This document shows positions 1 through 64,000 of a stretch of DNA of 64,000 nt, piece by piece (the first letter of the stretch is position 1; every line of letters begins with the position of its first letter). The stretch covers positions 9,961,989 to 10,025,988 of the forward strand of contig OZ020518.1 in NCBI GenBank assembly GCA_963971425.1, written 5' to 3'. Made by a program: the position numbers and the translations under genes. The notes beneath the pieces are model-generated. The model did not search any database. It saw only the letters and a program-made list of their open reading frames with translations, and had not been told where the DNA came from. The stretch comes from Bryoerythrophyllum caledonicum. Lineage: Eukaryota > Streptophyta > Bryopsida > Pottiales > Pottiaceae.

Positions 1-1290
1 TCTTTAGTGTAAAATGGAGTATTAACCCAAGTCAACACATTGTCACACATTGAATAGCAAGGTACCAAAAAAGTTTCTTCCTTTCGACATGAAACTTAGA
101 GATCTTCATAATTTTTACTTTTATTTTATTCCACAACAATATGTGGTGTAAACCAACTCATTGACCATTTGGATTATCACAAAAAAAACAATTTGAATTG
201 GCAATTTTTAAACCCCCACTTCTTGCACATTTGTTTTGGGTATGCTACCTCCCTCCTCTACCTCTACAAGGAACTGATCGCAATAGAACAAGCAAATTTG
301 AAGTGTTTTTGGTGTGAAAATGCCTTGGGCGTTTATGGGTTAAGGGTTAAACTTGACTAGCCTCTAAGGTACCGTGATAGTTTTACACCAAATACACTTC
401 AAAATTGTTGGATTCTAATGCAATGAATAAAGATAGAAACAAAAACTTTTATTTCTAGTTGTGACCCTAGGATCTCAATTAAGACTCATTAAGTAGTAAA
501 CTTACAAAATTTCATAAACTTTGACCGCACAGATAGAAAGATTATAGTGTTTGAAGTCAAGCAAATGGTTCATTTTCTTCCCTGCGTTTAGTGGATCAGC
601 AGACTTTGGCTTCACTTGGCGTCAAATTTTTGCACTACACAAGGTCTAAATCCATTACCATCTTGTTCAGCATGATGTTAGTTCCATCTACACCAATTTT
701 TAGAGGTAGAGGAGGGGTGTAGCATATTCAAAACAACTGTACAAGGAGTGGAGGTTCAAAATATGTTAATTCACACTTTAATTTTTTGTGAACTTAATAT
801 GTTTTAGATGGATAATTCGAATGGTCAAAAAGAAGGTTTACACCACATATTGTTGTGTAAAAAATAAAAAGTGAGAAATATAAAGATATCTAGGTTTTAT
901 GTGGAAAAGAAGAAGTTTTTTTGGTACCTTGCCCGACAATGAGTGACATTGTGTGAAAATGTTTGACTTGTGTTGGTATGCTATTATACACTAAAGACAA
1001 GAGACTTTTTTCACGATATGAAAGGAAACAATATTACTTGCAAATTTTGAAAATTTCACATTTAGTAGAGTGTCCTAGCATTAGTTTTTAAAGATGCCCG
1101 AGGTGCCTGCTCTCCCCATTTGAAATTAAAAACCCTATAACTTTTTCATCAAATGTCCACTTTAGGAAAAAATTGTTTTCCCACTAAGGTTTTGGTAATG
1201 CCTTTCTATAGTAAAGGTTTTAAAGAGGAATGTTGGAAATTAACACCATAGGAACGTGACCGAAGTTTCAAAAAGCCCATTTTTGACGCT
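1..1290. repeat. Two head-to-head copies of a long TTAA-type repeat (family F)
   Basis: The segment at about 1-345 is an inverted match to about 660-1005. Both share a stretch with the words GGTACC, AGATCTT and a run reading caacaatatgtggtgtaaacc in opposite orientation. The right part continues to about 1290 and resembles repeats at 9.8-10.7, 29.6-30.3 and 50.8-51.7 kb. I read it as a truncated copy facing a second copy of the same family. I see no coding potential; the 63-codon frame at 169-360 lies inside the repeat. Confidence 0.55.
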
Positions 1291-1339
1291 TGGTCTTGTA
1301 CGGGCTAAAGAGGCCACCACGGTCTTCAAATTGATTTAA

Positions 1340-1678
1340 GGTACATCCCCTAAGACCAACAAGTTCAGGAATGTGCATATATGGAGAGAGGAGATAATTA
1401 TACTATTATTTTTCAGTGATAGCCAATAGAATCACAATTCCAACCCAAGTGATTTCATATTTTCCGATGAAAACAAAATTAGTATGAATTTTCAAAGTGT
1501 GCAGCCATGTTTAGTGGGTGGCCAGCAGTAGGTACCCCCCATAACCAACGACCAAAAGTAAGGGTCTTGACTAACAGCAAACCTCCATATGGAGCTGAGT
1601 TGGTGGTAATGGGATGGAAGAGGGTTGGATATACCCCAATTTTATAGGCGTTGGCTATGGATTATGGGGAGGCTTATC
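1340..1678 (+). repeat. Tourist-like MITE, family D, copy 1
   Basis: About 340 bp that matches six other segments in the window (13.9, 24.0, 25.5, 48.3, 61.1 and 63.3 kb). Shared landmarks are the block around tatggagagaggagataatt, the block around gtgggtggccagcagtaggt and the end ggttatggggaggctta. Ends resemble TAAGGTAAGCC inverted repeats. It codes for nothing. Assignment to the Tourist (PIF/Harbinger-derived) group rests on the short TIR and TAA/TTA flanks seen best in copy 4. Confidence 0.6.
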
Positions 1679-2352
1679 TTAAGTGCGAGAGAACGAAACT
1701 TTAAACGTTCACGTGACTTCACAAACAAATCAAATGTCGTTGACAGGTTGGAGGACCTTCAGAATTCTCCGCGTCGCCCTGGCTTCTGACTGTCGGATTG
1801 TCTACAGTTCCAGGGAAAAAATGGTACCAAGAGTCTTTGTGATAGTAATATAAACATATCAATATAAAGAATAATACAAACTTTTAATTTTAATAGGAGA
1901 AATCGCAACCTTCAGATGGGATACCTATCATTATAATCCCACTCTAAATCCACTCTCATCAATCAAGCAACATGAAAAGGAGGGAGTTCCAACTGTACAT
2001 GAACATCATCTTCTGTCGGAGGCGCTACAGTTGCCACCATCCTTGGGTCGCGCGCAAGTAACGTCCTGGATATTCCATGCATAACCTCAAGCAAACCTGG
2101 TTCAAGATCTGATCAACACATTTTACAACGCCCATTACAAAAAAAACTCGTATAATATAATAAGTGATCTTGATTACAACTTCAAAAGAGTCTTGGAGTG
2201 AGCTTCAAGGCTCATGCAGATGTCTTACACCTGAGATCCAGGTTTAGCGTATAAGGTTTGGGCTGGCTAGCTACTATCCAACGCCAAGCTGGTTGCAGGA
2301 ACTAGGACGTACTTGAGGGAATGCATGAGAGCGTCGCATGTGGACTGGGTTA
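1679..2352. other. Spacer, no gene recognised
   Basis: Unique-looking sequence between a MITE and the Myb/SANT-like gene region. From about 1900 on it could be 3' untranslated sequence of the minus-strand gene to the right. I see no open frame of note, no RNA gene and no clear polyadenylation signal. Confidence 0.3.
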
Positions 2353-2884
2353 CTAGAATCCAGGCACACGGCTGAACTGTTGCAGCGCATCGAAGGTGCT
2401 ATCCACGGTTCCATCCATGTGGGCCAGATCTACGGGATCAACAAGGCCACTGGAAGTCCACAAGGCCGTCCAGTGGTACAGTCCAAGTATCATCTTCAGT
2501 CCAGCCGTCGAGGTCGGAAGGGTCGAAGAAGGAGAAAGTGTCTCCGACCTCTGCTGAAGCAAAATATTGAGAGCAGAGATCTGGTTCAGGGGCTGCGGCG
2601 TCCACTGCTGGCTCAGACGAGTGCGCGTCGTGAGGAGGTTTGTGTGATCCTACTGGAGCTCGCGGCGCTGCCACCGGCGGAAGTGAGTGCGCGTCGCGAC
2701 GAGGGTCGTGTGATCCTGCAGCTGCTGCACCAGGAACGAGTGCCTGCACTGGAGGTGCAAGGCAGGGGAACAGGTGGAGCTGCCCCTCCTCGCCAGCGCT
2801 GATGCCACCATTGGATGCTTCCAATGGATGAAGAGGCAGGATGTCCGGGCCCGGGTCTTGCTGATGTGGCACCGGGCCCGCCAA
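2353..2884 (-). other. Candidate 3' exon of the Myb/SANT-like gene, GC-rich and acidic
   Basis: A GC-rich island with overlapping open frames on the minus strand. One frame ends in an acidic, aromatic stretch (FSFFDPSDLDGW at about 2500-2540). A neighbouring frame continues as DPVDLAHMDGTVDSTFDALQ before a stop at 2353. Together they resemble the acidic C-terminal tail of a transcription regulator, but they lie in different frames, so a splice or a frameshift must separate them. Orientation agrees with the Myb/SANT exon at 4176-4829, but I could not find a unique splice path linking the two. A plus-strand frame (2338-2802) covers the same bases and is less convincing. Confidence 0.3.
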
Positions 2885-4034
2885 CTCACCGACCTAGGAC
2901 AGTTAGGATAGATCACGTGTGTGCACTGTTTCCATTATTTTTGAAAAAAAAAAAAGGATGACGTCTCCAGATCATCCGCATGGCGCCTTCAACAGCATCC
3001 CATCGTTTTTCCGCACAAACCGACTTTCGTTCCTCGTGATCTGCGAGACTCACCACACCGCTTCAGTCACCTCCATCACTAACTTCAAATGTCATTCTCC
3101 CGAGATCGTCGACTTCAGCACAGATACAACCAGGCTTCATGCTGACGACGAAAGCAAAGTCGAATTTGCGAATTTAAGACACTACGCTGAGCTTCGAAAT
3201 AAGGCAGGACTTTGAACTTTTGCTATTCTAGTGATATATGTACAAAGAAAACAGGAAAGAAAGAAGATGGGGAGCTTCCAAAAAGCCCAGTACCTTACTC
3301 CTCCAGCACCAACTTGCACATACGCAACCAGAGCTTCCATCTTCGGGGACTCCGCAGAAATCTCCCACCTCAATATTGTTCTTCGCCATGTCGTGTGTGT
3401 GTTGTTCGCGAACGACGTCGTCCACTACCCAATCCCCTCCGCATCCATCCCTCGCACACAGGCATGTGCAAGTCATGTCACCAATATTTTGGCCGCCACC
3501 TTTCGAAATCACCTCAGGCATTCCCTTCGTCTCCCTCTGCCGACCGTCTCACGCGCGTCGGCTCCAAAGTCCAATGATCTTCGAAGTAGCCTAGGTACTC
3601 CATGCCGTCTCCACGACCTCAAATCGACAAATCATTCTCCTCTGTGCCGCCGCCTTCAGGTACGCTTCACCTTCCGCGGTTGATAGTTGAAGATCCAAAG
3701 AAAAAGAGGGGAACAATCCAGGCATGAAAGAGGGGGAACAATACAGGCATGAAAGAGGGGAGAAGAAGCGAACAAGAGCTACCAGAGGAAAGCGAAGAGA
3801 GGATGGCAAAGGAAGAGCTAAGAGAAGAAGGGAACCTGGGAGAGATCAGATGCTGTACTCACAAGAATAGCTAAGAGAAGGAAGTAACAGGGGGGGAAAG
3901 AAAACAGAGACGAGAGCAGACGGAATGAAAAACGGCTGAAAATCAGAAGAAAGGAGTAGATGAGGAAAACAACAAAAAAAAAAAAAAAAAAAAAAAAAAA
4001 CAATAACTGAAAGATGGTTCATGACCCAGGATTT
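2885..4034. other. Spacer with a poly-A tract; possible intron
   Basis: Lies between the Myb/SANT exon and the candidate 3' exon, and may be intronic on the minus strand. It has several short overlapping frames on both strands (3.2-3.7 kb) with no recognisable domain. It contains a purine-rich stretch at 3700-3960 and an A-tract of about 30 bases near 3970-4000. A small minus frame ending at 3591 (EGEAYLKAAAQRRMICRFE) could be an exon; I cannot support it further. Confidence 0.3.
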
Positions 4035-4175
4035 TCAGCATGCATCGGCACTATAATCACCAAGGAGATTGCGTCCATTATCCAAGCTTCGTGCATTCAC
4101 AGACATGCTTTCAACCGGCAAAAGAAGAACGCATGACATCAACATCAACACTTCACTCACGAAAAGGAAACATAC

Positions 4176-4829
4176 CAAACGCCCTGCTGCAAACTCTGGA
4201 CATGTTGCGTTGCTCTGGTCGCCCTCTTCAACAGGGCCGGTCTCTGTACTCACCACCCTTGCGTTGCCGGGCCCCTTCTTTATCTCGCACATCTGATTGT
4301 ACCAGCGAACAGTCATAGCAGTCGCGAGCGTTTTATTTATGCCTCCCAAAATCTCCTCGTCCAGCTGCGTGAACCCGTCCCCCAGGTTTTGTAAGTGACT
4401 CTTGATGCCCTTCCAGGATTTTGTAAGTGTGTCCATCCTCTGTTGACACTCCTTCCAACTCCTTCCTGGCACCTGATGGGCTACGGCCTCCCAAAACGAC
4501 CCGCCCGAGACACTCGTCCTGCGAAATCGGCCCTTGTCTGGTAAAATCTCAGTGTACACTTGCAGTAGATTGTCAGTTTCCCCTGGGATCCAATCTTTCC
4601 TGCGGTCGCGGGGTTTAGTTTCCTGTGTACGCCCAGCAGCTGAGCGTGATCTCTTCTTCGTCTCTTGTGCTCCCTTGCGCTTCTTCTGAACCCGCGCTCC
4701 CTCGCCATCTCCTCCTCTTACCGCCGTCGACAACACGCTGGAGCTCTTGCTCGGTCCCGCATCATGATGTTGCAGCTCAACGACACTGCCGTCTCCACTC
4801 GCCGTCATGGGCAACCCAAGCCCCTCCAT
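4176..4829 (-). CDS. Myb/SANT-like (trihelix-type) DNA-binding protein, first coding exon
   Basis: The exon runs from ATG at 4829 to a donor, GTATGT, starting at 4175, giving 218 codons in phase 0. An upstream GTG-initiated extension to 4889 is open, but the ATG fits a 5' leader that splices at about 4914 (ttactag before the exon). Residues about 30-70 are basic, KRKGAQETKKRSR-like, a likely nuclear signal. Residues about 75-185 look like a Myb/SANT-like three-helix domain: WIPGETDNLLQVYTEIL, then FWEAVAHQVPG, then SWKECQQRMDTLTKSWKGIK and a helix ending RWYNQMCEI. Such proteins occur both as host regulators and as partners of PIF/Harbinger transposases; I see no transposase nearby, so either origin is possible. 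The 3' exons are uncertain (see 2353-2884). Confidence 0.6.
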
Positions 4830-4913
4830 CCCCGCTGTGAATGCAGAAACCCCACAGAGTCCTCCCGAAAGCAACCCTGCAAAGCCCACAGATCAAGACG
4901 TGCCCCAGAAGCC

Positions 4914-5400
4914 TAGTAATCCACCTCCGATGCATTCAATATCCGGTAATCAGCCAAAAACCAACTGATGAAAAATCAAACTCGATCCCAATCATAACAC
5001 ACGCTCGTACAAAAACAGGATACGACGAAATGAACATGAAAGAGACATGCTGATGCGCAATTTACAAGAGAAACAACACAAGAAAGTACGGCAGACAAAT
5101 TAGTTCGGTACCTGAGCGACTGAGGCGAGATTACGAGCTCTCCCACTGCTCCTTCGAAGCGCACAGCGTGCTAGCTCCACCAGACAGCTCAATCAATCAC
5201 CGGTCCCGCAACGATCGTCCGCTTGAGGCTTGAATCGCTACCAAACCTGGAACCCTAATCGTGGAAACGCGGCCTGAAGCACACACTCTCCACTGAGATG
5301 GCGCGACGAGCAGTCGAGAGCACTGCAATTGTCGGAGGGGAAGCCTGATCGAACACGATCAGTGGAGTCGGTGAGGGAGCTTAGTCGGAATTGCTACAGT
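4914..5400 (-). promoter_or_regulatory. Probable 5' leader and promoter side of the Myb/SANT-like gene
   Basis: On the minus strand a leader exon appears to end near 5110 in a CAG|GTACCG donor and to resume at about 4914 after an acceptor ending ttactag, just before the coding exon. Sequence above 5110 is GC-richer than the repeats beyond 5400. This is inferred from splice-site words only; I see no clear TATA box. Confidence 0.35.
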
Positions 5401-5464
5401 GCCTGGGCTGCTTTTACTTTAAAGTATTACCTATCGGAGGGTTTTTGTTTTTTTTTCTTTTTAA

Positions 5465-6601
5465 CCCCTAAAGTTCCTTGACATTTTCTGTCCAAAACTA
5501 GTCCAAAACTGCCATAGTCAAACATGGCCGCAATAATCACATTTTTTAGAAGAATTCTCAATTTTTAACCGTAAGATCTAAAACTAGACTCATGTATATT
5601 AATCCTGAAAAAGTTTAGTTGCAATCCACCGCACTGATGTGAAGATTATAGTGTTTGAAGTGCATGAAGTAGTTTTTTTTCCCTCTTGCCCGACAAAGTC
5701 AGCTCATTTTGACTAAGCATATCTTCTAGTTTTTATAGTACATTGTGTTGGAAACCATTACCAATGTAAAGAATATGATGTTAGCTAAGTGTGTGCAAAA
5801 TTTGAGGTCATTTCGAGGGGTACATCATGCTCAAATAAATACTTTAGTGAAAGGGGGTATAAAACAATGCAAATGACTACAAATGAAGTGAGAAATTATT
5901 TGCTAAATATGAATTTACAAATTTAGAAATCCGTACGGTTGAAATGTGGAATTTAATTTTTTACTTATTTTAGAGATTTTTTTCTAAAACGGGTAAAATC
6001 TCTAATTTTAATGAATTTATTTAATAATTCAAATATTATAGGTGAGGGCAGGGCTTCAAAATGGGGACCCTTCAAGAAATGAAGGGCCACGTCATTCACC
6101 CACTCCCCTGTGCGGGACCCGCGCAGCTCCTCGGGGGTGGCCCGCCACTGCAAGGCGGCTTTTTTTTTTTCCTTTTTTTTTTTGTTTCCTTCACACGTGC
6201 CATCTCTTTCAGTACCATGCACCACTTTATGCTATTTTTTAAAAATTTCTATTTATCCCTTTTCTTGGAATTTGTGGGGTCTTCCCTTCCACTATTCTTC
6301 CCCTTGATTTGGGCTGCCCCACCCTCCCTCCACCCTTTGTGCCCCTACTTACTGCCCCTCTTTCACTCTTGCGTTTCATTGGTTCCCAGGGGTGCCCAGG
6401 CTGCCCATCCTCCCCATTTTTGACAATAGGTGGTACTAATTTTAAACCGTAAATCCAAAAAAAATTTAAAAAATACCTCCACGAAGCTCTTATCAGGTCC
6501 GATCTATAGTAAAAGTTTTTTAAAAAAGGATTTTTTTTCGAATTTTAGGAACCTGCCCAAAATGTGAAATCCCCCCGAAGGAGATTCTGGTCCTTTAGGG
6601 G
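5465..6601 (+). mobile_element. TTAA-flanked element, family E/F, full-length form
   Basis: Begins CCCCTAAAGTTCCTTGAC directly after TTAA (5461-5464) and ends CCTTTAGGGG directly before TTAA (6602-6605). The terminal inverted repeat CCCCTAAAG and the TTAA flanks fit piggyBac-type target preference. The last 180 bp match the 215-bp elements at 11397 and 37681, while the middle shares words with the longer family F repeats. Frames at 5965-6423 run through T- and A-rich sequence and do not look like genes. Confidence 0.6.
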
Positions 6602-6605
6602 TTAA

Positions 6606-7014
6606 CAGCCCTGTTTTGTAAAGAGGCTGTTATAATGAAGGGAGTTTTGGACTTGGAATGTGTGAATGTACTTGGCAAGCCAACTGTTGTAATGAAAGTG
6701 GATGTTGTAACGTATGCTATTGTGAAGGGAGTTGACTGTGTTGTGTTTTATTCTGTTTGTTGTTGGAGGTGAGGTTATCAAGTGAGTACTTGCATTTTGA
6801 TTGCTTAGTTGTGTTTACATGTTACAAATATGCCTGAATGTGTGATTGAGTGAGGCAAGGACAATCTGCAAAGGAGAGGGTCAGCAACAATTGTGTCATT
6901 AGCAACAATTGGAGTATAGCGTGTACTAGTCCATCTGATTACATGTATACATTGAGTACATCTAAATACATGTGTTCAGTTGTCCGAGTACATGTATTTG
7001 ATTACCTTGAATAA
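6606..7014. other. Spacer upstream of the kinase remnant
   Basis: Simple TG-rich sequence with repeats of the word acatgta. It may be intron or promoter of the former kinase gene. I see no exon here. Confidence 0.25.
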
Positions 7015-8132
7015 GGAGGTGGCAATCAAAGTCATTGACTTGGAGGAAGCGTAAGTGCCGATTGTCTTTCTGTACTCAGTTTACATTGGAGAGACCATTA
7101 AGCAACTTGGATATTATGTGTAAGTGCCATTGGATGATGCAAGGAGAGTGTATTTGTGGTGAAGAAAGCCTAACTTTGTCCGTTTGTGGTGTGCATTTTT
7201 TCCAGTGATCAGAGATGACGAAGTTGAGGACATACAGGAGGTTTGTATTTGGGAACTTAAATATCTTGACCTGTGGTGGATACCTTGTTGTCGTGTTGTC
7301 TCGGAGGGATTTGTTTCTCAAAATCTTGGGATGTGATCCATGTTGTCTCAGGATTTATGCTGGTTACTAATCGGTGCATGTCTATTCTTTTCAGGAAATT
7401 TCTGTACTATCTCAGTGTCGTTCACCATACATCGCAGAGTATTATGGCTTGTACTTGCACTCAACGAAGTTATGGATCGTCATGGAATACATGGCAGGGG
7501 GTTCTGTATCTGACTTGGTAAATTTTACACCAAAATTAAGTTGCCTAACTTGCTGTGCTATTGTGCCTTAGTATAGTTGAAAGTCTTGGATAGTCTTACA
7601 TATCACGTTGCGAAGATCATGGTGTGTTGAATTGATTTGATTATCTGAATATTTGGAAGTTAGTTTTCTTTAATTGCATTTCACAGGGCTTTGATTGTTG
7701 TGGTCGTGCAGCTTGAGACTGGGCCACCACTCGATGAAGTTTCAACAGCGTGCACCTTGCGAGCAAACAATTAGCCAGGTACTAAATCAACCAGATACCA
7801 AAACAAGGATATGGGATTAAGTGCATCAACCAACTAAATCTAGTTTGTTATATGCATCTTTTTACATGCACGTCCATGAAATGAAATTCATGACTTTGAT
7901 GGCCTAGGGATTCACATTCCATACCTTCTTTCGAGGCAATTTAGACGAGAGAAGAACCACCACTTATGTGGTTTATCACTCGAAAGAAGTATTGTTTTTC
8001 AGGAAAGATGAAGCTCCCGTAGAAGGATTGCAGAACCTGGCACAGCAGTTGCTCTCATCCTCATCAGAGAATGGCAATGGATACGTTCCATCCTTACATA
8101 GATTCTCTGGGAATGCAAGGCAGAGACATTAG
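7015..8132 (+). pseudogene. SIK1/MAP4K-type serine/threonine kinase, broken gene with five exon remnants
   Basis: Exon remnants in order. 7015-7050 encodes EVAIKVIDLEEA, containing the VAIK lysine, with donor GTAAGT. 7213-7240 encodes DDEVEDIQE, donor GTTTGT. 7395-7517 encodes 41 residues including EISVLSQCRSPYI and KLWIVMEYMAGGSVSDL, donor GTAAAT. 7712-7773 encodes LETGPPLDEVSTACTLR then leaves the family pattern and stops. 8003-8132 encodes VEGLQNLAQQLLSSSSENGN and a short tail to TAG. The order and splice phases fit a plant Hippo-like STE20 kinase. The glycine loop, HRD, DFG and activation segment are missing, so no active kinase can be made. The last exon is assigned to the same gene only by position. 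Confidence 0.65.
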
Positions 8133-9780
8133 AGGGATAAAGCTGATGATCCCGGTTTTCTGTATCGTTGAAATCGTTCGTTAATTAAAAAAAAAACGAG
8201 AGAAAAGAGGTCAAAACTCACTCTTACAAATGTGGTCCACCCGAGACAAATTTTACAGGAAAGGGTGAACAGGAGATCAACTCTAACGTACGCGGGGGCG
8301 CTGGCAACATCCATACCTTCTGTACAATGATTTTGACACCAGAGTTGCCCCCTCCGTATGCCAAGGGGCCATAGTATCACACCTTCTGCTAGTACAGCCC
8401 ATGCACGGACTGCGAGGAGAGGTAGCAAGGCCCACTGCAGACCAGACGACATGGAGATCTACGACTCAAGTATAATATGCAGAATATCACATAGGCCCCT
8501 GTTGGTACGTTTGGCTTTCTAATAAATACAATGTTTGTTTCTTTCTTTTTGTTGTTGCAAAAGGGTGGGAGAGTATTTATATCATGGACTATTTGGGCTT
8601 CTTCAGTTGACAGGGAGCGGGAGACAACAAGGACAGAGGAATGTTCGGGTATTGGTAGGTGGAGGGGGAGCAAGCACTTTGTTCCATACTTCATGTACCA
8701 CTCGTGTTGATTCTGATGACGAATGGTGCGTGCTTTTCACTTTGGTGCTGTAAAACCTTTAGGAATGGTACAGTTTTCTCTCTTTTCATGATGTCGCAAA
8801 GGTGAAATTGAAAGGAGCGAGTGCTTATTTCCTATTGCCTTGTGGGTGGAGTTTTGAAAATCTGGGTACTGTGGCCTCTTCCAATGGCAATTCTTATTGA
8901 TATCTTTTGTTTGTAAAGGTGTACAAAGGTGGTAGATTGGGGGGAATGTGAGAAAAACATTCATTTTCCAATTTGTTTCTATTTGTTAGAAATAAGAGGA
9001 TTGGTCCCTTTCTTCTTCTTTTTTTTAATAAAATAGAGTCAAAGATTTTAGAGGAGAAGAAACTAACAACTTCTTTCGTGTATCCTTTCTTTTTTAATAT
9101 AAAGATCAAGATAGTCAATAGCTTTTTGTAAAATAAAATATAATGAATTTCAACCCAATTTGTTTGTTCTTGAATTTGTTACGATTTCAATATATAATGC
9201 CAAGAAAAGCTTGATTTGGATTAAACATTCACGTGTTCTATACTTAAACTCAAAAGAGTATTAATAATTGAATAAATATCTTAGGTTGCCTAAAGATTGG
9301 ATTAGTAAAAGCTTTCTAACGAGCGCCAACTAATACTACACTAAAAATAATAATTGGAGTTACTCTCACTTATCCCCTAAAAGACCAAGTGTTCCTGTAG
9401 GGGACAAATTTTTTAATTATCTTTCAACCCATACAATCAAAAGTTACAATTTCTTACCACATCATCTCATTTAATTTGAGATCTTGCAATTTTTAATCAA
9501 TGAAGTAGAGATTCCTCTAAAATGCCTCGGTCGTTTAGAAGTTATAATTGATAGAAGTTTCTACTCTAGATGAATATTGTCAACAAACCTTATTTAACCC
9601 TTAAAGGATGGAGCAGCCAAAGAGTGACTTCTCGGATGACATTTCAAGGATGATAATCCATGTAAACGATTGTATTTTATGCAATTCTTTTTTAGGGAGT
9701 TCTCTCAATGTGTAAGCATTAGGTGATGATGAAAGTTGCTTCATTAAGGTGATCATGTTTCGTCTAAAGAAGAAAATGAT
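8133..9780. other. AT-rich spacer, no gene seen
   Basis: Only short frames without domain character occur. From about 9370 the word cccctaaaagaccaagtg marks debris of the TTAA/CCCCTAAAG repeat group. No RNA gene is recognised. Confidence 0.3.
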
Positions 9781-10735
9781 TGTGACAATTTCACACCAAA
9801 AACAAATGAAGTGTTTTTGGTGTGAAATTGTCATTTTCTTCACAATCAAAAACACTTCAAAACTACTCGTTTTAGTGCAATGAGTATGGAAGAAACAAAA
9901 ACCTTCTTTGTCTAGTTTTAACAGTAGGATCTCAATAAAGACTAATTAAATAACATACTCACACAATTTCACAAACTTTGACCGCAAGGATCAAAAGATT
10001 ATAGTGTTTGAAGTAAAAAAAAGGGTTCATTTTGTTCCCTCCATTTAGTGGATCAGCAGACTTTGACTTCGTTTGGTATCCAATTACTACATTACACAAG
10101 GTCTAAATCCACCAATTTTTAGAGGTAAAAAAAGGGTGCAACATATTTTTAAAATTTGTGCATGGAATGGAGGTCCAAAAATTGTCAATTCACATTATAT
10201 TATTTTGTGAACTTAATATGTTTTGGAATGAGAATCCGAATGGTTTTTAAGAAGGTTTACACCACATAATGTTGTGGGGAAAATAAAAAATAAAAAATAT
10301 AATGACCTCTAAGTTTTATGTGGAAAAAAATAGGTTTTTTTGGTACCTTGCGCGACAATGTGTGAAAATGATTGACTTGGATTTATTTGCTGTTTTTCAC
10401 TAAACACAACCAAAAAAATTATGATATAAAAGAAAATAGTATGATTTTTTAGTATTGAAAATCTCACATTCAAAAAAGTGTCCTCTCAAAAGGTTTTGGA
10501 GTTGCCTGATGTGCCCGCTCTCCCTATTTGAACTCCAAAACCCTATAACTTTTTCATTAAATGATGGATATAGAAAAAAAATTGGACTCACACAAAGCCT
10601 TTAGTTATATCCATATACAATACAAATTTCAAAAAGAATGCTATAAATTGACATAGTAGGAACCTGCCCGAACCTTCAAGAGTCCCATGAGGGGACTTTT
10701 GGTGATTTAGGGGTCAAGGAAAAATTCTTCTTCCA
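9781..10735 (+). repeat. Family F repeat, degenerate copy
   Basis: Matches the repeat at 360-1290 and 50826-51747 over most of its length, including ttttggtgtgaaattgtca at the left and a right end with gaggggacttttggtgattt followed by aggggtcaagg. It codes for nothing. Confidence 0.5.
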
Positions 10736-11396
10736 ACCAATTTTTTTTTATAGTATTTAAATACTCAAAAATCTTTTAGGCTGGTTAGGGATTAGCTTTC
10801 TGGATAAACATTGTCACAAACCTTATTCTAAACATTCTCTTAAATTTCCCTAATAAATGCTAAGTATGGGTGACACTATGCAACAAGATGAAGGATCTAC
10901 ATTCCAAGTGTTATTAGGCATGATGACCCATGTGGCATGTACTCCATAGATCACGATTAGCTTCACTCTTGGCCCCACTTTCCGTTGTTAATGTCATGAT
11001 TTTAAAGTTTGGGCGGCACTTTCAAATTTTTTTTTTTGGAGTTGTAAGCGCAAATATAGGAGGCCCAAGTCAGCCTTCACATGCCACCTAGAATTTGCAA
11101 TATTTTATGCCCATTCAACACCTGCCACCTGGCCAAAATATATTCCTAAGATTAGGGGACTTAATTTGACCTTAGGATGAGGTAAAGGTGACAAGTAGCA
11201 TCTAAAGTTTAGAGCAGATTTGGCACTTCAGTATTCATATGCTCTCTTTCCCTTTATTTGAACACCGACACTGCTGATATTTTTATTTATTTATGGTTTA
11301 TGATGAAGATGGTTTTTATTCTTACTACTATTATTGGTATTTAGTGGATTAAGTTGCTTTTGGACATTCTACGGTTTTATCGTCTTTTTATTTTAA

Positions 11397-11611
11397 CCCC
11401 TAAAGTTCCTTGACAATTTCCCTCAAAAACTGTAAGTGGTACTAACTTTCAAACCACAAATCCAAAAAATAAAATAAAAATATGTTCACGAAGCTCTTAT
11501 CAAAGGCAATCTAGTATAAAAATTTCAGAGAAAAAGGATTTTTTTTCGAATTTTAGGAACCTGCCCAAAAATCAAGGAATCCCCCCGAAGGAGACTCTAG
11601 TCCTTTAGGGG
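11397..11611 (+). mobile_element. 215-bp TTAA-flanked MITE (family E)
   Basis: Starts CCCCTAAAGTTCCTTGAC after TTAA (11393-11396) and ends GTCCTTTAGGGG before TTAA (11612-11615). It has the same length as, and is nearly identical to, the element at 37681-37895, so the two are recent relatives. The TTAA duplication and CCC-start termini fit non-autonomous piggyBac-type elements. It shares both ends with the 1.1-kb element at 5465, so it is probably an internal-deletion derivative. Confidence 0.75.
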
Positions 11612-11615
11612 TTAA

Positions 11616-13893
11616 TATTGACGATGATTTAGTTATTTCCATGATTTTGTTTTCACACGGAAATTGTCCTAAATTTTTACCAAATAGTGGAAGGAACTCT
11701 ATGTTTGTGAGAGAAAGATGAACATGGGAAGGGAATCAATCATTAACCCCTAAAGAACCAAGGCATTTTAGAAGAATCTCTAGTCGGTTGATTAATCCAA
11801 GATTAACTTTTTGAGAATGTAACCATGGGATTTCATATGCGATGATGTGGTAAATAATTTGTGAATTTTGACCGGATGGGTTGAACGATAGTTGCAGTTG
11901 AAGTGCAAAAAAGTTGTCCCATGAAGGGGCACTTGGTCCTTGAGGGATTAGCCCCTAAAGGATCAAGTGTTTGTTTGGGGGACAATTTTTTTCACTTTGA
12001 TTGTTGTTATCTTTTAACCCCTAAAGGCCCAAGGCATTTTAGCACCCAAAACTCGTTGAAAACTACCACTTTCAAAGCATTCAACACAAAGTGCAAACAC
12101 GTCCAATAATTACATATTTAAGTGTAGGATCTTGTACTAGGATTGTACAAGTGTATGTGGTAACAAAATTTCAGTTTGACCACACAGATTGAGTAGTTGC
12201 CACACGGATTCAGTTTGACCACACGGATAAGTAGTTGTCCATTCAACAAAAAATCTCAAAAAATCATGCCTAAATTTGAGAATGTGTTACCCTACCCAAA
12301 CTCAAAATGTCCCCTGAGGGAACATTGGGTTTTTAGGGGTTAATTCACATGGTCAAAATTCACATATTGTTCACCGCATCATCCATATAAATTTCAAAGA
12401 AGATCCTACATTTGCTTTCTCAAGAAGTTCATCTTGGCGGATTTTAATCAATGGAGTAGAAATTCCTCTAGAATGCCTTGGTCCCTTTGCGAGTTAACCC
12501 TTTAAGGCCAATGAGCTTTTTCAGCCTGTGAGGATCTACGAGTGTTCTAGATGACATTGCAAAATGACATCTACGCATTGGATACATTTCAACACGGAAG
12601 TCTACAAACTCATTTCACGGAAATCACTGTAGCTCACCAATGCTTGCACCGAGTGCGATGGCGATGGTCTCAACAAATGTCCATCTTCCTCCACCTCTAA
12701 GTCGTGATCTATTACTCCCTTACATGTAGCCTGTAGCACTTTCTGTAAAGGTTCTTGAGCCAAAACGACCCATATATGGACGATTGGCCTTAAAGGGTTG
12801 ATGTCCCCACAATCAAAAAGATGGTTACAAACTTTAGAATGACATTGAAACATACTCTTCTAGGATTCTCACTGTAATTTCGTTAGACAAATCCCAAGAG
12901 TTCATTTTAAAATTACAAATACAAACAGAAACACTAGAGAATGTTGGGTGAAAATAAATTTTAGGTTAAAAAATAAACTGAAATTCCTACATAGAACGGA
13001 GTATTGGAGAACAAAAAGTTGCCTTTGCTCCAACATGCATTGTAACTTTAAAACCTTGATGCTTTGTACCAGACCTTTTAATGAATCATTCCTGGTGTAT
13101 GTCCCTCATGTGGCCCATGCAATTTACATTCTTTTGAAAGGTAACTTCTAAAAATCTTTTTGGATGAGAAGTATTTTCTTTTGTCACACATTCTTGTCAT
13201 ATTTCCACAAACCCAAATGTTTGGAATGCAGTTGTAATAAGTACAGCAAATAGTGAGACTCTAATGATGGCGGATGAGGAATATAACTAGAGAGCGTCAG
13301 TGCTTTGTGAGTTCCACGGGAGAATTCACTTTGTTTGGATTCGTGTGACATGTTCCGAAAATATGATCATGATGCTAAGTTAATGTTATTACCACCCCCA
13401 AACATCATATAAAAAAAAAGGCTGGGTGTGGGCCTGTGGCATTTAGGTTTGACATGTGTTCATGGATTGTGATCCTTTATAGAGGAAATTAACAAACAAC
13501 ACGAAAAGAAATTCACTGTGCATTTACTTTATGTCTACCCGAAGGTTATATAATGACACTCAAAGGAAGTAATGTAAACTCCTCTATAACCGACAACCCT
13601 ATAAGAACGAGAGGCCCATCCGTGCTCACTTTTGGAGTAATTTGCGAACTGGTGAATCGATACTTCATCTTTGTTTGATCTGTGGCCTAATTTAAGTTCC
13701 TGGGATCCCTGCGCTTCCAACAAATGCAATGAGGATGTGCACTAGGGTGAGATAAGGGAGCTATAGTGATGTTTGTAATGACCAATTGCAATGAAATGTA
13801 CCCAGTGTGTAGATAATGTAGTGATTACTTGCAATGAAATGTGCCCACTTGTGGCATCTCCAAGGCTTGGTCCCATGTATCGTCCGTAAAGGG
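11616..13893. repeat. Cluster of TTAA/CCCCTAAAG repeat fragments, no gene
   Basis: Words such as taacccctaaagaaccaagg (near 11750), gaggggcacttggtccttgagggattag (near 11920-11950, split here only for description), taacccctaaaggcccaagg (near 12017) and aggggttaa (12340) alternate in both orientations. They mark several short, overlapping elements of the E/F type. Beyond 12500 I see only short frames without family features. Confidence 0.4.
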
Positions 13894-14190
13894 TTAAGCA
13901 ATGTGCATATATGGAGAGAGGAAAGAATTATATACTTCTTTTTCAGTGATAGCCTCTTGAGTTATGATTTCAAACCTAGTGGTTCATATTTTTCAGATGA
14001 AATCTAAATTAGTTATGAATTTCCAATGTGTGCTGCCATGTTTAGCTGGTGTCTACCAATGGCCAATGACTAAAAGCAAACGTTCATTTGGAGTTGAATG
14101 GGTGGTAATGGGACGAAAGTGGGTTGGATATACCCCAATTTTATAGCTGTCGGTTATGAGCTTTGGTTGGTTATAAGGGGAATTACCATA
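13894..14190 (+). repeat. Tourist-like MITE, family D, diverged copy
   Basis: Shares tatggagagagga, tttttcagtgatagcc and atataccccaattttatag with the other family D copies, but its ends are eroded (start near gttaagcaatgtgc, end near ggggaattaccataa). No coding potential. Confidence 0.5.
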
Positions 14191-16877
14191 ATTTACCTCG
14201 AGTACATATGCAAGTCCTACAACTTCATAGTAATAATACTCACTTTTGAATGTCGGATAAATTAAAAACAAAACCACACTAGTCTTTCGTGCAGTAATTT
14301 TTTTGAGGGAAATACTTTGCCAATGACTCCTACCTCGACCAATACTTTAAAAAAAAAAAGATCATTTGCCCATCATGATACAATCGAAGAAAAGGGGTGA
14401 ATATTTGGGTTTTTGCATGGCACAGGCTGGAGGTTCCGTGACTCCAAAAAAGCGCACACTCATGAGTTTTCCGTTGTGATCATCGAACCATTAGGTTGAA
14501 CGTTCTAATCGGACTTATTAACCATTTGGTGCGGACGTGCAAGCACGGTACATGTGATTGACATCCTCACGAGAGTCATTTACCTTTAGCGCTTGTTACC
14601 ATCAGTCGGCTTTATGATACAGTGGCTGTCCATGAATCATTCATCATCGAACTCCAATGATTTCCAACTTGAGTTTGACTTCCTGTCTCTCTTTTCTTCC
14701 CGGGGAAGAAAGCTGAGCCACAAGCCCTTTTTGTTCATTCTGAGGTTGTGCTTTGCTCGTCCTAATTCTTGCCACACACGAAAAGAACGTTATACACTAC
14801 GTTGTCATTGACATCCAAACAAGCTATTTGTAAAGTGAGGCAAAGTTACAAAGAGTTTTGACCTCGTCTTTAGAATTTCAATAATTGGTCCGTACAAGAG
14901 AAAGGTACTTAATCCCTAAAATTACACTATGTTGAGATCCATTTTCAGTATATATTACTCTACCATGGCCCAAAACTAAGTCCAAAATTTTACTACAGCC
15001 CAAACTCTTCATATGTTACCTCTTTATCTCTCAAAATCTTACAAAAGTTACAGAAATTTCGCTCCTACAAATTTACACTGTAAACTGTTATATGTTAAGT
15101 GTAATGACATGTCTCGGTCCCTACTTCATTAATTTGACTTCTATAAGTGGTAAAATTGGAGAAATGGTGGGGTAGTAAAATGTAGTGCATGGCATTCAAC
15201 TATAAAACTAGTCGGGTGGAACACACTTTAGGGTTTAGGGTGACTATATTGGATGAAAATGGGCACATTGGATGAAAATTGGCCTATGAAAGTATTCATA
15301 TTTTACTAATTATTGAAATCAAGTTCTAGAAGTGTTACATGTTATAATACTATATGTGTTATGATATTTTTTGCTCCCAACGTGTACATGGCTTGAAATA
15401 AAGTACATGTACCATAGATGTTGTTGAAATGCATCTCCACACAATAATGGATGAACGTTATATTTTTCATCCACAAGGGACAATCCTCGACTCAACGACT
15501 CCAACGCTCAAGGGTTGAATTGGGGGACTTGGAACCAGATGCTAAATCTATCTTGGGCAGAGCTATGCATTAGTGCAAAAGAGCAGGACAACATGGTTTC
15601 CAAGCTCCATAGCCCCACTTGATATAAATTATAAGCATCTTACAATTGATAAGGCGGAAAGTATCCAAGAAATGAAACATCTTGCGGGGGTATAACTTAT
15701 ACACGAGTGTGAGAGTTATGGCTGCAGGACCTTGAGTGTAATTGCCCAAAGAACCTGAAATAATGCGGACCGTACCATAATGTACCTCGCACAACCGGAA
15801 AAAATCATAACTTGAAGGCAATGCCAATTCCCTCCCAGAAAGGTTCCAACTGCATCATGGTACCGTACCCGAGGGTCGGATTTGGCACTAAATTGTGCCG
15901 AATATTGATCTAGTTCTAGAATAAATCTTTGGCCTAATGAGTGTTATTGGAAAATTGTTTCTCCACTTGGAAAAACAATTAAAAAATTGGGAAAAATAAA
16001 TTTGCAAAAAGTTTGGCGGCTATATCTTATTTGAAAGATGTAATTTTGGTGAAACATAGTCACCGACCTTGAGGGTTTAAGAGCTAAGGTGATAATCAAA
16101 ACAAGGATAGAAAGTATAGTTTATATGTCGATTAGGCTCTTGGGGGGTTAAAAAGTCAAGCATGAGTTTCTTCTCCCTAAGAGCACAATTATTGGTCTTA
16201 CTCCTTCTTCTTTTCCCTTTAACAAAAAAGCACGGCAAGTAAAGCAACCAATGCATCTGTTATGACCATGTGAACAACGAGAATGCGATGTGCATCTCAT
16301 GTTCCATGCCTTTTCCCACAACAAAGCTTCCACAATCTCAATCAAATAAATTAAAATAATAACCCAGCCCACAAAGGACAAGAGGATATTCTACAGACCT
16401 GATCAGATTCCTTGAAAAAGGAAACTGGACCACCAATTTAAAAAAAAAAAAGTGAAACTGGTTCAGAAAGGTATCTCACCCTTGAACCCATTAATATATA
16501 CTAACCACAGATTCTTCCATTATATCCCCGGAAAATATGTGCAATTTGGATGAACAATCTGACAATTTCTTTGCAAGAACTTTCTCAAGAAGTTGGTTTG
16601 AATTCATGTTAAAACATGAATGATTTTTTAAGTATTTTTTTTATAACATTTTATGTTTAAGGCAACCTTGACCATCCATCCATTTGTTCCCTCTAATGGC
16701 TAAGTGCTTCATTTTCATGAGCCTCTTTGAGTTAAGTTCAAAACTCACTTGAGTTCTTTGGCTAAGATATCGTGAGTTTTGACCTCTTTTCTTGTTTTAT
16801 TATCAGCCCTCATCAATTTCAGATTGACAAAGATTCATGGCCTCTCCTTTTTCTATTCTCTAATCTCAATTCACATT
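14191..16877. other. AT-rich spacer, no gene seen
   Basis: Contains a short telomere-like word (tttagggtttagggtg, 15228-15241) and many small frames without domain character. No RNA gene or long repeat is recognised. Confidence 0.3.
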
Positions 16878-16977
16878 TGGGATTAGGAGTGGTGTTAGCA
16901 AATGAATCTAGTGTAAAGCTGCACTGGAATTCATTTTGCTAACATTACTCCTGACACCAAGTGTGAACAGACCCTAA
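16878..16977 (+). repeat. Family J repeat (about 100 bp)
   Basis: Contains ggagtggtgttagcaaatga and a 3' part ending aagtgtgaacagaccctaag. A related copy lies at 55488-55945, where the two halves are about 370 bp apart. Confidence 0.45.
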
Positions 16978-17634
16978 GAGTACTTCTAACTTGAGTTTAC
17001 AAATCATGAAGCTTTTTCACATGAGATTAAGATTCTAGTTGAGAGACCGTCAAGCTCTTTCACATTTTAGAGTTGTTAAAGAGTAAATAGAGATATTATG
17101 GTCTTAATAGGATGTTATGGTCTACCTTCAACAACAAAAACTTTTTAAAAAGTTAAAAAGTTTACTACCTTCAAGAAAGATTCACCACCGTATTGTAGGC
17201 TACAGTCCTCTTGCACCTGAACCACCCAAAAAAAGAAAAGGAAAAAAGAAAAAGTACACTCCCACATTGACCCAAAAAAGACTCCAAGACCCCCCCTAAA
17301 AGTCGGAAAAGTCAAGTAAAAGAAACGACACCAAAGGAAGAAGAAAAAGATTACCACGAGGGTGATCCAATTTAATTTTCGGATAGGATAAATTAATAAA
17401 CTGTAGAGGACCAATTTTTTTAAAAAGGGTAACTATTTTTGACGATATATGTTTTTAATTCTCAGCCACTGGAGGTCATTCACAGTGGTGATTCTTTTTT
17501 AAAATTATCTTTAAAAATTCCATAAATAATTTTGGCTGAATTTTGAATTGACAAGTACATAACATTCTAGAACTACTGCTAGAATGGCCTACCCTATCCA
17601 ACAGTCAGTTTTGTACACAAATAATTCAAGACGA

Positions 17635-17765
17635 AGAATGTCCAAAAATCTTGGAAATTTCAAGAGATTTGTCTAGGTGATACTCATGTAACGTTCAAGC
17701 GATATCCGCGTAGTGATACCCATTGTGTCCTAACCACTATGATTTAGAAAAATAATTAGTTTGGC
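17635..17765 (+). repeat. Family I repeat, copy 1
   Basis: Contains ttcaagagatttgtctaggt followed by degenerate direct subrepeats of the form gtgatacccatgtaatg and then gtcctaaccactatgattta. Related copies are at 49790-49945 and, inverted, at 62905-63056. Confidence 0.5.
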
Positions 17766-18199
17766 AGGTACCCTACCCAAGGGTTGGATGCAGCAAAAAA
17801 AAAATATTTCTAATAACATGTGCCACAATTTTTGTTCAAAATCATCAAACTCAAACTTGAAAGATGATCCTATTCAAAGGATTTCATACCCATTCTATAT
17901 TCAAAAATAAATAATTATTCGACAGAAGAGTGCCAAAACGGACTCTTGGGTCAAGAAGTGACCACTTCGTACGAGAAACCCTAGATTCTCAAAGAGTCGA
18001 CCAATGGTTCCTAGATGGAAATCCAACTCAACTATGGTTCTAGAATGTTACAAACCACTCATAAATATGGAAAACAAAAACAAACCAAAAAAAACTCCCA
18101 AAGAAAAAAATAAACCTCCCCATCTTAAAAGAAAAAGAAACCCAAGCCCCGAAAAGAAAAAAGAATCCAAGCCCCGAAAAGAAAAAGAAACGGGGCTGA
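17766..18199. other. Spacer with A- and C-rich simple sequence
   Basis: The stretch 18060-18190 is purine-rich (aaaaagaaaa words), which produces spurious lysine-rich frames on the plus strand and phenylalanine-rich ones on the minus strand. I see no gene. Confidence 0.3.
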
Positions 18200-19823
18200 A
18201 GAGTGGGTGAGTGTCCGAAGGAAAGCGTGATGCAAGCAGCAGCAAATGCAAAGAGCGACGAGCTCATCGCCTTCGTCGTCGTCGTCGTCGTCGTCGTCGT
18301 CTTCTTCTTCTACCAAACGCGAGGAGAGGCTGCTGGTTTCTTCTCGCAGCAAACCATGCCATTCTCGAAGCAGTAGGAGGAGCACCGTCTCCTCCACGTC
18401 GCACGAGAATCACTCTCTCCACCAACTGCACCTCAAACACACCACCTCAAACTAGGTTGCAGCTTTTCCCGCAGGTGGGTCTCGATTCTCGCCCGTTGAA
18501 TCGGTCGCCATGGCCGTCGAAGCCATCGTTTCGTAAAAACCGTGCCAGAGTTCCAAGGATCTGTCGAGGTGTCGCAGAGTTCCAAGGATCCGTCAAGGCG
18601 TGGGAGAGTTTGAAGGATTTGTGAGAGAGTTTGGAGGCTTTTCGTGTTCGGTGTTTGGTTGTGTGCTCTTGTTGTTTGTCATTTGAGGATGGTGGTTTTT
18701 TTTTTTTTTTTTTTCTCCCCCTCCTCTACCTTGAGAGGAGAATTAGGTTTGTGGGTCGTTTGATTCTGGGAGTTTTTTTTTTCTTTGAGAGGTGATCGCC
18801 GTCGTGTTTCTAGTGAGTGTTTTTTGGGGAGCCTGTGGGTGTTGTTGAGTTTCTGGTGTAGCGTGTTTGTCTTTCGCAATGAGAGATTCGTTTTGGGTTG
18901 GTCACGGTTGCGCCTCAGTTGGAGACGAACAGCGGGTCTTCGTTGGTTGATTGATTGCGAGAGTTTTGAGGTCTGTCCGAGAATCAGTTGTTTGGGGGTT
19001 TTTTTTTTCCTTCTAGAAGTGAAGGTTTCCGCTATTTTCTTGGATGTTATATTCGGAAGAAAATGAGAGATTAATTTAGCATGTGAGAGGCTGTATTTTC
19101 CAGGGTCACATAATTTAGAGGCTTTTTTTTTACTGGGAATATTCTCCAGGTTTTAATTTAGAAGAAGAAAAGGGAGATTCGTTTAGACTTTTTATTGAGT
19201 AGCACTGTTTCTGATCTGTTTTGTTTTTCTGGTGTGTGCAGGCTTTTGCAAGTACGTGGTGATGATGATGGGAGTTTCGTTACTGTTGTGAGGAGATTCA
19301 TCTGTGTATGATCTCGCTCTGTAAATAAGTTGTGGACCTACTAGCTCTCATTGATTGTTCGTCGGTGGAGAACTTGCTCTGGAAGCTATTATGTTGTTGT
19401 GAGCCTGCGAGTAATGTCCATCGATGCTGCTTCACATGACGGTGCCGGAGGTGCTGGCTGTGAGGGCTGCTGTTGCACTGGATGCTCAACTTGAAAGGAC
19501 ATCATCGCTGAGCTGTTACATGAGGTACCCGTGGCACCTTCTGACGTTTAAGGGTTGTACTAACACTAACGGGATTAGTGTCGGCTACCTGATGTTTTTA
19601 TGAAAATCTGTATGTTGCATGGCTTATTTACAACAGGATTAGTGGCCTCTTCGTTATGAGGATAATGAAAACCATTCTTACAAATATGTTACATGTATCG
19701 TTCTACGTTGGAGGCTCATGTTTGAGTATCGCAGGTATGACATTCTGAATGGGAGCTCCCTGTTTCGTTGCCGACGGGAAGCCTCTGATCAGCCATCTTG
19801 ACTCCATCGGTTGATTCATCGCC
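18200..19823 (+). promoter_or_regulatory. Probable promoter and spliced 5' leader of the U-box gene
   Basis: GC content rises here. A (GTC)n/(TTC)n microsatellite lies at 18268-18312 and a T-tract near 18690-18715. A leader exon may end at ttcccgcag|gtgggt (18474) and resume after gtgtgtgcag (19240). A second leader junction may lie near tatcgcag|gtatga (19734). The coding start at 19824 sits in gccATGgca, a good plant context. Splice sites are inferred from sequence words only. Confidence 0.4.
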
Positions 19824-22800
19824 ATGGCAGACTCTGGTATGTGCCCCGTCTTTCACATCATAACAGTCATTTGCAAAGATCACCTCTCAACTAATCTCAA
19901 AGGAGAGAAAGGCGGCTGATTGATACTCTCTTTCTTCTACAACTACTTTAGATTGGTTTTAGAGTCCACCAAGCTCTTCTGCTGATCTGATACTTCTTTA
20001 GAGGGAGGAAAGAGTAGTAAAAAGAGGGGTAGTCTTACTGTATGTTGCTGTACTCTCTTTTGTGGATTCTGAATCATGTTTTTTTTTTTTTTTTTGCAGA
20101 GCTGCAGAGGATGCATTATACATGTCCTTTACCTCGGAGTCCCATGCAAATGGACAGTCCACGCTCTGTAGGAAGTCCTCGGTTTCTCCGGATTCCCATT
20201 CAGACTTCCGGGCTCATGGACAGCAGCCCCCGGTCTGTGGGAAGTCCTCGGAGAACCATCCAGGCTTCAGGTCTCATGGACAGCCCATGCTCTGCTGCAG
20301 GAAGCCCTCGGTCGCTGCAAAGCCCCCGGTTTTCAGCCAGCCCCAGCTTTGTCAAACCTCCTCAGGTATGGATTGTTATGTCGTCAGGAAATGGGGGAAT
20401 GATGGTTTCTAGGTTTGCGTTCATGTGGCAGGATAATAGAAGTGTTTGTAGGGTCATCCGAGGTTGAACTAGATACCCGTTCTTTAGACTACTTTTTGCT
20501 CATTCCTAAGAGTTATTAGATCAATAGAAGAGTGATCCTAAGTCTGAGTGTTGTCTTTTTCTTTCTTGTGCAGCTTCATTCTGAGATGTGCGCAACGTTG
20601 GCTGCGCTTGTGAAACGAATGCACACCATTGGGCCTGCCCTAGATTCTGAGCGAGGAAGGTTTCGCAAAGCAGGGATTCAGGCACTTTGTGCGCTGCAGT
20701 TGGCTCTTGACAAGGCGCGCTCCCTCTTGCAGTACTGTTCCGAGTCTAGCAAGCTGTATTTGGTACGTTGTTCGCATTCATGAGTCAGTGGTTGCCGTAT
20801 TGCGAGCTTTCTCTCGGGTATGTTTTGCATGGTATTGTTTGCCAATAATTAGGCTGTTTGTGCAGGCCATTAAGGGTGAGTCAATGCTGACTCGGTTTGA
20901 GGAGGTAAAAGAAGGACTGGAGACGAGTCTTCGACGAATTGCTGTCCTGGTTTCACAAGACCTTGCTCCTCAAGTATGTCTTAACAGATCTAGTTCCGTT
21001 TTCCCTGCATGTGATGTACTTCTGTAAGGGAGTATCATTATTGTCATTTTCCATTAGTTGAGGGTTAGGACTTCACAGGTCTTTTGAAGTACCTGACACC
21101 CTTGGATGTCTGATGTCGTTGTGTGTGTCCAGATCGGTGAGCTTCAAGCCGAGTTGAGCCGGACTCACTTTCAGCTGGAGCCTGATGAGAAGCAGATCGG
21201 GGCGGACATTATATCCTTGCTGCTTCAGAAGCAAAAGGGGCCCCAGTATGAGAATCCGGAGGCAGAGGAGGAGACGTTCAGCCAAGTCGCGGTCCGGCTG
21301 GGCCTTGTCACAGCGGATGCAGTTCTAGCCGAGAAGCGCGCCCTGAAACGCCTCCTGGAGAAGGCAAGATACGAAGAAGACCGCCGGAAGGAGTCCGTCA
21401 CCCTCCACATTCTCCAGCTCATGAAGAAATACAACAACGTGCTCCGAACAGAGACGACTGAGGATCCGTCACGGTGGCTGGTTTCCGACCGAGGTTGGGG
21501 ATCCGGAAAGCTTCTGGAGTTGGAGACTCACGAAATGGCGTTTCTCGACACTGTGGAGAATAATCCGGATTGTGCAAGTCCAAGGACTCCGAGAACGCCA
21601 CGAACACCTCGCACTCCTCGCACTCCTCAGACTCCCATGGCTCCAGAGGAGCTGCGCTGCCCTATTTCGCTTCAGCTCATGTCCGAGCCCGTCATCGTTG
21701 CCTCAGGGCAGACTTATGAGCGCGTCTGCATTGAGAAGTGGTTCCGGGAGGGCCATGTGACGTGCCCCAAGACCAGGCAGGACCTGGCACACCTCAACCT
21801 CACCCCCAACTACTGCGTCAAGGGCTTGATTGCAAGCTGGTGCGAGTCATATGGCATTCCAGTCCCAAGTCCACCGTCCCCTCCGCCCTCTCCAGTCTCA
21901 TGGCGATGGGAGCTTGCGTCTGAGGCCGTCAAGGTGGAGCAAGGCGAGGTCGTCGTCAAGGTGGAGCAAGACGAGGCCGTCAAGGCGGAGCAAGGCGAGG
22001 CCGTCAAGGTGGAGCAAGGCGAGGCCGTCAAGGTGGAGCAAGGCGAGGCCGTCAAGGTGGAGCAAGGCGAGGCCGTCAAGGTGGAGCAAGGCGAGGCCGT
22101 CAAGGTGGAGCAAGGCGAGGCCGTCAAGGTGGAGCAAGGCGAGGCCGTCAAGGTGGAGCAAGGCGAGGCCGTCAAGGTGGAGCAAGGCGAGGTCGTCAAG
22201 GTGGAGCAAGGTAAGAACGCCCGGGTTGTGCCAGTGGATGACCTTCCGGAAGAGGACGCTAGTAAACAAGAGCCTGAGAAGATCGACAGCTCCTCCGAGC
22301 GTGCGGAGGGCACTCATGTACAGGAAGATAGCGAGACTGGGCCTTCTCAGAGCGAGGTGGGTCATTCATTAGAGGCACTGGCCGAGGAGCAATGGGCAAC
22401 CAGATGTGAAGACCTCGTTGCGCGTCTCTCAGAAGGCGCTGTACAGCTAAAATACCAGGCTGCTTTGGAGATTCGCTACCTGGCCAAGTCGAATGCCAAG
22501 GCACGGACCCTGTTCGGAGAAGGGGGCGCAATTCCAGCTCTTGTCGAGCTTCTGAGCACTGCAGTTGACTCAGATGACCGAAATGCTCAAGAAAATGTCA
22601 TATTCGCACTCCTCAACGTCGCCATCAGTGACGACAAGTAAGGGTCACAGTCCTTTCACATGTTACTAAAACTCATTCACTGTCTTAACGTGAAGAGGTT
22701 TTCTGTGTCTTGACCATCGACCGTTGTGAAGGGTGATTTTCGTGCTGATTGCGTTTGTGTTGCCGTGCGCAGGAACAAGGCCGCAGTGGTAGCTGCAGGA

Positions 22801-23625
22801 GGCGTACCTTTTCTTGTGGGACTACTGAAAGCAGGCGCCAGTCGACAATGTAAAGAAGCAGCCGTGGCGGCTCTGCTGACGCTGTCCTGCTTGGGCGACA
22901 ACAAGAAATGTATAGGCCTCTCGGGAGCAATCCCCCTGCTGGTACAGCTGCTGATCTCGGGCTCCAACCAGGGGCGGAAGGACGCACTGACCACTCTGTA
23001 CAATCTTTCCATAGAGTTTCAGAACCGCCCTCGCGTTGTGCGCGCCGGCGCAATCCCCATCCTGGTGCACCTCCTGAGCCTGCGCAAGGTGGATCTCCTG
23101 GAGAAAATCGTAGCTCTGCTCTACATCCTGGCCTCCATCGAGGAGGGGCGCGCCACCATTGCCAACACGGAGGGCGGCATAGCAGTGCTGGCCGAGATCC
23201 TTGATACCGGGAGTATGAAGGAGAAAGAGCACGCCGCGGCCACTCTCCTGCTGCTCTGCACCAACAGCATGCACCACAGCCAACTGGTGCTGCGTGAAGG
23301 CGTCATTCCTGCACTTGTGTCCCTCTCTGTTGGCAACAGCCCTCGCGCCCAAGACAAGGCCCAGAAACTCCTGCAACACTTCCGGGAGCAGCGCCAGAAC
23401 GAGGCGGGCCTCTCTCACTCCGCTCCTCTCAACATGAGCCTCAGCCTCGGCAAGGAGCCCTCTCGTGAACCCGAGCCTCAGCAGCAGCAGGAGCAGCAGG
23501 AATCGTCGCCTTCTCCAACGAACGCTGTGCGCAAGGACGAGAAGAAGAAGTTCGGGAAGTCCCGGTCGGGCTCTCTTGGATTCATCTGGAAGTCCAAAGT
23601 GCAACTCCCCCTCTACCAATGTTGA
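19824..23625 (+). CDS. U-box/ARM-repeat E3 ubiquitin ligase, PUB6/7/45 class, with a V-K-x-E repeat array
   Basis: Coding exons are 19824-19836, 20100-20365, 20574-20762, 20866-20973, 21133-22637 and 22773-23625. All have GT-AG sites, and they join in frame to about 977 aa. Residues 1-93 are rich in Ser-Pro (PRSVGSPR, repeated). About 94-260 is the U-box N-terminal helical domain (LYLAIKGESMLTRFEEVKEG). About 330-360 is a TPRTPRTPRTP run. About 362-436 is the U-box (LRCPISLQLMSEPVIVASGQ, TYERVCIEKWF). About 455-552 holds 12 copies of an 8-residue unit AVKVEQGE. About 612-900 are armadillo repeats (AVVAAGGVPFLVGLL, AIPLLVQLLISGSNQGRKDA). The tail ends FIWKSKVQLPLYQC, very like the conserved PUB45-class C-terminus. 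Known role of the family: transfer of ubiquitin from E2 to substrates bound by the ARM domain. The repeat array is not a usual part of this class. Confidence 0.9.
21926..22212 (+). repeat. 24-bp coding tandem repeat, 12 units (V-K-x-E array)
   Basis: Units of gtcaaggtggagcaaggcga plus four more bases repeat in frame. Eleven units encode VKVE and one encodes VKAE. The central units are identical at the DNA level, which implies recent expansion or homogenisation. Edge units vary (VVVKVEQDE, VVKVEQGK). The unit matches the hydrophobic-K-x-E consensus for SUMO attachment. Confidence 0.9.
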
Positions 23626-23920
23626 TACGAACTGTTCAAATAGGCAAATGTCCTAATACACTCTTTTCCCTTCTTATTCCTTGCAAGAGTTCACCTTTTT
23701 TTTCTCCCACCTCCCTTTCTCATTTCCTTGCAAGATTGTTGGATCTGTAGCATTCATTGTCAGTATGGGTACATTTCCTAGGTCATTGTATGGTCTACAA
23801 CTTGAGTTCGTTAGTTTGTCCGAGATATGTAGGATGATTCTCTGACGAAGAGGTGTTGGATGTGTTAGTGAAAGTGGAACCTCTATGTTGGCTATCTAGA
23901 TTAATGTCTCATGTGGGAGT
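23626..23920 (+). other. 3' untranslated/flanking sequence of the U-box gene
   Basis: T-rich sequence after the stop codon, with ttttttctcccacctcc (near 23700). No canonical AATAAA is seen close by. The start of a repeat shared with 28.2 kb lies at about 23920. Confidence 0.35.
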
Positions 23921-24600
23921 CCACTTCTTTTTGCTGGCTCGATTACATTGATGAATTGCAAAGCTTCATGCTGGGTTTGAAGGATTTGCTAGTAAGATAA
24001 GCCCTCCTAAAACCGACAAGTTAAGGAATGTGGAGGGAGGAGATGATTATACTATTATTTTTCAGTGATAGCCAATAGAATTGCAATTCCAACCCAAGTG
24101 ATTTCATATTTTTTCGATGAAAACTGAATTAGTTATGAATTTTCAAACTGGGCAGCCATGTTTAGTGAGTGGCCAGCAGTAGGTACCCCTACAACCAATG
24201 ATCAAAAGTAAGGGTCTTGACCAATTGCAAACCTCCATTTGGAGCTGAGTTGGTGGTGATGGGATGGAAGAGGGTTGGATATACCCCAATTTAATAGGCG
24301 TTGGCTATGGGTTTTTGTTGGTTATGGGGAGGCTTACCATAACACCAACGCCTTCACACTCTTGATGGTTTGATGGTCCCTTAATTTACACAATGTTCCA
24401 AAACAACCTTGGATACTATGAAGTAGGAGGTGGTAGGGCAGTAATCCTGATCCTGATCCTCCCTTGTGGGCCCCATGGGCCTCCTGCAACACCACCCCTG
24501 CAGCATCTCATGTTTATTTCATTCATTGTTTTGAAACATACCTAGATGTGATCTCACTCCGAATGTGTGAGGAGAGAAAGTCTGCAATGCATTGTATGAG
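23921..24600 (+). repeat. Family L repeat, copy 1, carrying a family D MITE
   Basis: The two halves (23921-23995 and about 24340-24600) match 28232-28332 and 28465-28800. Landmarks are gtccacttctttttgctggc at the left and ccttggatactatgaagtag at the right. A family D MITE (23996-24338) occupies the middle. At 24381-24384 the copy has a single TTAA where the other copy carries a 72-bp insertion. Confidence 0.6.
23996..24338 (+). repeat. Tourist-like MITE, family D, copy 3
   Basis: Starts gataagccctcctaaaacc after TAA and ends ggggaggcttacc. The interior matches the other family D copies, for example ccagcagtaggtacccctac and ggttggatataccccaattt. Confidence 0.65.
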
Positions 24601-24725
24601 GAGAGAAGAGAAAGCCTGCAAAAAATATAACCTCTAAACTTTTTCTTTTTTCAAAACTCTAATTATCTTGGAGAAATACTTGCCACAGAAGAGAAAACAA
24701 ATGTTTAGAGATTGCAGTCAACTAC

Positions 24726-24901
24726 CTTTACAAGAGCATCTGTTACAACAACCATTTCATTCCCTTTACAAGAGCATCTGTTACAACAACCATTTCATTC
24801 CCTTGTAGCAACAACCATTTCATTCCCTTTAAAAGAGCATTTGTTACAACAACCATTTCATTCCCTTTACAAGAGCATCTGTTACAACAACCATTTTCAT
24901 T
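24726..24901 (+). repeat. 38-bp tandem array, about 4.5 units
   Basis: Units start at 24726, 24764, 24825 and 24863, with one shortened unit at about 24802. The unit contains ctttacaagagcatctgtta and caacaaccatttcattcc. The 64-codon frame over it is a by-product. There are no spacers of unique sequence, so it is not a CRISPR array. Confidence 0.75.
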
Positions 24902-25496
24902 TATAACAGTTGGCTTGGGTTTGACTCTCTACAACAACAGTCTAATTATAACAGAAACATTCATCAAGCCGAAAGCCACCCCTCATGACGACCATCGCAA
25001 GTACCATTCATAATGAACCTTGTCCACCTGCTCCAAATATCAATTTGAAATTTTGATAAAACAAACAGGGGATCCAAAGGTGTAAGTCTTGCTAGACTTG
25101 AGTACTCTTTTGGTATTCTGTAGAGTAAAATACATCCCTGTATGTACGGTTCCTGACTGACGTTTAAGGGTTAAAGGCAAGTACAGCAAACAGATCCAAC
25201 AAGTACAGAGACAGTAGGTGCTCTCAAAAGGACACACAAAACAATGAGAAAATGACATCTGCGGCTGTTAGGCATCATGATATTCAATAATCCTTTCAAC
25301 CAGTCATAGAAACAAGAAAAAATGTAAGTAGAGAGCAGACCTTGACTAGGAAACACGGATGCCAACATCGGTCCCTGCCGTACTAACATTGTCCACTGGG
25401 GCGGAAACAGATATATGCAACTCACTGTACGTACAGCACAGTACAGACTGCTTCCGCCTCTAGTCTGCAAATAGCCAATTCGTACACGTTAGGATC
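24902..25496. repeat. Spacer with a partial family G element
   Basis: About 25070-25170 resembles the right half of the family G elements (tcttgctagacttgagtact, then gacgtttaaggg before TTAA at 25171). The rest shows no gene or strong repeat. Confidence 0.4.
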
Positions 25497-25499
25497 TAA

Positions 25500-25851
25500 G
25501 GTAAGCCTCCCCATAACCAACAAAAACCCATAGCCAACGCCTATTAAATTGGGGTATATCCAACCCTCTTCCATCCAATTACCATCAACTGAGCTCCAAA
25601 TGGAGATTTGCTATTAGTCAAGACCCTTACTTTTGGTCGTTGGTTATGGGGGGTACCTACTGCTGGCCACCCACTAAACATGGCTGCACAGATTGAAAAT
25701 TCATAACTAATTCAATTCTCCTCGAAAAAATATGAAATCACTTGGGTTGGAATTGTAATTCTATTGGCTATCACTGAAAAATAATAGTATAATTATCGCC
25801 TCTCTCCATATATACACATTCCTTAACTTGTCGGTTTTAGGGGGGCTTACC
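25500..25851 (-). mobile_element. Tourist-like MITE, family D, best preserved copy
   Basis: Bounded by TAA at 25497-25499 and TAA at 25852-25854. The termini GGTAAGCCTCCCC and GGGGGGCTTACC are inverted repeats. A 3-bp TAA target duplication with short TIRs is typical of Tourist MITEs moved by PIF/Harbinger transposases. It is in the opposite orientation to copies at 1.3, 24.0 and 63.3 kb. Confidence 0.75.
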
Positions 25852-25854
25852 TAA

Positions 25855-26305
25855 GTACCTTTGTGCTGAATACTTAAAACACGCAGTACATGTCATACAT
25901 GACTAACCCAGAAGGATCCACAGTCTAGAAATCTCTTCCGTATTTGATATTGTAGACAAAAAACAATGACCAGGTGAAAGGAGGAAGACATAGTTCATGA
26001 CTGAAACCTTCATGATCACCGTACAGACGTTGACCAGCTTCCAGTCGGACCTCGTAAAATTTACCAAGGTAACATTTACCTTGGTATATGTTATAATTTG
26101 ATAAATGTTATGAAATTTTTTGTCCCTGTAGAATCAACACTACTAAGTGTTATATGTTATGTGTTATAACATTTCCGGATTGAAATATGAAGACTTGTAG
26201 CAATGTGAGAATTTTTCGTGTTGTGAGATGGTAGAAATACGCCATACCTCGTTGTCCATTGCTAGATACAAGCACCCAGAGCATACCGGTATGGCGCAAC
26301 CGGTT
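25855..26305. other. Spacer, no gene seen
   Basis: Contains the word gttatatgttatgtgttataac near 26150 (shortened here), an AT-rich palindrome-like stretch. No coding potential is seen. Confidence 0.25.
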
Positions 26306-26345
26306 TAACCCTAAACCCTAAACCCTTAAACCCTTAAACCCTTGA
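26306..26345 (-). repeat. Interstitial telomere-like repeat
   Basis: About five units of CCCTAAA or CCCTTAAA, the complement of the plant telomere unit TTTAGGG. It lies directly before the F-box remnant, which may mark an old break repair or a retained promoter telobox. Confidence 0.7.
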
Positions 26346-26780
26346 ACACGAGCTCCTCCAGCGCACGCTCTCCTTCCTCTCAATCTCTGCCCTCTTCAGG
26401 CTCCGCACCGTCTGCCGGAGATGACCACGGCCTCATCCACGACCCCGGCTTCGTCCACCGCGCAACCCAAGAGTACGTCGTGGCGCGCTGGACGGCCCAA
26501 AATCGCGCTTACGGGTGTTTGGTTGTTCGGCGTCTCGAATGATGTGGATATGGCGATCGAGTTGGATTTTTACGCACGCGATGAGGGTGGGTGAGTGCGT
26601 TGTGGTGGTGTATAAGCCGAGCGGAGCTGTGAGGATTGTACAAACTGCGAACCGGCGAGTGGGATGAGTCGGTGCCGGATCGTCCTGCGGTGGAGGGGTG
26701 GTTCCAGATGTGGTATGGGAAGGCCATGCACCTGAATCTGCCGAGCACTAAGGTGATGCTTGAAGCGTGTCCAACTTGTG
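26340..26780 (+). pseudogene. F-box gene remnant
   Basis: One plus-strand frame reads ELLQRTLSFLSISALFRLRT followed by VCRR, a good match to the N-terminal F-box helix pattern. It is then interrupted by TGA where the family has Trp (VCRRW). A second frame continues with LIHDPGFVHRATQEYVVARW, the usual sequence after an F-box, so a frameshift separates them. Downstream words (VEGWFQMWYGKAMHLNLPS) look like the continuation. No single frame covers the gene. Confidence 0.5.
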
Positions 26781-26859
26781 CAACCTGAAGCTCGAGGGGA
26801 TGCTCGATGGGATCTCAGTCTGTGCATGTTCATTATACATGGCCTCATACATGACATTC

Positions 26860-27750
26860 CTCAATTACCCCTTTGCATTCTTTTTTTCAAGTGAAAGACT
26901 GCATTCGTCTTTGTCATGAATGAGCAATACGTTCATACTTTACCAAGTCTAGTAGCTGGATGCTTGCTTTATCAATATGATTCACGATCTTCCATTGCTC
27001 CTTCCGTCGATCAGCCTGATGAGTTGAGTAATTGGTGCATGTGAACCCACTATTTGTACATGTACTGTCTGCCCAGAAAGTCCTCTCACATCTCTCACTG
27101 CTTTTAACACAAACGTCTACGTAAGTTCTTTCCTTTGAAACTAACCAGACGACAGCACGTTGCAGACCATGACACTATCTCCATCCCGGTTGTTTGATGG
27201 AAACCAGTAACCCATTTGTGACGTAGTCAACGAATGAGTGAAGTCACTAGGGAAAGAGGAGAATGATTTGCACTTGACGAAGCAGGTTTCGTGTTGTATG
27301 CAATCTCAGCAATAATGTACACTGCAGCTGATCATCATCTCTGTACTGGTAAGGAACTAGTACTCTCTGTCCATTTTCACATAATTGATCCTATCCACGG
27401 CTTGGGAGCTTCAAAATGGTCTCCTGTGGGAATATTTGGTGACTACAGATGGGCGTTTGTTTTAAGGTAGCTGACAGAGAAGGTTGTGCATACCTGGACT
27501 CACTCAAAGTCGGCTTTGCAATCAGGTTTGGTGAAATGCCCCATGCTTAGCCTCCACCAAATATAACTTGTGAAGCATAGACCCCAAAGCATCAAGCCTC
27601 CACAACAGCAAATTCGGGTTTAAAGAGTGAAGGTATCTCACATGGAATTGTTAAGAGACATCGGATGTGAATGTGGCTGCTTCTGTCCCGTCCCACTCCA
27701 AGTTTAACATGGTTTGACAGGATCGATATCTGCTGATACAAGCTGCACCC
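26860..27750. other. Spacer, no gene seen
   Basis: Moderate GC, no frame above 60 codons with domain character, no recognised repeat. It may be former F-box gene downstream sequence. Confidence 0.25.
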
Positions 27751-28237
27751 AATTCCGATCACTTAAGCCAATTGGGGACTCAAATGACATTGCATGTCAA
27801 AAACATTTATATAGAAAGATGCGGAATTTGGAATGAAACGCAACAAATATTTTTCCAATAATTTGGAAGACTTGGTACAGAATTTAAAAGCCCAGAAACC
27901 ACTGGAGCCCATAATCATGCTGAGATTTGGGGCCCTCTTTTGCCCAATGTTGATAAGTGAGAGTGAGTAAAGGAGAGAAGACATGCCATGGATAACCAGC
28001 TCATGGAGGTACCCAATGCCGATTGGCTGTGTTCGACTTTTGAGGCAAGGCCAACAATGAGAGTGCAATTGAGATGGAGCAATCCAAAATTGCACACTTC
28101 ATGACCCAATGCCGATAATGACTGGGGTTTTCAGATTTTGAGTTATCGGTTTTGGGTCGCTTCATGCACCATTCCATGCATACTCTATTTATCGAAATTG
28201 GGTGGCCGATTGGAATTGGGTGCCTCGACCTTAGTCC
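27751..28237 (+). repeat. Family A MITE-like element, uninterrupted copy
   Basis: About 490 bp with inverted ends: gcacccaattccgatcactt at the left and ggaattgggtgcctcgacct at the right. It matches the outer shell of the nested block at 56242-61027. It gives the empty-site reference for the family B insertion there (the junction gacattgcatgtcaaaaac at 27785-27803). Minus-strand frames at 27763-28109 lie wholly within the repeat. Confidence 0.65.
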
Positions 28238-28800
28238 ACTTCTTTTTGCTGGCTAAATACCGAGGTGGGCTCCAAAACTAATGAATAGCAAAGCTTCATG
28301 TTGGATTTGAAGCAAATTCTCCTACATCTTGTAAACCAGAAGGTTGCATTCTAAAGTTCCTCACCTATCGCGGTCTCTATGAGGATTTGTCATTATGCTT
28401 GTCATTGGTTGTCCAGAGCATAATCGTCTCTTTCAGGACTGTTTGGAGCATTGCTACAATGTGGTAACATCAATGCTTCACATTCTTGATGGTTTGATGG
28501 TCCCTTAACCCTTTAACGCCGCGGGATTCCTGGAGACAGTGTTGCAGAAGCCCATTTTGGGCCTTTCCGGCGTTAAACGATTAATTTACACAATGTTCCA
28601 AAACAACCTTGGATACTATGAAGTAGGTCGTGGTAGGGCAGTAATCCTGATCCTGATCCTCCCTTGTGGGTGCCCCATGGGCCTCCTGCAACACCACCCC
28701 TGCAGCATCTCATGTTTATTTCATTCATTGTTTTGAAACATACCTTGATGCAATCTCACTCCAAATGTATGAGGAGAGAAAGTCCGCAATAAATTAACAC
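28238..28800 (+). repeat. Family L repeat, copy 2, carrying a 72-bp TTAA insertion
   Basis: Matches 23921-24600 on both sides of copy-specific sequence at 28333-28465. The 72-bp insertion is listed separately. The repeat is non-coding. Confidence 0.55.
28509..28580 (+). mobile_element. 72-bp TTAA-specific insertion with inverted ends
   Basis: Flanked by TTAA at 28505-28508 and 28581-28584. The sister repeat copy has a single TTAA at 24381 with matching sequence on both sides (gatggtccc before, tttacacaatg after), so the insertion and its target duplication are visible directly. Ends are CCCTTTAACGCCG and CGGCGTTAAACGA, an imperfect inverted repeat. This fits a very short non-autonomous piggyBac-type element. 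Confidence 0.8.
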
Positions 28801-29396
28801 CATGCTTTCCCTCCAAAAAAAACCTGGTTTTATTTTTTATTTGTTTAACCTCTAAAATCATGGTGAAGTACATGTTGTAGTGATTACATTGAGGATCCGA
28901 ATTTTGGGATGGTTTTGTGAAAGTGGTGCATGTGATTGCTGATCGCCCCGGTGTGAATCTCTGCGACAATTCTTCACAATGATCCTTGTGCTTGCTGCTG
29001 AGTATACTGTATATCTTCACATGACAGTTGTGGGCAGCCAACATTTTCTGACACTTGGTCACGAGGCAGTGCAGGCAAATTGCACTTAAAAATTCTTCCT
29101 AGATTCACCATGATCTCTACTCAGCGCCTCCTCAACAGTAGTATTCCGGTTGAGGGACATGTTGGAATTTGCGGCACTGACATCCCCTGCTTCTCAACTG
29201 TTCATCACCTTCACCCTCACCGAAACCTTTCCACTCCCTCCACAAAGAGATCTCTCAAATTTTGCGTCACAATTTAACCCCTTAACCCTTAACCCTTTAG
29301 CGACAAAGGAACTAAAATGTGGTTGATGAGACCAGTTTTCTCAGAGCCATGGCCGATTGGATTGTTGGATTGATTTGCACTTGTCAGGTATTTAAC
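28801..29396. other. Spacer, no gene seen
   Basis: Includes telomere-like words aaccccttaacccttaaccc at 29276-29300, which probably belong to TTAA-type repeats. There is no coding evidence for the 113-codon minus frame at 28721-29062. Confidence 0.3.
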
Positions 29397-30331
29397 TCTT
29401 GACCCCTAAAGGACCAAGTGTGCCTTGGAGGGACGATTTTGATTTTGGACACGTTCCTAAAATTCAGAAAAATAAATTAAAAATAATAACAATAATAATA
29501 AATTATACTAGATTGTCCTTTATAAGAGCTTTGTGGAGTTTTTTTTTTTTTTTTTTTTTTTTGGTTTGGATTGATGAAAGTTAGTACCACTTAGAGTTGG
29601 AAATGGGGACTCCGAGCAACACCAAAATTTGTGCTAGATGTTTCTATTGACATTGAGATTTTTCATACATACAGAGAGTATTACCTTCTTTGAGGATTTC
29701 AAAAACAATTCCTGTCTTTAGTGTAAAAAAAACATTTTAACTCAAATCGAACATTTTGGGCAAGCCGGGAAAAAAACTTTCATCTTTTCTACATAAAACC
29801 TAGAGATCTTCATATTTTTCACTTTTTATTTTTTCAACAATAATATGTGGTGAGAACCTTCTTATTGGCCGTTTGGATTATCATTCTAAAACATATTAAG
29901 TTCACACAAAAATAAAACATGAAATGAAAAATTTTGAACCTCCACTCCTTGTGCACTTGTTTTGAATATGCTACATCCCTTCTCTACTGCTAAAAAATAT
30001 TGTTTAGGGAACTAATATCATGCTTAACACAATGGTAAGAGGTTTAGACTTTGTGTAGTACAAAAATTTGATACCAAGTGAAGTCAAAGTCTGTTGATCC
30101 ACTCATTGCAAGGAAGAAATGAACCATTTTCTTGACTTAAACACCATAATTTTTCAATCCATTTGGTCAAAGTTTTTGAAACTTTGAGAGGATGTTATTT
30201 TGTAAGCCCTTATTGAGATCCTACAGTCAATAGGATAAATATAAGGTTTTATTTCCTTCCTTACTCATTGCACTAGAATCAACAGTTTTGAAGTATTTTT
30301 GGTGTGAAACTGTCAATGTCCTTTAGGGGTT
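29397..30331 (-). repeat. Family E and family F repeats in minus orientation
   Basis: 29397-29602 is the reverse complement of family E right-hand sequence (cccctaaaggaccaagtgtg at the start; a T-tract of about 22 bases at 29539-29561). 29620-30331 is a reversed family F repeat ending ctttagggg before TTAA. No coding potential. Confidence 0.5.
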
Positions 30332-30476
30332 AACATGCAAAAAATGTATTAAAATTTAGCAAGACATACACCTTTGGATTGAAGATTCTTCAACAAACAT
30401 CTTTCATTTTGAGGTCATTTCAATATTTGAACCTTATCATGTTCAAATATGACACCATATTGCAACTTCTCAAGCA

Positions 30477-30612
30477 AATAGTAGAACGCATGACCATTTT
30501 GCAAATAGTAGAATGCATGACCATTTTGCAACTAGTAGAATGCATGACCATTTTGCAACTAGTAGAATGCATGACCATTTTGCAACTAGTAGAATGCATG
30601 ACCATTTTGCAA
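30477..30612 (+). repeat. 27-bp tandem array, about 5 units
   Basis: The unit agtagaatgcatgaccattt plus tgcaact repeats without spacers. It lies inside a family G element (left part with tttggattgaagattcttca at 30373). The 89-codon plus frame and 66-codon minus frame are products of the array. Confidence 0.75.
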
Positions 30613-31153
30613 CTTCTCAAGCAAATAGTAGGTGCAATAATGATCTAAATCATAATATGCTGTATTTAACTTTTTCCTGACTTTGCAAAGTCCAAAAATA
30701 AGGAAGAAAGATTTCAGTGTAGTAGAATAGTGGCACCAAAGAGATTGAATGGGATACACATAAAATTAATCTTAATCATTCAGCCGGATATCTCCGGATG
30801 ATTTCAGTCAAACGATACGAATTGATTACAGTGATAGAACCTTGCTCAAGGCGAAGTACGATATTATCGACAAAAATCCTACTGACTCGATTTTCTTCCC
30901 AGGGAGTTCTAAGGATTTGCAAGTGATTTTAGAGCAGGAGGCATTGACATGTCATGGATGCCGTTAAAAGAGCCGGAGATATCCGGTCGAAAACATTTGG
31001 TCATTTTTCAAAAACGAAATTGCTTTTTCGGAAGGGAATCCTTTTACAACACCATCACACACTTGATCAACTCTACGAGACAGCAATGACTGGTCTCAGT
31101 AAAACTCCTGGATGAAAGACCAATACTTATCCTGGCACTACCTCTGAAGACTT

Positions 31154-31591
31154 CTAAAGATCTTTCCAGTGCGCCGGCGCGTACATGTCCGAATCAACAT
31201 CAGACCATGTGTCACAACCAGTTTGAAATGGGCTGCAACCGCCCTCCGAAGAAGATTCCTCCTCGTCTTCATACCATGGGTCGTCCTCCTCCTCTTCTTC
31301 AACCGAAGCACCTCCGAAGATAGTCTCATCTTCATCAGAGTCGACCTCGTTCTCGTCCTCCGCTTCATAGTCGCTGCCGTCCTCTTCCTCTTGAACATAC
31401 TTCCTCTCAGCATCCTCCTCCAATTCGTCCCGAACACGCCGATTGGAACCTATCACCTTTGTGTACCCGACTTGAAATCGAAGCACTCGTCCCTTTTCCG
31501 AATCCTGAGCGTCGCTCACCATCCTTCGTGATACTCTCCTGTCTACTGAATCAGACTCTTCCCTCTCCCTCTTCCTACTTGCGAAAGCCAT
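31154..31591 (-). CDS. Small acidic protein of the palindrome element (145 aa), unknown family
   Basis: Single open frame from ATG at 31591. The N-terminus is basic (ASRKREREESDS), which could be a nuclear signal. Residues about 60-130 are very acidic (EEDGSDYEAEDENEVDSDED, then EEEEEDDPWYEDEEE). A TATA-like TATAAGAG lies on the minus strand at 31684-31677, about 90 bp upstream. Four or five palindromes lie further upstream at 32065-32470. I recognise no domain; the charge pattern is like histone-binding or transcription-activating tails. It may be an accessory protein or the tail of the neighbouring gene. Confidence 0.5.
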   Translation of the reverse strand: MAFASRKREREESDSVDRRVSRRMVSDAQDSEKGRVLRFQVGYTKVIGSNRRVRDELEEDAERKYVQEEEDGSDYEAEDENEVDSDEDETIFGGASVEEEEEDDPWYEDEEESSSEGGCSPFQTGCDTWSDVDSDMYAPAHWKDL

Positions 31592-31676
31592 CTCCTCTCT
31601 CTCAACCCTGGCTATGGACTAACAAAACTAACGAGTTGAAAGACAAAACACATGAATTGGTGCAGACCTGAACCCT

Positions 31677-31684
31677 CTCTTATA
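31677..31684 (-). promoter_or_regulatory. TATA-like box of the acidic-protein gene
   Basis: TATAAGAG on the minus strand, at a distance from the ATG (31591) that suits a compact promoter. Supported by sequence and position only. Confidence 0.4.
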
Positions 31685-32064
31685 CTATCCTCCCTACCCA
31701 CCCATTAATAACAGTTCTCGAGCGTAGGTAAACGAAGAGTCATTGATTTAAGTCGCCATAATACCGAGACTGATAGAAATAAAGGTAGATGCCACAGACA
31801 CGAATGACGAACATGGTAGGCCACGCGTCAAGCGTGCTGTCGTAACGTGATGTGGGAAGTACAATCTCCGCCGCCAACCATTAGCATCACTTCAATGATA
31901 AGAAGGTCCTCGTACAACTGATATGAAGTGTGTAATTGACCGAGCATTTTCAACTTAGTTGTGGCATGTCATAAATCTAAGAAGGAACCAACCACGGGAA
32001 TAACCAAAAGGATACATTGTTGAAAGTTCCATCGTAAGATAAAATGCAGTATCGTAGTCACAAA

Positions 32065-32470
32065 AGATCTCCGGATATGATTCAATACTATTCAGAACAC
32101 CAAGGTAAGCTCAAAATTGGGAAATATGGACCCCATTGTTGAGAATGGGGGATGTGAATCTCCTACTCAGAGATCTCCGGCTAGATCTCACCGACTTAAA
32201 CATGGCAATATATGAGCATCCTTACGTCCATAAAATATAACTTCCATAGCCGGAGATCTCCGATAAGCTTTCGGAGAGCCGTGAGGGTCCAAATATATAC
32301 TGCTGGCATAATCTAGTGAACAGTAATACTGTCACTCCTCAATGTACCCAAATTACAGTGAATGGAAGAGCACACTTTCGGTCCTCTTCACAATGACTGG
32401 CGAGAGCTGAAAGGATGGATGTCAAACTCGGGCCCAGATAATAATCGCCTTTACAGCCGGAGATCTCAGG
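32065..32470. promoter_or_regulatory. Palindrome cluster upstream of the acidic-protein gene
   Basis: Four copies or half-copies at 32065, 32171, 32250 and 32457. Two keep only the AGATCTCCGG half. The 76-codon plus frame at 32362-32592 crosses one of them and has no coding character. Confidence 0.6.
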
Positions 32471-32658
32471 TGCTCTTCCGTGTGGACGTAGCAACTCTAC
32501 GAGATTTTTCACAAAGAGAATTTCACAGAACTAATTTAAACATAGAGGGACAGATCAACGTATCAGGGATCAGCGGCATTCGCTTTCTCTAAGTTCACAA
32601 GCGCTGCTTCTTTCATTTTCCATGGAATGGTCCTCATTAGTTGGTTAGCTTTGCTTGA

Positions 32659-35600
32659 CTAGATCGCAAACAACACGGAACTAATATGACACCAAACAAG
32701 CTTCTCTTGGTCCGCAACCCAAGTGGCTTCCCAACAGTCCTGGTACTTCCTCTTCAGATTCTTCTGCTTGTTATCAGGCTCCCAATACTTAACGAGGAAT
32801 TTCCCGTAGTTGGCATTACCATCTTCCCTGACGACCTCCGAAACTACTCTTCCCTGCCAGACATGATAGATGTTAGGATCACTAGGTCTTACTAAAACCC
32901 AGGAGCCATGACGAATGTCACGCCAAGGATGAAAAGTGGACTTTGGGGCTTCATTAGCGGGTCCGCAGTAAGGCTCAAGCATCTCATCCTCGGGAGTGAC
33001 ATCCTCTGGTTGTGGAAGCAATCCTAGCGGATTTTCACCTCCCTCATGAGGGCCTCTCCAATCATGGGCAGGCCAGAATCCCTCTTCGAGTTCGGAAGGC
33101 GTCTGGGGAAGTGGCTTGTCTAGCTCGTCGATGACATCCTTCCAGTACTGCAGGTACGGGCGGATGGAGTCCGCGTACCCTACGCACTTAGTCATTCCGG
33201 ACGCCCAATAGTCAACGTACTTCCGAAGCTTCGTCTTTATAAAGTTCTTGTTCTCCGTCGCTTTCCTGGCCTTGTCTCTGGCAACATCTTGGTTTCCAAC
33301 AGGGCTCTACTCCTCATTACCCCATATAGGCTTGAAAGGAACGGGCTTGGGAGATCATGTTGGAAGCATGGGACGTCCGAAGTCATCTACCTTCCAAAGT
33401 TTTATCGGCTCTCTGTTCATGGGTAACCACTCTGCATCAACGGCAGATTTTTTGAACTTCATGACCGGAACACCGTCATTGTCAACGTAGAATTTGAAAC
33501 GATGCATATCACTTAGTCCCACCAGACGTGCCGCCCCGCTGCATAGATAGCCATCGACGTACGATTTGAAGTAGGCCACCTCTTGGATAACTTCCGGCAT
33601 GAAGGCTAGTTTCTGTGACTTCATGAATGCCTTCATAAAATCCGCTAGAATATATGTACTGTTTTTCTTCAGTTCTTTCGATAGATGGCTAAAGTATGCA
33701 TCAATATCTTCATGCGTATGTCCGACCACCAAGAAGCCAACCTGTATCTCCTTGAAAACACCTCGAGCAGTTAGCAGTGATAAGAATGCCATCAAGTATT
33801 GGTTCTTGTTGTCCTTCGCTGAGTTGTCAAGCTGTAGAAACAATTTCGGTATCAAAGGTTTCGGTCCCTTAAAAGCACTCGACTCCACGGGCTCCAAAGC
33901 GTCGACGCACTTGCTCTTTCCCCTCATGAGCGTCGCGAACATGGAGTTTGGAGGAGGGTGCTCGAAGAGCGCGCGCGTCTCATGTAAAGGTGCTCCCTCA
34001 AGCCGCCAAAAAAGTTTTGCCAGAGAGGAGATGGTGGCATTCGAATCTCCAGGCCATAATGCAGGAGCATAGTAAGCATACGCTCCGTCGACATGACCGT
34101 GTGCCACCATTCCAGTGACATTCATGGGAAGCTGTCTGAGACCAGATGTCGCCTTAGTAGTCCTCCACATGTGTGGAAGGGCCGTCTTCGCAGTGTCCAT
34201 CTTGTCGTGAATGACACAAAAAAAGGTCAGCGGCTTCGCCTTCGACTCATCTCTCCATGTCGCATTAAGCTTTCGGCAAGATTGCTGGTGATTCAAGTGA
34301 GCCTGCCTGTTGCAATAGAATAGCTCGTAAGCAAGCGTTCCCTTTGGAGTCGTCAGTAAGAACTGATTGAATTCATCGCAAGTACTGCATTTTGTGAAGG
34401 TGCTTCCAGATGGCTTCATAGCAACATTCCCGAAGAATTCCTTTCTAACCCTACTAACTGTGGACTGACTTACAGGAAGGAGACCGTAGGAGTCGTTTGT
34501 CTGCAAGATGAAATAATTACCCAGTGAGAAGAGAATTTCAGAAGAACAATCCAACAGACAGTGCAAAATACAGAGTAAAGCAATTGAAGGTCAATGCATG
34601 TCAACAATGACACAGCGAGAGATCTCCGGTTCAGAAACTAGGACTTCGGTCGACTGAAGAAAGAGAGTTCTAATCCATAGCATTATGTAGGGACTGATAA
34701 CGTACAGCATTGACGCTCGCTCGAATTTGCTTCGAGTTGTTTCCCGCAGGAAGATACTTGAGAGTGTCAATCCGACCATTCCCGACACTGCGCATTTGGT
34801 GAGGCATTTGATCCGCATTGTCATTAATAATCGACGTCATTGACTCCATCGCTTGTATAGTGGCAAGCCGTGGGCGCTTGATGCCCTTGTTACCGTGAGT
34901 TGCATTGATGATTCCTCTACTGAAATGTGCGATGTACGAGTGAAACGTGGACTTCCGAATTCCATGGATCCTGTACCATGCAACGGAGCAGACCTCCGTC
35001 CCCAATAAAGTGACGTACTTTCTCTTCCGGTCCCCGTCAATGGAGTGAAATTGACCGCCTATCGAGATCGCATGCTCCTTTCGGTCTTCAAAGGATTTGT
35101 CATAGAATTTCTGTCTAACAGAAAGAGTCTGGGATTGTTGAAAATATTGGCAGCATCGTCTGGGACAACACCTTTCCGAGCTGACTTTGCGAATTTCGTC
35201 ATCCATAGTCCTCTTGGTATACAAAGATTCCTCCTTGTTGAGGTCTTGCTGTCGGGAAATGAAGCGGTAAGGCTCCTTTGCACGACCCCCCAAATAAGCA
35301 CCAGAATCAGGTTGTAATGGCAGGGATGCGAAATGATCGATTGTGCTTTTCAAAAACCGCCCGGAAGGAAAACAACATTCAAGAATGGGCCACGATTCAT
35401 GACTCATAATTCTCTCCGTGTCCCCCACGAAAACGTCGAGGACAGTTACACCAATGTTATCTTCTCCCAAGCATCCACTACGGAAATCATCCGCTGGAAA
35501 CGCGGCCATGATTCTTCTAGAACAGAGTACCAACATATTCTTGTCCAACCGCTGCACTTCAAGTCCAACCCATCGCTCTCGTGGTACGAAAGGGGACTCG

Positions 35601-36019
35601 TCGGATCGGAGATCTCCGGTTGGAATCTTGACATCCACCCTTCTCCACAGGACCGTCCGCCGAAGGGTGTGAACAAGTGAACCGTATCCGCATTGCAAAG
35701 GTATGAGTGGAAATTCTGCCGCCAGGGACGTTATGGACGTTGGTCTCAATAATACGTACTCACTGGAACCGACTCGAATGTCAACTCCAAGCCATTGACC
35801 GACGGGGTGAACCTCGACAATTGACGCTTCTCCAATTTCGCCTAAACCTGGCCTCATAAGGTTCACGGACATTCCTGACCACAAAACCTCCGACCTTCCA
35901 GTAGACTCTTCGGATGGATCATCATCTTTGATGTAATCCACTGGTCCAAAATTGGGGCACTGAGCTGCGACCATGGCAAGATCGTCCGAGTCACTCTCCC
36001 ACCAATCAGAGTCAGACAT
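32659..36019 (-). CDS. DUF7869-family transposase-like protein, one intron, two internal nonsense codons
   Basis: ATG at 36019. Exon 1 runs to 34706 (438 codons). The intron is 34705-34501, with GTACGT donor, TTGCAG acceptor and one palindrome inside. Exon 2 starts at 34500 and stays in one frame to a stop at 32659, broken by TGA (33357-33355) and TAG (33309-33307). N-terminal part: acidic start and a beta-rich segment. A cysteine cluster ERCCPRRCCQYF and GTEVCSVAWYRIHGI follow, as is usual before DUF7869. Core motifs: FCVIHDKMDTAK (about 34200), LQLDNSAKDNKNQYLMAFL (33801-33840) and GHTHEDIDAYFSHL (33690-33726); these look like an RNase H-type D, D, D/E set, which I infer. The C-terminal part after the stops (WVLVRPSDPNIYHVWQGRVV) resembles a small beta-barrel reader. 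Both stops could arise from CGA and CAG by C-to-T. Confidence 0.7.
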
Positions 36020-36133
36020 TCTCCCGGCCACCGTCGGTGGATGTTCGGCTGGTGGCCGATGGCCTAAAGAAGTGAATGAGTGGACGTGGATTCGAACTGA
36101 ATAATCAAGGTCAAATTCGTAGGGTGTGTCCAG

Positions 36134-36430
36134 CCAGAAATCTCCGGATGACTAGATAATGATCAATAACGACGACTACTTGTGTAAGTGAGGATGAGAA
36201 GGGTGAAGCTAGAAGTTCTATTCGTATCTAACTGGAGATCTCCGGTTAATCCGAACCAGGCTGCCGTGATATCTTTCAATGGTCATTTCGCACTTGAATA
36301 GCCGGAGATCTCCGGGAACCTTGGGCTCGTATAATGGGACAACCAGATGTTTTTGGGATAGTTGCCGTGGTCTGCAAGCGAGCATGGCCGAATCCAAACT
36401 ATCACGGCTAGAACAGCCGGAGATCTCCGG
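36134..36430. promoter_or_regulatory. Palindrome cluster 5' of the DUF7869-type gene
   Basis: Four copies at 36134, 36232, 36302 and 36417, spaced 98, 70 and 115 bp apart and starting 115 bp upstream of the ATG. The last two are exact CCGGAGATCTCCGG. The position suits regulatory or transposase-binding sites; function is inferred. Confidence 0.65.
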
Positions 36431-37476
36431 ATTGCTTTAATGTTGTCATCGAAACATCTGCCGTACGGAATATTCAAGGGTGTGGCAGAAAGATTCAGTC
36501 ACCAATCTCTGAGAACTGTTCGGATTCACACCCCGATCAGTCACATCATCTTACTTCTCGAGTCGAAATATATTAGGCGCTCGGGATTTGATTGTATATA
36601 ATGAAACAATTTAGTTACTGAATCACTACACGACAGCTCCCGATCGACTTTAAGGGCAGAATGAAACACAATCTACACCAATCCTCTCAAATTGAATGCG
36701 GATACGGAATTTTATGAGAAAACAAACCTATTACTCCTGGAATACTGTCAAATTGTTTCCCTGCAGAATTCTAGCACCCAAACACTCTCACTGACTAGCT
36801 CCGCTCCCACAGTATCCCAAACCTCTAGAGCAAAAAATGATGAGAGCTAAGTTGAAGGATACTCTTATCAACCTCCTCATCACCTCCTGGTGGGAAAATT
36901 CAGGCGCTCAAATTTGAAACGAATCTTGGGCATGCATACTCTATCATAGTAACTGTTGTACACCATCATGATAGTGCACATTCTTCGACGTGCCCACGAC
37001 CGAGGCCACATTCCACTCATGATAAATGAAAGGCTTGTACTCTTGGGATGACCGTATTGTAAGGAATCCATCTAGTTCCCAGAGTGCCGCAAATTAGAAA
37101 ACGGAAGATGAAGTATGCCCTATGGTGTACCTTTGTGTTTACTAGGGCCGTATCACGTCATGGACTAAGTCACAGTATAATGTAATCGTATTAAACTTCT
37201 CGTACCCACCATTGTAAATGAAATTATACCCTACCCATGGAAAACAGTCGGCCTACTAGTATTGTTCAACTGGCACTACAGGACACAAGTAGAACGTCGA
37301 CATTCATTATCAATTTGAATTGTCTCCAAAATTTCCTAATTCGACAGAAGCTATTTGTTTGCTTTTGAAGATACGTGCAGAAATATATAACTGACCAGAT
37401 GCTTTTAGAAGTACAGCAACCTGGTTCTATGAATTCGGGTACAGCTTCCGTGGTAAGGCTGGATTGTGCATCATGG
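36431..37476. other. Central spacer of the palindrome element, no gene seen
   Basis: AT-rich, without palindromes and without frames of interest. It may belong to the element or to later insertions. Confidence 0.3.
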
Positions 37477-37535
37477 TTTAGGGTTTAGGGTTTAAAGTTT
37501 AGGGTTCACTGTTTAGGGTTTAGGGTTTAGGGTTT
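37477..37535 (+). repeat. Interstitial telomere-like repeat
   Basis: About seven units of TTTAGGG with two degenerate units in the middle, followed by eroded variants to about 37600. It lies inside the central spacer of the palindrome element. Confidence 0.75.
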
Positions 37536-37680
37536 CTACTTCACGGTTTGGGGTTGAAGGTTAAGATTTCAGGGTTCACGGTTCACTGTGGAAGGTTCTG
37601 GGTTAATGAAGGTCGAGGGCTTATATCACCTTTAAATCTATAAATTAAAATTATTTTGATACTATGAACTATAACCTTAA

Positions 37681-37895
37681 CCCCTAAAGTTCCTTGACAA
37701 TTTCCCTCAAAAACTATAAGTGGTACTAACTTTCAAACCACAAATCCAAAAAATAAAATAAAAATATGTCCACGAAGCTCTTATCAAAGGCAATCTAGCT
37801 TAAAAATTTCAAAGAAAATTGATTTTTTTTCGAATTTTAGGAACCTGCCCAAAAATCAAGGAATCCCCCCGAAGGAGACTCTGGTCCTTTAGAGG
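37681..37895 (+). mobile_element. 215-bp TTAA-flanked MITE (family E)
   Basis: TTAA at 37677-37680 and 37896-37899. Same 215-bp length as the copy at 11397 and nearly identical in sequence. It inserted into the central spacer of the palindrome element. Confidence 0.75.
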
Positions 37896-38049
37896 TTAAA
37901 TTTATCGATAACTATAACTTAAAAAAAATTGGATACAATAGCGTGTGAGGAAATTTAGAGATAATTGAACTATAACTATTTAAGACTTTGATACATTATA
38001 ATTTAGTTAGAGGGAGAATAAAGAAGAGAGGGAGGATAATGGATTTAAT

Positions 38050-38340
38050 TTTAGAGTAGACTAGCTGTTGGCGCTTGCTTTGCAATGCATTAGCCCAACC
38101 ATTTTAATGTATTTTTAATATTTAAAAATACTAAAAAATGAAAGGTGGAATGATTTACTATACTGTTGACACCGCGGTTCACTGTAGCGTATTTGTAGTT
38201 CACAGCATGATTGACTACGCGATAGTTCACTTTGTGGTTTATTGCGCAAATTATGATTTTAGTAGTATGGCTAGGAGTTGGCGCTTGCTTTGCAATGCAT
38301 GAGTTCAACCATTAATGTAGTTTTAATATCACAAAATATT
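38050..38340 (+). repeat. Two direct copies of a 60-bp unit
   Basis: The word ggcgcttgctttgcaatgca occurs near 38071 and 38280, each followed by a similar aaccatt..aatgta..tttaatat stretch. The 210-bp spacing suggests a short tandem duplication. Confidence 0.55.
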
Positions 38341-38459
38341 TAAGAAGAAAGGTAACAACAATGTATATATCTCTTTGAAACCTATGCATGATTTAATAAT
38401 GTAATAGAATAGAATAGAAAAAATAATTATACTATTACAATAGTACAATATTATTAACC

Positions 38460-39255
38460 AAGGATGGATATTGAGTAGGAGGGGAAAGTAAAAGTAAAAT
38501 AAATTAAAATCAAGGGAGAGGGAGAGTAAGGGAAGGAGAGTAATGGAGAAGGAGAGTAAGGGAGGGAGAGACTTGAGGGATTCATTTTTAGAGTAGTTTA
38601 TATTTTTAGAGTATGTAACAAGGGGAATATAAAAAAAATCAAAATTAGAAGAGAGATGGAGAGGGAGAGTAAGGAAGTGAGGGAGAATAAGGGATAGGGA
38701 GAGTAGAGAGGGAGTGTAAGGAAGGGAGGGAGAGTAAGCGAGGAAGAGTGCAGGATTGTTTTTTAGAGTAGTTATTTAATTTTAGAATGTGAATTTATTG
38801 AAAGAAGGGAAATCCAAAAAAATAAAATTCAAAAGGAAAATAGAGATGGAGATGGAGAAGGAGAGGAGAGTAAAAGTATAATAAATTAAAAACAAGTAGG
38901 AGGGAGAGTAAGGGAGGGAGAGTAAGGAAGAGAGGGAGAGTAAGGGAGGGATTTATTTTTAGAGTATGTAATAAGGGGAATCTAAAAAGAAAATCAAATG
39001 TAAAAAAGAGATGTGGAGGGAGAGTAAGGGAGAGGAAGAGTAAGAGAGAGAGAGAGTGCGAGATTTATTTTTAGAGTAGTAGGTTAATTTAAGAATGTGT
39101 AATTATTGAAATCACGGGGAGTCTAAAAATCATTAGAATCAAGATTAAAAATGAGATGGAGATGGAGAAGGAGGGGAGAGTAAAACATAAATAAGAAAAA
39201 CAAGTGAGGGAAAGAAGGGAGGGAGAGTAACGGAGAGGGAGATTAAGGTTTTTCA
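38460..39255 (+). repeat. Purine-rich low-complexity tract
   Basis: Long runs of gggagagtaagggaggga-type sequence with irregular 100-200-bp higher-order units; each unit also has a tttttagagta motif. Four to five irregular units are visible. No coding potential. Confidence 0.65.
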
Positions 39256-40302
39256 CCTATGACGTTTTAAATTCAAGTATAATGATTACTCTAATACCCG
39301 GCGAACCTGAGTATCTACTGTAGTCATATGTAATACCCAGGAAACCGGGTATCAATACGTCTTGTCACGCATGCTCACGACATTGACAATGTCATGATTG
39401 TGAAATGTACACGTTGTATAAGTACGTGACTAGAGCTAATTTTTTAGTTCACCCACTGTCATCATGAGCCGTCACACCCTTGAGCCGTCCAGCTTGTCCT
39501 TTTTGGATTAGGGGAACTCGAAGCATCAAACTGTTCTTGTTTTATATGGGTTCTGTCTTTGTAATGTCGTAGGTAGTGAGCGGAAGTGGCCGGAGGGGTT
39601 TTTTTCGTGGTTTGAGCAATAGGCGTCAACGCATTAGGTTTGGGCGGTGTGCGCTGTGAGAGGCTGTCGGTGTGCGAGGTGAGTGTTGATATAAGTGAGG
39701 GACATTGAGCATATCGTCGAGAGGTTGTTTCTAGATATAGCTTGAAGGTCGGAGAGCAGGACTGGAACAGAGCGATTGAAATAGGCATTTAAATTTAGCG
39801 AGCGCCTTGGTTCACCAGCGAAGCGGAAATGACGTTGCGGTTGAGGGTGGCGTCTTTACGAACGACCACGACGAACGAGTGCGCCGATTCGGCCAGTGAA
39901 GAGGTATATAGTGTCTCAAAGTTTAAAATTCAGTGTCATCAAGTATCATAGTTGCCCAGGACTGCTTAGAATCGGCGCTGGGACAGCTGTAGGGTTCGGT
40001 AAGCGCCATTAGGGTTCAAGAGAGTCGAGTAATTCTGATGTTGTTAGACGTTTAAGCGGAATTGTAGGGCTTAGGGTATAGGGTTCTGGTGTTCTGTGCA
40101 TTCAGTTCAGATGGTCTGTAAATGAGCATGTTATGGAGTGTTGAAATTTATTTCGCGGAAATCTTGTCAATCTGATCTGGACCTTAAATTCTAGGGCATC
40201 TGAGAAATTGTAGAGTTTGTGAAGCTGAGTTGTTGAATGTTGATGTTATTCAGAGCTGTGAACTCGCTTTGATCCCGAGCAGTTCCTCGAGGAGGTTGAA
40301 AA
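39256..40302 (+). promoter_or_regulatory. Probable promoter/leader of the plus-strand element gene
   Basis: Contains a TATA-like word (tgtataagtacgtgac, 39414-39429) and GC-richer sequence from 39830. A possible leader donor is agag|gtatat (39902). No palindromes. The minus frame at 39462-39788 has no family features. Confidence 0.3.
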
Positions 40303-43300
40303 ATGGCGACTGGAGCTGGAACGTCGTGTGAGACTTCATGGGAAGGAGACCGGTAAGTACACAACATTGAACTGTTTACGCTGTGTCCGAGTGACCATGT
40401 GTGGATTCATTACTTGAGTGTGATTCGAATTTGTTCTTTTGATTCCGAGCGGGTGTATGACAATGAGGAACACTTGAAGTCTTGAATAATGAAGAGAAAC
40501 CTCAGAAGTTGAGTACTAGAATTCAGATGTCTGTTAGGCTATAGTCGATTGATTTTTTGTTGTCCCCTGAACAGAAGTGTGTTTCAATTCATGTATATGC
40601 GTGTGATTATGGTATTGTACGAACGTTTGAATGTGCTTATCCATACTGAGTCTTTCGAGTCCGGTCCGATTCAATTTAAGAAGAGTAATCCATGTACAAA
40701 CGTCACATTTGGCGTTCCATCGAAACATTTGCAGATTCAATTTTCTGTGTGAAGGTCGGTTTTTAAAAGCATTGTGTGAGCATTTGGTACGTTTCTTTCT
40801 GTTTTCTATTTTGAAACATGTATTTTAAGTATGTCAAACCTCCAGAGTAGAATGTCAAACTTCTCTGTGAATGATTGTGAATATACGCGTGATGGTCAGT
40901 AGCGACTAGTGCATTGTAATGCCGTACTTGGTGCAGCCGGAGATCTCTGGTTATATCCCGAATGGAATACGGAGTTCCAATAATGAGCCGGAGGTCTCGG
41001 GATAATGTCGAGGTCTAATGAGTCGTAAAATATAAATCCACGATTTAGTAAATCTCGAAAATAGCCGGAGATCTCCGAACGTTACGAAGCAATGCATTTA
41101 CGCGCGGATGAAGATGTGAATATCGTGAAACTCTTCATTGTGGTCATCATCCGGAGATCTCCGGTTCATGACAGAAATGGATCCGTCTGATCCGCACCGA
41201 ATCGTTCCTGAACGGATGCACTCGACGTGCACAAATCAGCCGGAGATCTCCAGATACTTTCGCGATGGTATTGAACCAAAACGAACCCCATTGCTGTTTA
41301 AAATCCGAAATAGAGCTGGAGATCTCGGGACGTTTCAAGTAAGTTTTGATACCCCCTCACGACGACTACAGATCTTGCCTGTCGAACCGGAGATCTCCGG
41401 CTGAGCGCATGCAAGATACTTCAAGCGATTTGAGATCATTCGAGTGTCTGTAGATATGATAAATGTGCGAAGACCTCCCCTTGCTGGGGCAATGTTAAAT
41501 TGATTTAGAAGCTCGTTTTAAGGATTCCATCCCTAGGAATACATCCGGTTTTGAGTGACGGACTCCCCATAGATTACCGGTTAATTGCAGTGATTTCTAA
41601 CTGCGTTTGTGTTCATTCGATATCATCTTGCAGGGATTCGTGGACATCCATACTTCCGACTGAATGTCGTCCCCAGAAACTTACGGCGTTTGTAGAGTTC
41701 TGGCTCCCTGAGTATGTCTATAGAGGGATTCACAATGTTGGCTACGTCTACAAATGCCGACAGAGCATTAGCCAGTGGGGAATGAAGCTCGAGAAAACCC
41801 CTAAAGTTGCCTGGAAATTCGTCCCCCAACTTCGGATTGGCAAACAAGGACACCCCGACATTGGACTTGAGGTACTGGAGATGCAGGGTCTTGATGACAA
41901 GGTCTGCCTCCTTGTCGTCCAGGAGAACGTGGACTCATCCACCGAGCCTCTCATATACGGCTTGATCCTGGAGACATCTAAGATTTCGGATGCGATGTCG
42001 GAGACATGTCAGAATGAGAACTTCCTATATGGTCCAGCCACGAATGATACCTGGATGCCGGAGTACGTTAATGAGCAGTGGAAGTGGATGACAGAAGCAC
42101 AAGAGAAGTCCCGAAAGCCCGTTCCAGACCCGACTCCCATTCTGTCTCTGACTCCAGAATCAACCCCGGGAAGAAAACACAAGACCACCTTGAAAACTTC
42201 GACCCTAGGTTCCTCGTCGCGGGCGGAGAAGGGAAAGAAAGCGAAGACCAATGAGCCTGGCCTCGCGATCGAACAGTGCTTGAACTTCACACAGGCTGAC
42301 CTCGCCAAAATGAAGCGGACTGAAGTTGAAGCAAGTGGCAAGGTTCTGGACGACGCGTTCAAAAACATTTACATACTCAAGAATAAGCCTTTGATAGTAG
42401 AAGATCCCGTCACGAAGAAGGATGTCGTCAAGCTCGTTCATTTCAATAACCTGCACAGGGCCCCCCGTGGAGGATTAGTGTACAGGGGCATCCAGAAAGA
42501 ACGGCTCAAAGGAATCATCAATGCAGTTCGGGCGTCCTCGAAGGCCACAGCACCTGAGATTCACATTTGAGTCTTGCCACTGAAGAAGAAACCTGAAGGA
42601 AGTAAGGTGGAGTTTTTCGCGACAAAGCCGACGAAGGAGGACTGCCTAAGGGACTCGACACACTTTTACATTATTGGTGGTCAGCTTACTGTGGAGGCGC
42701 ACATGGTTTTGTCACACGAATTGCCATCAACGTGGACGCTGGAAGAGATCTCCCACTTCTCCATCATCCCAGTTTGGACAAAACCGGACCCCGAAGACAT
42801 GACCCTGCTACAACTCTCGCGAGCTCTCAACCAAGATCTGACGGGTCTGCGGAAGGAGTAGAGTTTTACAGAGCAGCTGCAAACGTGCAGAGTGAAGTGG
42901 TTTGAGTTCGGAAAATTTGCCCCCCAACTCTATGGTCGTCCACAATCTGACGAATTCTCGGTAAACTTAGATTATCCGCCTCAATAAATTTCAATAAAAT
43001 CAATGCGCTCATTCTTCATAGCAACCAATCCAATCTACCGGAGATCTCCGGGTGCTCACACACTGAATTTTATATTATTGCAGACGTTCCAACAGCAAGT
43101 GGTACCGACAGTTTTCACTCACCTCGGCAAAACTGACCCAAAAGACGCGAAGGTCCCTCTTCTATTCGAGATGGATGACGCGGTGATTCAGAAGTGGATC
43201 CGAATCGATAGGATGTTTGTCGCTGGACTCCTACCAGACTCGAACGGGAAGACGGGCGATTCAGCTAAGCTGAAGCAGAAACCTCTGGTGCAGAACAACT

Positions 43301-45810
43301 TCAAGCCACTCTACAAAATGCGCGCTGAAGACCTGGACTACCTCGCGGAGTTAGTGCTCGCGAAGAAGGTCTGTGTGAAGTCGTCCAAAGCGGCGAACCA
43401 AGGTACTATGAAAGGGCAGGCCGAGACTCTCGAAAACGCGGCGAACAGGGAGAAGAGAATCCGGGCAATGAAGAATGAACTGATGTTGCATTACAAGTCG
43501 CACCCCCTTCCCTCGAAGGCTGCTGATTTCGTCCCTTATACAAAGGAGCAGTGGGACGCCTTTGTGGAAGAGTGGCATATTGGACGGGCTCAACTCGAGT
43601 CTTAGGTGGACGCCACTAATCATTCCGCCAAGGGTAAAACTTGGCTTGAGGGTCGACTGAAGGCGATTAATAAGGAGACTGACCCCACCCCAGACGTCCT
43701 TGTGTCCATTTGGAGTCAACACATCGTTGAAGATGTTGCGGAGGCCACACCCACGGATGACACGTCCATGTTCGACTCCAAATACACCTACAGGGTTATG
43801 CTAGAGAGAGGGGGCGAGATCGCCGAAGTACTTATCATGCCGGACATTCAGGAGTGGCGTAACGTCAATGACCCTCACTTTTACTTCTTTTCCCTCTATC
43901 GCGTGAAAGACGACATATGCCGTGCACAGGTCCTCGATGCGTTGGACTTCAGAACCATTTTCGACCATCTGGAAGTGGACACGAAGGACGGGAAGACGAG
44001 GGTCAGATCACCGTCCGTTCTTATCACCAATGTCGCGGGATTCGTTGAATTGAAGAGGTACATCAGTCTTCGGCAGAGAGAGTCTAGGGGCAAGGTGAAA
44101 TTGTGGGCGACGCATGTGGTCTACTACTTCCCCCACCCAGGTGATTGATTTCCGACCCCAGTAATCGGGGTCGAGGAGGCAGTGTACTGTGTATTCCTGT
44201 ATGAATACGACTTGAGCGAGACGCCTGCTCAGTCATTCAAGAGGCTCTTCAAAGTCCACCCGGACAAAATGCTGGCCTTCTTTTCAGCTGCTCAACATCA
44301 AGAAACCATCCAGCGTTGGAAGCAAACCGGTGTCCCACAGCTGAGGATCTCGGTCCTCGATTTGCTGTTCACGGGGTTCATCAGAGAGGGTATGGTGGTC
44401 GTCAATGTCCATGGTGGACCACATTTAACATACCTCGGCTTGGTAAGCAGGACATCCTTCCCAAGCACTTCAACGTCAAAGATTTTTGGTCCACATTCAG
44501 TTATATGTTTTGGATGACGCCTTACGCAGGTTTTTTCTTGCAGACTCACGATGCGCGGGTCCTCGAGATTGTGAACAGCGAAGATGCCAAACTCAAGGCA
44601 GAATCCTGCACAGAAGAAATATTCAAGTACCACTTGAATATCTTAGCCGACGTACCCGACGCCGTTGCCGAAGAGGCACAAGAGACTGCCATCACTGGAT
44701 CAACCCCTGGCGTTGGTGTTCTAACACGGGCAATGTCGAGGATGAACTACACCGGCGAGGTATAACGCCTAAGAAAACTACATGACCCGGAGATCTCCGG
44801 CTGTTCATACGTTTAGGATGCCCTCCATATTTTAGGGCTCTTCTTTCTCATGGCCTTGCTCAGTTTTAGTTCGCCCGGTAGACATGAATTACTTTGAACC
44901 GAAGATCTCCGGGTGTATGATACCGTATTCTTTTGTATTGCATCCTAATGTTTTTCACACTGACTTTGTCAATGTGACGCAGACGCCTCATGCCACGATG
45001 ATTGAAGTTAATATGCGATATGAACCGAGTTCATCAGCGGCACCCAACATTGGACTCCAGTCCATGGCCACAGTCGCGCGGATCCTCGCTGCGGGCACCC
45101 CAATCGACCCCATACAGGTAAACGTTGATGAACCACCTCTTTCTATCAGGCAAGCCTTGCCTAGTTCAACAACCAACTCTACTCCGGACGCTAGACTGGG
45201 TAGCTCTCAAAAGGAAACCAGTTGGCATTCCGGAATGCCACGTTCTCCTCCGATAGATTTGGAAGATGACACGGCAATGTCCGATCGCCTGGACTTCGAC
45301 GACACCCATAGAGCACCCGGAGATCTTCTGCTGGACGACCCTTCGAGGACGCGTCCTGAAGTGGAGGTTGTGTTCAAGAGTGCCGAGGACTTGACGTTGC
45401 GTGACACCGATCAAACGATGGATGAGGCATCGGCGCAACAGACATTACGTGAATTACATGCTATTAGCCCACTGCGCAGCCCTCCGCGGAGCCACGGGCA
45501 GCTGGCTCAAAAAGAGAAGAAAAAAGCAATCGCGAAGAATCCTGCGTCGAAAGTTCCTCCTCCACCACCTACAATTTGGACAAGGGCCCAGAAAGATAAG
45601 GTGAATAGTTACTTGTCCATCAAACCTTCTTCATTATTCTAAGAACAGTTCACTCGATGCAGACCGTATTCTTACCACTTCATTACTAGTATTCAGGGGT
45701 CGGCAGGATCAACACAGTCGAAGGAAGTCGGTGACAGAAACCTCGCACAGACTGCTCAAGTCGCTGGTGTAGCTTAGACTTCTAGGGATACTCCACCTTC
45801 TATTCCAGGT
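40303..45810 (+). pseudogene. Large multi-exon gene of the palindrome element, unknown family, interrupted
   Basis: Exon 1, 40303-40352 (ATG in aaaATGGCG, donor GTAAGT), joins in frame to exon 2, 41634-42960 (acceptor cttgcag). Exon 3 is 43084-44759, exon 4 is 44983-45600, and exon 5 starts at 45697. All introns have GT-AG ends. In-frame stops occur at 42568 (TGA), 42859 (TAG), 43603 (TAG), 44146 (TGA) and 45775 (TAG), and a frame change near 44430. Because the frame stays open on both sides of each stop, I read one gene of about 1,300 codons that has decayed. Residues near 42400-42730 read LVYRGIQKERLKGIINAVR then HFYIIGGQLTVEAHMVL, which loosely fits a ParB/Srx-type fold (inference only). 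The exon 4 product is low-complexity and acidic with a PPPPPTIW run. Introns 1, 2 and 3 carry the palindromes. Confidence 0.5.
40937..41400. promoter_or_regulatory. Dense palindrome cluster in intron 1 of the plus-strand gene
   Basis: Seven copies start at 40937, 40988, 41065, 41151, 41240, 41316 and 41387, spaced 51-89 bp apart. Two are exact (41151, 41387). This is the densest cluster in the window and the most regular in spacing. Confidence 0.75.
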
Positions 45811-46027
45811 GCCTAATATGTACATTCATACTTACGTGCCATCATCTATATAGTGCTCATTCTTCCATCGAGCATTTCAGGATTGTCAGTGTGGAACACT
45901 TCAATATTTGTAATTGTAATTTCTCTGTGCTGAACAACGTCCTCATCTCAGTCTACGTTCTCGTATTTTGGGTTCAAGTCCGACGAAGCTTACTACGTTC
46001 GTCCGAGAGCCTCCAACCGAGGATTAG

Positions 46028-46651
46028 GTAACATCAAATCGGGTTTATCATGTCGTGTTTGACTTAAATGGAGTTCTTGTGCACAGGGGGGAATTTAAAC
46101 AGGGACAACCGAGAGACATCAAAGTAAGGATTGGTTCCACTGAACTCCTAAACTTCGTGGGAGAGAAGGCTACTGTCTCATTCTGGAGCAGTGTGGTGGA
46201 AAAAAATATTGTGGATATTATCAAGGAGTTGCGCAAGAAAGGTGCTGTCATTCCGGAAGGCGTCACAGTCCTGACGCAGGCCCATTGCACAAAAACATCA
46301 TATACGCTCCCATCCCATCCAAAGAAGCCAATTTTCCTTAAGGACCTAACAGTTTATAACACCAAGGCGTGGTCCAGGTCTCCCAAGGATGTCTTGCTTG
46401 TGGACGATACCCCACTAAAGAACGTCCTTAACGATCCCTTCAGCATAGTTCATCCGCCATCATGGACTGGGAATTCGAATGAAACCTGGTTGACCACCAT
46501 TTTTCTCCCATGGCTCTCCGGTCTGCTAGCGTCAAATGAGGATGTTCCCGACTTTGTTAGACGGAATCCATTGATATTTGCCACTGATCCGGTAGACAAA
46601 AATTCCTCTGAGGCCCGCTCCGTTGTGAAGGGCATAATTCCGGCGCCTTAG
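46028..46651 (+). CDS. FCP1/NLI-interacting-factor-like HAD domain exon
   Basis: Open from a likely acceptor (gattag, 46027) to TAG at 46649. It begins VTSNRVYHVVFDLNGVLVHR. The FDLNGVL motif corresponds to the DxDxT catalytic motif of FCP1-type phosphatases, with Asn in place of the second Asp, as in many plant FCP1-like proteins. Further family landmarks are ATVSFWSSVVEKNIVDII, VTVLTQAHCTKT and DVLLVDDTPLKNVLND, which carries the late acidic pair. With the Asn substitution, catalytic activity is doubtful; it may bind phosphoserine/threonine peptides. It could be a separate gene or a 3' exon of the gene upstream; I could not settle this. Confidence 0.6.
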   Translation, partial: VTSNRVYHVVFDLNGVLVHRGEFKQGQPRDIKVRIGSTELLNFVGEKATVSFWSSVVEKNIVDIIKELRKKGAVIPEGVTVLTQAHCTKTSYTLPSHPKKPIFLKDLTVYNTKAWSRSPKDVLLVDDTPLKNVLNDPFSIVHPPSWTGNSNETWLTTIFLPWLSGLLASNEDVPDFVRRNPLIFATDPVDKNSSEARSVVKGIIPAP

Positions 46652-47002
46652 AACAATGAAATATACTGGATATTATAAACTCTATGCTTTGTAAATATTA
46701 AGTCAGGAATGTCTGTGGGATTTCGACCTTTCAATTTTGAAGATAAATGTTGTTGTCAGTAACTTTATTTGTTGAGGTCCTTCTTTTAATTTGTTATTGT
46801 TAGTGTCTCGCCCCCAAACTTTACCTTCTAATATCTGTGAACACTATTGAGTATTCTCCTGACCATTTCGATTGCGGAACGTGGTCTGGGAGGGGCACCC
46901 GGAGATCTCCGGTCGAGGATGTCACATGAAATCCTCCTACCATATTTTCTCTTCGTTTCAATGTTCAATTTCTAATTCTATGGTCGTGCCATCTTATTCG
47001 CA

Positions 47003-47456
47003 GGTCATAATCATATCTCTTTGCGGTCCTCTCTGCTCGGACGAGGTCCTTGACTCGGCCAAGTCCCGCTCCGCGCAGCTGCCTTCCTTTGATGACACGG
47101 TAGATGTTATTCGAATACTACTGCGGTATTTCAATGTCGGGATCTGGTCTCCTATGCGTCCAGATAGGCTCATGGAGGCGGCCCAAGTGTTGTTGCCCCC
47201 AGACATCTTATCAGATATTCTTTTTTGCTATGCCAGCAAACAGACTCGAAGGCCTAGCTATGTTAGGTTTCTCCACATCTTCAAGAAGGCCTCATTTAAT
47301 CCTAGAACTAGGCATTATTTGTGGCCTAAATGTATTGTTGTTGCAGATCTAGATCCATTCAAGAATCCTAGAAAGGCTATAGTCCATTATCTAACATATG
47401 GGAGACACCATACAGGACGAGTAGAGGGCATCTGTAAAGCACTTAAATTAGAATAG
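47003..47456 (+). CDS. Second, diverged FCP1-like exon of the palindrome element
   Basis: Starts after an acceptor (ttattcgcag, 47002) and ends with TAG at 47454. The upstream intron carries an exact palindrome at 46899. DVIRILLRYFNVGIWSPMRP and CIVVADLDPFKNPRKAIVHY align with the FNVGIWSS and LLDDSPYKA regions of FCP1-like domains. The DxDxT region would have to be on another exon and is not seen. It is probably the end of a gene, with FCP1-like similarity moderate. Confidence 0.4.
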
Positions 47457-48271
47457 TTGAATCGATTCTCCGTAGATTACACACGCCTCTTAGCAACGGC
47501 CACTCTTTATATATTGTTTGACACCTTTTTATAATGAAACAGTTTTGTACTGAACTCTTACTCTTATTTCATCCGGAGATATCCGATTGCCTGTTCTATC
47601 AATTGCGAGTAATTTATGTCCGCATCTCTGTCCCATTTTTCCCTACCACATGTTTCCCAACCACACATTTGTGATGTACATTATGTCCATCAATTTCTGT
47701 TTTCAGAAGTGGGTTCTTCTTCTGGTTTCCACTTTGATATTCACCCGGAGATATCCGGCTGCATGTTGTGGACTCTTGTATTGTCTAAATTCAAATTTGG
47801 TCGCTCTAGCCATTTCTTCCTTCATAAGTGTCATTGGCGATGCATTTAATGCTTGAAAAGTACTCTAAACTCCTCAACTTCTATGCTTCACTATCTTTTA
47901 TGAGGCACATCTCCGGATCTTTCTTTTAGTCCTTAGTCCAGAATTCACCTCATAGTCTAGAAATAGTTGAGTTCGGCATTAATTGTTATGTGTCATTGGA
48001 TTGGGCTGAACGCAAATACAAACTCTTGTAGTTGTAGTATACATTAATTCCTACACCTCGTATGCTAAATACACACAAAACATCATGCTACAATCCAAAT
48101 GTGGCTTCTCAGACCTTCAAGGATTAAAGAGGAGCCAACCCAAACTCGACAGCCATAGCTATTTTTGGAGAGTAGCAATAGATGCCTTGCCTGAGAGTTG
48201 TCCTATTTCGCTTTTTCCAAAATTTGATTTTGGTTGGCTGAATTAAACTTTGGTTGTATACAATTAAGCCA
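47457..48271. other. Right flank of the palindrome element
   Basis: Palindromes at 47573, 47745 and 47907 (half). After 47920 none is found. I searched by eye for inverted similarity to 30.64-30.78 kb and saw none. No gene is seen. Confidence 0.4.
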
Positions 48272-48622
48272 TATAAGCCCCTTCATAACCAACCAAATCC
48301 CATAACCAATGCTTGTAATAGAGGTATATTCAACCCACTTCCATCCCATTACCATCCATTCAACTCCAAATGATGAATTTTTATCACTCAAGATCCCTTG
48401 CTTTCTGTTGTTGCTTATGGGGGGCGCCTATTGGTGGCCACCCACTAAACATGGCAACACACTTTGAAAATTCAAAACCAATTCAATTTCCATCAGAAAA
48501 GTATGAAATTACTTGGGATGAAATTATATTTTTATAATGCTGTCATTGAAAAATAAATATATTCTTATCTGCTCTCTCCATATATGCACATTGCTTAACT
48601 TGTCAGTTGTGGGGGGTTTACC
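48272..48622 (-). repeat. Tourist-like MITE, family D, copy 5
   Basis: Reverse orientation. It contains cccataaccaatgcttgtaa, ggtggccacccactaaacat and the end gtggggggtttacc. It is more diverged than the 25.5-kb copy. Confidence 0.6.
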
Positions 48623-49102
48623 TTAGCCGGCTTGTCATCCTTGTCCGTTGTGGGGAGTATACCTTACTCAGCCGACTTGTCGTCCCCAAAGGGTTCAGTA
48701 AACAAGTTTCATGTAAAGATGTCAAAGTTTCTTGTGTAGATGTCATCTCATGGAGACAATTTGATGTGAGGATATTACAGGTGATATATGTGAGAATGAC
48801 ACCAAATGTGATGATACCACAATCAACATGCTACTTTTGTGAGAACTTTTGTAGCTTGATCTTGAACACTTTATATATATAACTTTATATATATATATAG
48901 AAAGGAATTTTTGTGTGTAAGTATGGGGCAAGAAATTACCCGTAAAAGCAAGCCAGAAGAAGAAAGAGAGGTCAAAATTAAGTTTTGAGGTTCATGGTGG
49001 CTCCAGTTCTAAACAGTTCTGAAAAGACAAGCTAAAATAAAGTGATGCTATGTCATGGAATATTAGATAATCACTAGAACAATCTAAAGTTTAACACTTT
49101 AA
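48623..49102. other. Spacer with a TA-rich microsatellite
   Basis: An (TA)n-like stretch lies at 48872-48900. No gene is seen. Confidence 0.3.
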
Positions 49103-49316
49103 CCCTTAAACGTCAATCGGGAACTATATATAAAAGCACATATTTTACTCTCTAATACACAAAGTTTAGCAAGACTTACACCTTTGGATTGAGGATTTTT
49201 CAACTAACATATTTCACTTGGAGGTCATTTCAATGTGTGACCCTTATCATGTTCAAATACAACACCATACGCGTAGAATATTGTGGCCATCAATGGCAGC
49301 TTGTGACTTTCAAGGG
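49103..49316 (+). mobile_element. 214-bp TTAA-flanked MITE (family G)
   Basis: TTAA at 49099-49102 and 49317-49320. The left end is CCCTTAAACGTCAATC and the right end is TTTCAAGGG. Internal words (tttggattgaggatttttca, ttatcatgttcaaatac) recur at 30.37, 54.3 and 54.95 kb. Confidence 0.65.
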
Positions 49317-49320
49317 TTAA

Positions 49321-49789
49321 GGATAATCATTGTCCTTAACAAAAGTTTCGAAAGTTTTGAGTCAAAAGTTGTTGTTTGTCACCGCCAATCAATGCACTTG
49401 GCTAAGTGCATAAATGCTTATTTACACCATTATGGTGTATTTGTATGCAGCATGTACACCTTTCTCTTAAAGCATTGATGGTCTGATGTGGGATCCCTCC
49501 AGCGGGTTGCGAAAACTCGTCCACACATACGGCATACGAATGACCCACCTACAAAAGTCAACAACAACACTTTGGAGAGCACTTTCTACGCGGAAATACG
49601 GCTTAGCCCGCATCAAATCTCCTTTCCTGCAAATTTGTCAGAATCGAGCTTAGAGTCTCACTCCATTCGCCAGAAGCGCACGGATCCATTTTCTAAAGTT
49701 TGCGGATGAGGTAGCAATGAACTATTGGTAAAGCTTTTTGCAAATCATCCTATGTGTTGGTCATTTTTGTACATTATTAACTTACAATG
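49321..49789. other. Spacer, no gene seen
   Basis: Two short plus frames (49218-49478 and 49488-49709) without family features. No repeat is recognised apart from the flanking MITE. Confidence 0.25.
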
Positions 49790-49945
49790 GAGAATGTCCA
49801 TAATTTTTGGAAAATTCAAGAGATTTGTCTAGATGATACTTATGTAATGCCAAAGTGATAATTGTGTGATGCCTAGGTGAAACCCATGTAATGTCTAGGT
49901 GATGTCCATTATGTCCTAACCACTGCGATTTAGAAAAATATTTTT
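49790..49945 (+). repeat. Family I repeat, copy 2
   Basis: Contains ttcaagagatttgtctagat and four degenerate subrepeats of the type aggtgatgcccatgtaatg, then gtcctaaccactgcgattta. Confidence 0.55.
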
Positions 49946-50821
49946 TTAAAAATGGTGAGGTACCAAAACTGACCAATATATATATAGTAGTTCAAAAGTG
50001 ACTATCTATGGGCATGTCATCTTTAAATGGTTAACCACAAACATCCAAGAGTTACTATACTACAAATTCTTCTCTTATTTCTTGTAATCACCGATTCTAG
50101 GGGACCACATTCTCAATTCACCCACTACACTAAAAATGATGTTTAGTGTATCTATACTGTATGATTTGGATGTGCTATAGTTTAATTACTTTAATGAAGA
50201 TGTTTACGGAGTGCACGACTATCTATACTACTCAAACACGTGGATCATTGTAGACATAGTTGGTAAAAATATTCATCAAGAGTAAAAACTTATTGTATAT
50301 GTAAATCAATTGATGTGGATATACTAAATTTTTTTTTAGAGTAGCAATTTTTACTTAGCTGGTCCAAAGCATCTAGAAATAATTGGCCAAGTCTTTGTCC
50401 GTGGTGTACTTCTCCAAATATAGTCCAAACTCTTTACATGTTATAGGTCGGGAGCAAAAAAACTATAACACATGTTGTGTTATAACATATAACACTGCTA
50501 AAATTGATCTCAATAATTAGTAGCATTTATATTTCACCGATCGGGTCAACTTTCATCCAATGCTTTCATCTACCATGCCCATTTCCATCCAAAACCATCA
50601 CCGTAGACCCTAAATTTTATCTTATCCAACCAATTTTACTGACGTGCACTACGTTTTATTACCTCTACTCCTATTTATTGCCCCATATTTTTCCAATTTT
50701 AAAATTATGGGGCAATAAATAAATAAAAGTCAAATTAATAAAGTAGGGAGCAAAACATGTCATAACACTTCAAATATGACACTTTATAGTGTAAATTTTT
50801 AGGGAGCGTAAATTCTAACAC
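49946..50821. other. AT-rich spacer, no gene seen
   Basis: Short frames only. The words gttataacatataacac (50480-50500) form a small AT-rich inverted motif like the one near 26150. Confidence 0.25.
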
Positions 50822-50825
50822 TTAA

Positions 50826-51747
50826 CCCCTAAATTTCTTTGACAATTTTGCACCAAAAACACTTCAAAACTGCTAGTTTAAGTGCAATGAGTAATGAGGA
50901 AACGTAAAACTTTTATTTCTGATTATAACCGTAGGATCTCAATGAAGACTTACTAAATCACATACTCACAAAATTTCATAAACTTTGACTGCACGGATTG
51001 TAAGATTATCATTTTCTTCCCTGGATTTAGTGGGTCAACAGACTTTGACTTTACTTGGTGTCAAATTTTTGCACTACTTAAGGTCTAAATTCATATCCAT
51101 CATGTTAAGCATGATATTAGCTCCTTGTACACCAATTTTTAGAGGTAGAGGTGGGGTGTAGCATATTCAAAAAAATTGTGCAAGTAATGGAGGTTCAGAA
51201 AAATGTCAATTCATGTTATATTTTTTTGTGAACTTGATATGTTTTAGAATGAGAATCCGAATGGTCAATGCCAAGGTTCACACCACGTGATGCTACGAAA
51301 AAAATAAAAAGTGAAAAATAAGAAGATCTCTAAGTTTAATGTGGAAAAGAAGAAGTTTATTAGTACCTTGCCGAACAATGTGTGGCAATGTGTGAAAATG
51401 TTTGACTTGGATTTATATGTTTTTTTTTCACTAAAGACAAGAGATTTTTTTTGAAAATATGAAATGAAATATTATCATTTGCTAGAACTCAAAATCTCAC
51501 ATTCAATAGAGTGTCCCAGTCAAAAGTTTTTGGAGTTGCCCGACGTGCCCGCTCTCTCCATTTGAACTTCAAAACCCTGTAAATTTTTCATTAAATTTTG
51601 GATTGAGGAAAAAAATAGACCTACAAAAAGCTTTTGGTAATGTCCATCTCTAGTAAAAATTTCAAAGAAAAATGTTATAAATTGACACTACAGGAACCTG
51701 CTTGAACCTTCTACAGTCCCCCGAGGGGACTCTTGGAAATTTAGGGT
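50826..51747 (+). repeat. Family F repeat, longest single copy
   Basis: Begins CCCCTAAATTTCTTTGACAA after TTAA (50822-50825) and ends near gaggggactcttggaaattt followed by aggg. The right TTAA is lost. About 920 bp, non-coding. Confidence 0.6.
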
Positions 51748-51940
51748 AGAAGAGGTAACATATAAAGAGTACGCACTGCAGTGGATACTAAACATCTAAA
51801 AAGCTTTATTATCCACTCTCAAAATCATCTACAAATGGTATCCGTGTGAAGTTTCGAGAGCCTTCTAAATTTTCCATTTATCAACTCCCCTCTCCCACCC
51901 ACTTTTTTAATATCAAATCCTCTTCACTCATTTCACAATA

Positions 51941-52667
51941 GAGTTTTCCTGAGAGTGCTTCCTGAAGGGGCAAGTCAGGAGGAATATGGTGCCAGACAAT
52001 ATGAGATGTATTAACGGAAAGAAAGAGAGCATGAGGAAATTTCATGTCGCATTTTTCTGCACCAATGAAATGCTTTGCAATCAATGTTTTTGGGCCCTAC
52101 CCCCATGCAAGCTTAAGCTCCCCCATAGTACCCTAAGTTCTCAAAGGGTTGACCAATAGTTCCCCCAAACCTTTCCCAAGCCAAGACACCATGTGCATGT
52201 GATCCTGGTTACTAACATAAGACCCTAAGATTCGGGGTACTCGGGGTTTAAACCTTGACTATCACCCCAAAATGCTAATAGGGGTTGTACACCTGAAAGT
52301 CCACTTGTTTTTTAGAAACATGGTGGTTTGGTTAACTTTGGGGTTTATTCCATAAATTATGGTCCTTTGTCAGCCAACCAACATGCTACAAGATTAATCA
52401 TCTAGGCACAATCACCGTCCAATCATAAATGCAAGGTGGCATTGGTGACTCCAAATTACTAATTTGGTTACACTAGCTTGTTCCATGCGCCTGGCCCATA
52501 AAATATGCACGGTGAGAATTTTCACCCTGCAAATATTGCCGTATTTAAATCTCACCCTACTTTGGTGAATAGAGAAAGACACAAGGTTCTTAAAGGATGT
52601 TGCACCGGGTCGTTTAGGCTGACACAAGGTAGCCACCCTTTAAAACTCAGACTTTCACGAAAACTTT
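51941..52667 (+). repeat. Family B element, copy 1
   Basis: The left end gagttttcctgagagt and right end actttcacgaaaact are an imperfect inverted repeat. The right half (atgcacggtgagaattttca, gaaagacacaaggttcttaa) matches 60.23-60.52 kb. It helps define family B in the nested block. Confidence 0.5.
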
Positions 52668-53540
52668 AATGTGTTAGATGTTTTCATGTCTGATGGGGGT
52701 GCTTTTATGACTAATGCTTGAAATGTAAGATTTCCTTGTTGAAACAAAGTTTTGTCATGTGTGTCAAAAAAAAATTAAATTTTAAATGTACATGTTAGTG
52801 TGTTAAAAGATATAATTCCACAAAATTTGGGCAATGTGAAAATACATTCAATTTGAAAATAAGGTTACCAAAACGGGCTCCATCCACCATAAACTTCAGA
52901 GTGTGTGGGGTGTGTGATGGAAGAGCAATTGCACTGTTGTGCAATAAAGTGGGCTTGGTGGAGTTTTTAGTGGCTCGGGCTTGAGAAATTGGGCCACTGT
53001 TGGGTGGCGATTGGATGATTGGACATTGGGATGTCAAATGGGGAGGAGCGCCCTAGAAAAATTGTCCTTTTGCCGGAGTTGGGTACTGTGCATTTTGACC
53101 ATTTCAAAGCAAATGTGGTTGACGTCACACGAGTGAGGAGGTTTGAGCAATGGCGGGAAACAATGGTCAAAGTGCGGGAGTGACTGGGTGCAAACAGGGA
53201 TGCAACCCGGTTAAAAATTGGTTAGAGCATCTCTACCCGGGAGACACTTGCCCGGAGTAGTCACGCGAGGACTTCTCAACTGGAGAGACCAACCAACGAT
53301 GATGCCAGACAATGTTCGCACCGGAGCCCGTGAACCATCTGTTTACTATGCACACTTTCTAGCATTCACTCACTCTCCAGAAAGGTCGCAACTTGTAGCT
53401 GTACGTGGCAGATTTGTATTCGCCAGCATAACTTGACTCTTGGACGGCAAACAAGTTCAGTATGGTGTTTGAGTTGTCCGGCCCCGCCTTCCCGGTCGAC
53501 CGAGATGCTGCGTCCGTCCCTGCGGTGGTGGAGATGCTCT
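52668..53540. other. Spacer, no gene seen
   Basis: Moderate GC at 53200-53530 with a 72-codon plus frame (53218-53436), but no recognisable domain or splice pattern. Confidence 0.25.
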
Positions 53541-53543
53541 TAA

Positions 53544-53890
53544 GGTTGGACGACCTATAACCACCAACTTAAGCTTGCTGACCTATTAATAGCGTTTGTA
53601 TACGTGGTAAGAATTTTTTTGGGAATTCAAAATAGGATTTCATGAATATTGCAATTGTCGTGACCATTTATTTCTTCATATTGAAATTGCTACAAATTTT
53701 TTAAGTGAATAGTAAGCCGTGACCCATTCTCGACATACAAAACTCTCTACTTCCACAGTAAGTTGTGCTAATGACCACTTGTGCAAGAGACTAAAAACCA
53801 AGAGCTTTGAACCTATTATAAACTGACACCCAATCATAACTGGCTTTCCTAAAATTTCAGAAATGGGGTGGGCCGCTGGTGGTTTTGGCC
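53544..53890 (-). repeat. Family H MITE-like element, copy 1
   Basis: Starts ggttggacgacctataacca after TAA. The interior (aaaataggatttcatgaata) is the inverse of the copy at 62085-62481. The right end is eroded. Confidence 0.6.
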
Positions 53891-54274
53891 CTCATAACTG
53901 TTGATTCTCGAGTTGGTGGTGGTTTTCAAAACTGTTTAGATTCTCGAGTTGTTTACAACCTTATTGACGACAAGAACGAGTGGTGCGATGGGCCTAAGGG
54001 CCAAGGCAATGCTGGGGTCAACCATTGTGCCTGCCAAACGACCAAGTCACACCCTAGGGTGCCATGAAACAATGGGCATGCTCTAGTTTACCATCTAAAC
54101 AGATCAAGGATGTAATCTTCACAATGCAATAACCTAAACCCACACCAACTATTAATTTGGCATTCTAAATCATAATAAGTCCCCACAATTAAATCATTAA
54201 CCCTTCAACACTTGCAAGGCCCTGAGGAAGTCTCTTCAATACATAACTTCCCTACTAACATAGTTTGGTGTGTA
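53891..54274. other. Spacer, no gene seen
   Basis: A 62-codon frame at 53879-54067 has no features. No repeat is recognised. Confidence 0.2.
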
Positions 54275-54501
54275 ACCCTTAAACATCAGAAGGTGCCGCT
54301 GGTGGCGACAATATTCTACATGTATAATGTGGTATTTGAACATGATAAGGTTGAGATATTGAAATGACCTCCAAATGAAAGATGTTAGTTGAAGAATTTT
54401 CAATCCAAAGGTGTCAATCTTGCTAGACTTTAGTACTTTTTTGGTATTCTACAGAGTAAAATACATCCATGTATACACGGTTCGTGAGTGACGTTTTAGG
54501 A
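54275..54501 (-). repeat. Family G TTAA-type MITE
   Basis: Right flank TTAA at 54502; the left flank is GTAA. Contains gaacatgataaggttgagat and gacctccaaatgaaagatgt, inverse to 49103-49316. Confidence 0.55.
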
Positions 54502-55487
54502 TTAAAGGTTAATCATAGCACAAGTGTAAGTGGATGGGTATACTATTTACCCCATTTTGCCATTCTCTTCACCACACGTCTCCATCCAGCTTACTTCTAG
54601 AATTTTAGGGTTTATTCTTGATACAAACTGCTAGAAAAATTATGCTATCAAGATCATCATAATAAAATTATCCTATTGAGATCACCAAAAACAGTCCATC
54701 CGGCACAAACGTAGTTGGGCGTCAAAGGATTGACTCTTAAAGGTATGAGAAGCTAAATTTGGGTTGCAATTTGATGATTTTGTGTATTTGACATACAAGG
54801 TGTAAGAATTGATGTTACAGTAGTTACAAAAATTTCTATTTATGTTGAGCCCAATCCAATGATACATGGCACTTCAAATATTGATCATTATTGCACCTAT
54901 TATATGTTTTAAAAGCTGTAAAATGGTAATGTATTCTACATGTATGATAATATAGTTGAAGATGATAAGGTTCACTTATTGAAATGACCTCTAAGTGAAA
55001 GATGTTAGTTAAAGAATCTTCAATTCAAAGGTGTATGTCTTGCTAAATTTTAATACATTTTTTTACTCTAAGAGAAAAATATGTGACTGTAGAAATGGTC
55101 CTCCAAGTGACCTTTAAGAATTAATACCTTCAAAAAATAATAAAATAAAAACACCTTAACCCTTAAATGCCAAGTTGGTCGTTTATTGGTCAATTTGGGT
55201 ACATTTCTGGTTATAGCTCCTGTAAGTTGGATGCACTTTTTTTGGTCGGAATATGTCTAGCACTAGTGAATATCCTTCAAATGGAACAATTCCCATGTAC
55301 AGTACATTGGTGCAAGCATTGGAGAGCTAAAATGATTTATGTGAAGTGGGGGCAATGTGAAACGTATACAATGTGTAAATGTTGTATATTATCTACTAGT
55401 TGTTGTGCATGATCTATTGCACCCGCGGATTCTCCCGAACCTTGTGAAGACCTCCAACATTAAAGGGTTAAGTTTGCACTTGATATT
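54502..55487. repeat. Spacer with further family G debris
   Basis: 54930-55090 is another reversed family G core (gatgataaggttcacttatt, gacctctaagtgaaagatgt). 55155-55470 has TTAA/CCCTTAAA-type ends (taacccttaaatgcc; taaagggttaag). No gene is seen. Confidence 0.4.
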
Positions 55488-55945
55488 AGGAGTGGTATTA
55501 GCAAATGAATCTAGTCTAAAGTTGCACCTATGTTCATTTTGCTCCACTCCCACCAACATATGACCCCCCCATAGACACATCCATACATTGCCTACGACTT
55601 CACACTATAATTCGTCTTCAACCACCGTGAACTTTTTCAAAACCTCCTAGTAACCAAACTCACAACTTTGTATCCACCTCCATCTCATCACCGACAAAGT
55701 GGACCTAGAGGGTGATACTTACCCTCTCCATTGGCCCATGCCCACTAATTACTTTCAATAGTGTGTACCCTCGCAAGATGGCAGTAGTTCTCTTACACTT
55801 ATCCTTGTCATATGGACATTGACATAGTGACGGGAACGAACAAACACTTTATTCATGCCAACCCCTTTTCAGAGGTCGGAGTTCTTACTACCGTAGTACT
55901 TCATTTTGCAAACAACACTCTAACACTAAGTGTGAACAGTCCTTA
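55488..55945 (+). repeat. Family J repeat, copy 2, expanded
   Basis: Left part ggagtggtattagcaaatga matches 16878. The right part aagtgtgaacagtccttagg matches the end of that copy. About 370 bp of unrelated sequence lie between. Confidence 0.4.
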
Positions 55946-56607
55946 GGATCACACTAAAACAGAATTGCCAAAAAAATGATTGTGGTTGGTTTCAACTTTT
56001 TGGAGATTCCTCACACCACAATGCAACTGTTGCATGCACAGCAGTGTCACTTTTGACTAACGGTTTCGGTAACTAAAATCTACCCCGTACAAGTGTGAGT
56101 TTCAAAACATCGTGATGCTCAACTCAAAGAGTAATGCCAAGTGGATGAGTACCATAGTGATTCATGACATGATCTAATTTATACTTTTGACTAAGGTATC
56201 CAGCCCATCACCACCACCTTCTTATCACTGCCACTCTAACTTAAGGTAGAGGCACCCAATTTTGATCACTTCATTTTGGGGACTCAAATGACATTAGAGT
56301 TTTCCTGAAAGTACTAGGCATGGAGACCCACAATTAGGCCCTCTTTACACTAGAGGCGAGAAGCCGTGGAGAAAACCTCACAAGGGCCATAGCTCATCCT
56401 TGAGAAGCCAACCTTTGACCTTGACGGCCTTTGGATATAGTGTAAAGTGAGAAGGGGCCACAAAATAAAGTGCTGATTTTTTAATATATTTTCTAACATA
56501 GGGTTGATTGTAACTTCCACTACACTACCTCCCATTTCCACCCCAAGACCGGTTTTGTCTTTCTAGTTGTTGGTGGTTCTTTTGCTTCTTTCTTTCTCGT
56601 TTTTGCC

Positions 56608-58038
56608 TTGTTTATTGAAATTTCAGCACTATGGAGGAAGAAGCTTGTGGTGATGATGGTCTTGTATTGGTGTTTCTACATGATTATGCAGCATGTTAAC
56701 AACATGCAAGCTTTGATTTTACAAGGTGAGTGGACGAATGTTGCAATTTTCAGCATTTGCCTTCAAAGTTTAGGATTTAGAGATCGAACCATTTGGAGTG
56801 TTGAGAGGCAATCTGGCTTTGTAGACCGGTATTTGTTGGGTTCATTTACGGAGAACATGTTCAAGGAAAGGACCCGTGTCTCGCATGCTACATTCAGATT
56901 TTTATGTGAGAAACTAGGTCCGTTTTTGAAAAAACAACAAACTCGTTTGAGAAGACCAATTTCTGTAGAAGAGAGAGTTGCAATGTCTTTAGCTGGACTT
57001 GGTACAGGAGATGGGTTGCGTATGGTTGGAGAAGTGTATGGAGTTGCGGAATGTACAATTTCAGGAATTGTGAGGGAATTTTCTAAAATGGTTAGACTAC
57101 ATTTGCAAAAGATTTTCATTCAAATTCCAAATGAAAACAAACTTAGAGTTTTGGCTAAAGAGTTTGAGAGGTTGCATAATATACCTTACATTATAGGAGC
57201 CATAGATGGTTCACACATTCCTGTGCTAGCTCCAGTTATTGGTGGAGAGGATTACTACTGCCGCAAATCTTTTCATTCAGCTATGTTGCAAGGAATTGTT
57301 GATACAAATTGCATTTTTTGGGATTACGAGTTTGGGTGGGCGGGAAGCTTGCATGATTGGACTGTTTTTCAACAAACCAAGGTTGGAAGAGCTTGTATGG
57401 AAGGGAAATTCCTACCATACAAATTGATTGGAGATGCGGCGTATCCGGTGCGGCCTTCGATGTATTGTCCATTCAAAGGTACTTATGATGGACTGGAATC
57501 TTACAAGGCACATTGGAATTTTATCCAATCTTCAACGCGAATGTGTGTGGAGCGTGCATTCGGGATTTTGAAGGGCAGATGGAGAATAATTCAAAAGAGA
57601 GCGGATGCTCCTTTACGATCAATGGCAAATATTGTGTCAACTTGTATTGTCTTGCATAATTTATGCATCATCACGAAGGACAAGTTTGATGCAATATGGA
57701 TTGAAGAAGCCAAGGTTGAATTGAAGAAACGGTTTGAAGATGGCACGGTGAAGGGAGGGCAAGTCCTACGAGGGCAACGAGCTTCTATTGAAGAGGTAAA
57801 ACCTCGGATTTTGAAATCTGGTATAAAAAGAACATTTCAGAATTATGAGATAGAAGAAGTAGATGCAGAAGAGGAAGCTTTTTTGATAAAACAAGATGAA
57901 AAAGATGTTGATTTATTGAGAGAAGCTACTATGGCTTATGAATCCATTGCAAAAACTTTGTGGGAATACAATTTGTCAAAGGAGTCGACTATTCAATTTT
58001 CAGAATCAAGTAGTGATTATGAAGCTATGGAAGAATAG
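56608..58038 (+). CDS. PIF/Harbinger transposase (HARBI1-like, DDE)
   Basis: 476 codons without a stop. Catalytic residues by position are D200 (IIGAIDGSHIP), D276 (LIGDAAYPV) and E315 (RMCVERAFGILKGRWR). A helix-turn-helix-like region lies at about 120-160 (EERVAMSLAGLGTGDGLRMV). C-terminal residues 390-476 are charged. The first 50 residues are doubtful: another frame from ATG at 56630 (MEEEACGDDG) looks more like a native start and would need an intron or frame change near 56690. Known role: cuts and joins element ends at TWA targets with help of the Myb/SANT-like partner. The stop codon abuts the partner gene's stop. Confidence 0.9.
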   Translation: MFIEISALWRKKLVVMMVLYWCFYMIMQHVNNMQALILQGEWTNVAIFSICLQSLGFRDRTIWSVERQSGFVDRYLLGSFTENMFKERTRVSHATFRFLCEKLGPFLKKQQTRLRRPISVEERVAMSLAGLGTGDGLRMVGEVYGVAECTISGIVREFSKMVRLHLQKIFIQIPNENKLRVLAKEFERLHNIPYIIGAIDGSHIPVLAPVIGGEDYYCRKSFHSAMLQGIVDTNCIFWDYEFGWAGSLHDWTVFQQTKVGRACMEGKFLPYKLIGDAAYPVRPSMYCPFKGTYDGLESYKAHWNFIQSSTRMCVERAFGILKGRWRIIQKRADAPLRSMANIVSTCIVLHNLCIITKDKFDAIWIEEAKVELKKRFEDGTVKGGQVLRGQRASIEEVKPRILKSGIKRTFQNYEIEEVDAEEEAFLIKQDEKDVDLLREATMAYESIAKTLWEYNLSKESTIQFSESSSDYEAMEE

Positions 58039-59554
58039 CTACAATTTTTCTAGAATGGCTACCATGTGCCTATCCATGTTTTTCAATAAAGCGGTGCTTT
58101 CTTGGAAGGTTGTGAGAAAGCTAGTAGAATTGGAGACAACCTTCTCCAAGATCACTACCAAATTGTCTTGAAATTTCTTCTTCTTCTTCTCTTGCTTTGG
58201 AGTAACCTCACGGTCGTGCAATTCCGATGGTGATTTGTCTTCATGGTCTTCATCTTCACATTCCGTGGCACATACTGGAATTTGGTTCTTTACACATGCA
58301 CGAGTAGAATTCCAAACATCAAGCTAGTCAAACCATTTGGAATCTTGGTGCCTATCCGAACCTGAAATGTCATTTGCTCTCTTATCATTCTTGTATTCGG
58401 CATAGATCACCTTATACTTCTTCTTGCATGATTCCCATGAACGGTCAAAGCCACGAATCGCTGCCACCATTCTTGCTTGCAGCTTCAACCATGTATTAAT
58501 CCCTGATTTTTCATAGTAATACACATTAGTGCATTCATATGTAAGCAAATGGAAGTGAAATAATACTCAAAATGTCAAAAAAACAACCGGGAGGGCCTCT
58601 TTTTGGGACCTAAAGATTGAGGACAACATAGCAAAAGGGTAGGAAAGTCAAATTGTCACACAAAGGGGGGGGAGAGAAGGTATGGCACACGTGCCAAGGC
58701 ATTCCTCTTCCTAGGGAAGAGGTCTACGGTTCAAGCCTCTATGGCCTCGGCCTTTAACGAGCCTCCATGGGGGGGAAAGGGGGGGCACTCGGCACCGCCT
58801 AAGGCCAAGGCCTTGAAAAGGCCAAATCTGAAATCTAATTTTTATTTTTTTTAAATTCCAAAAATTTTTATATGCAAAAATCTTACGGTCATAGTTTTTG
58901 TGAAATGTACATCTTCTTTTTGAAAAATAATTATGTATATACATGGATATGAAATAACACAAAACTTTACAGAAGGAAAAAGTACACACACACACACACA
59001 CCTTGTTTTTTCGCACATCTTGAAAATTCTTCTTCCATCTCTCCCCGAATCGATATCAAGGTTTCGACCTCGAAATCTCGCCACTTCCGAGTGGATCCTT
59101 CTTCTTCCGAATCTGAATCAGCCAAATTCACCACTTCCTTTGTTGCCTTCTTTGTTGTCTTCTCGGATTTCTTCTTCTTTGTTGGAGCACTTGTTTTTCC
59201 TCCTCTTGATGGCCGTCCTCTCTTCTTTGGTGTAGGTACATCCTCTCCGTGTAGTGCCTTTGCTGCAGCCTTGATTGCCTCCTCCTCCTTCACATTCATT
59301 AGAGAATTCCTTGCCTTTTCACTCGGTGCCACTTCCTCAGTTGATGGTTGCAAATCTGAACCACTACAACAAGGCATTCCAAGAGGCATAAATAATCTAG
59401 CACTATCAGCACAAAAACGTTCAAAATTTGAAACATGCATTTGAGGAGAAATGGGCTGAAATTGGGGTTGAGAATAGCTCATCCAAGGCAAATTTTGACT
59501 CCATGCTTGTCCTTGAGATTGCGAGAACTCCCCATCTTGAGAGTAGCCTTCCAT
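58039..59554 (-). CDS. PIF/Harbinger Myb/SANT-like partner protein, one intron, one nonsense codon
   Basis: ATG at 59554. Exon 1 runs to 59002 (donor GTGTGT, within a CA/TG microsatellite) and exon 2 begins at 58502 (acceptor aaatcag). Exon 1 encodes a Q/S-rich start, then a basic stretch KKRGRPSRGGKTSAPTKKKK with an AT-hook-like KRGRPSR, then WRDFEVETLISIRGEMEEEF. Exon 2 encodes TWLKLQARMVAAIRG and SWESCKKKYKVIYAEYK, completing a trihelix-like domain. TAG at 58326-58324 follows KWFD, but the frame then continues (LDVWNSTRACV) to a stop at 58041-58039. The family pattern there is Trp-Tyr/Phe-Asp-x-Leu-Asp, so CAG to TAG is likely. Known role: nuclear import and end-binding partner of the transposase. 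Confidence 0.75.
58680..58800 (+). repeat. Possible SINE fragment in the Myb/SANT-like gene's intron
   Basis: A weak A-box-like tggcacacgtg (58683) and a B-box-like ggttcaagcct (58729) lie 46 bp apart, in GC-rich sequence unlike the rest of the intron. There is no clear tail or target duplication. Confidence 0.25.
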
Positions 59555-61094
59555 TGTAATGAACACAAGGCAAAAAAAATTGGGCAAAAAAAATTAAGGC
59601 AAAAAAATTGGGCAAAAAAACGTCAAAAAACAAGCAAACTTGTACCACTTCCTAGTCACACATGAGGGAGAAGAAAAAGATGATTTCAAATGATCAAGGA
59701 GCTGTCTTTAACGAGGACAATTGGGAATGAATAGTAATAGCCGTTGGGTAGAAAACGGGTCAAAAAATTGGCCGGTAGTAAAAGTGGCCGTTTTGAAATA
59801 TTCTTAAAAAAATAAAAATGATTGGTTGTGAGAATTTTGGCCAATCGGCCTCCCGGATTTTGCGTCAGGCCCACCTCTTGAGATGGGCTTGACAAAAAAT
59901 CGGGGGGCCTTGAAAATGTGCCTTTTTGTTGCCACGAAGGACAAAAGTGTTGTCCATGTCATTTTCTCTTCCTTTGTTCCTTGGGCTGACAAAATCGGGT
60001 GTAAAGTGACATTCTTCGGTCTTCTCGGTTTCTACGCCTCCCATTGGCTGAAATCTCTCTCCTCATGGCCTCTCGCCTCTAGTGTAAAGAGGCCCTTAGA
60101 TCATGTATCCTGAATTTTACTAGTTGCCCTGAATGTGGAGTGCCAAAATTGAGGAACCAAAAAGATTGAGTGGATCAGGGGATGTCCGGTTGAATTTAGA
60201 GTGCAATAGTGAATGGTCAATAGTGAATAGTGAATAGCAAATCATGCACATGTGCATGTGGGGCCTAGGCTTGAGGATAGGTGTGGTACTATTGAAGGAG
60301 CAAGGTGGAGCTTGAGGAGACTGTAGAACTATTCAAGGAATGCCAGCCAATGGTCCAAGAAATATGCAAGGTGAGAATTTTCACCTTGCAAAAATTTCCA
60401 CTTATAGATGGCACACCGAGTTTGTGTTTAGAAAAAGACACAAGGCCCGCACATTGTGTTGCACCCTCTCTTTTTGCCTGACACAGGGCAGCCACCTTGG
60501 AAAATTGCGACTTTCAGGAAAACTCTATTGTTTGTCAAAAACATTTATGTAGGAATATGCAGAATTAGGAATGAAACTCAACCAAGAAAAATCAAAAAAT
60601 TCTGAAAGATTTGGAATTGATATAGAATTTAAAAGCCCAAAAACCACCGAAGCCCAAAATCAAAGTACAGAGTAGGTGAGATTCGGTGCCCTCCTTTGCC
60701 CAATGCCAACAAGTGAGAGTGAGTAAAAAGAGAGAAGACATGCCATGGATAACCAACTCATGAGTCATGGAGGGTGCCCAATGCCGATCAGCATTGTTCG
60801 ACTTTCGAGGCAAGGCCACTAATGAGAGCTCTATTGAGGTGGAGCAATCCAAAATTGTACACTTCATGACCCAATGCCAATAATGACTGGAGTTTATAGA
60901 TTCTTAGTTATTGATTTTGGGTCGCTTCATGTACCATTTCATGCATTTTTAACTTTCATGCACCATGCAATGCATACTCTACTGATCGGAATTCCGTGGC
61001 CAATTGGAATTGGGTGCCTCTACCTTATATGTGGTCCCAATTCCACCCCATATTTTCCCCATTTCCACCCATTCAGTCTTTGCAAGCTCCAAAT

Positions 61095-61334
61095 TAAGGC
61101 TTATTATTGGTAATGACCCCTAATTTTTAGTTGGCCCTAACATGGGGTACATAGTGACAAAAATAGGCTAAATATTGCTGACCACTTTGGATATTCACAA
61201 CTAATTCACATTATACTGGAAAAGTATGAAATCTCTTGGGTTGAGATTGTAATTCTGTAAAATAAATGTATAATTATTTGGATTCTCCTTATATGCACAT
61301 TGCCTAATCTGGCAGTCATGGGGGGTATACCATA
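61095..61334 (-). repeat. Tourist-like MITE, family D, partial copy
   Basis: Reverse orientation. It contains atgaaatctcttgggttgag, atatgcacattgcctaatct and the end catggggggtatacca. The left half is largely lost. Confidence 0.45.
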
Positions 61335-61671
61335 GTGCAAGTAAGAATAGACTAGAGAAGAGAGAAGTAAAAGAGAGGCTAAGATTTACATATGGAAAGA
61401 AATGGAGCATGTGAGATTTTACGTTTTCATTTAAAATGCATGCACATTAATAACAATAAATGTTAGGGCCCTACCCAACGTATGCTAAAGCTCTCATATT
61501 ATACATTATGAAAGTAAGTTCTCCCGCATCATAGTTAACATTAAAATTATTTGTAAACTCACTCAAACTTTCAATTATTCATTGGCCTTTTAATTTATAA
61601 TATGATCTCTACAAGGAATGACAAGATTGGTGGTCTCTAAACTCAAATAGTTTAAGTGAAATTTATCATTT

Positions 61672-61905
61672 CTATTGTCTTTTTGAAAGTAAGAGGAAGC
61701 AAAGCTCCTTGCCAATTGGACCGGGGGTAATGCCCAAACGCCAGTAAAGGGAAAGCCTCAGCTCTTGCAAGTGCCTTAGTGCTAGAGATCCTCCTTGCCC
61801 CATCAAATGAGTTGCAGATGGCAAGCCGCCCCTACTAATCCCGCTAACATGCCTTGATGGGTGCGGGCCAGGAGTGTGGCACTTCACCTCTTCGCCACAC
61901 GTTAA
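61672..61905 (-). mobile_element. tRNA-derived SINE (probable)
   Basis: On the minus strand an A-box TGGCGAAGAGG (61897-61887) matches the RNA polymerase III consensus at all but one position, and a B-box-like GGCCCGCACCC (61869-61859) follows. The body runs to about 61672 and ends with ctttcaaaaagacaatag. GC-rich sequence within AT-rich surroundings supports a separate origin. The 71-codon minus frame over it is not a gene. No clear target duplication was seen. Confidence 0.5.
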
Positions 61906-62084
61906 GTCAACAAAAAAATACTCAGACGTAAGGCGCAGTGGAGGTGCTTTGATAGTACCCTTGCTTCTTAGATAATTGATACATGTATGCTTCTTATTTG
62001 ATCTCTACCAAAATTAGCACAAACAATTTCTTAATCCTAGGACATTACTTGTTGCACGGAAGTTTGACTTTGGATGTAAGGTAA

Positions 62085-62481
62085 GGTTGGATGACCCATA
62101 ACCACCACGAACCCCATAATGGACAAGGTAAAGTGGACTAAAACCACCACAGACCCACCCCATTTCCGAAATTTTAGGAAGTCATATCTCATTGGGTGTC
62201 AGTTCATGATTGGTTCAAAGCTACCGGTTTTTAGTCAATGCGGAAGTGGTTTTTAGTACAACTTAGTGTGGAAATAGAGAGTTGGGTAAATCGAGGAATG
62301 GGTCACAGCTTACTATCCACTTTGAAAATTTGTAGCAATTTCAATATGAAGAAATAAATGGTCACAACAATTGCAATATTCATGAAATCCTATTTTGAAT
62401 TCCCAAAAAATGTCTTACCACGTATACAAACGCTATAAATAGGTCAGCAAGCTTAAGTTGGTGGTTATAGGTCATCCAACC
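62085..62481 (+). mobile_element. Family H MITE-like element, complete copy
   Basis: 397 bp. Ends ggttggatgacccataacca and ggttataggtcatccaacc are inverted repeats, flanked by TAA at the left and TTA at the right. It matches 53544-53890 in inverse orientation. Confidence 0.7.
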
Positions 62482-62904
62482 TTAGTTGTACCAGAAACTG
62501 TTTTGTCCCTAAAACCGTAGCCACCCAAAGCACCAATTCCCACTCCCAAGACACCAGTTCCCGCACGGAGAACAATGCAACAGTGATATGTGTCCAAGTG
62601 AGATTGGTTCTTAGCTAAGGTGGATCAAGGTTGCATTAACAACGGTTATAGTGCACTAGTAAGAGGGAAAGTGGTGGGGTTTGATTTTGCACTTTGAGAT
62701 TTTTTGCCTCCATCTCACTCTTAACAAAGTTGTGGTTTCTGCATGAACCTCTAAACTTTTTAATTCTCTTTCCTCTCAATTCTTTGCTGAAATTTTGCTA
62801 CGTATGATATGTTGGGTTTGGCTTAAAGTGACGGTTTCTGGTGCGGCTACCTTAGTATCGTACATAGTAGTCAGTTTTGAAAACTACCTGTTGAAGTGAT
62901 TCTT
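62482..62904. other. Spacer, no gene seen
   Basis: No frame above 60 codons, no repeat recognised. Confidence 0.2.
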
Positions 62905-63056
62905 TTTCCAGATTGTAGTGATTTGGACACTATGGATATCAATGCGTACTACCAAGGCATTACGCAAATATTATCTAGGCATTACATAAGCATTGCCATG
63001 ACATTACATAGGTATCACCTAGTCAAATCTCTTGAATTCTCCAAAATTTTTGGACT
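62905..63056 (-). repeat. Family I repeat, copy 3
   Basis: Inverse of 49790-49945. It contains subrepeats of the type cattacataggtatcaccta and ends caaatctcttgaattctcc. Confidence 0.5.
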
Positions 63057-63293
63057 AGCTCCATTCTAAATGAATTGTGAACAAAACTAACCATGGCGTA
63101 GGGTACAATTGATTAGGATTCCTTAGTGCAATTAGTGTAGTCGAGAAGTAAGGGCATCCGCACCGCTCCTCTCGGTGCAAAGGACACCAAATATTTTGGA
63201 GCGGGGCTTGATGGCGTGGTATAGATGATTTCTTCTGAGACTCGCCTACCGCAACCACACTCCACCCACCCTCCATAAAAAAACGACCAATAA

Positions 63294-63643
63294 GGTAAGC
63301 CCCCCTAACTGACAAGTTAAGGAATGTGCATATATGGAGAGAGGCGATAATTATACTATTATTTTTCAGTGATAGCCAATAGAATTACAATTCCAACCCA
63401 AGTGATTTCATATTTTTCCGATGAAAATTGAATTAGTTATGAATTTTCAAATTGTGCAGCCATGTTTAGTGGGTGGCCAGCAATAGGTACCTCCCATAAC
63501 CAACCACCAAAAGTAAAGGTCTTGACTAATAGCAAACCTCCATTTGGATTAGAGTTGGTGGTAATGGGATAGGAGAGGGTTGGATATACCCCAATTTTAT
63601 AGGCGTTGGCTATGGATTTTGGTTGGTTATAGGGGGGCTTACC
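63294..63643 (+). mobile_element. Tourist-like MITE, family D, near-complete copy
   Basis: Starts GGTAAGCCCCCCTAAC after TAA and ends GGGGGGCTTACC before TTA. Very similar to copies at 24.0 and 25.5 kb. Confidence 0.7.
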
Positions 63644-64000
63644 TTAAGAGTTCTCTCCGCAGCACTCCATTTTCACCCACAAGACAAACCTCTATCAATC
63701 AAAGTGTTGGCTGAACGCTTAAATTGGGGTTCCACGAAGCTCCTCACCAAGTTACTGTGAAATTGCTAAAATATGGCGCCCCTCTATCTTTGGCGGGATT
63801 AAATCTGTACGTGGTTGGGAGCTCTTGGAAAATCAAACACGCCATGTGCCCCTCAACGTGCTGGTTAGCAAGAGGGGTGCAAATGCTCTATGGGGGTTAC
63901 ATGCTTGGACCAAGGTACCAAAGGACCAAACTATGCCGAGGTGCCCAATTTTGGAGTTGGAAAAAAATATTAAAATATGCATTTGTGAACTTTGGGACCT
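63644..64000. other. Right-end spacer, no gene seen
   Basis: No open frame of note and no recognised repeat before the window ends. Confidence 0.2.

Follow-up and report, generated by a model that had tools for sequence, protein, structure and literature searches.

Dispersed palindromes in a DUF7869 family of DNA transposons are predicted binding sites of an element-encoded protein

Introduction

Why should one short palindrome recur throughout a single 17-kb unit and be nearly confined to it? The question is raised by a window of 64,000 nucleotides (the whole stretch of DNA analysed here) from contig OZ020518.1 of the Bryoerythrophyllum caledonicum assembly GCA_963971425.1. All coordinates refer to this window unless another contig is named, and those of the annotated features are collected in Table 1.

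The unit is a DNA transposon

The 17.3-kb unit belongs, as a decayed copy, to a multi-copy DNA transposon family, hereafter referred to as the first family. Comparison with a paralogous empty site of the window suggested its ends, which were then fixed by aligning other copies. The terminal inverted repeat (TIR) of the window copy is weak by itself (p 0.01-0.03), and the TIRs of two C2 copies are identical at 28 of 29 positions; a search of the assembly for the intact TIR pattern, allowing up to three mismatches, gave 342 matches, right ends being among them, and 0 for the control. Target-site duplications (TSDs) of 4 bp were identified in all five first-family copies read at both ends (TAAT, CCTA, TTGT, CAAT, and TTAA). 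TIRs and TSDs of fixed length are both characteristic of cut-and-paste DNA transposons; the original prediction had merely hinted at a transposase, and the two features now assign the unit to this class. The occurrence of copies at different places, each with its TSD, suggests that the family has been mobile. A nested host repeat (about 37681-37895) breaks the alignment of the window copy with four other copies. The setting of the element is that of a plant genome, with TTTAGGG repeats, a gene of the U-box/ARM type, and relatives in the liverwort Riccia.

Table 1. Features annotated in and around the window copy of the transposon
Feature	Position	Strand	Basis
Whole transposon copy, ~17.3 kb, decayed	30657..47979		Paralogous empty site in the window and alignment with other copies
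TSD TAAT, left, 4 bp	30653..30656		End alignment
Left TIR, ~29 bp	30657..30685	+	End comparison
Two left subterminal palindromes, GATATC-type core (30784, 30973)	30784..30986		Motif search
Small ORF, very acidic 145-aa protein	31154..31591	-	ORF call
Cluster of four palindromes, acidic ORF to gene A 3' end	32061..32470		Motif search
Gene A exon 2, DUF7869 (PF25273) transposase-like domain	32563..34500	-	Pfam, gene model
Palindrome in gene A intron	34616..34629		Motif search and gene model
Gene A exon 1 (438 aa without a stop), palindrome at 35606	34706..36019	-	Gene model
Four palindromes 5' of gene A	36134..36430		Motif search
Central spacer without sites; nested host repeat and GA-rich repeats	36431..40302		Self-comparison, copy alignment
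Gene B, six-exon model	40303..45777	+	Gene model
Gene B exons	40303-40352, 41634-42960, 43084-44442, 44544-44759, 44983-45600, 45697-45777	+	Own model
Seven palindromes in gene B intron 1	40937..41400		Motif search and gene model
Palindrome in gene B intron 2	43038..43051		Motif search and gene model
Two palindromes in gene B intron 4	44787..44912		Motif search and gene model
Weak palindrome (2 mismatches), gene B exon 5	45317..45330		Motif search
Gene C, NLI-interacting-factor (FCP1-like) phosphatase domain	46028..46651	+	PF03031, E = 4.4e-13
Palindrome just upstream of ORF D	46899..46912		Motif search
ORF D, 150 aa	47004..47456	+	ORF call
Two right subterminal palindromes, AGATATC core (47573, 47745)	47573..47758		Motif search
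Right TIR, ~29 bp	47951..47979	-	End comparison
TSD TAAT, right, 4 bp	47980..47983		End alignment

Gene content

The predicted structure of a gene A relative is RNase-H-like, and this model suggests that the DUF7869 protein is probably a DDE transposase. The name DUF7869 was not found in the literature searched. Fold matches of the C-terminal part (537-646) to BAH domains were tied with matches to MazF folds and were not used. In the window copy, exon 2 of gene A has in-frame stops at 33355, 33307, and 32659 and no frameshift relative to P0001. The possibility that these stops are recoded sense codons was rejected, because relatives have G, Q, and W at these positions and 14 of the best 67 gene A places in the assembly are free of stops.

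Gene B of the window copy contains four in-frame stops ahead of the TAG that was taken as its end. No DNA-binding domain was recognised in its product by a Pfam scan; no homologs were found for exon 2, and two were found for exon 3. The acidic ORF, which is 76% identical in copy c1, matched no Pfam family above the cut-off, and no known family was found for ORF D.

A viral or prokaryotic origin of the element was also considered and rejected: scans with the DUF7869 protein and gene B exon 3 detected no relative in the viral contigs or genome contigs searched, and phage records yielded two chance-level matches only.

Number, form, and placement of the palindromes

A pattern search of the window for CCGGAGATCTCCGG with up to three mismatches found 27 matches, compared with a mean of 1.0 and a maximum of 4 in 100 dinucleotide-preserving shuffles. 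Twenty-six of them lie in the transposon, at positions 30784-47758, and seven of these are exact, the same number of exact copies as originally counted. The original prediction had placed about 27 copies between 30784 and 47916, the last of which is probably a half site at 47903-47916 with four mismatches, and none in the other 47 kb of the window, which holds apart from a single weak match at 60176 (three mismatches).

The motif is wider than 14 bp and forms an 18-bp dyad, ANCCGGAGATCTCCGGNT, with an A at position -1 (23 of the 26 sites) and a T at +16 (19 sites). Within the dyad there are unspecified positions, fixed across the sites, as is typical of a protein footprint and not of copied sequence. 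Duplication of longer segments as the source of the palindromes was rejected on account of these positions and because, at E 1e-3, self-comparison revealed no repeated sequence surrounding the sites. The 14-mer was not found in the literature among the matches listed. It is present in at least 120 IMG/VR stretches, once in each of the 80 matches listed, and the viral occurrences are thus considered unrelated.

With the coding fraction of our own gene models (0.49) as the reference, noncoding DNA holds 24 of the 26 sites (P 8e-6), in agreement with the earlier statement that exons are rarely hit; the exceptions are 35606 in gene A and 45317 in gene B. Palindromes are present in one intron of gene A and three introns of gene B and possibly in one before ORF D, so that four of the 'at least five' introns originally proposed are certain and the fifth is possible only. 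Palindromes spread over a whole unit could be insulator, chromatin-boundary, or partition-like sites, or could act at the RNA level, in splicing or as hairpins. These roles seem most improbable: the Pfam scan of ten ORFs revealed no ParB-like protein, the earlier idea of a segregation-like protein found no support, and an RNA role does not fit the sites at the ends and in promoters, a 14-bp palindrome that lacks a loop being, by reasoning, a poor hairpin.

The four outermost sites, two per end, all have a GATATC-type core, from which the 22 inner sites differ; a longer motif, in inverted orientation, is common to three of these four. Binding of the DUF7869 transposase, with the palindromes serving as enhancer-like internal or subterminal sites needed for transposition, would suit these outermost sites and the fact that gene A encodes the best-conserved, DDE-like protein. 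Most sites, however, are promoter or intron sites distant from the ends, and gene A differs less between the two families described below than gene B does, yet the motif has changed; we regard this explanation as rather unlikely.

Distribution and variation among copies

The palindrome, with up to one mismatch, occurs at 4841 places in the assembly, compared with 58 for the reversed pattern. All 50 distinct exact places among the matches listed, which span the first 6.79 Mb of contig C1, fall within four element copies; in the part covered, the copies are thus clustered, as foreseen, rather than spread evenly over the genome. The cluster in gene B intron 1 differs in size between copies, with 5 sites in each of c1 and c2, 6 in c3, and 7 in the window copy.

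Pairwise diversity is lower at the palindrome sites than in their neighbours in all five regions compared, significantly so in four (0.052 vs 0.211, 0.054 vs 0.303, 0.052 vs 0.138, and 0.021 vs 0.095; P 0.007 or less); in the fifth, the values are 0.099 and 0.156 (P 0.12). When 29 gene A regions were aligned separately, one of the six sites tested, the exon site, varied no less than its flanks. The dyad, the avoidance of exons, and the low site diversity support, at the level of sequence, the original proposal that the copies are binding sites for the unit's own protein or chromatin-marking sites. The confinement of the sites to element copies among the listed places and the other palindrome found at matching places of a sister element fit this proposal as well.

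Relative to A/T transitions, C-to-T changes among 28 copies are more frequent at CG and CHG by a factor of 2.6-2.9, as expected if the copies were once methylated. Those at CHH are likewise raised (1.7 times A/T), and the CpG observed/expected ratio in the element is about 0.9, a mild depletion (flanks, 0.47-0.64); strong long-term methylation is therefore not evident.

A sister element with another palindrome

The sister element (C439:23846-45406) carries gene A, gene B, and the NLI-interacting-factor (NIF) gene in the same order as the window element, together with 35 copies of ATCGTGAGATCTCACGAT (up to four mismatches). These copies are located upstream of gene A, in the gene A intron, in gene B intron 2, near the ends, and upstream of gene B exon 2, in the presumed intron 1; exon 1 of the sister gene A contains a variant of its own motif at the same coding position as 35606 in the window. 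Four of the sister motifs are spaced at 108-bp steps. With up to three mismatches, ATCGTGAGATCTCACGAT is absent from the window and from L125, L126, and L136, and the first motif is matched in the sister loci with no fewer than three mismatches, except for one site with two. No identical 4-bp TSD was found at the ends of the sister element. Two motifs at matching places look like a self-recognition code that evolves.

Among the alignable genes, gene B has the lowest identity between the families (28-41% in exon 2 and 34% in exon 3), with 29-44% for NIF and 55-57% for gene A. The sister element offers no match to exons 4-5 of gene B, and neither the acidic ORF nor ORF D was found there.

The 41 exact copies of ATCGTGAGATCTCACGAT are all on high-numbered unplaced contigs, with none on C1-C15, and the sister element may therefore come from a different organism present in the sample, its contigs being foreign. 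A host factor that differs between organisms could then explain the motif switch. Such an explanation, in which the element exploits a host transcription factor for its expression, would also accommodate the concentration of sites in 5' regions and introns. Against it, confinement to element copies among the listed places is unusual for a host factor site, the sole other match in the window (60176) is weak, and sites are also present at the ends, outside genes. We consider a host factor improbable.

Proposed function of the palindromes

It appears fairly probable that the palindromes are binding sites of a dimeric protein that is encoded by the transposon and keeps the element expressed in the face of silencing. 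Such a protein, bound to about 25 promoter, intron, and subterminal sites, would mark exactly its own family, and the most likely effect would be that the noncoding DNA of the element is kept open and expressed despite host silencing, by analogy with VANC for VANDAL (see below). The GATATC-type sites at each end may additionally serve the transposase. The gene B protein is the leading candidate for the binder, followed by the DUF7869 transposase; a product of the acidic ORF or of ORF D is a less likely candidate. We infer three things here: the element itself encodes the binder, the gene B protein acts as this binder, and its binding counters silencing. Gene B is a weak choice, since NIF is nearly as diverged and since exons 4-5 of gene B and the two small ORFs are unmatched in the sister element.

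Comparison with known systems

The Sola superfamily has 4-bp TSDs and a DDD/E transposase; the 4-bp TSD found here agrees with it, as would a DDE transposase if gene A encodes one. In En/Spm, a CACTA element, TnpA binds many short subterminal sites and has a role in overcoming methylation; CACTA TIRs begin with CACTA, and the TSD is 3 bp. The arrangement proposed here would be similar in that an element-encoded protein occupies many short sites. It differs in that the Spm sites are subterminal, whereas the sites described here extend beyond these regions, and in that the TIRs start with ATGC and the TSD is 4 bp.

VANDAL elements have a MULE transposase and a TSD of about 9 bp. Two reports describe a short motif that is repeated many times in the introns, intergenic DNA, and terminal noncoding DNA of one Arabidopsis family (VANDAL21/VANC21), different motifs in different VANDAL families, and anti-silencing of VANDAL elements by VANC (PMC5735166, PMC10398659). 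The window element is similar in that a short motif is enriched in the noncoding DNA of its own family, another family having another motif, and in that motif-bearing segments differ between copies (the 5, 5, 6, and 7 intron-1 sites and the 108-bp steps of the sister element). It differs in its transposase (DUF7869, not MULE), in its 4-bp TSD, and in its motif, an 18-bp palindrome that mostly does not form tandem arrays of one orientation. In contrast to VANC, the accessory proteins have no DUF1985 match at E up to 0.5-1 (both small ORFs, gene C, and exons 2, 3, and 5 of gene B), and anti-silencing is suggested here by analogy. To our knowledge, self-labelling transposons with private anti-silencing sites are known from one group, the VANDALs of Arabidopsis. 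We put forward only tentatively that the DUF7869 lineage represents a second, independently evolved anti-silencing system in which protein and motif have changed together, the site in the coding region included. If true, this second case, in an unrelated transposon, would imply that self-recognition evolves repeatedly; two families with different palindromic codes at the same places would offer natural protein/site pairs for studying changes in DNA-binding specificity, and DUF7869 would gain a context.

Palindromic sites in the transposon unit

The repeated palindrome of the original prediction proved to be a real signal: CCGGAGATCTCCGG has 27 matches in the window at up to three mismatches, 26 of them within the unit, i.e. 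the decayed transposon copy, against 1.0 expected from dinucleotide-preserving shuffles, and seven copies are exact. The 26 sites are commonly flanked by A at -1 (23 sites) and T at +16 (19 sites). The extended form, ANCCGGAGATCTCCGGNT, in which the positions between the outer A/T and the 14-mer are unspecified, gives 26 matches at up to three mismatches, 25 within the unit, versus 0.16 expected. Read outwards, the half site is TCTC-CGG-N-T-G.

The sites are located upstream of gene A (DUF7869 transposase-like), in the gene A intron, in introns 1, 2, and 4 of gene B (a protein of no known family), in intergenic sequence, and near both ends. They are rare in exons, as had been claimed, with 24 of 26 lying outside coding sequence (P = 8e-6). 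The cluster in intron 1 of gene B varies in size, comprising seven sites in the window and 5, 5, and 6 in the genomic copies c1, c2, and c3, respectively. At each end of the unit, the two sites nearest the border have a GATATC-type core, which none of the 22 inner sites has; three of these four also have a longer flanking stretch in common, inversely oriented (with two exact matches of 17 bp).

Coordinates of the features (window positions unless a contig is named)
Feature	Position	Remark
Transposon unit	30657-47979	~17.3 kb
Palindrome sites	30784-47758	26 sites
Left ends of alignments with copies c1–c4	30647-30657	
Right ends of alignments with c1 and c2	47979-47980	
Right end of alignment with c3	47906	
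Paralogous empty site	54.7-55.1 kb	Host repeat, opposite strand
Left flank matching the empty site	30339-30645	
Right flank matching the empty site	from 47981	
Palindrome site in gene A	35606	
TTTAGGG repeats	37480-37540	Central spacer
Repeat within the unit	37681-37895	96% identical to 11393-11615
FCP1-like phosphatase domain	46028-46651	
U-box gene	21106-23625	About ten KVEQGEAV repeats in a run
Harbinger-type DDE transposase ORF	56608-58035	DDE_Tnp_4, E 2.8e-26
Sister element	C439: 23846-45406	21.6 kb

Ends and genome-wide distribution

A host repeat lacking the unit matches both of its flanks and thus represents a paralogous empty site. Alignments with the four other genomic copies begin close to the same left border; on the right, c1 and c2 align as far as the border and c3 stops earlier, the sequence of c4 being partial. 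Inverted repeats are present at the unit ends (intact left form, ATGCTGTATTTAACTATTTCTGGACTTTG). The terminal inverted repeat (TIR) of the window copy is weak by itself (p 0.01–0.03); in two copies on contig C2, the TIRs agree at 28 of 29 positions, and the TIR pattern has 342 matches in the assembly at up to three mismatches, right ends among them, versus 0 for the control. All five copies read at both ends carry a 4-bp target site duplication (TSD): TAAT (window), CCTA (c1), TTGT (c2), and CAAT and TTAA (the two C2 copies).

The internal repeat at which the c1–c4 alignments break is a nested insertion that postdates the element. A short run of telomere-like repeats is also found in the central spacer. 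Outside the unit, the window contains a Harbinger-type transposase ORF and a U-box gene, which we take to carry ARM repeats.

In the assembly searched (437 Mb, 894 contigs), the motif has 4841 matches when up to one mismatch is allowed, compared with 58 for the reversed pattern. The prediction of clustering rather than an even genomic spread held for the places listed: among the matches listed, all 50 distinct exact places lie within copies (16 in c1, 16 in c2, 11 in c3, and 7 in c4). Six sites at up to three mismatches accompany each of 28 further first-family gene A loci, and six first-motif sites were found at each of five further places belonging to divergent subfamilies.

A sister element with a second motif

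Two more distant gene A places, on contigs C439 and C522, have only weak matches to the first motif. The C439 element has 28-bp TIRs that are identical end to end at 27 positions; an identical 4-bp TSD was not found at its ends. Gene A, gene B exons 2–3, and the phosphatase-domain gene NIF follow the same order and orientation as in the window unit; a search of this element for the acidic ORF, ORF D, and gene B exons 4–5 did not detect them. A second motif, ATCGTGAGATCTCACGAT (outward half site TC[T/C]C-N-CGAT-G), has 35 sites in the element at up to four mismatches; when a 15-kb stretch with 22 real sites was resampled 20 times (first order), 0–1 sites were obtained. Around gene A, seven sites lie upstream, one in exon 1, one in the intron, and three 3'; in gene B, nine lie upstream of exon 2 (presumably intron 1) and two in intron 2; and twelve lie toward the other end, including four spaced exactly 108 bp apart. 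Among mappable exons, one of the 35 sites is exonic (P = 6e-5), at the same coding place as the tabulated gene A site of the window. When all 10-bp palindromes were tallied, the cores of the two families' motifs again came out as the commonest, AT runs aside (GGAGATCTCC, 12–17 times; TGAGATCTCA, six times).

Identity between the two families is 55–57% for gene A, 44% and 29% for two parts of NIF, and 28–41% and 34% for exons 2 and 3 of gene B, respectively. The transposon-borne FCP1-like phosphatase domain is retained in the sister element and may give the transposon a hold on RNA polymerase II.

The 41 exact matches to the second motif are all on high-numbered contigs and none on C1–C15; two of these contigs are 27 and 59 kb long. 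At one mismatch there are 69 places, and five of the nine listed are on C2 and C7. The second-motif contigs may be unplaced parts of the B. caledonicum genome or may derive from another organism in the sample. In the latter case, the motif would still change with element lineage, but the switch would no longer argue against a host factor.

Variation at the sites and possible signs of methylation

In alignments of 4–10 copies, diversity was lower at the sites than at neighbouring positions in all five regions, significantly so in four, although indels that hamper alignment may have raised the values of some neighbouring positions. Another alignment, of 29 gene A regions, showed less variation at five of six sites than in their flanks, the exception being the exon site.

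Among 28 copies, C-to-T changes per 1000 were 20–22 at CG and CHG, 13 at CHH, and 8 for A/T. The elevation at CG and CHG fits past methylation of the copies, i.e. the presence of something to counter. The CpG observed/expected ratio is nevertheless ~0.9 in the unit versus 0.47–0.64 in the flanks, reflecting either youth or protection.

TAG predominates among the in-frame stops of the listed gene A copies (about 45 by hand count), with seven TGA; most TAA rows appear to be intron sequence ahead of the exon. This split is less one-sided in the 29 aligned regions, so shared descent may explain the TAG bias.

Proposed mechanism and comparison with known systems

The symmetry of the dyad, the scarcity of sites in exons, and their low diversity suggest that a dimeric protein binds the DNA there, and a family-private motif that changes with the family suggests that the element itself encodes this protein. 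By analogy with VANDAL/VANC, the putative binder may counter silencing of element copies. Gene B, the least alike between families among the alignable genes, is the first candidate for the binder, by a thin margin over NIF.

Membership in the Arabidopsis VANDAL/VANC family was rejected, since the transposase and TSD differ and a VANC-type domain was not found in gene B exons 2, 3, and 5, the NIF gene, ORF D, or the acidic ORF. In its 4-bp length the TSD resembles that of Sola, a possible superfamily for the unit. VANC21 sites in VANDAL21 are reported to lie in introns and in intergenic and terminal noncoding regions, and VANC6 targets carry motifs other than those of VANC21 targets (PMC5735166). 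The sites of the present unit, found in promoters, introns, and ends and not chiefly at the termini, are similarly placed. As far as anatomy goes, the unit works like VANDAL/VANC.
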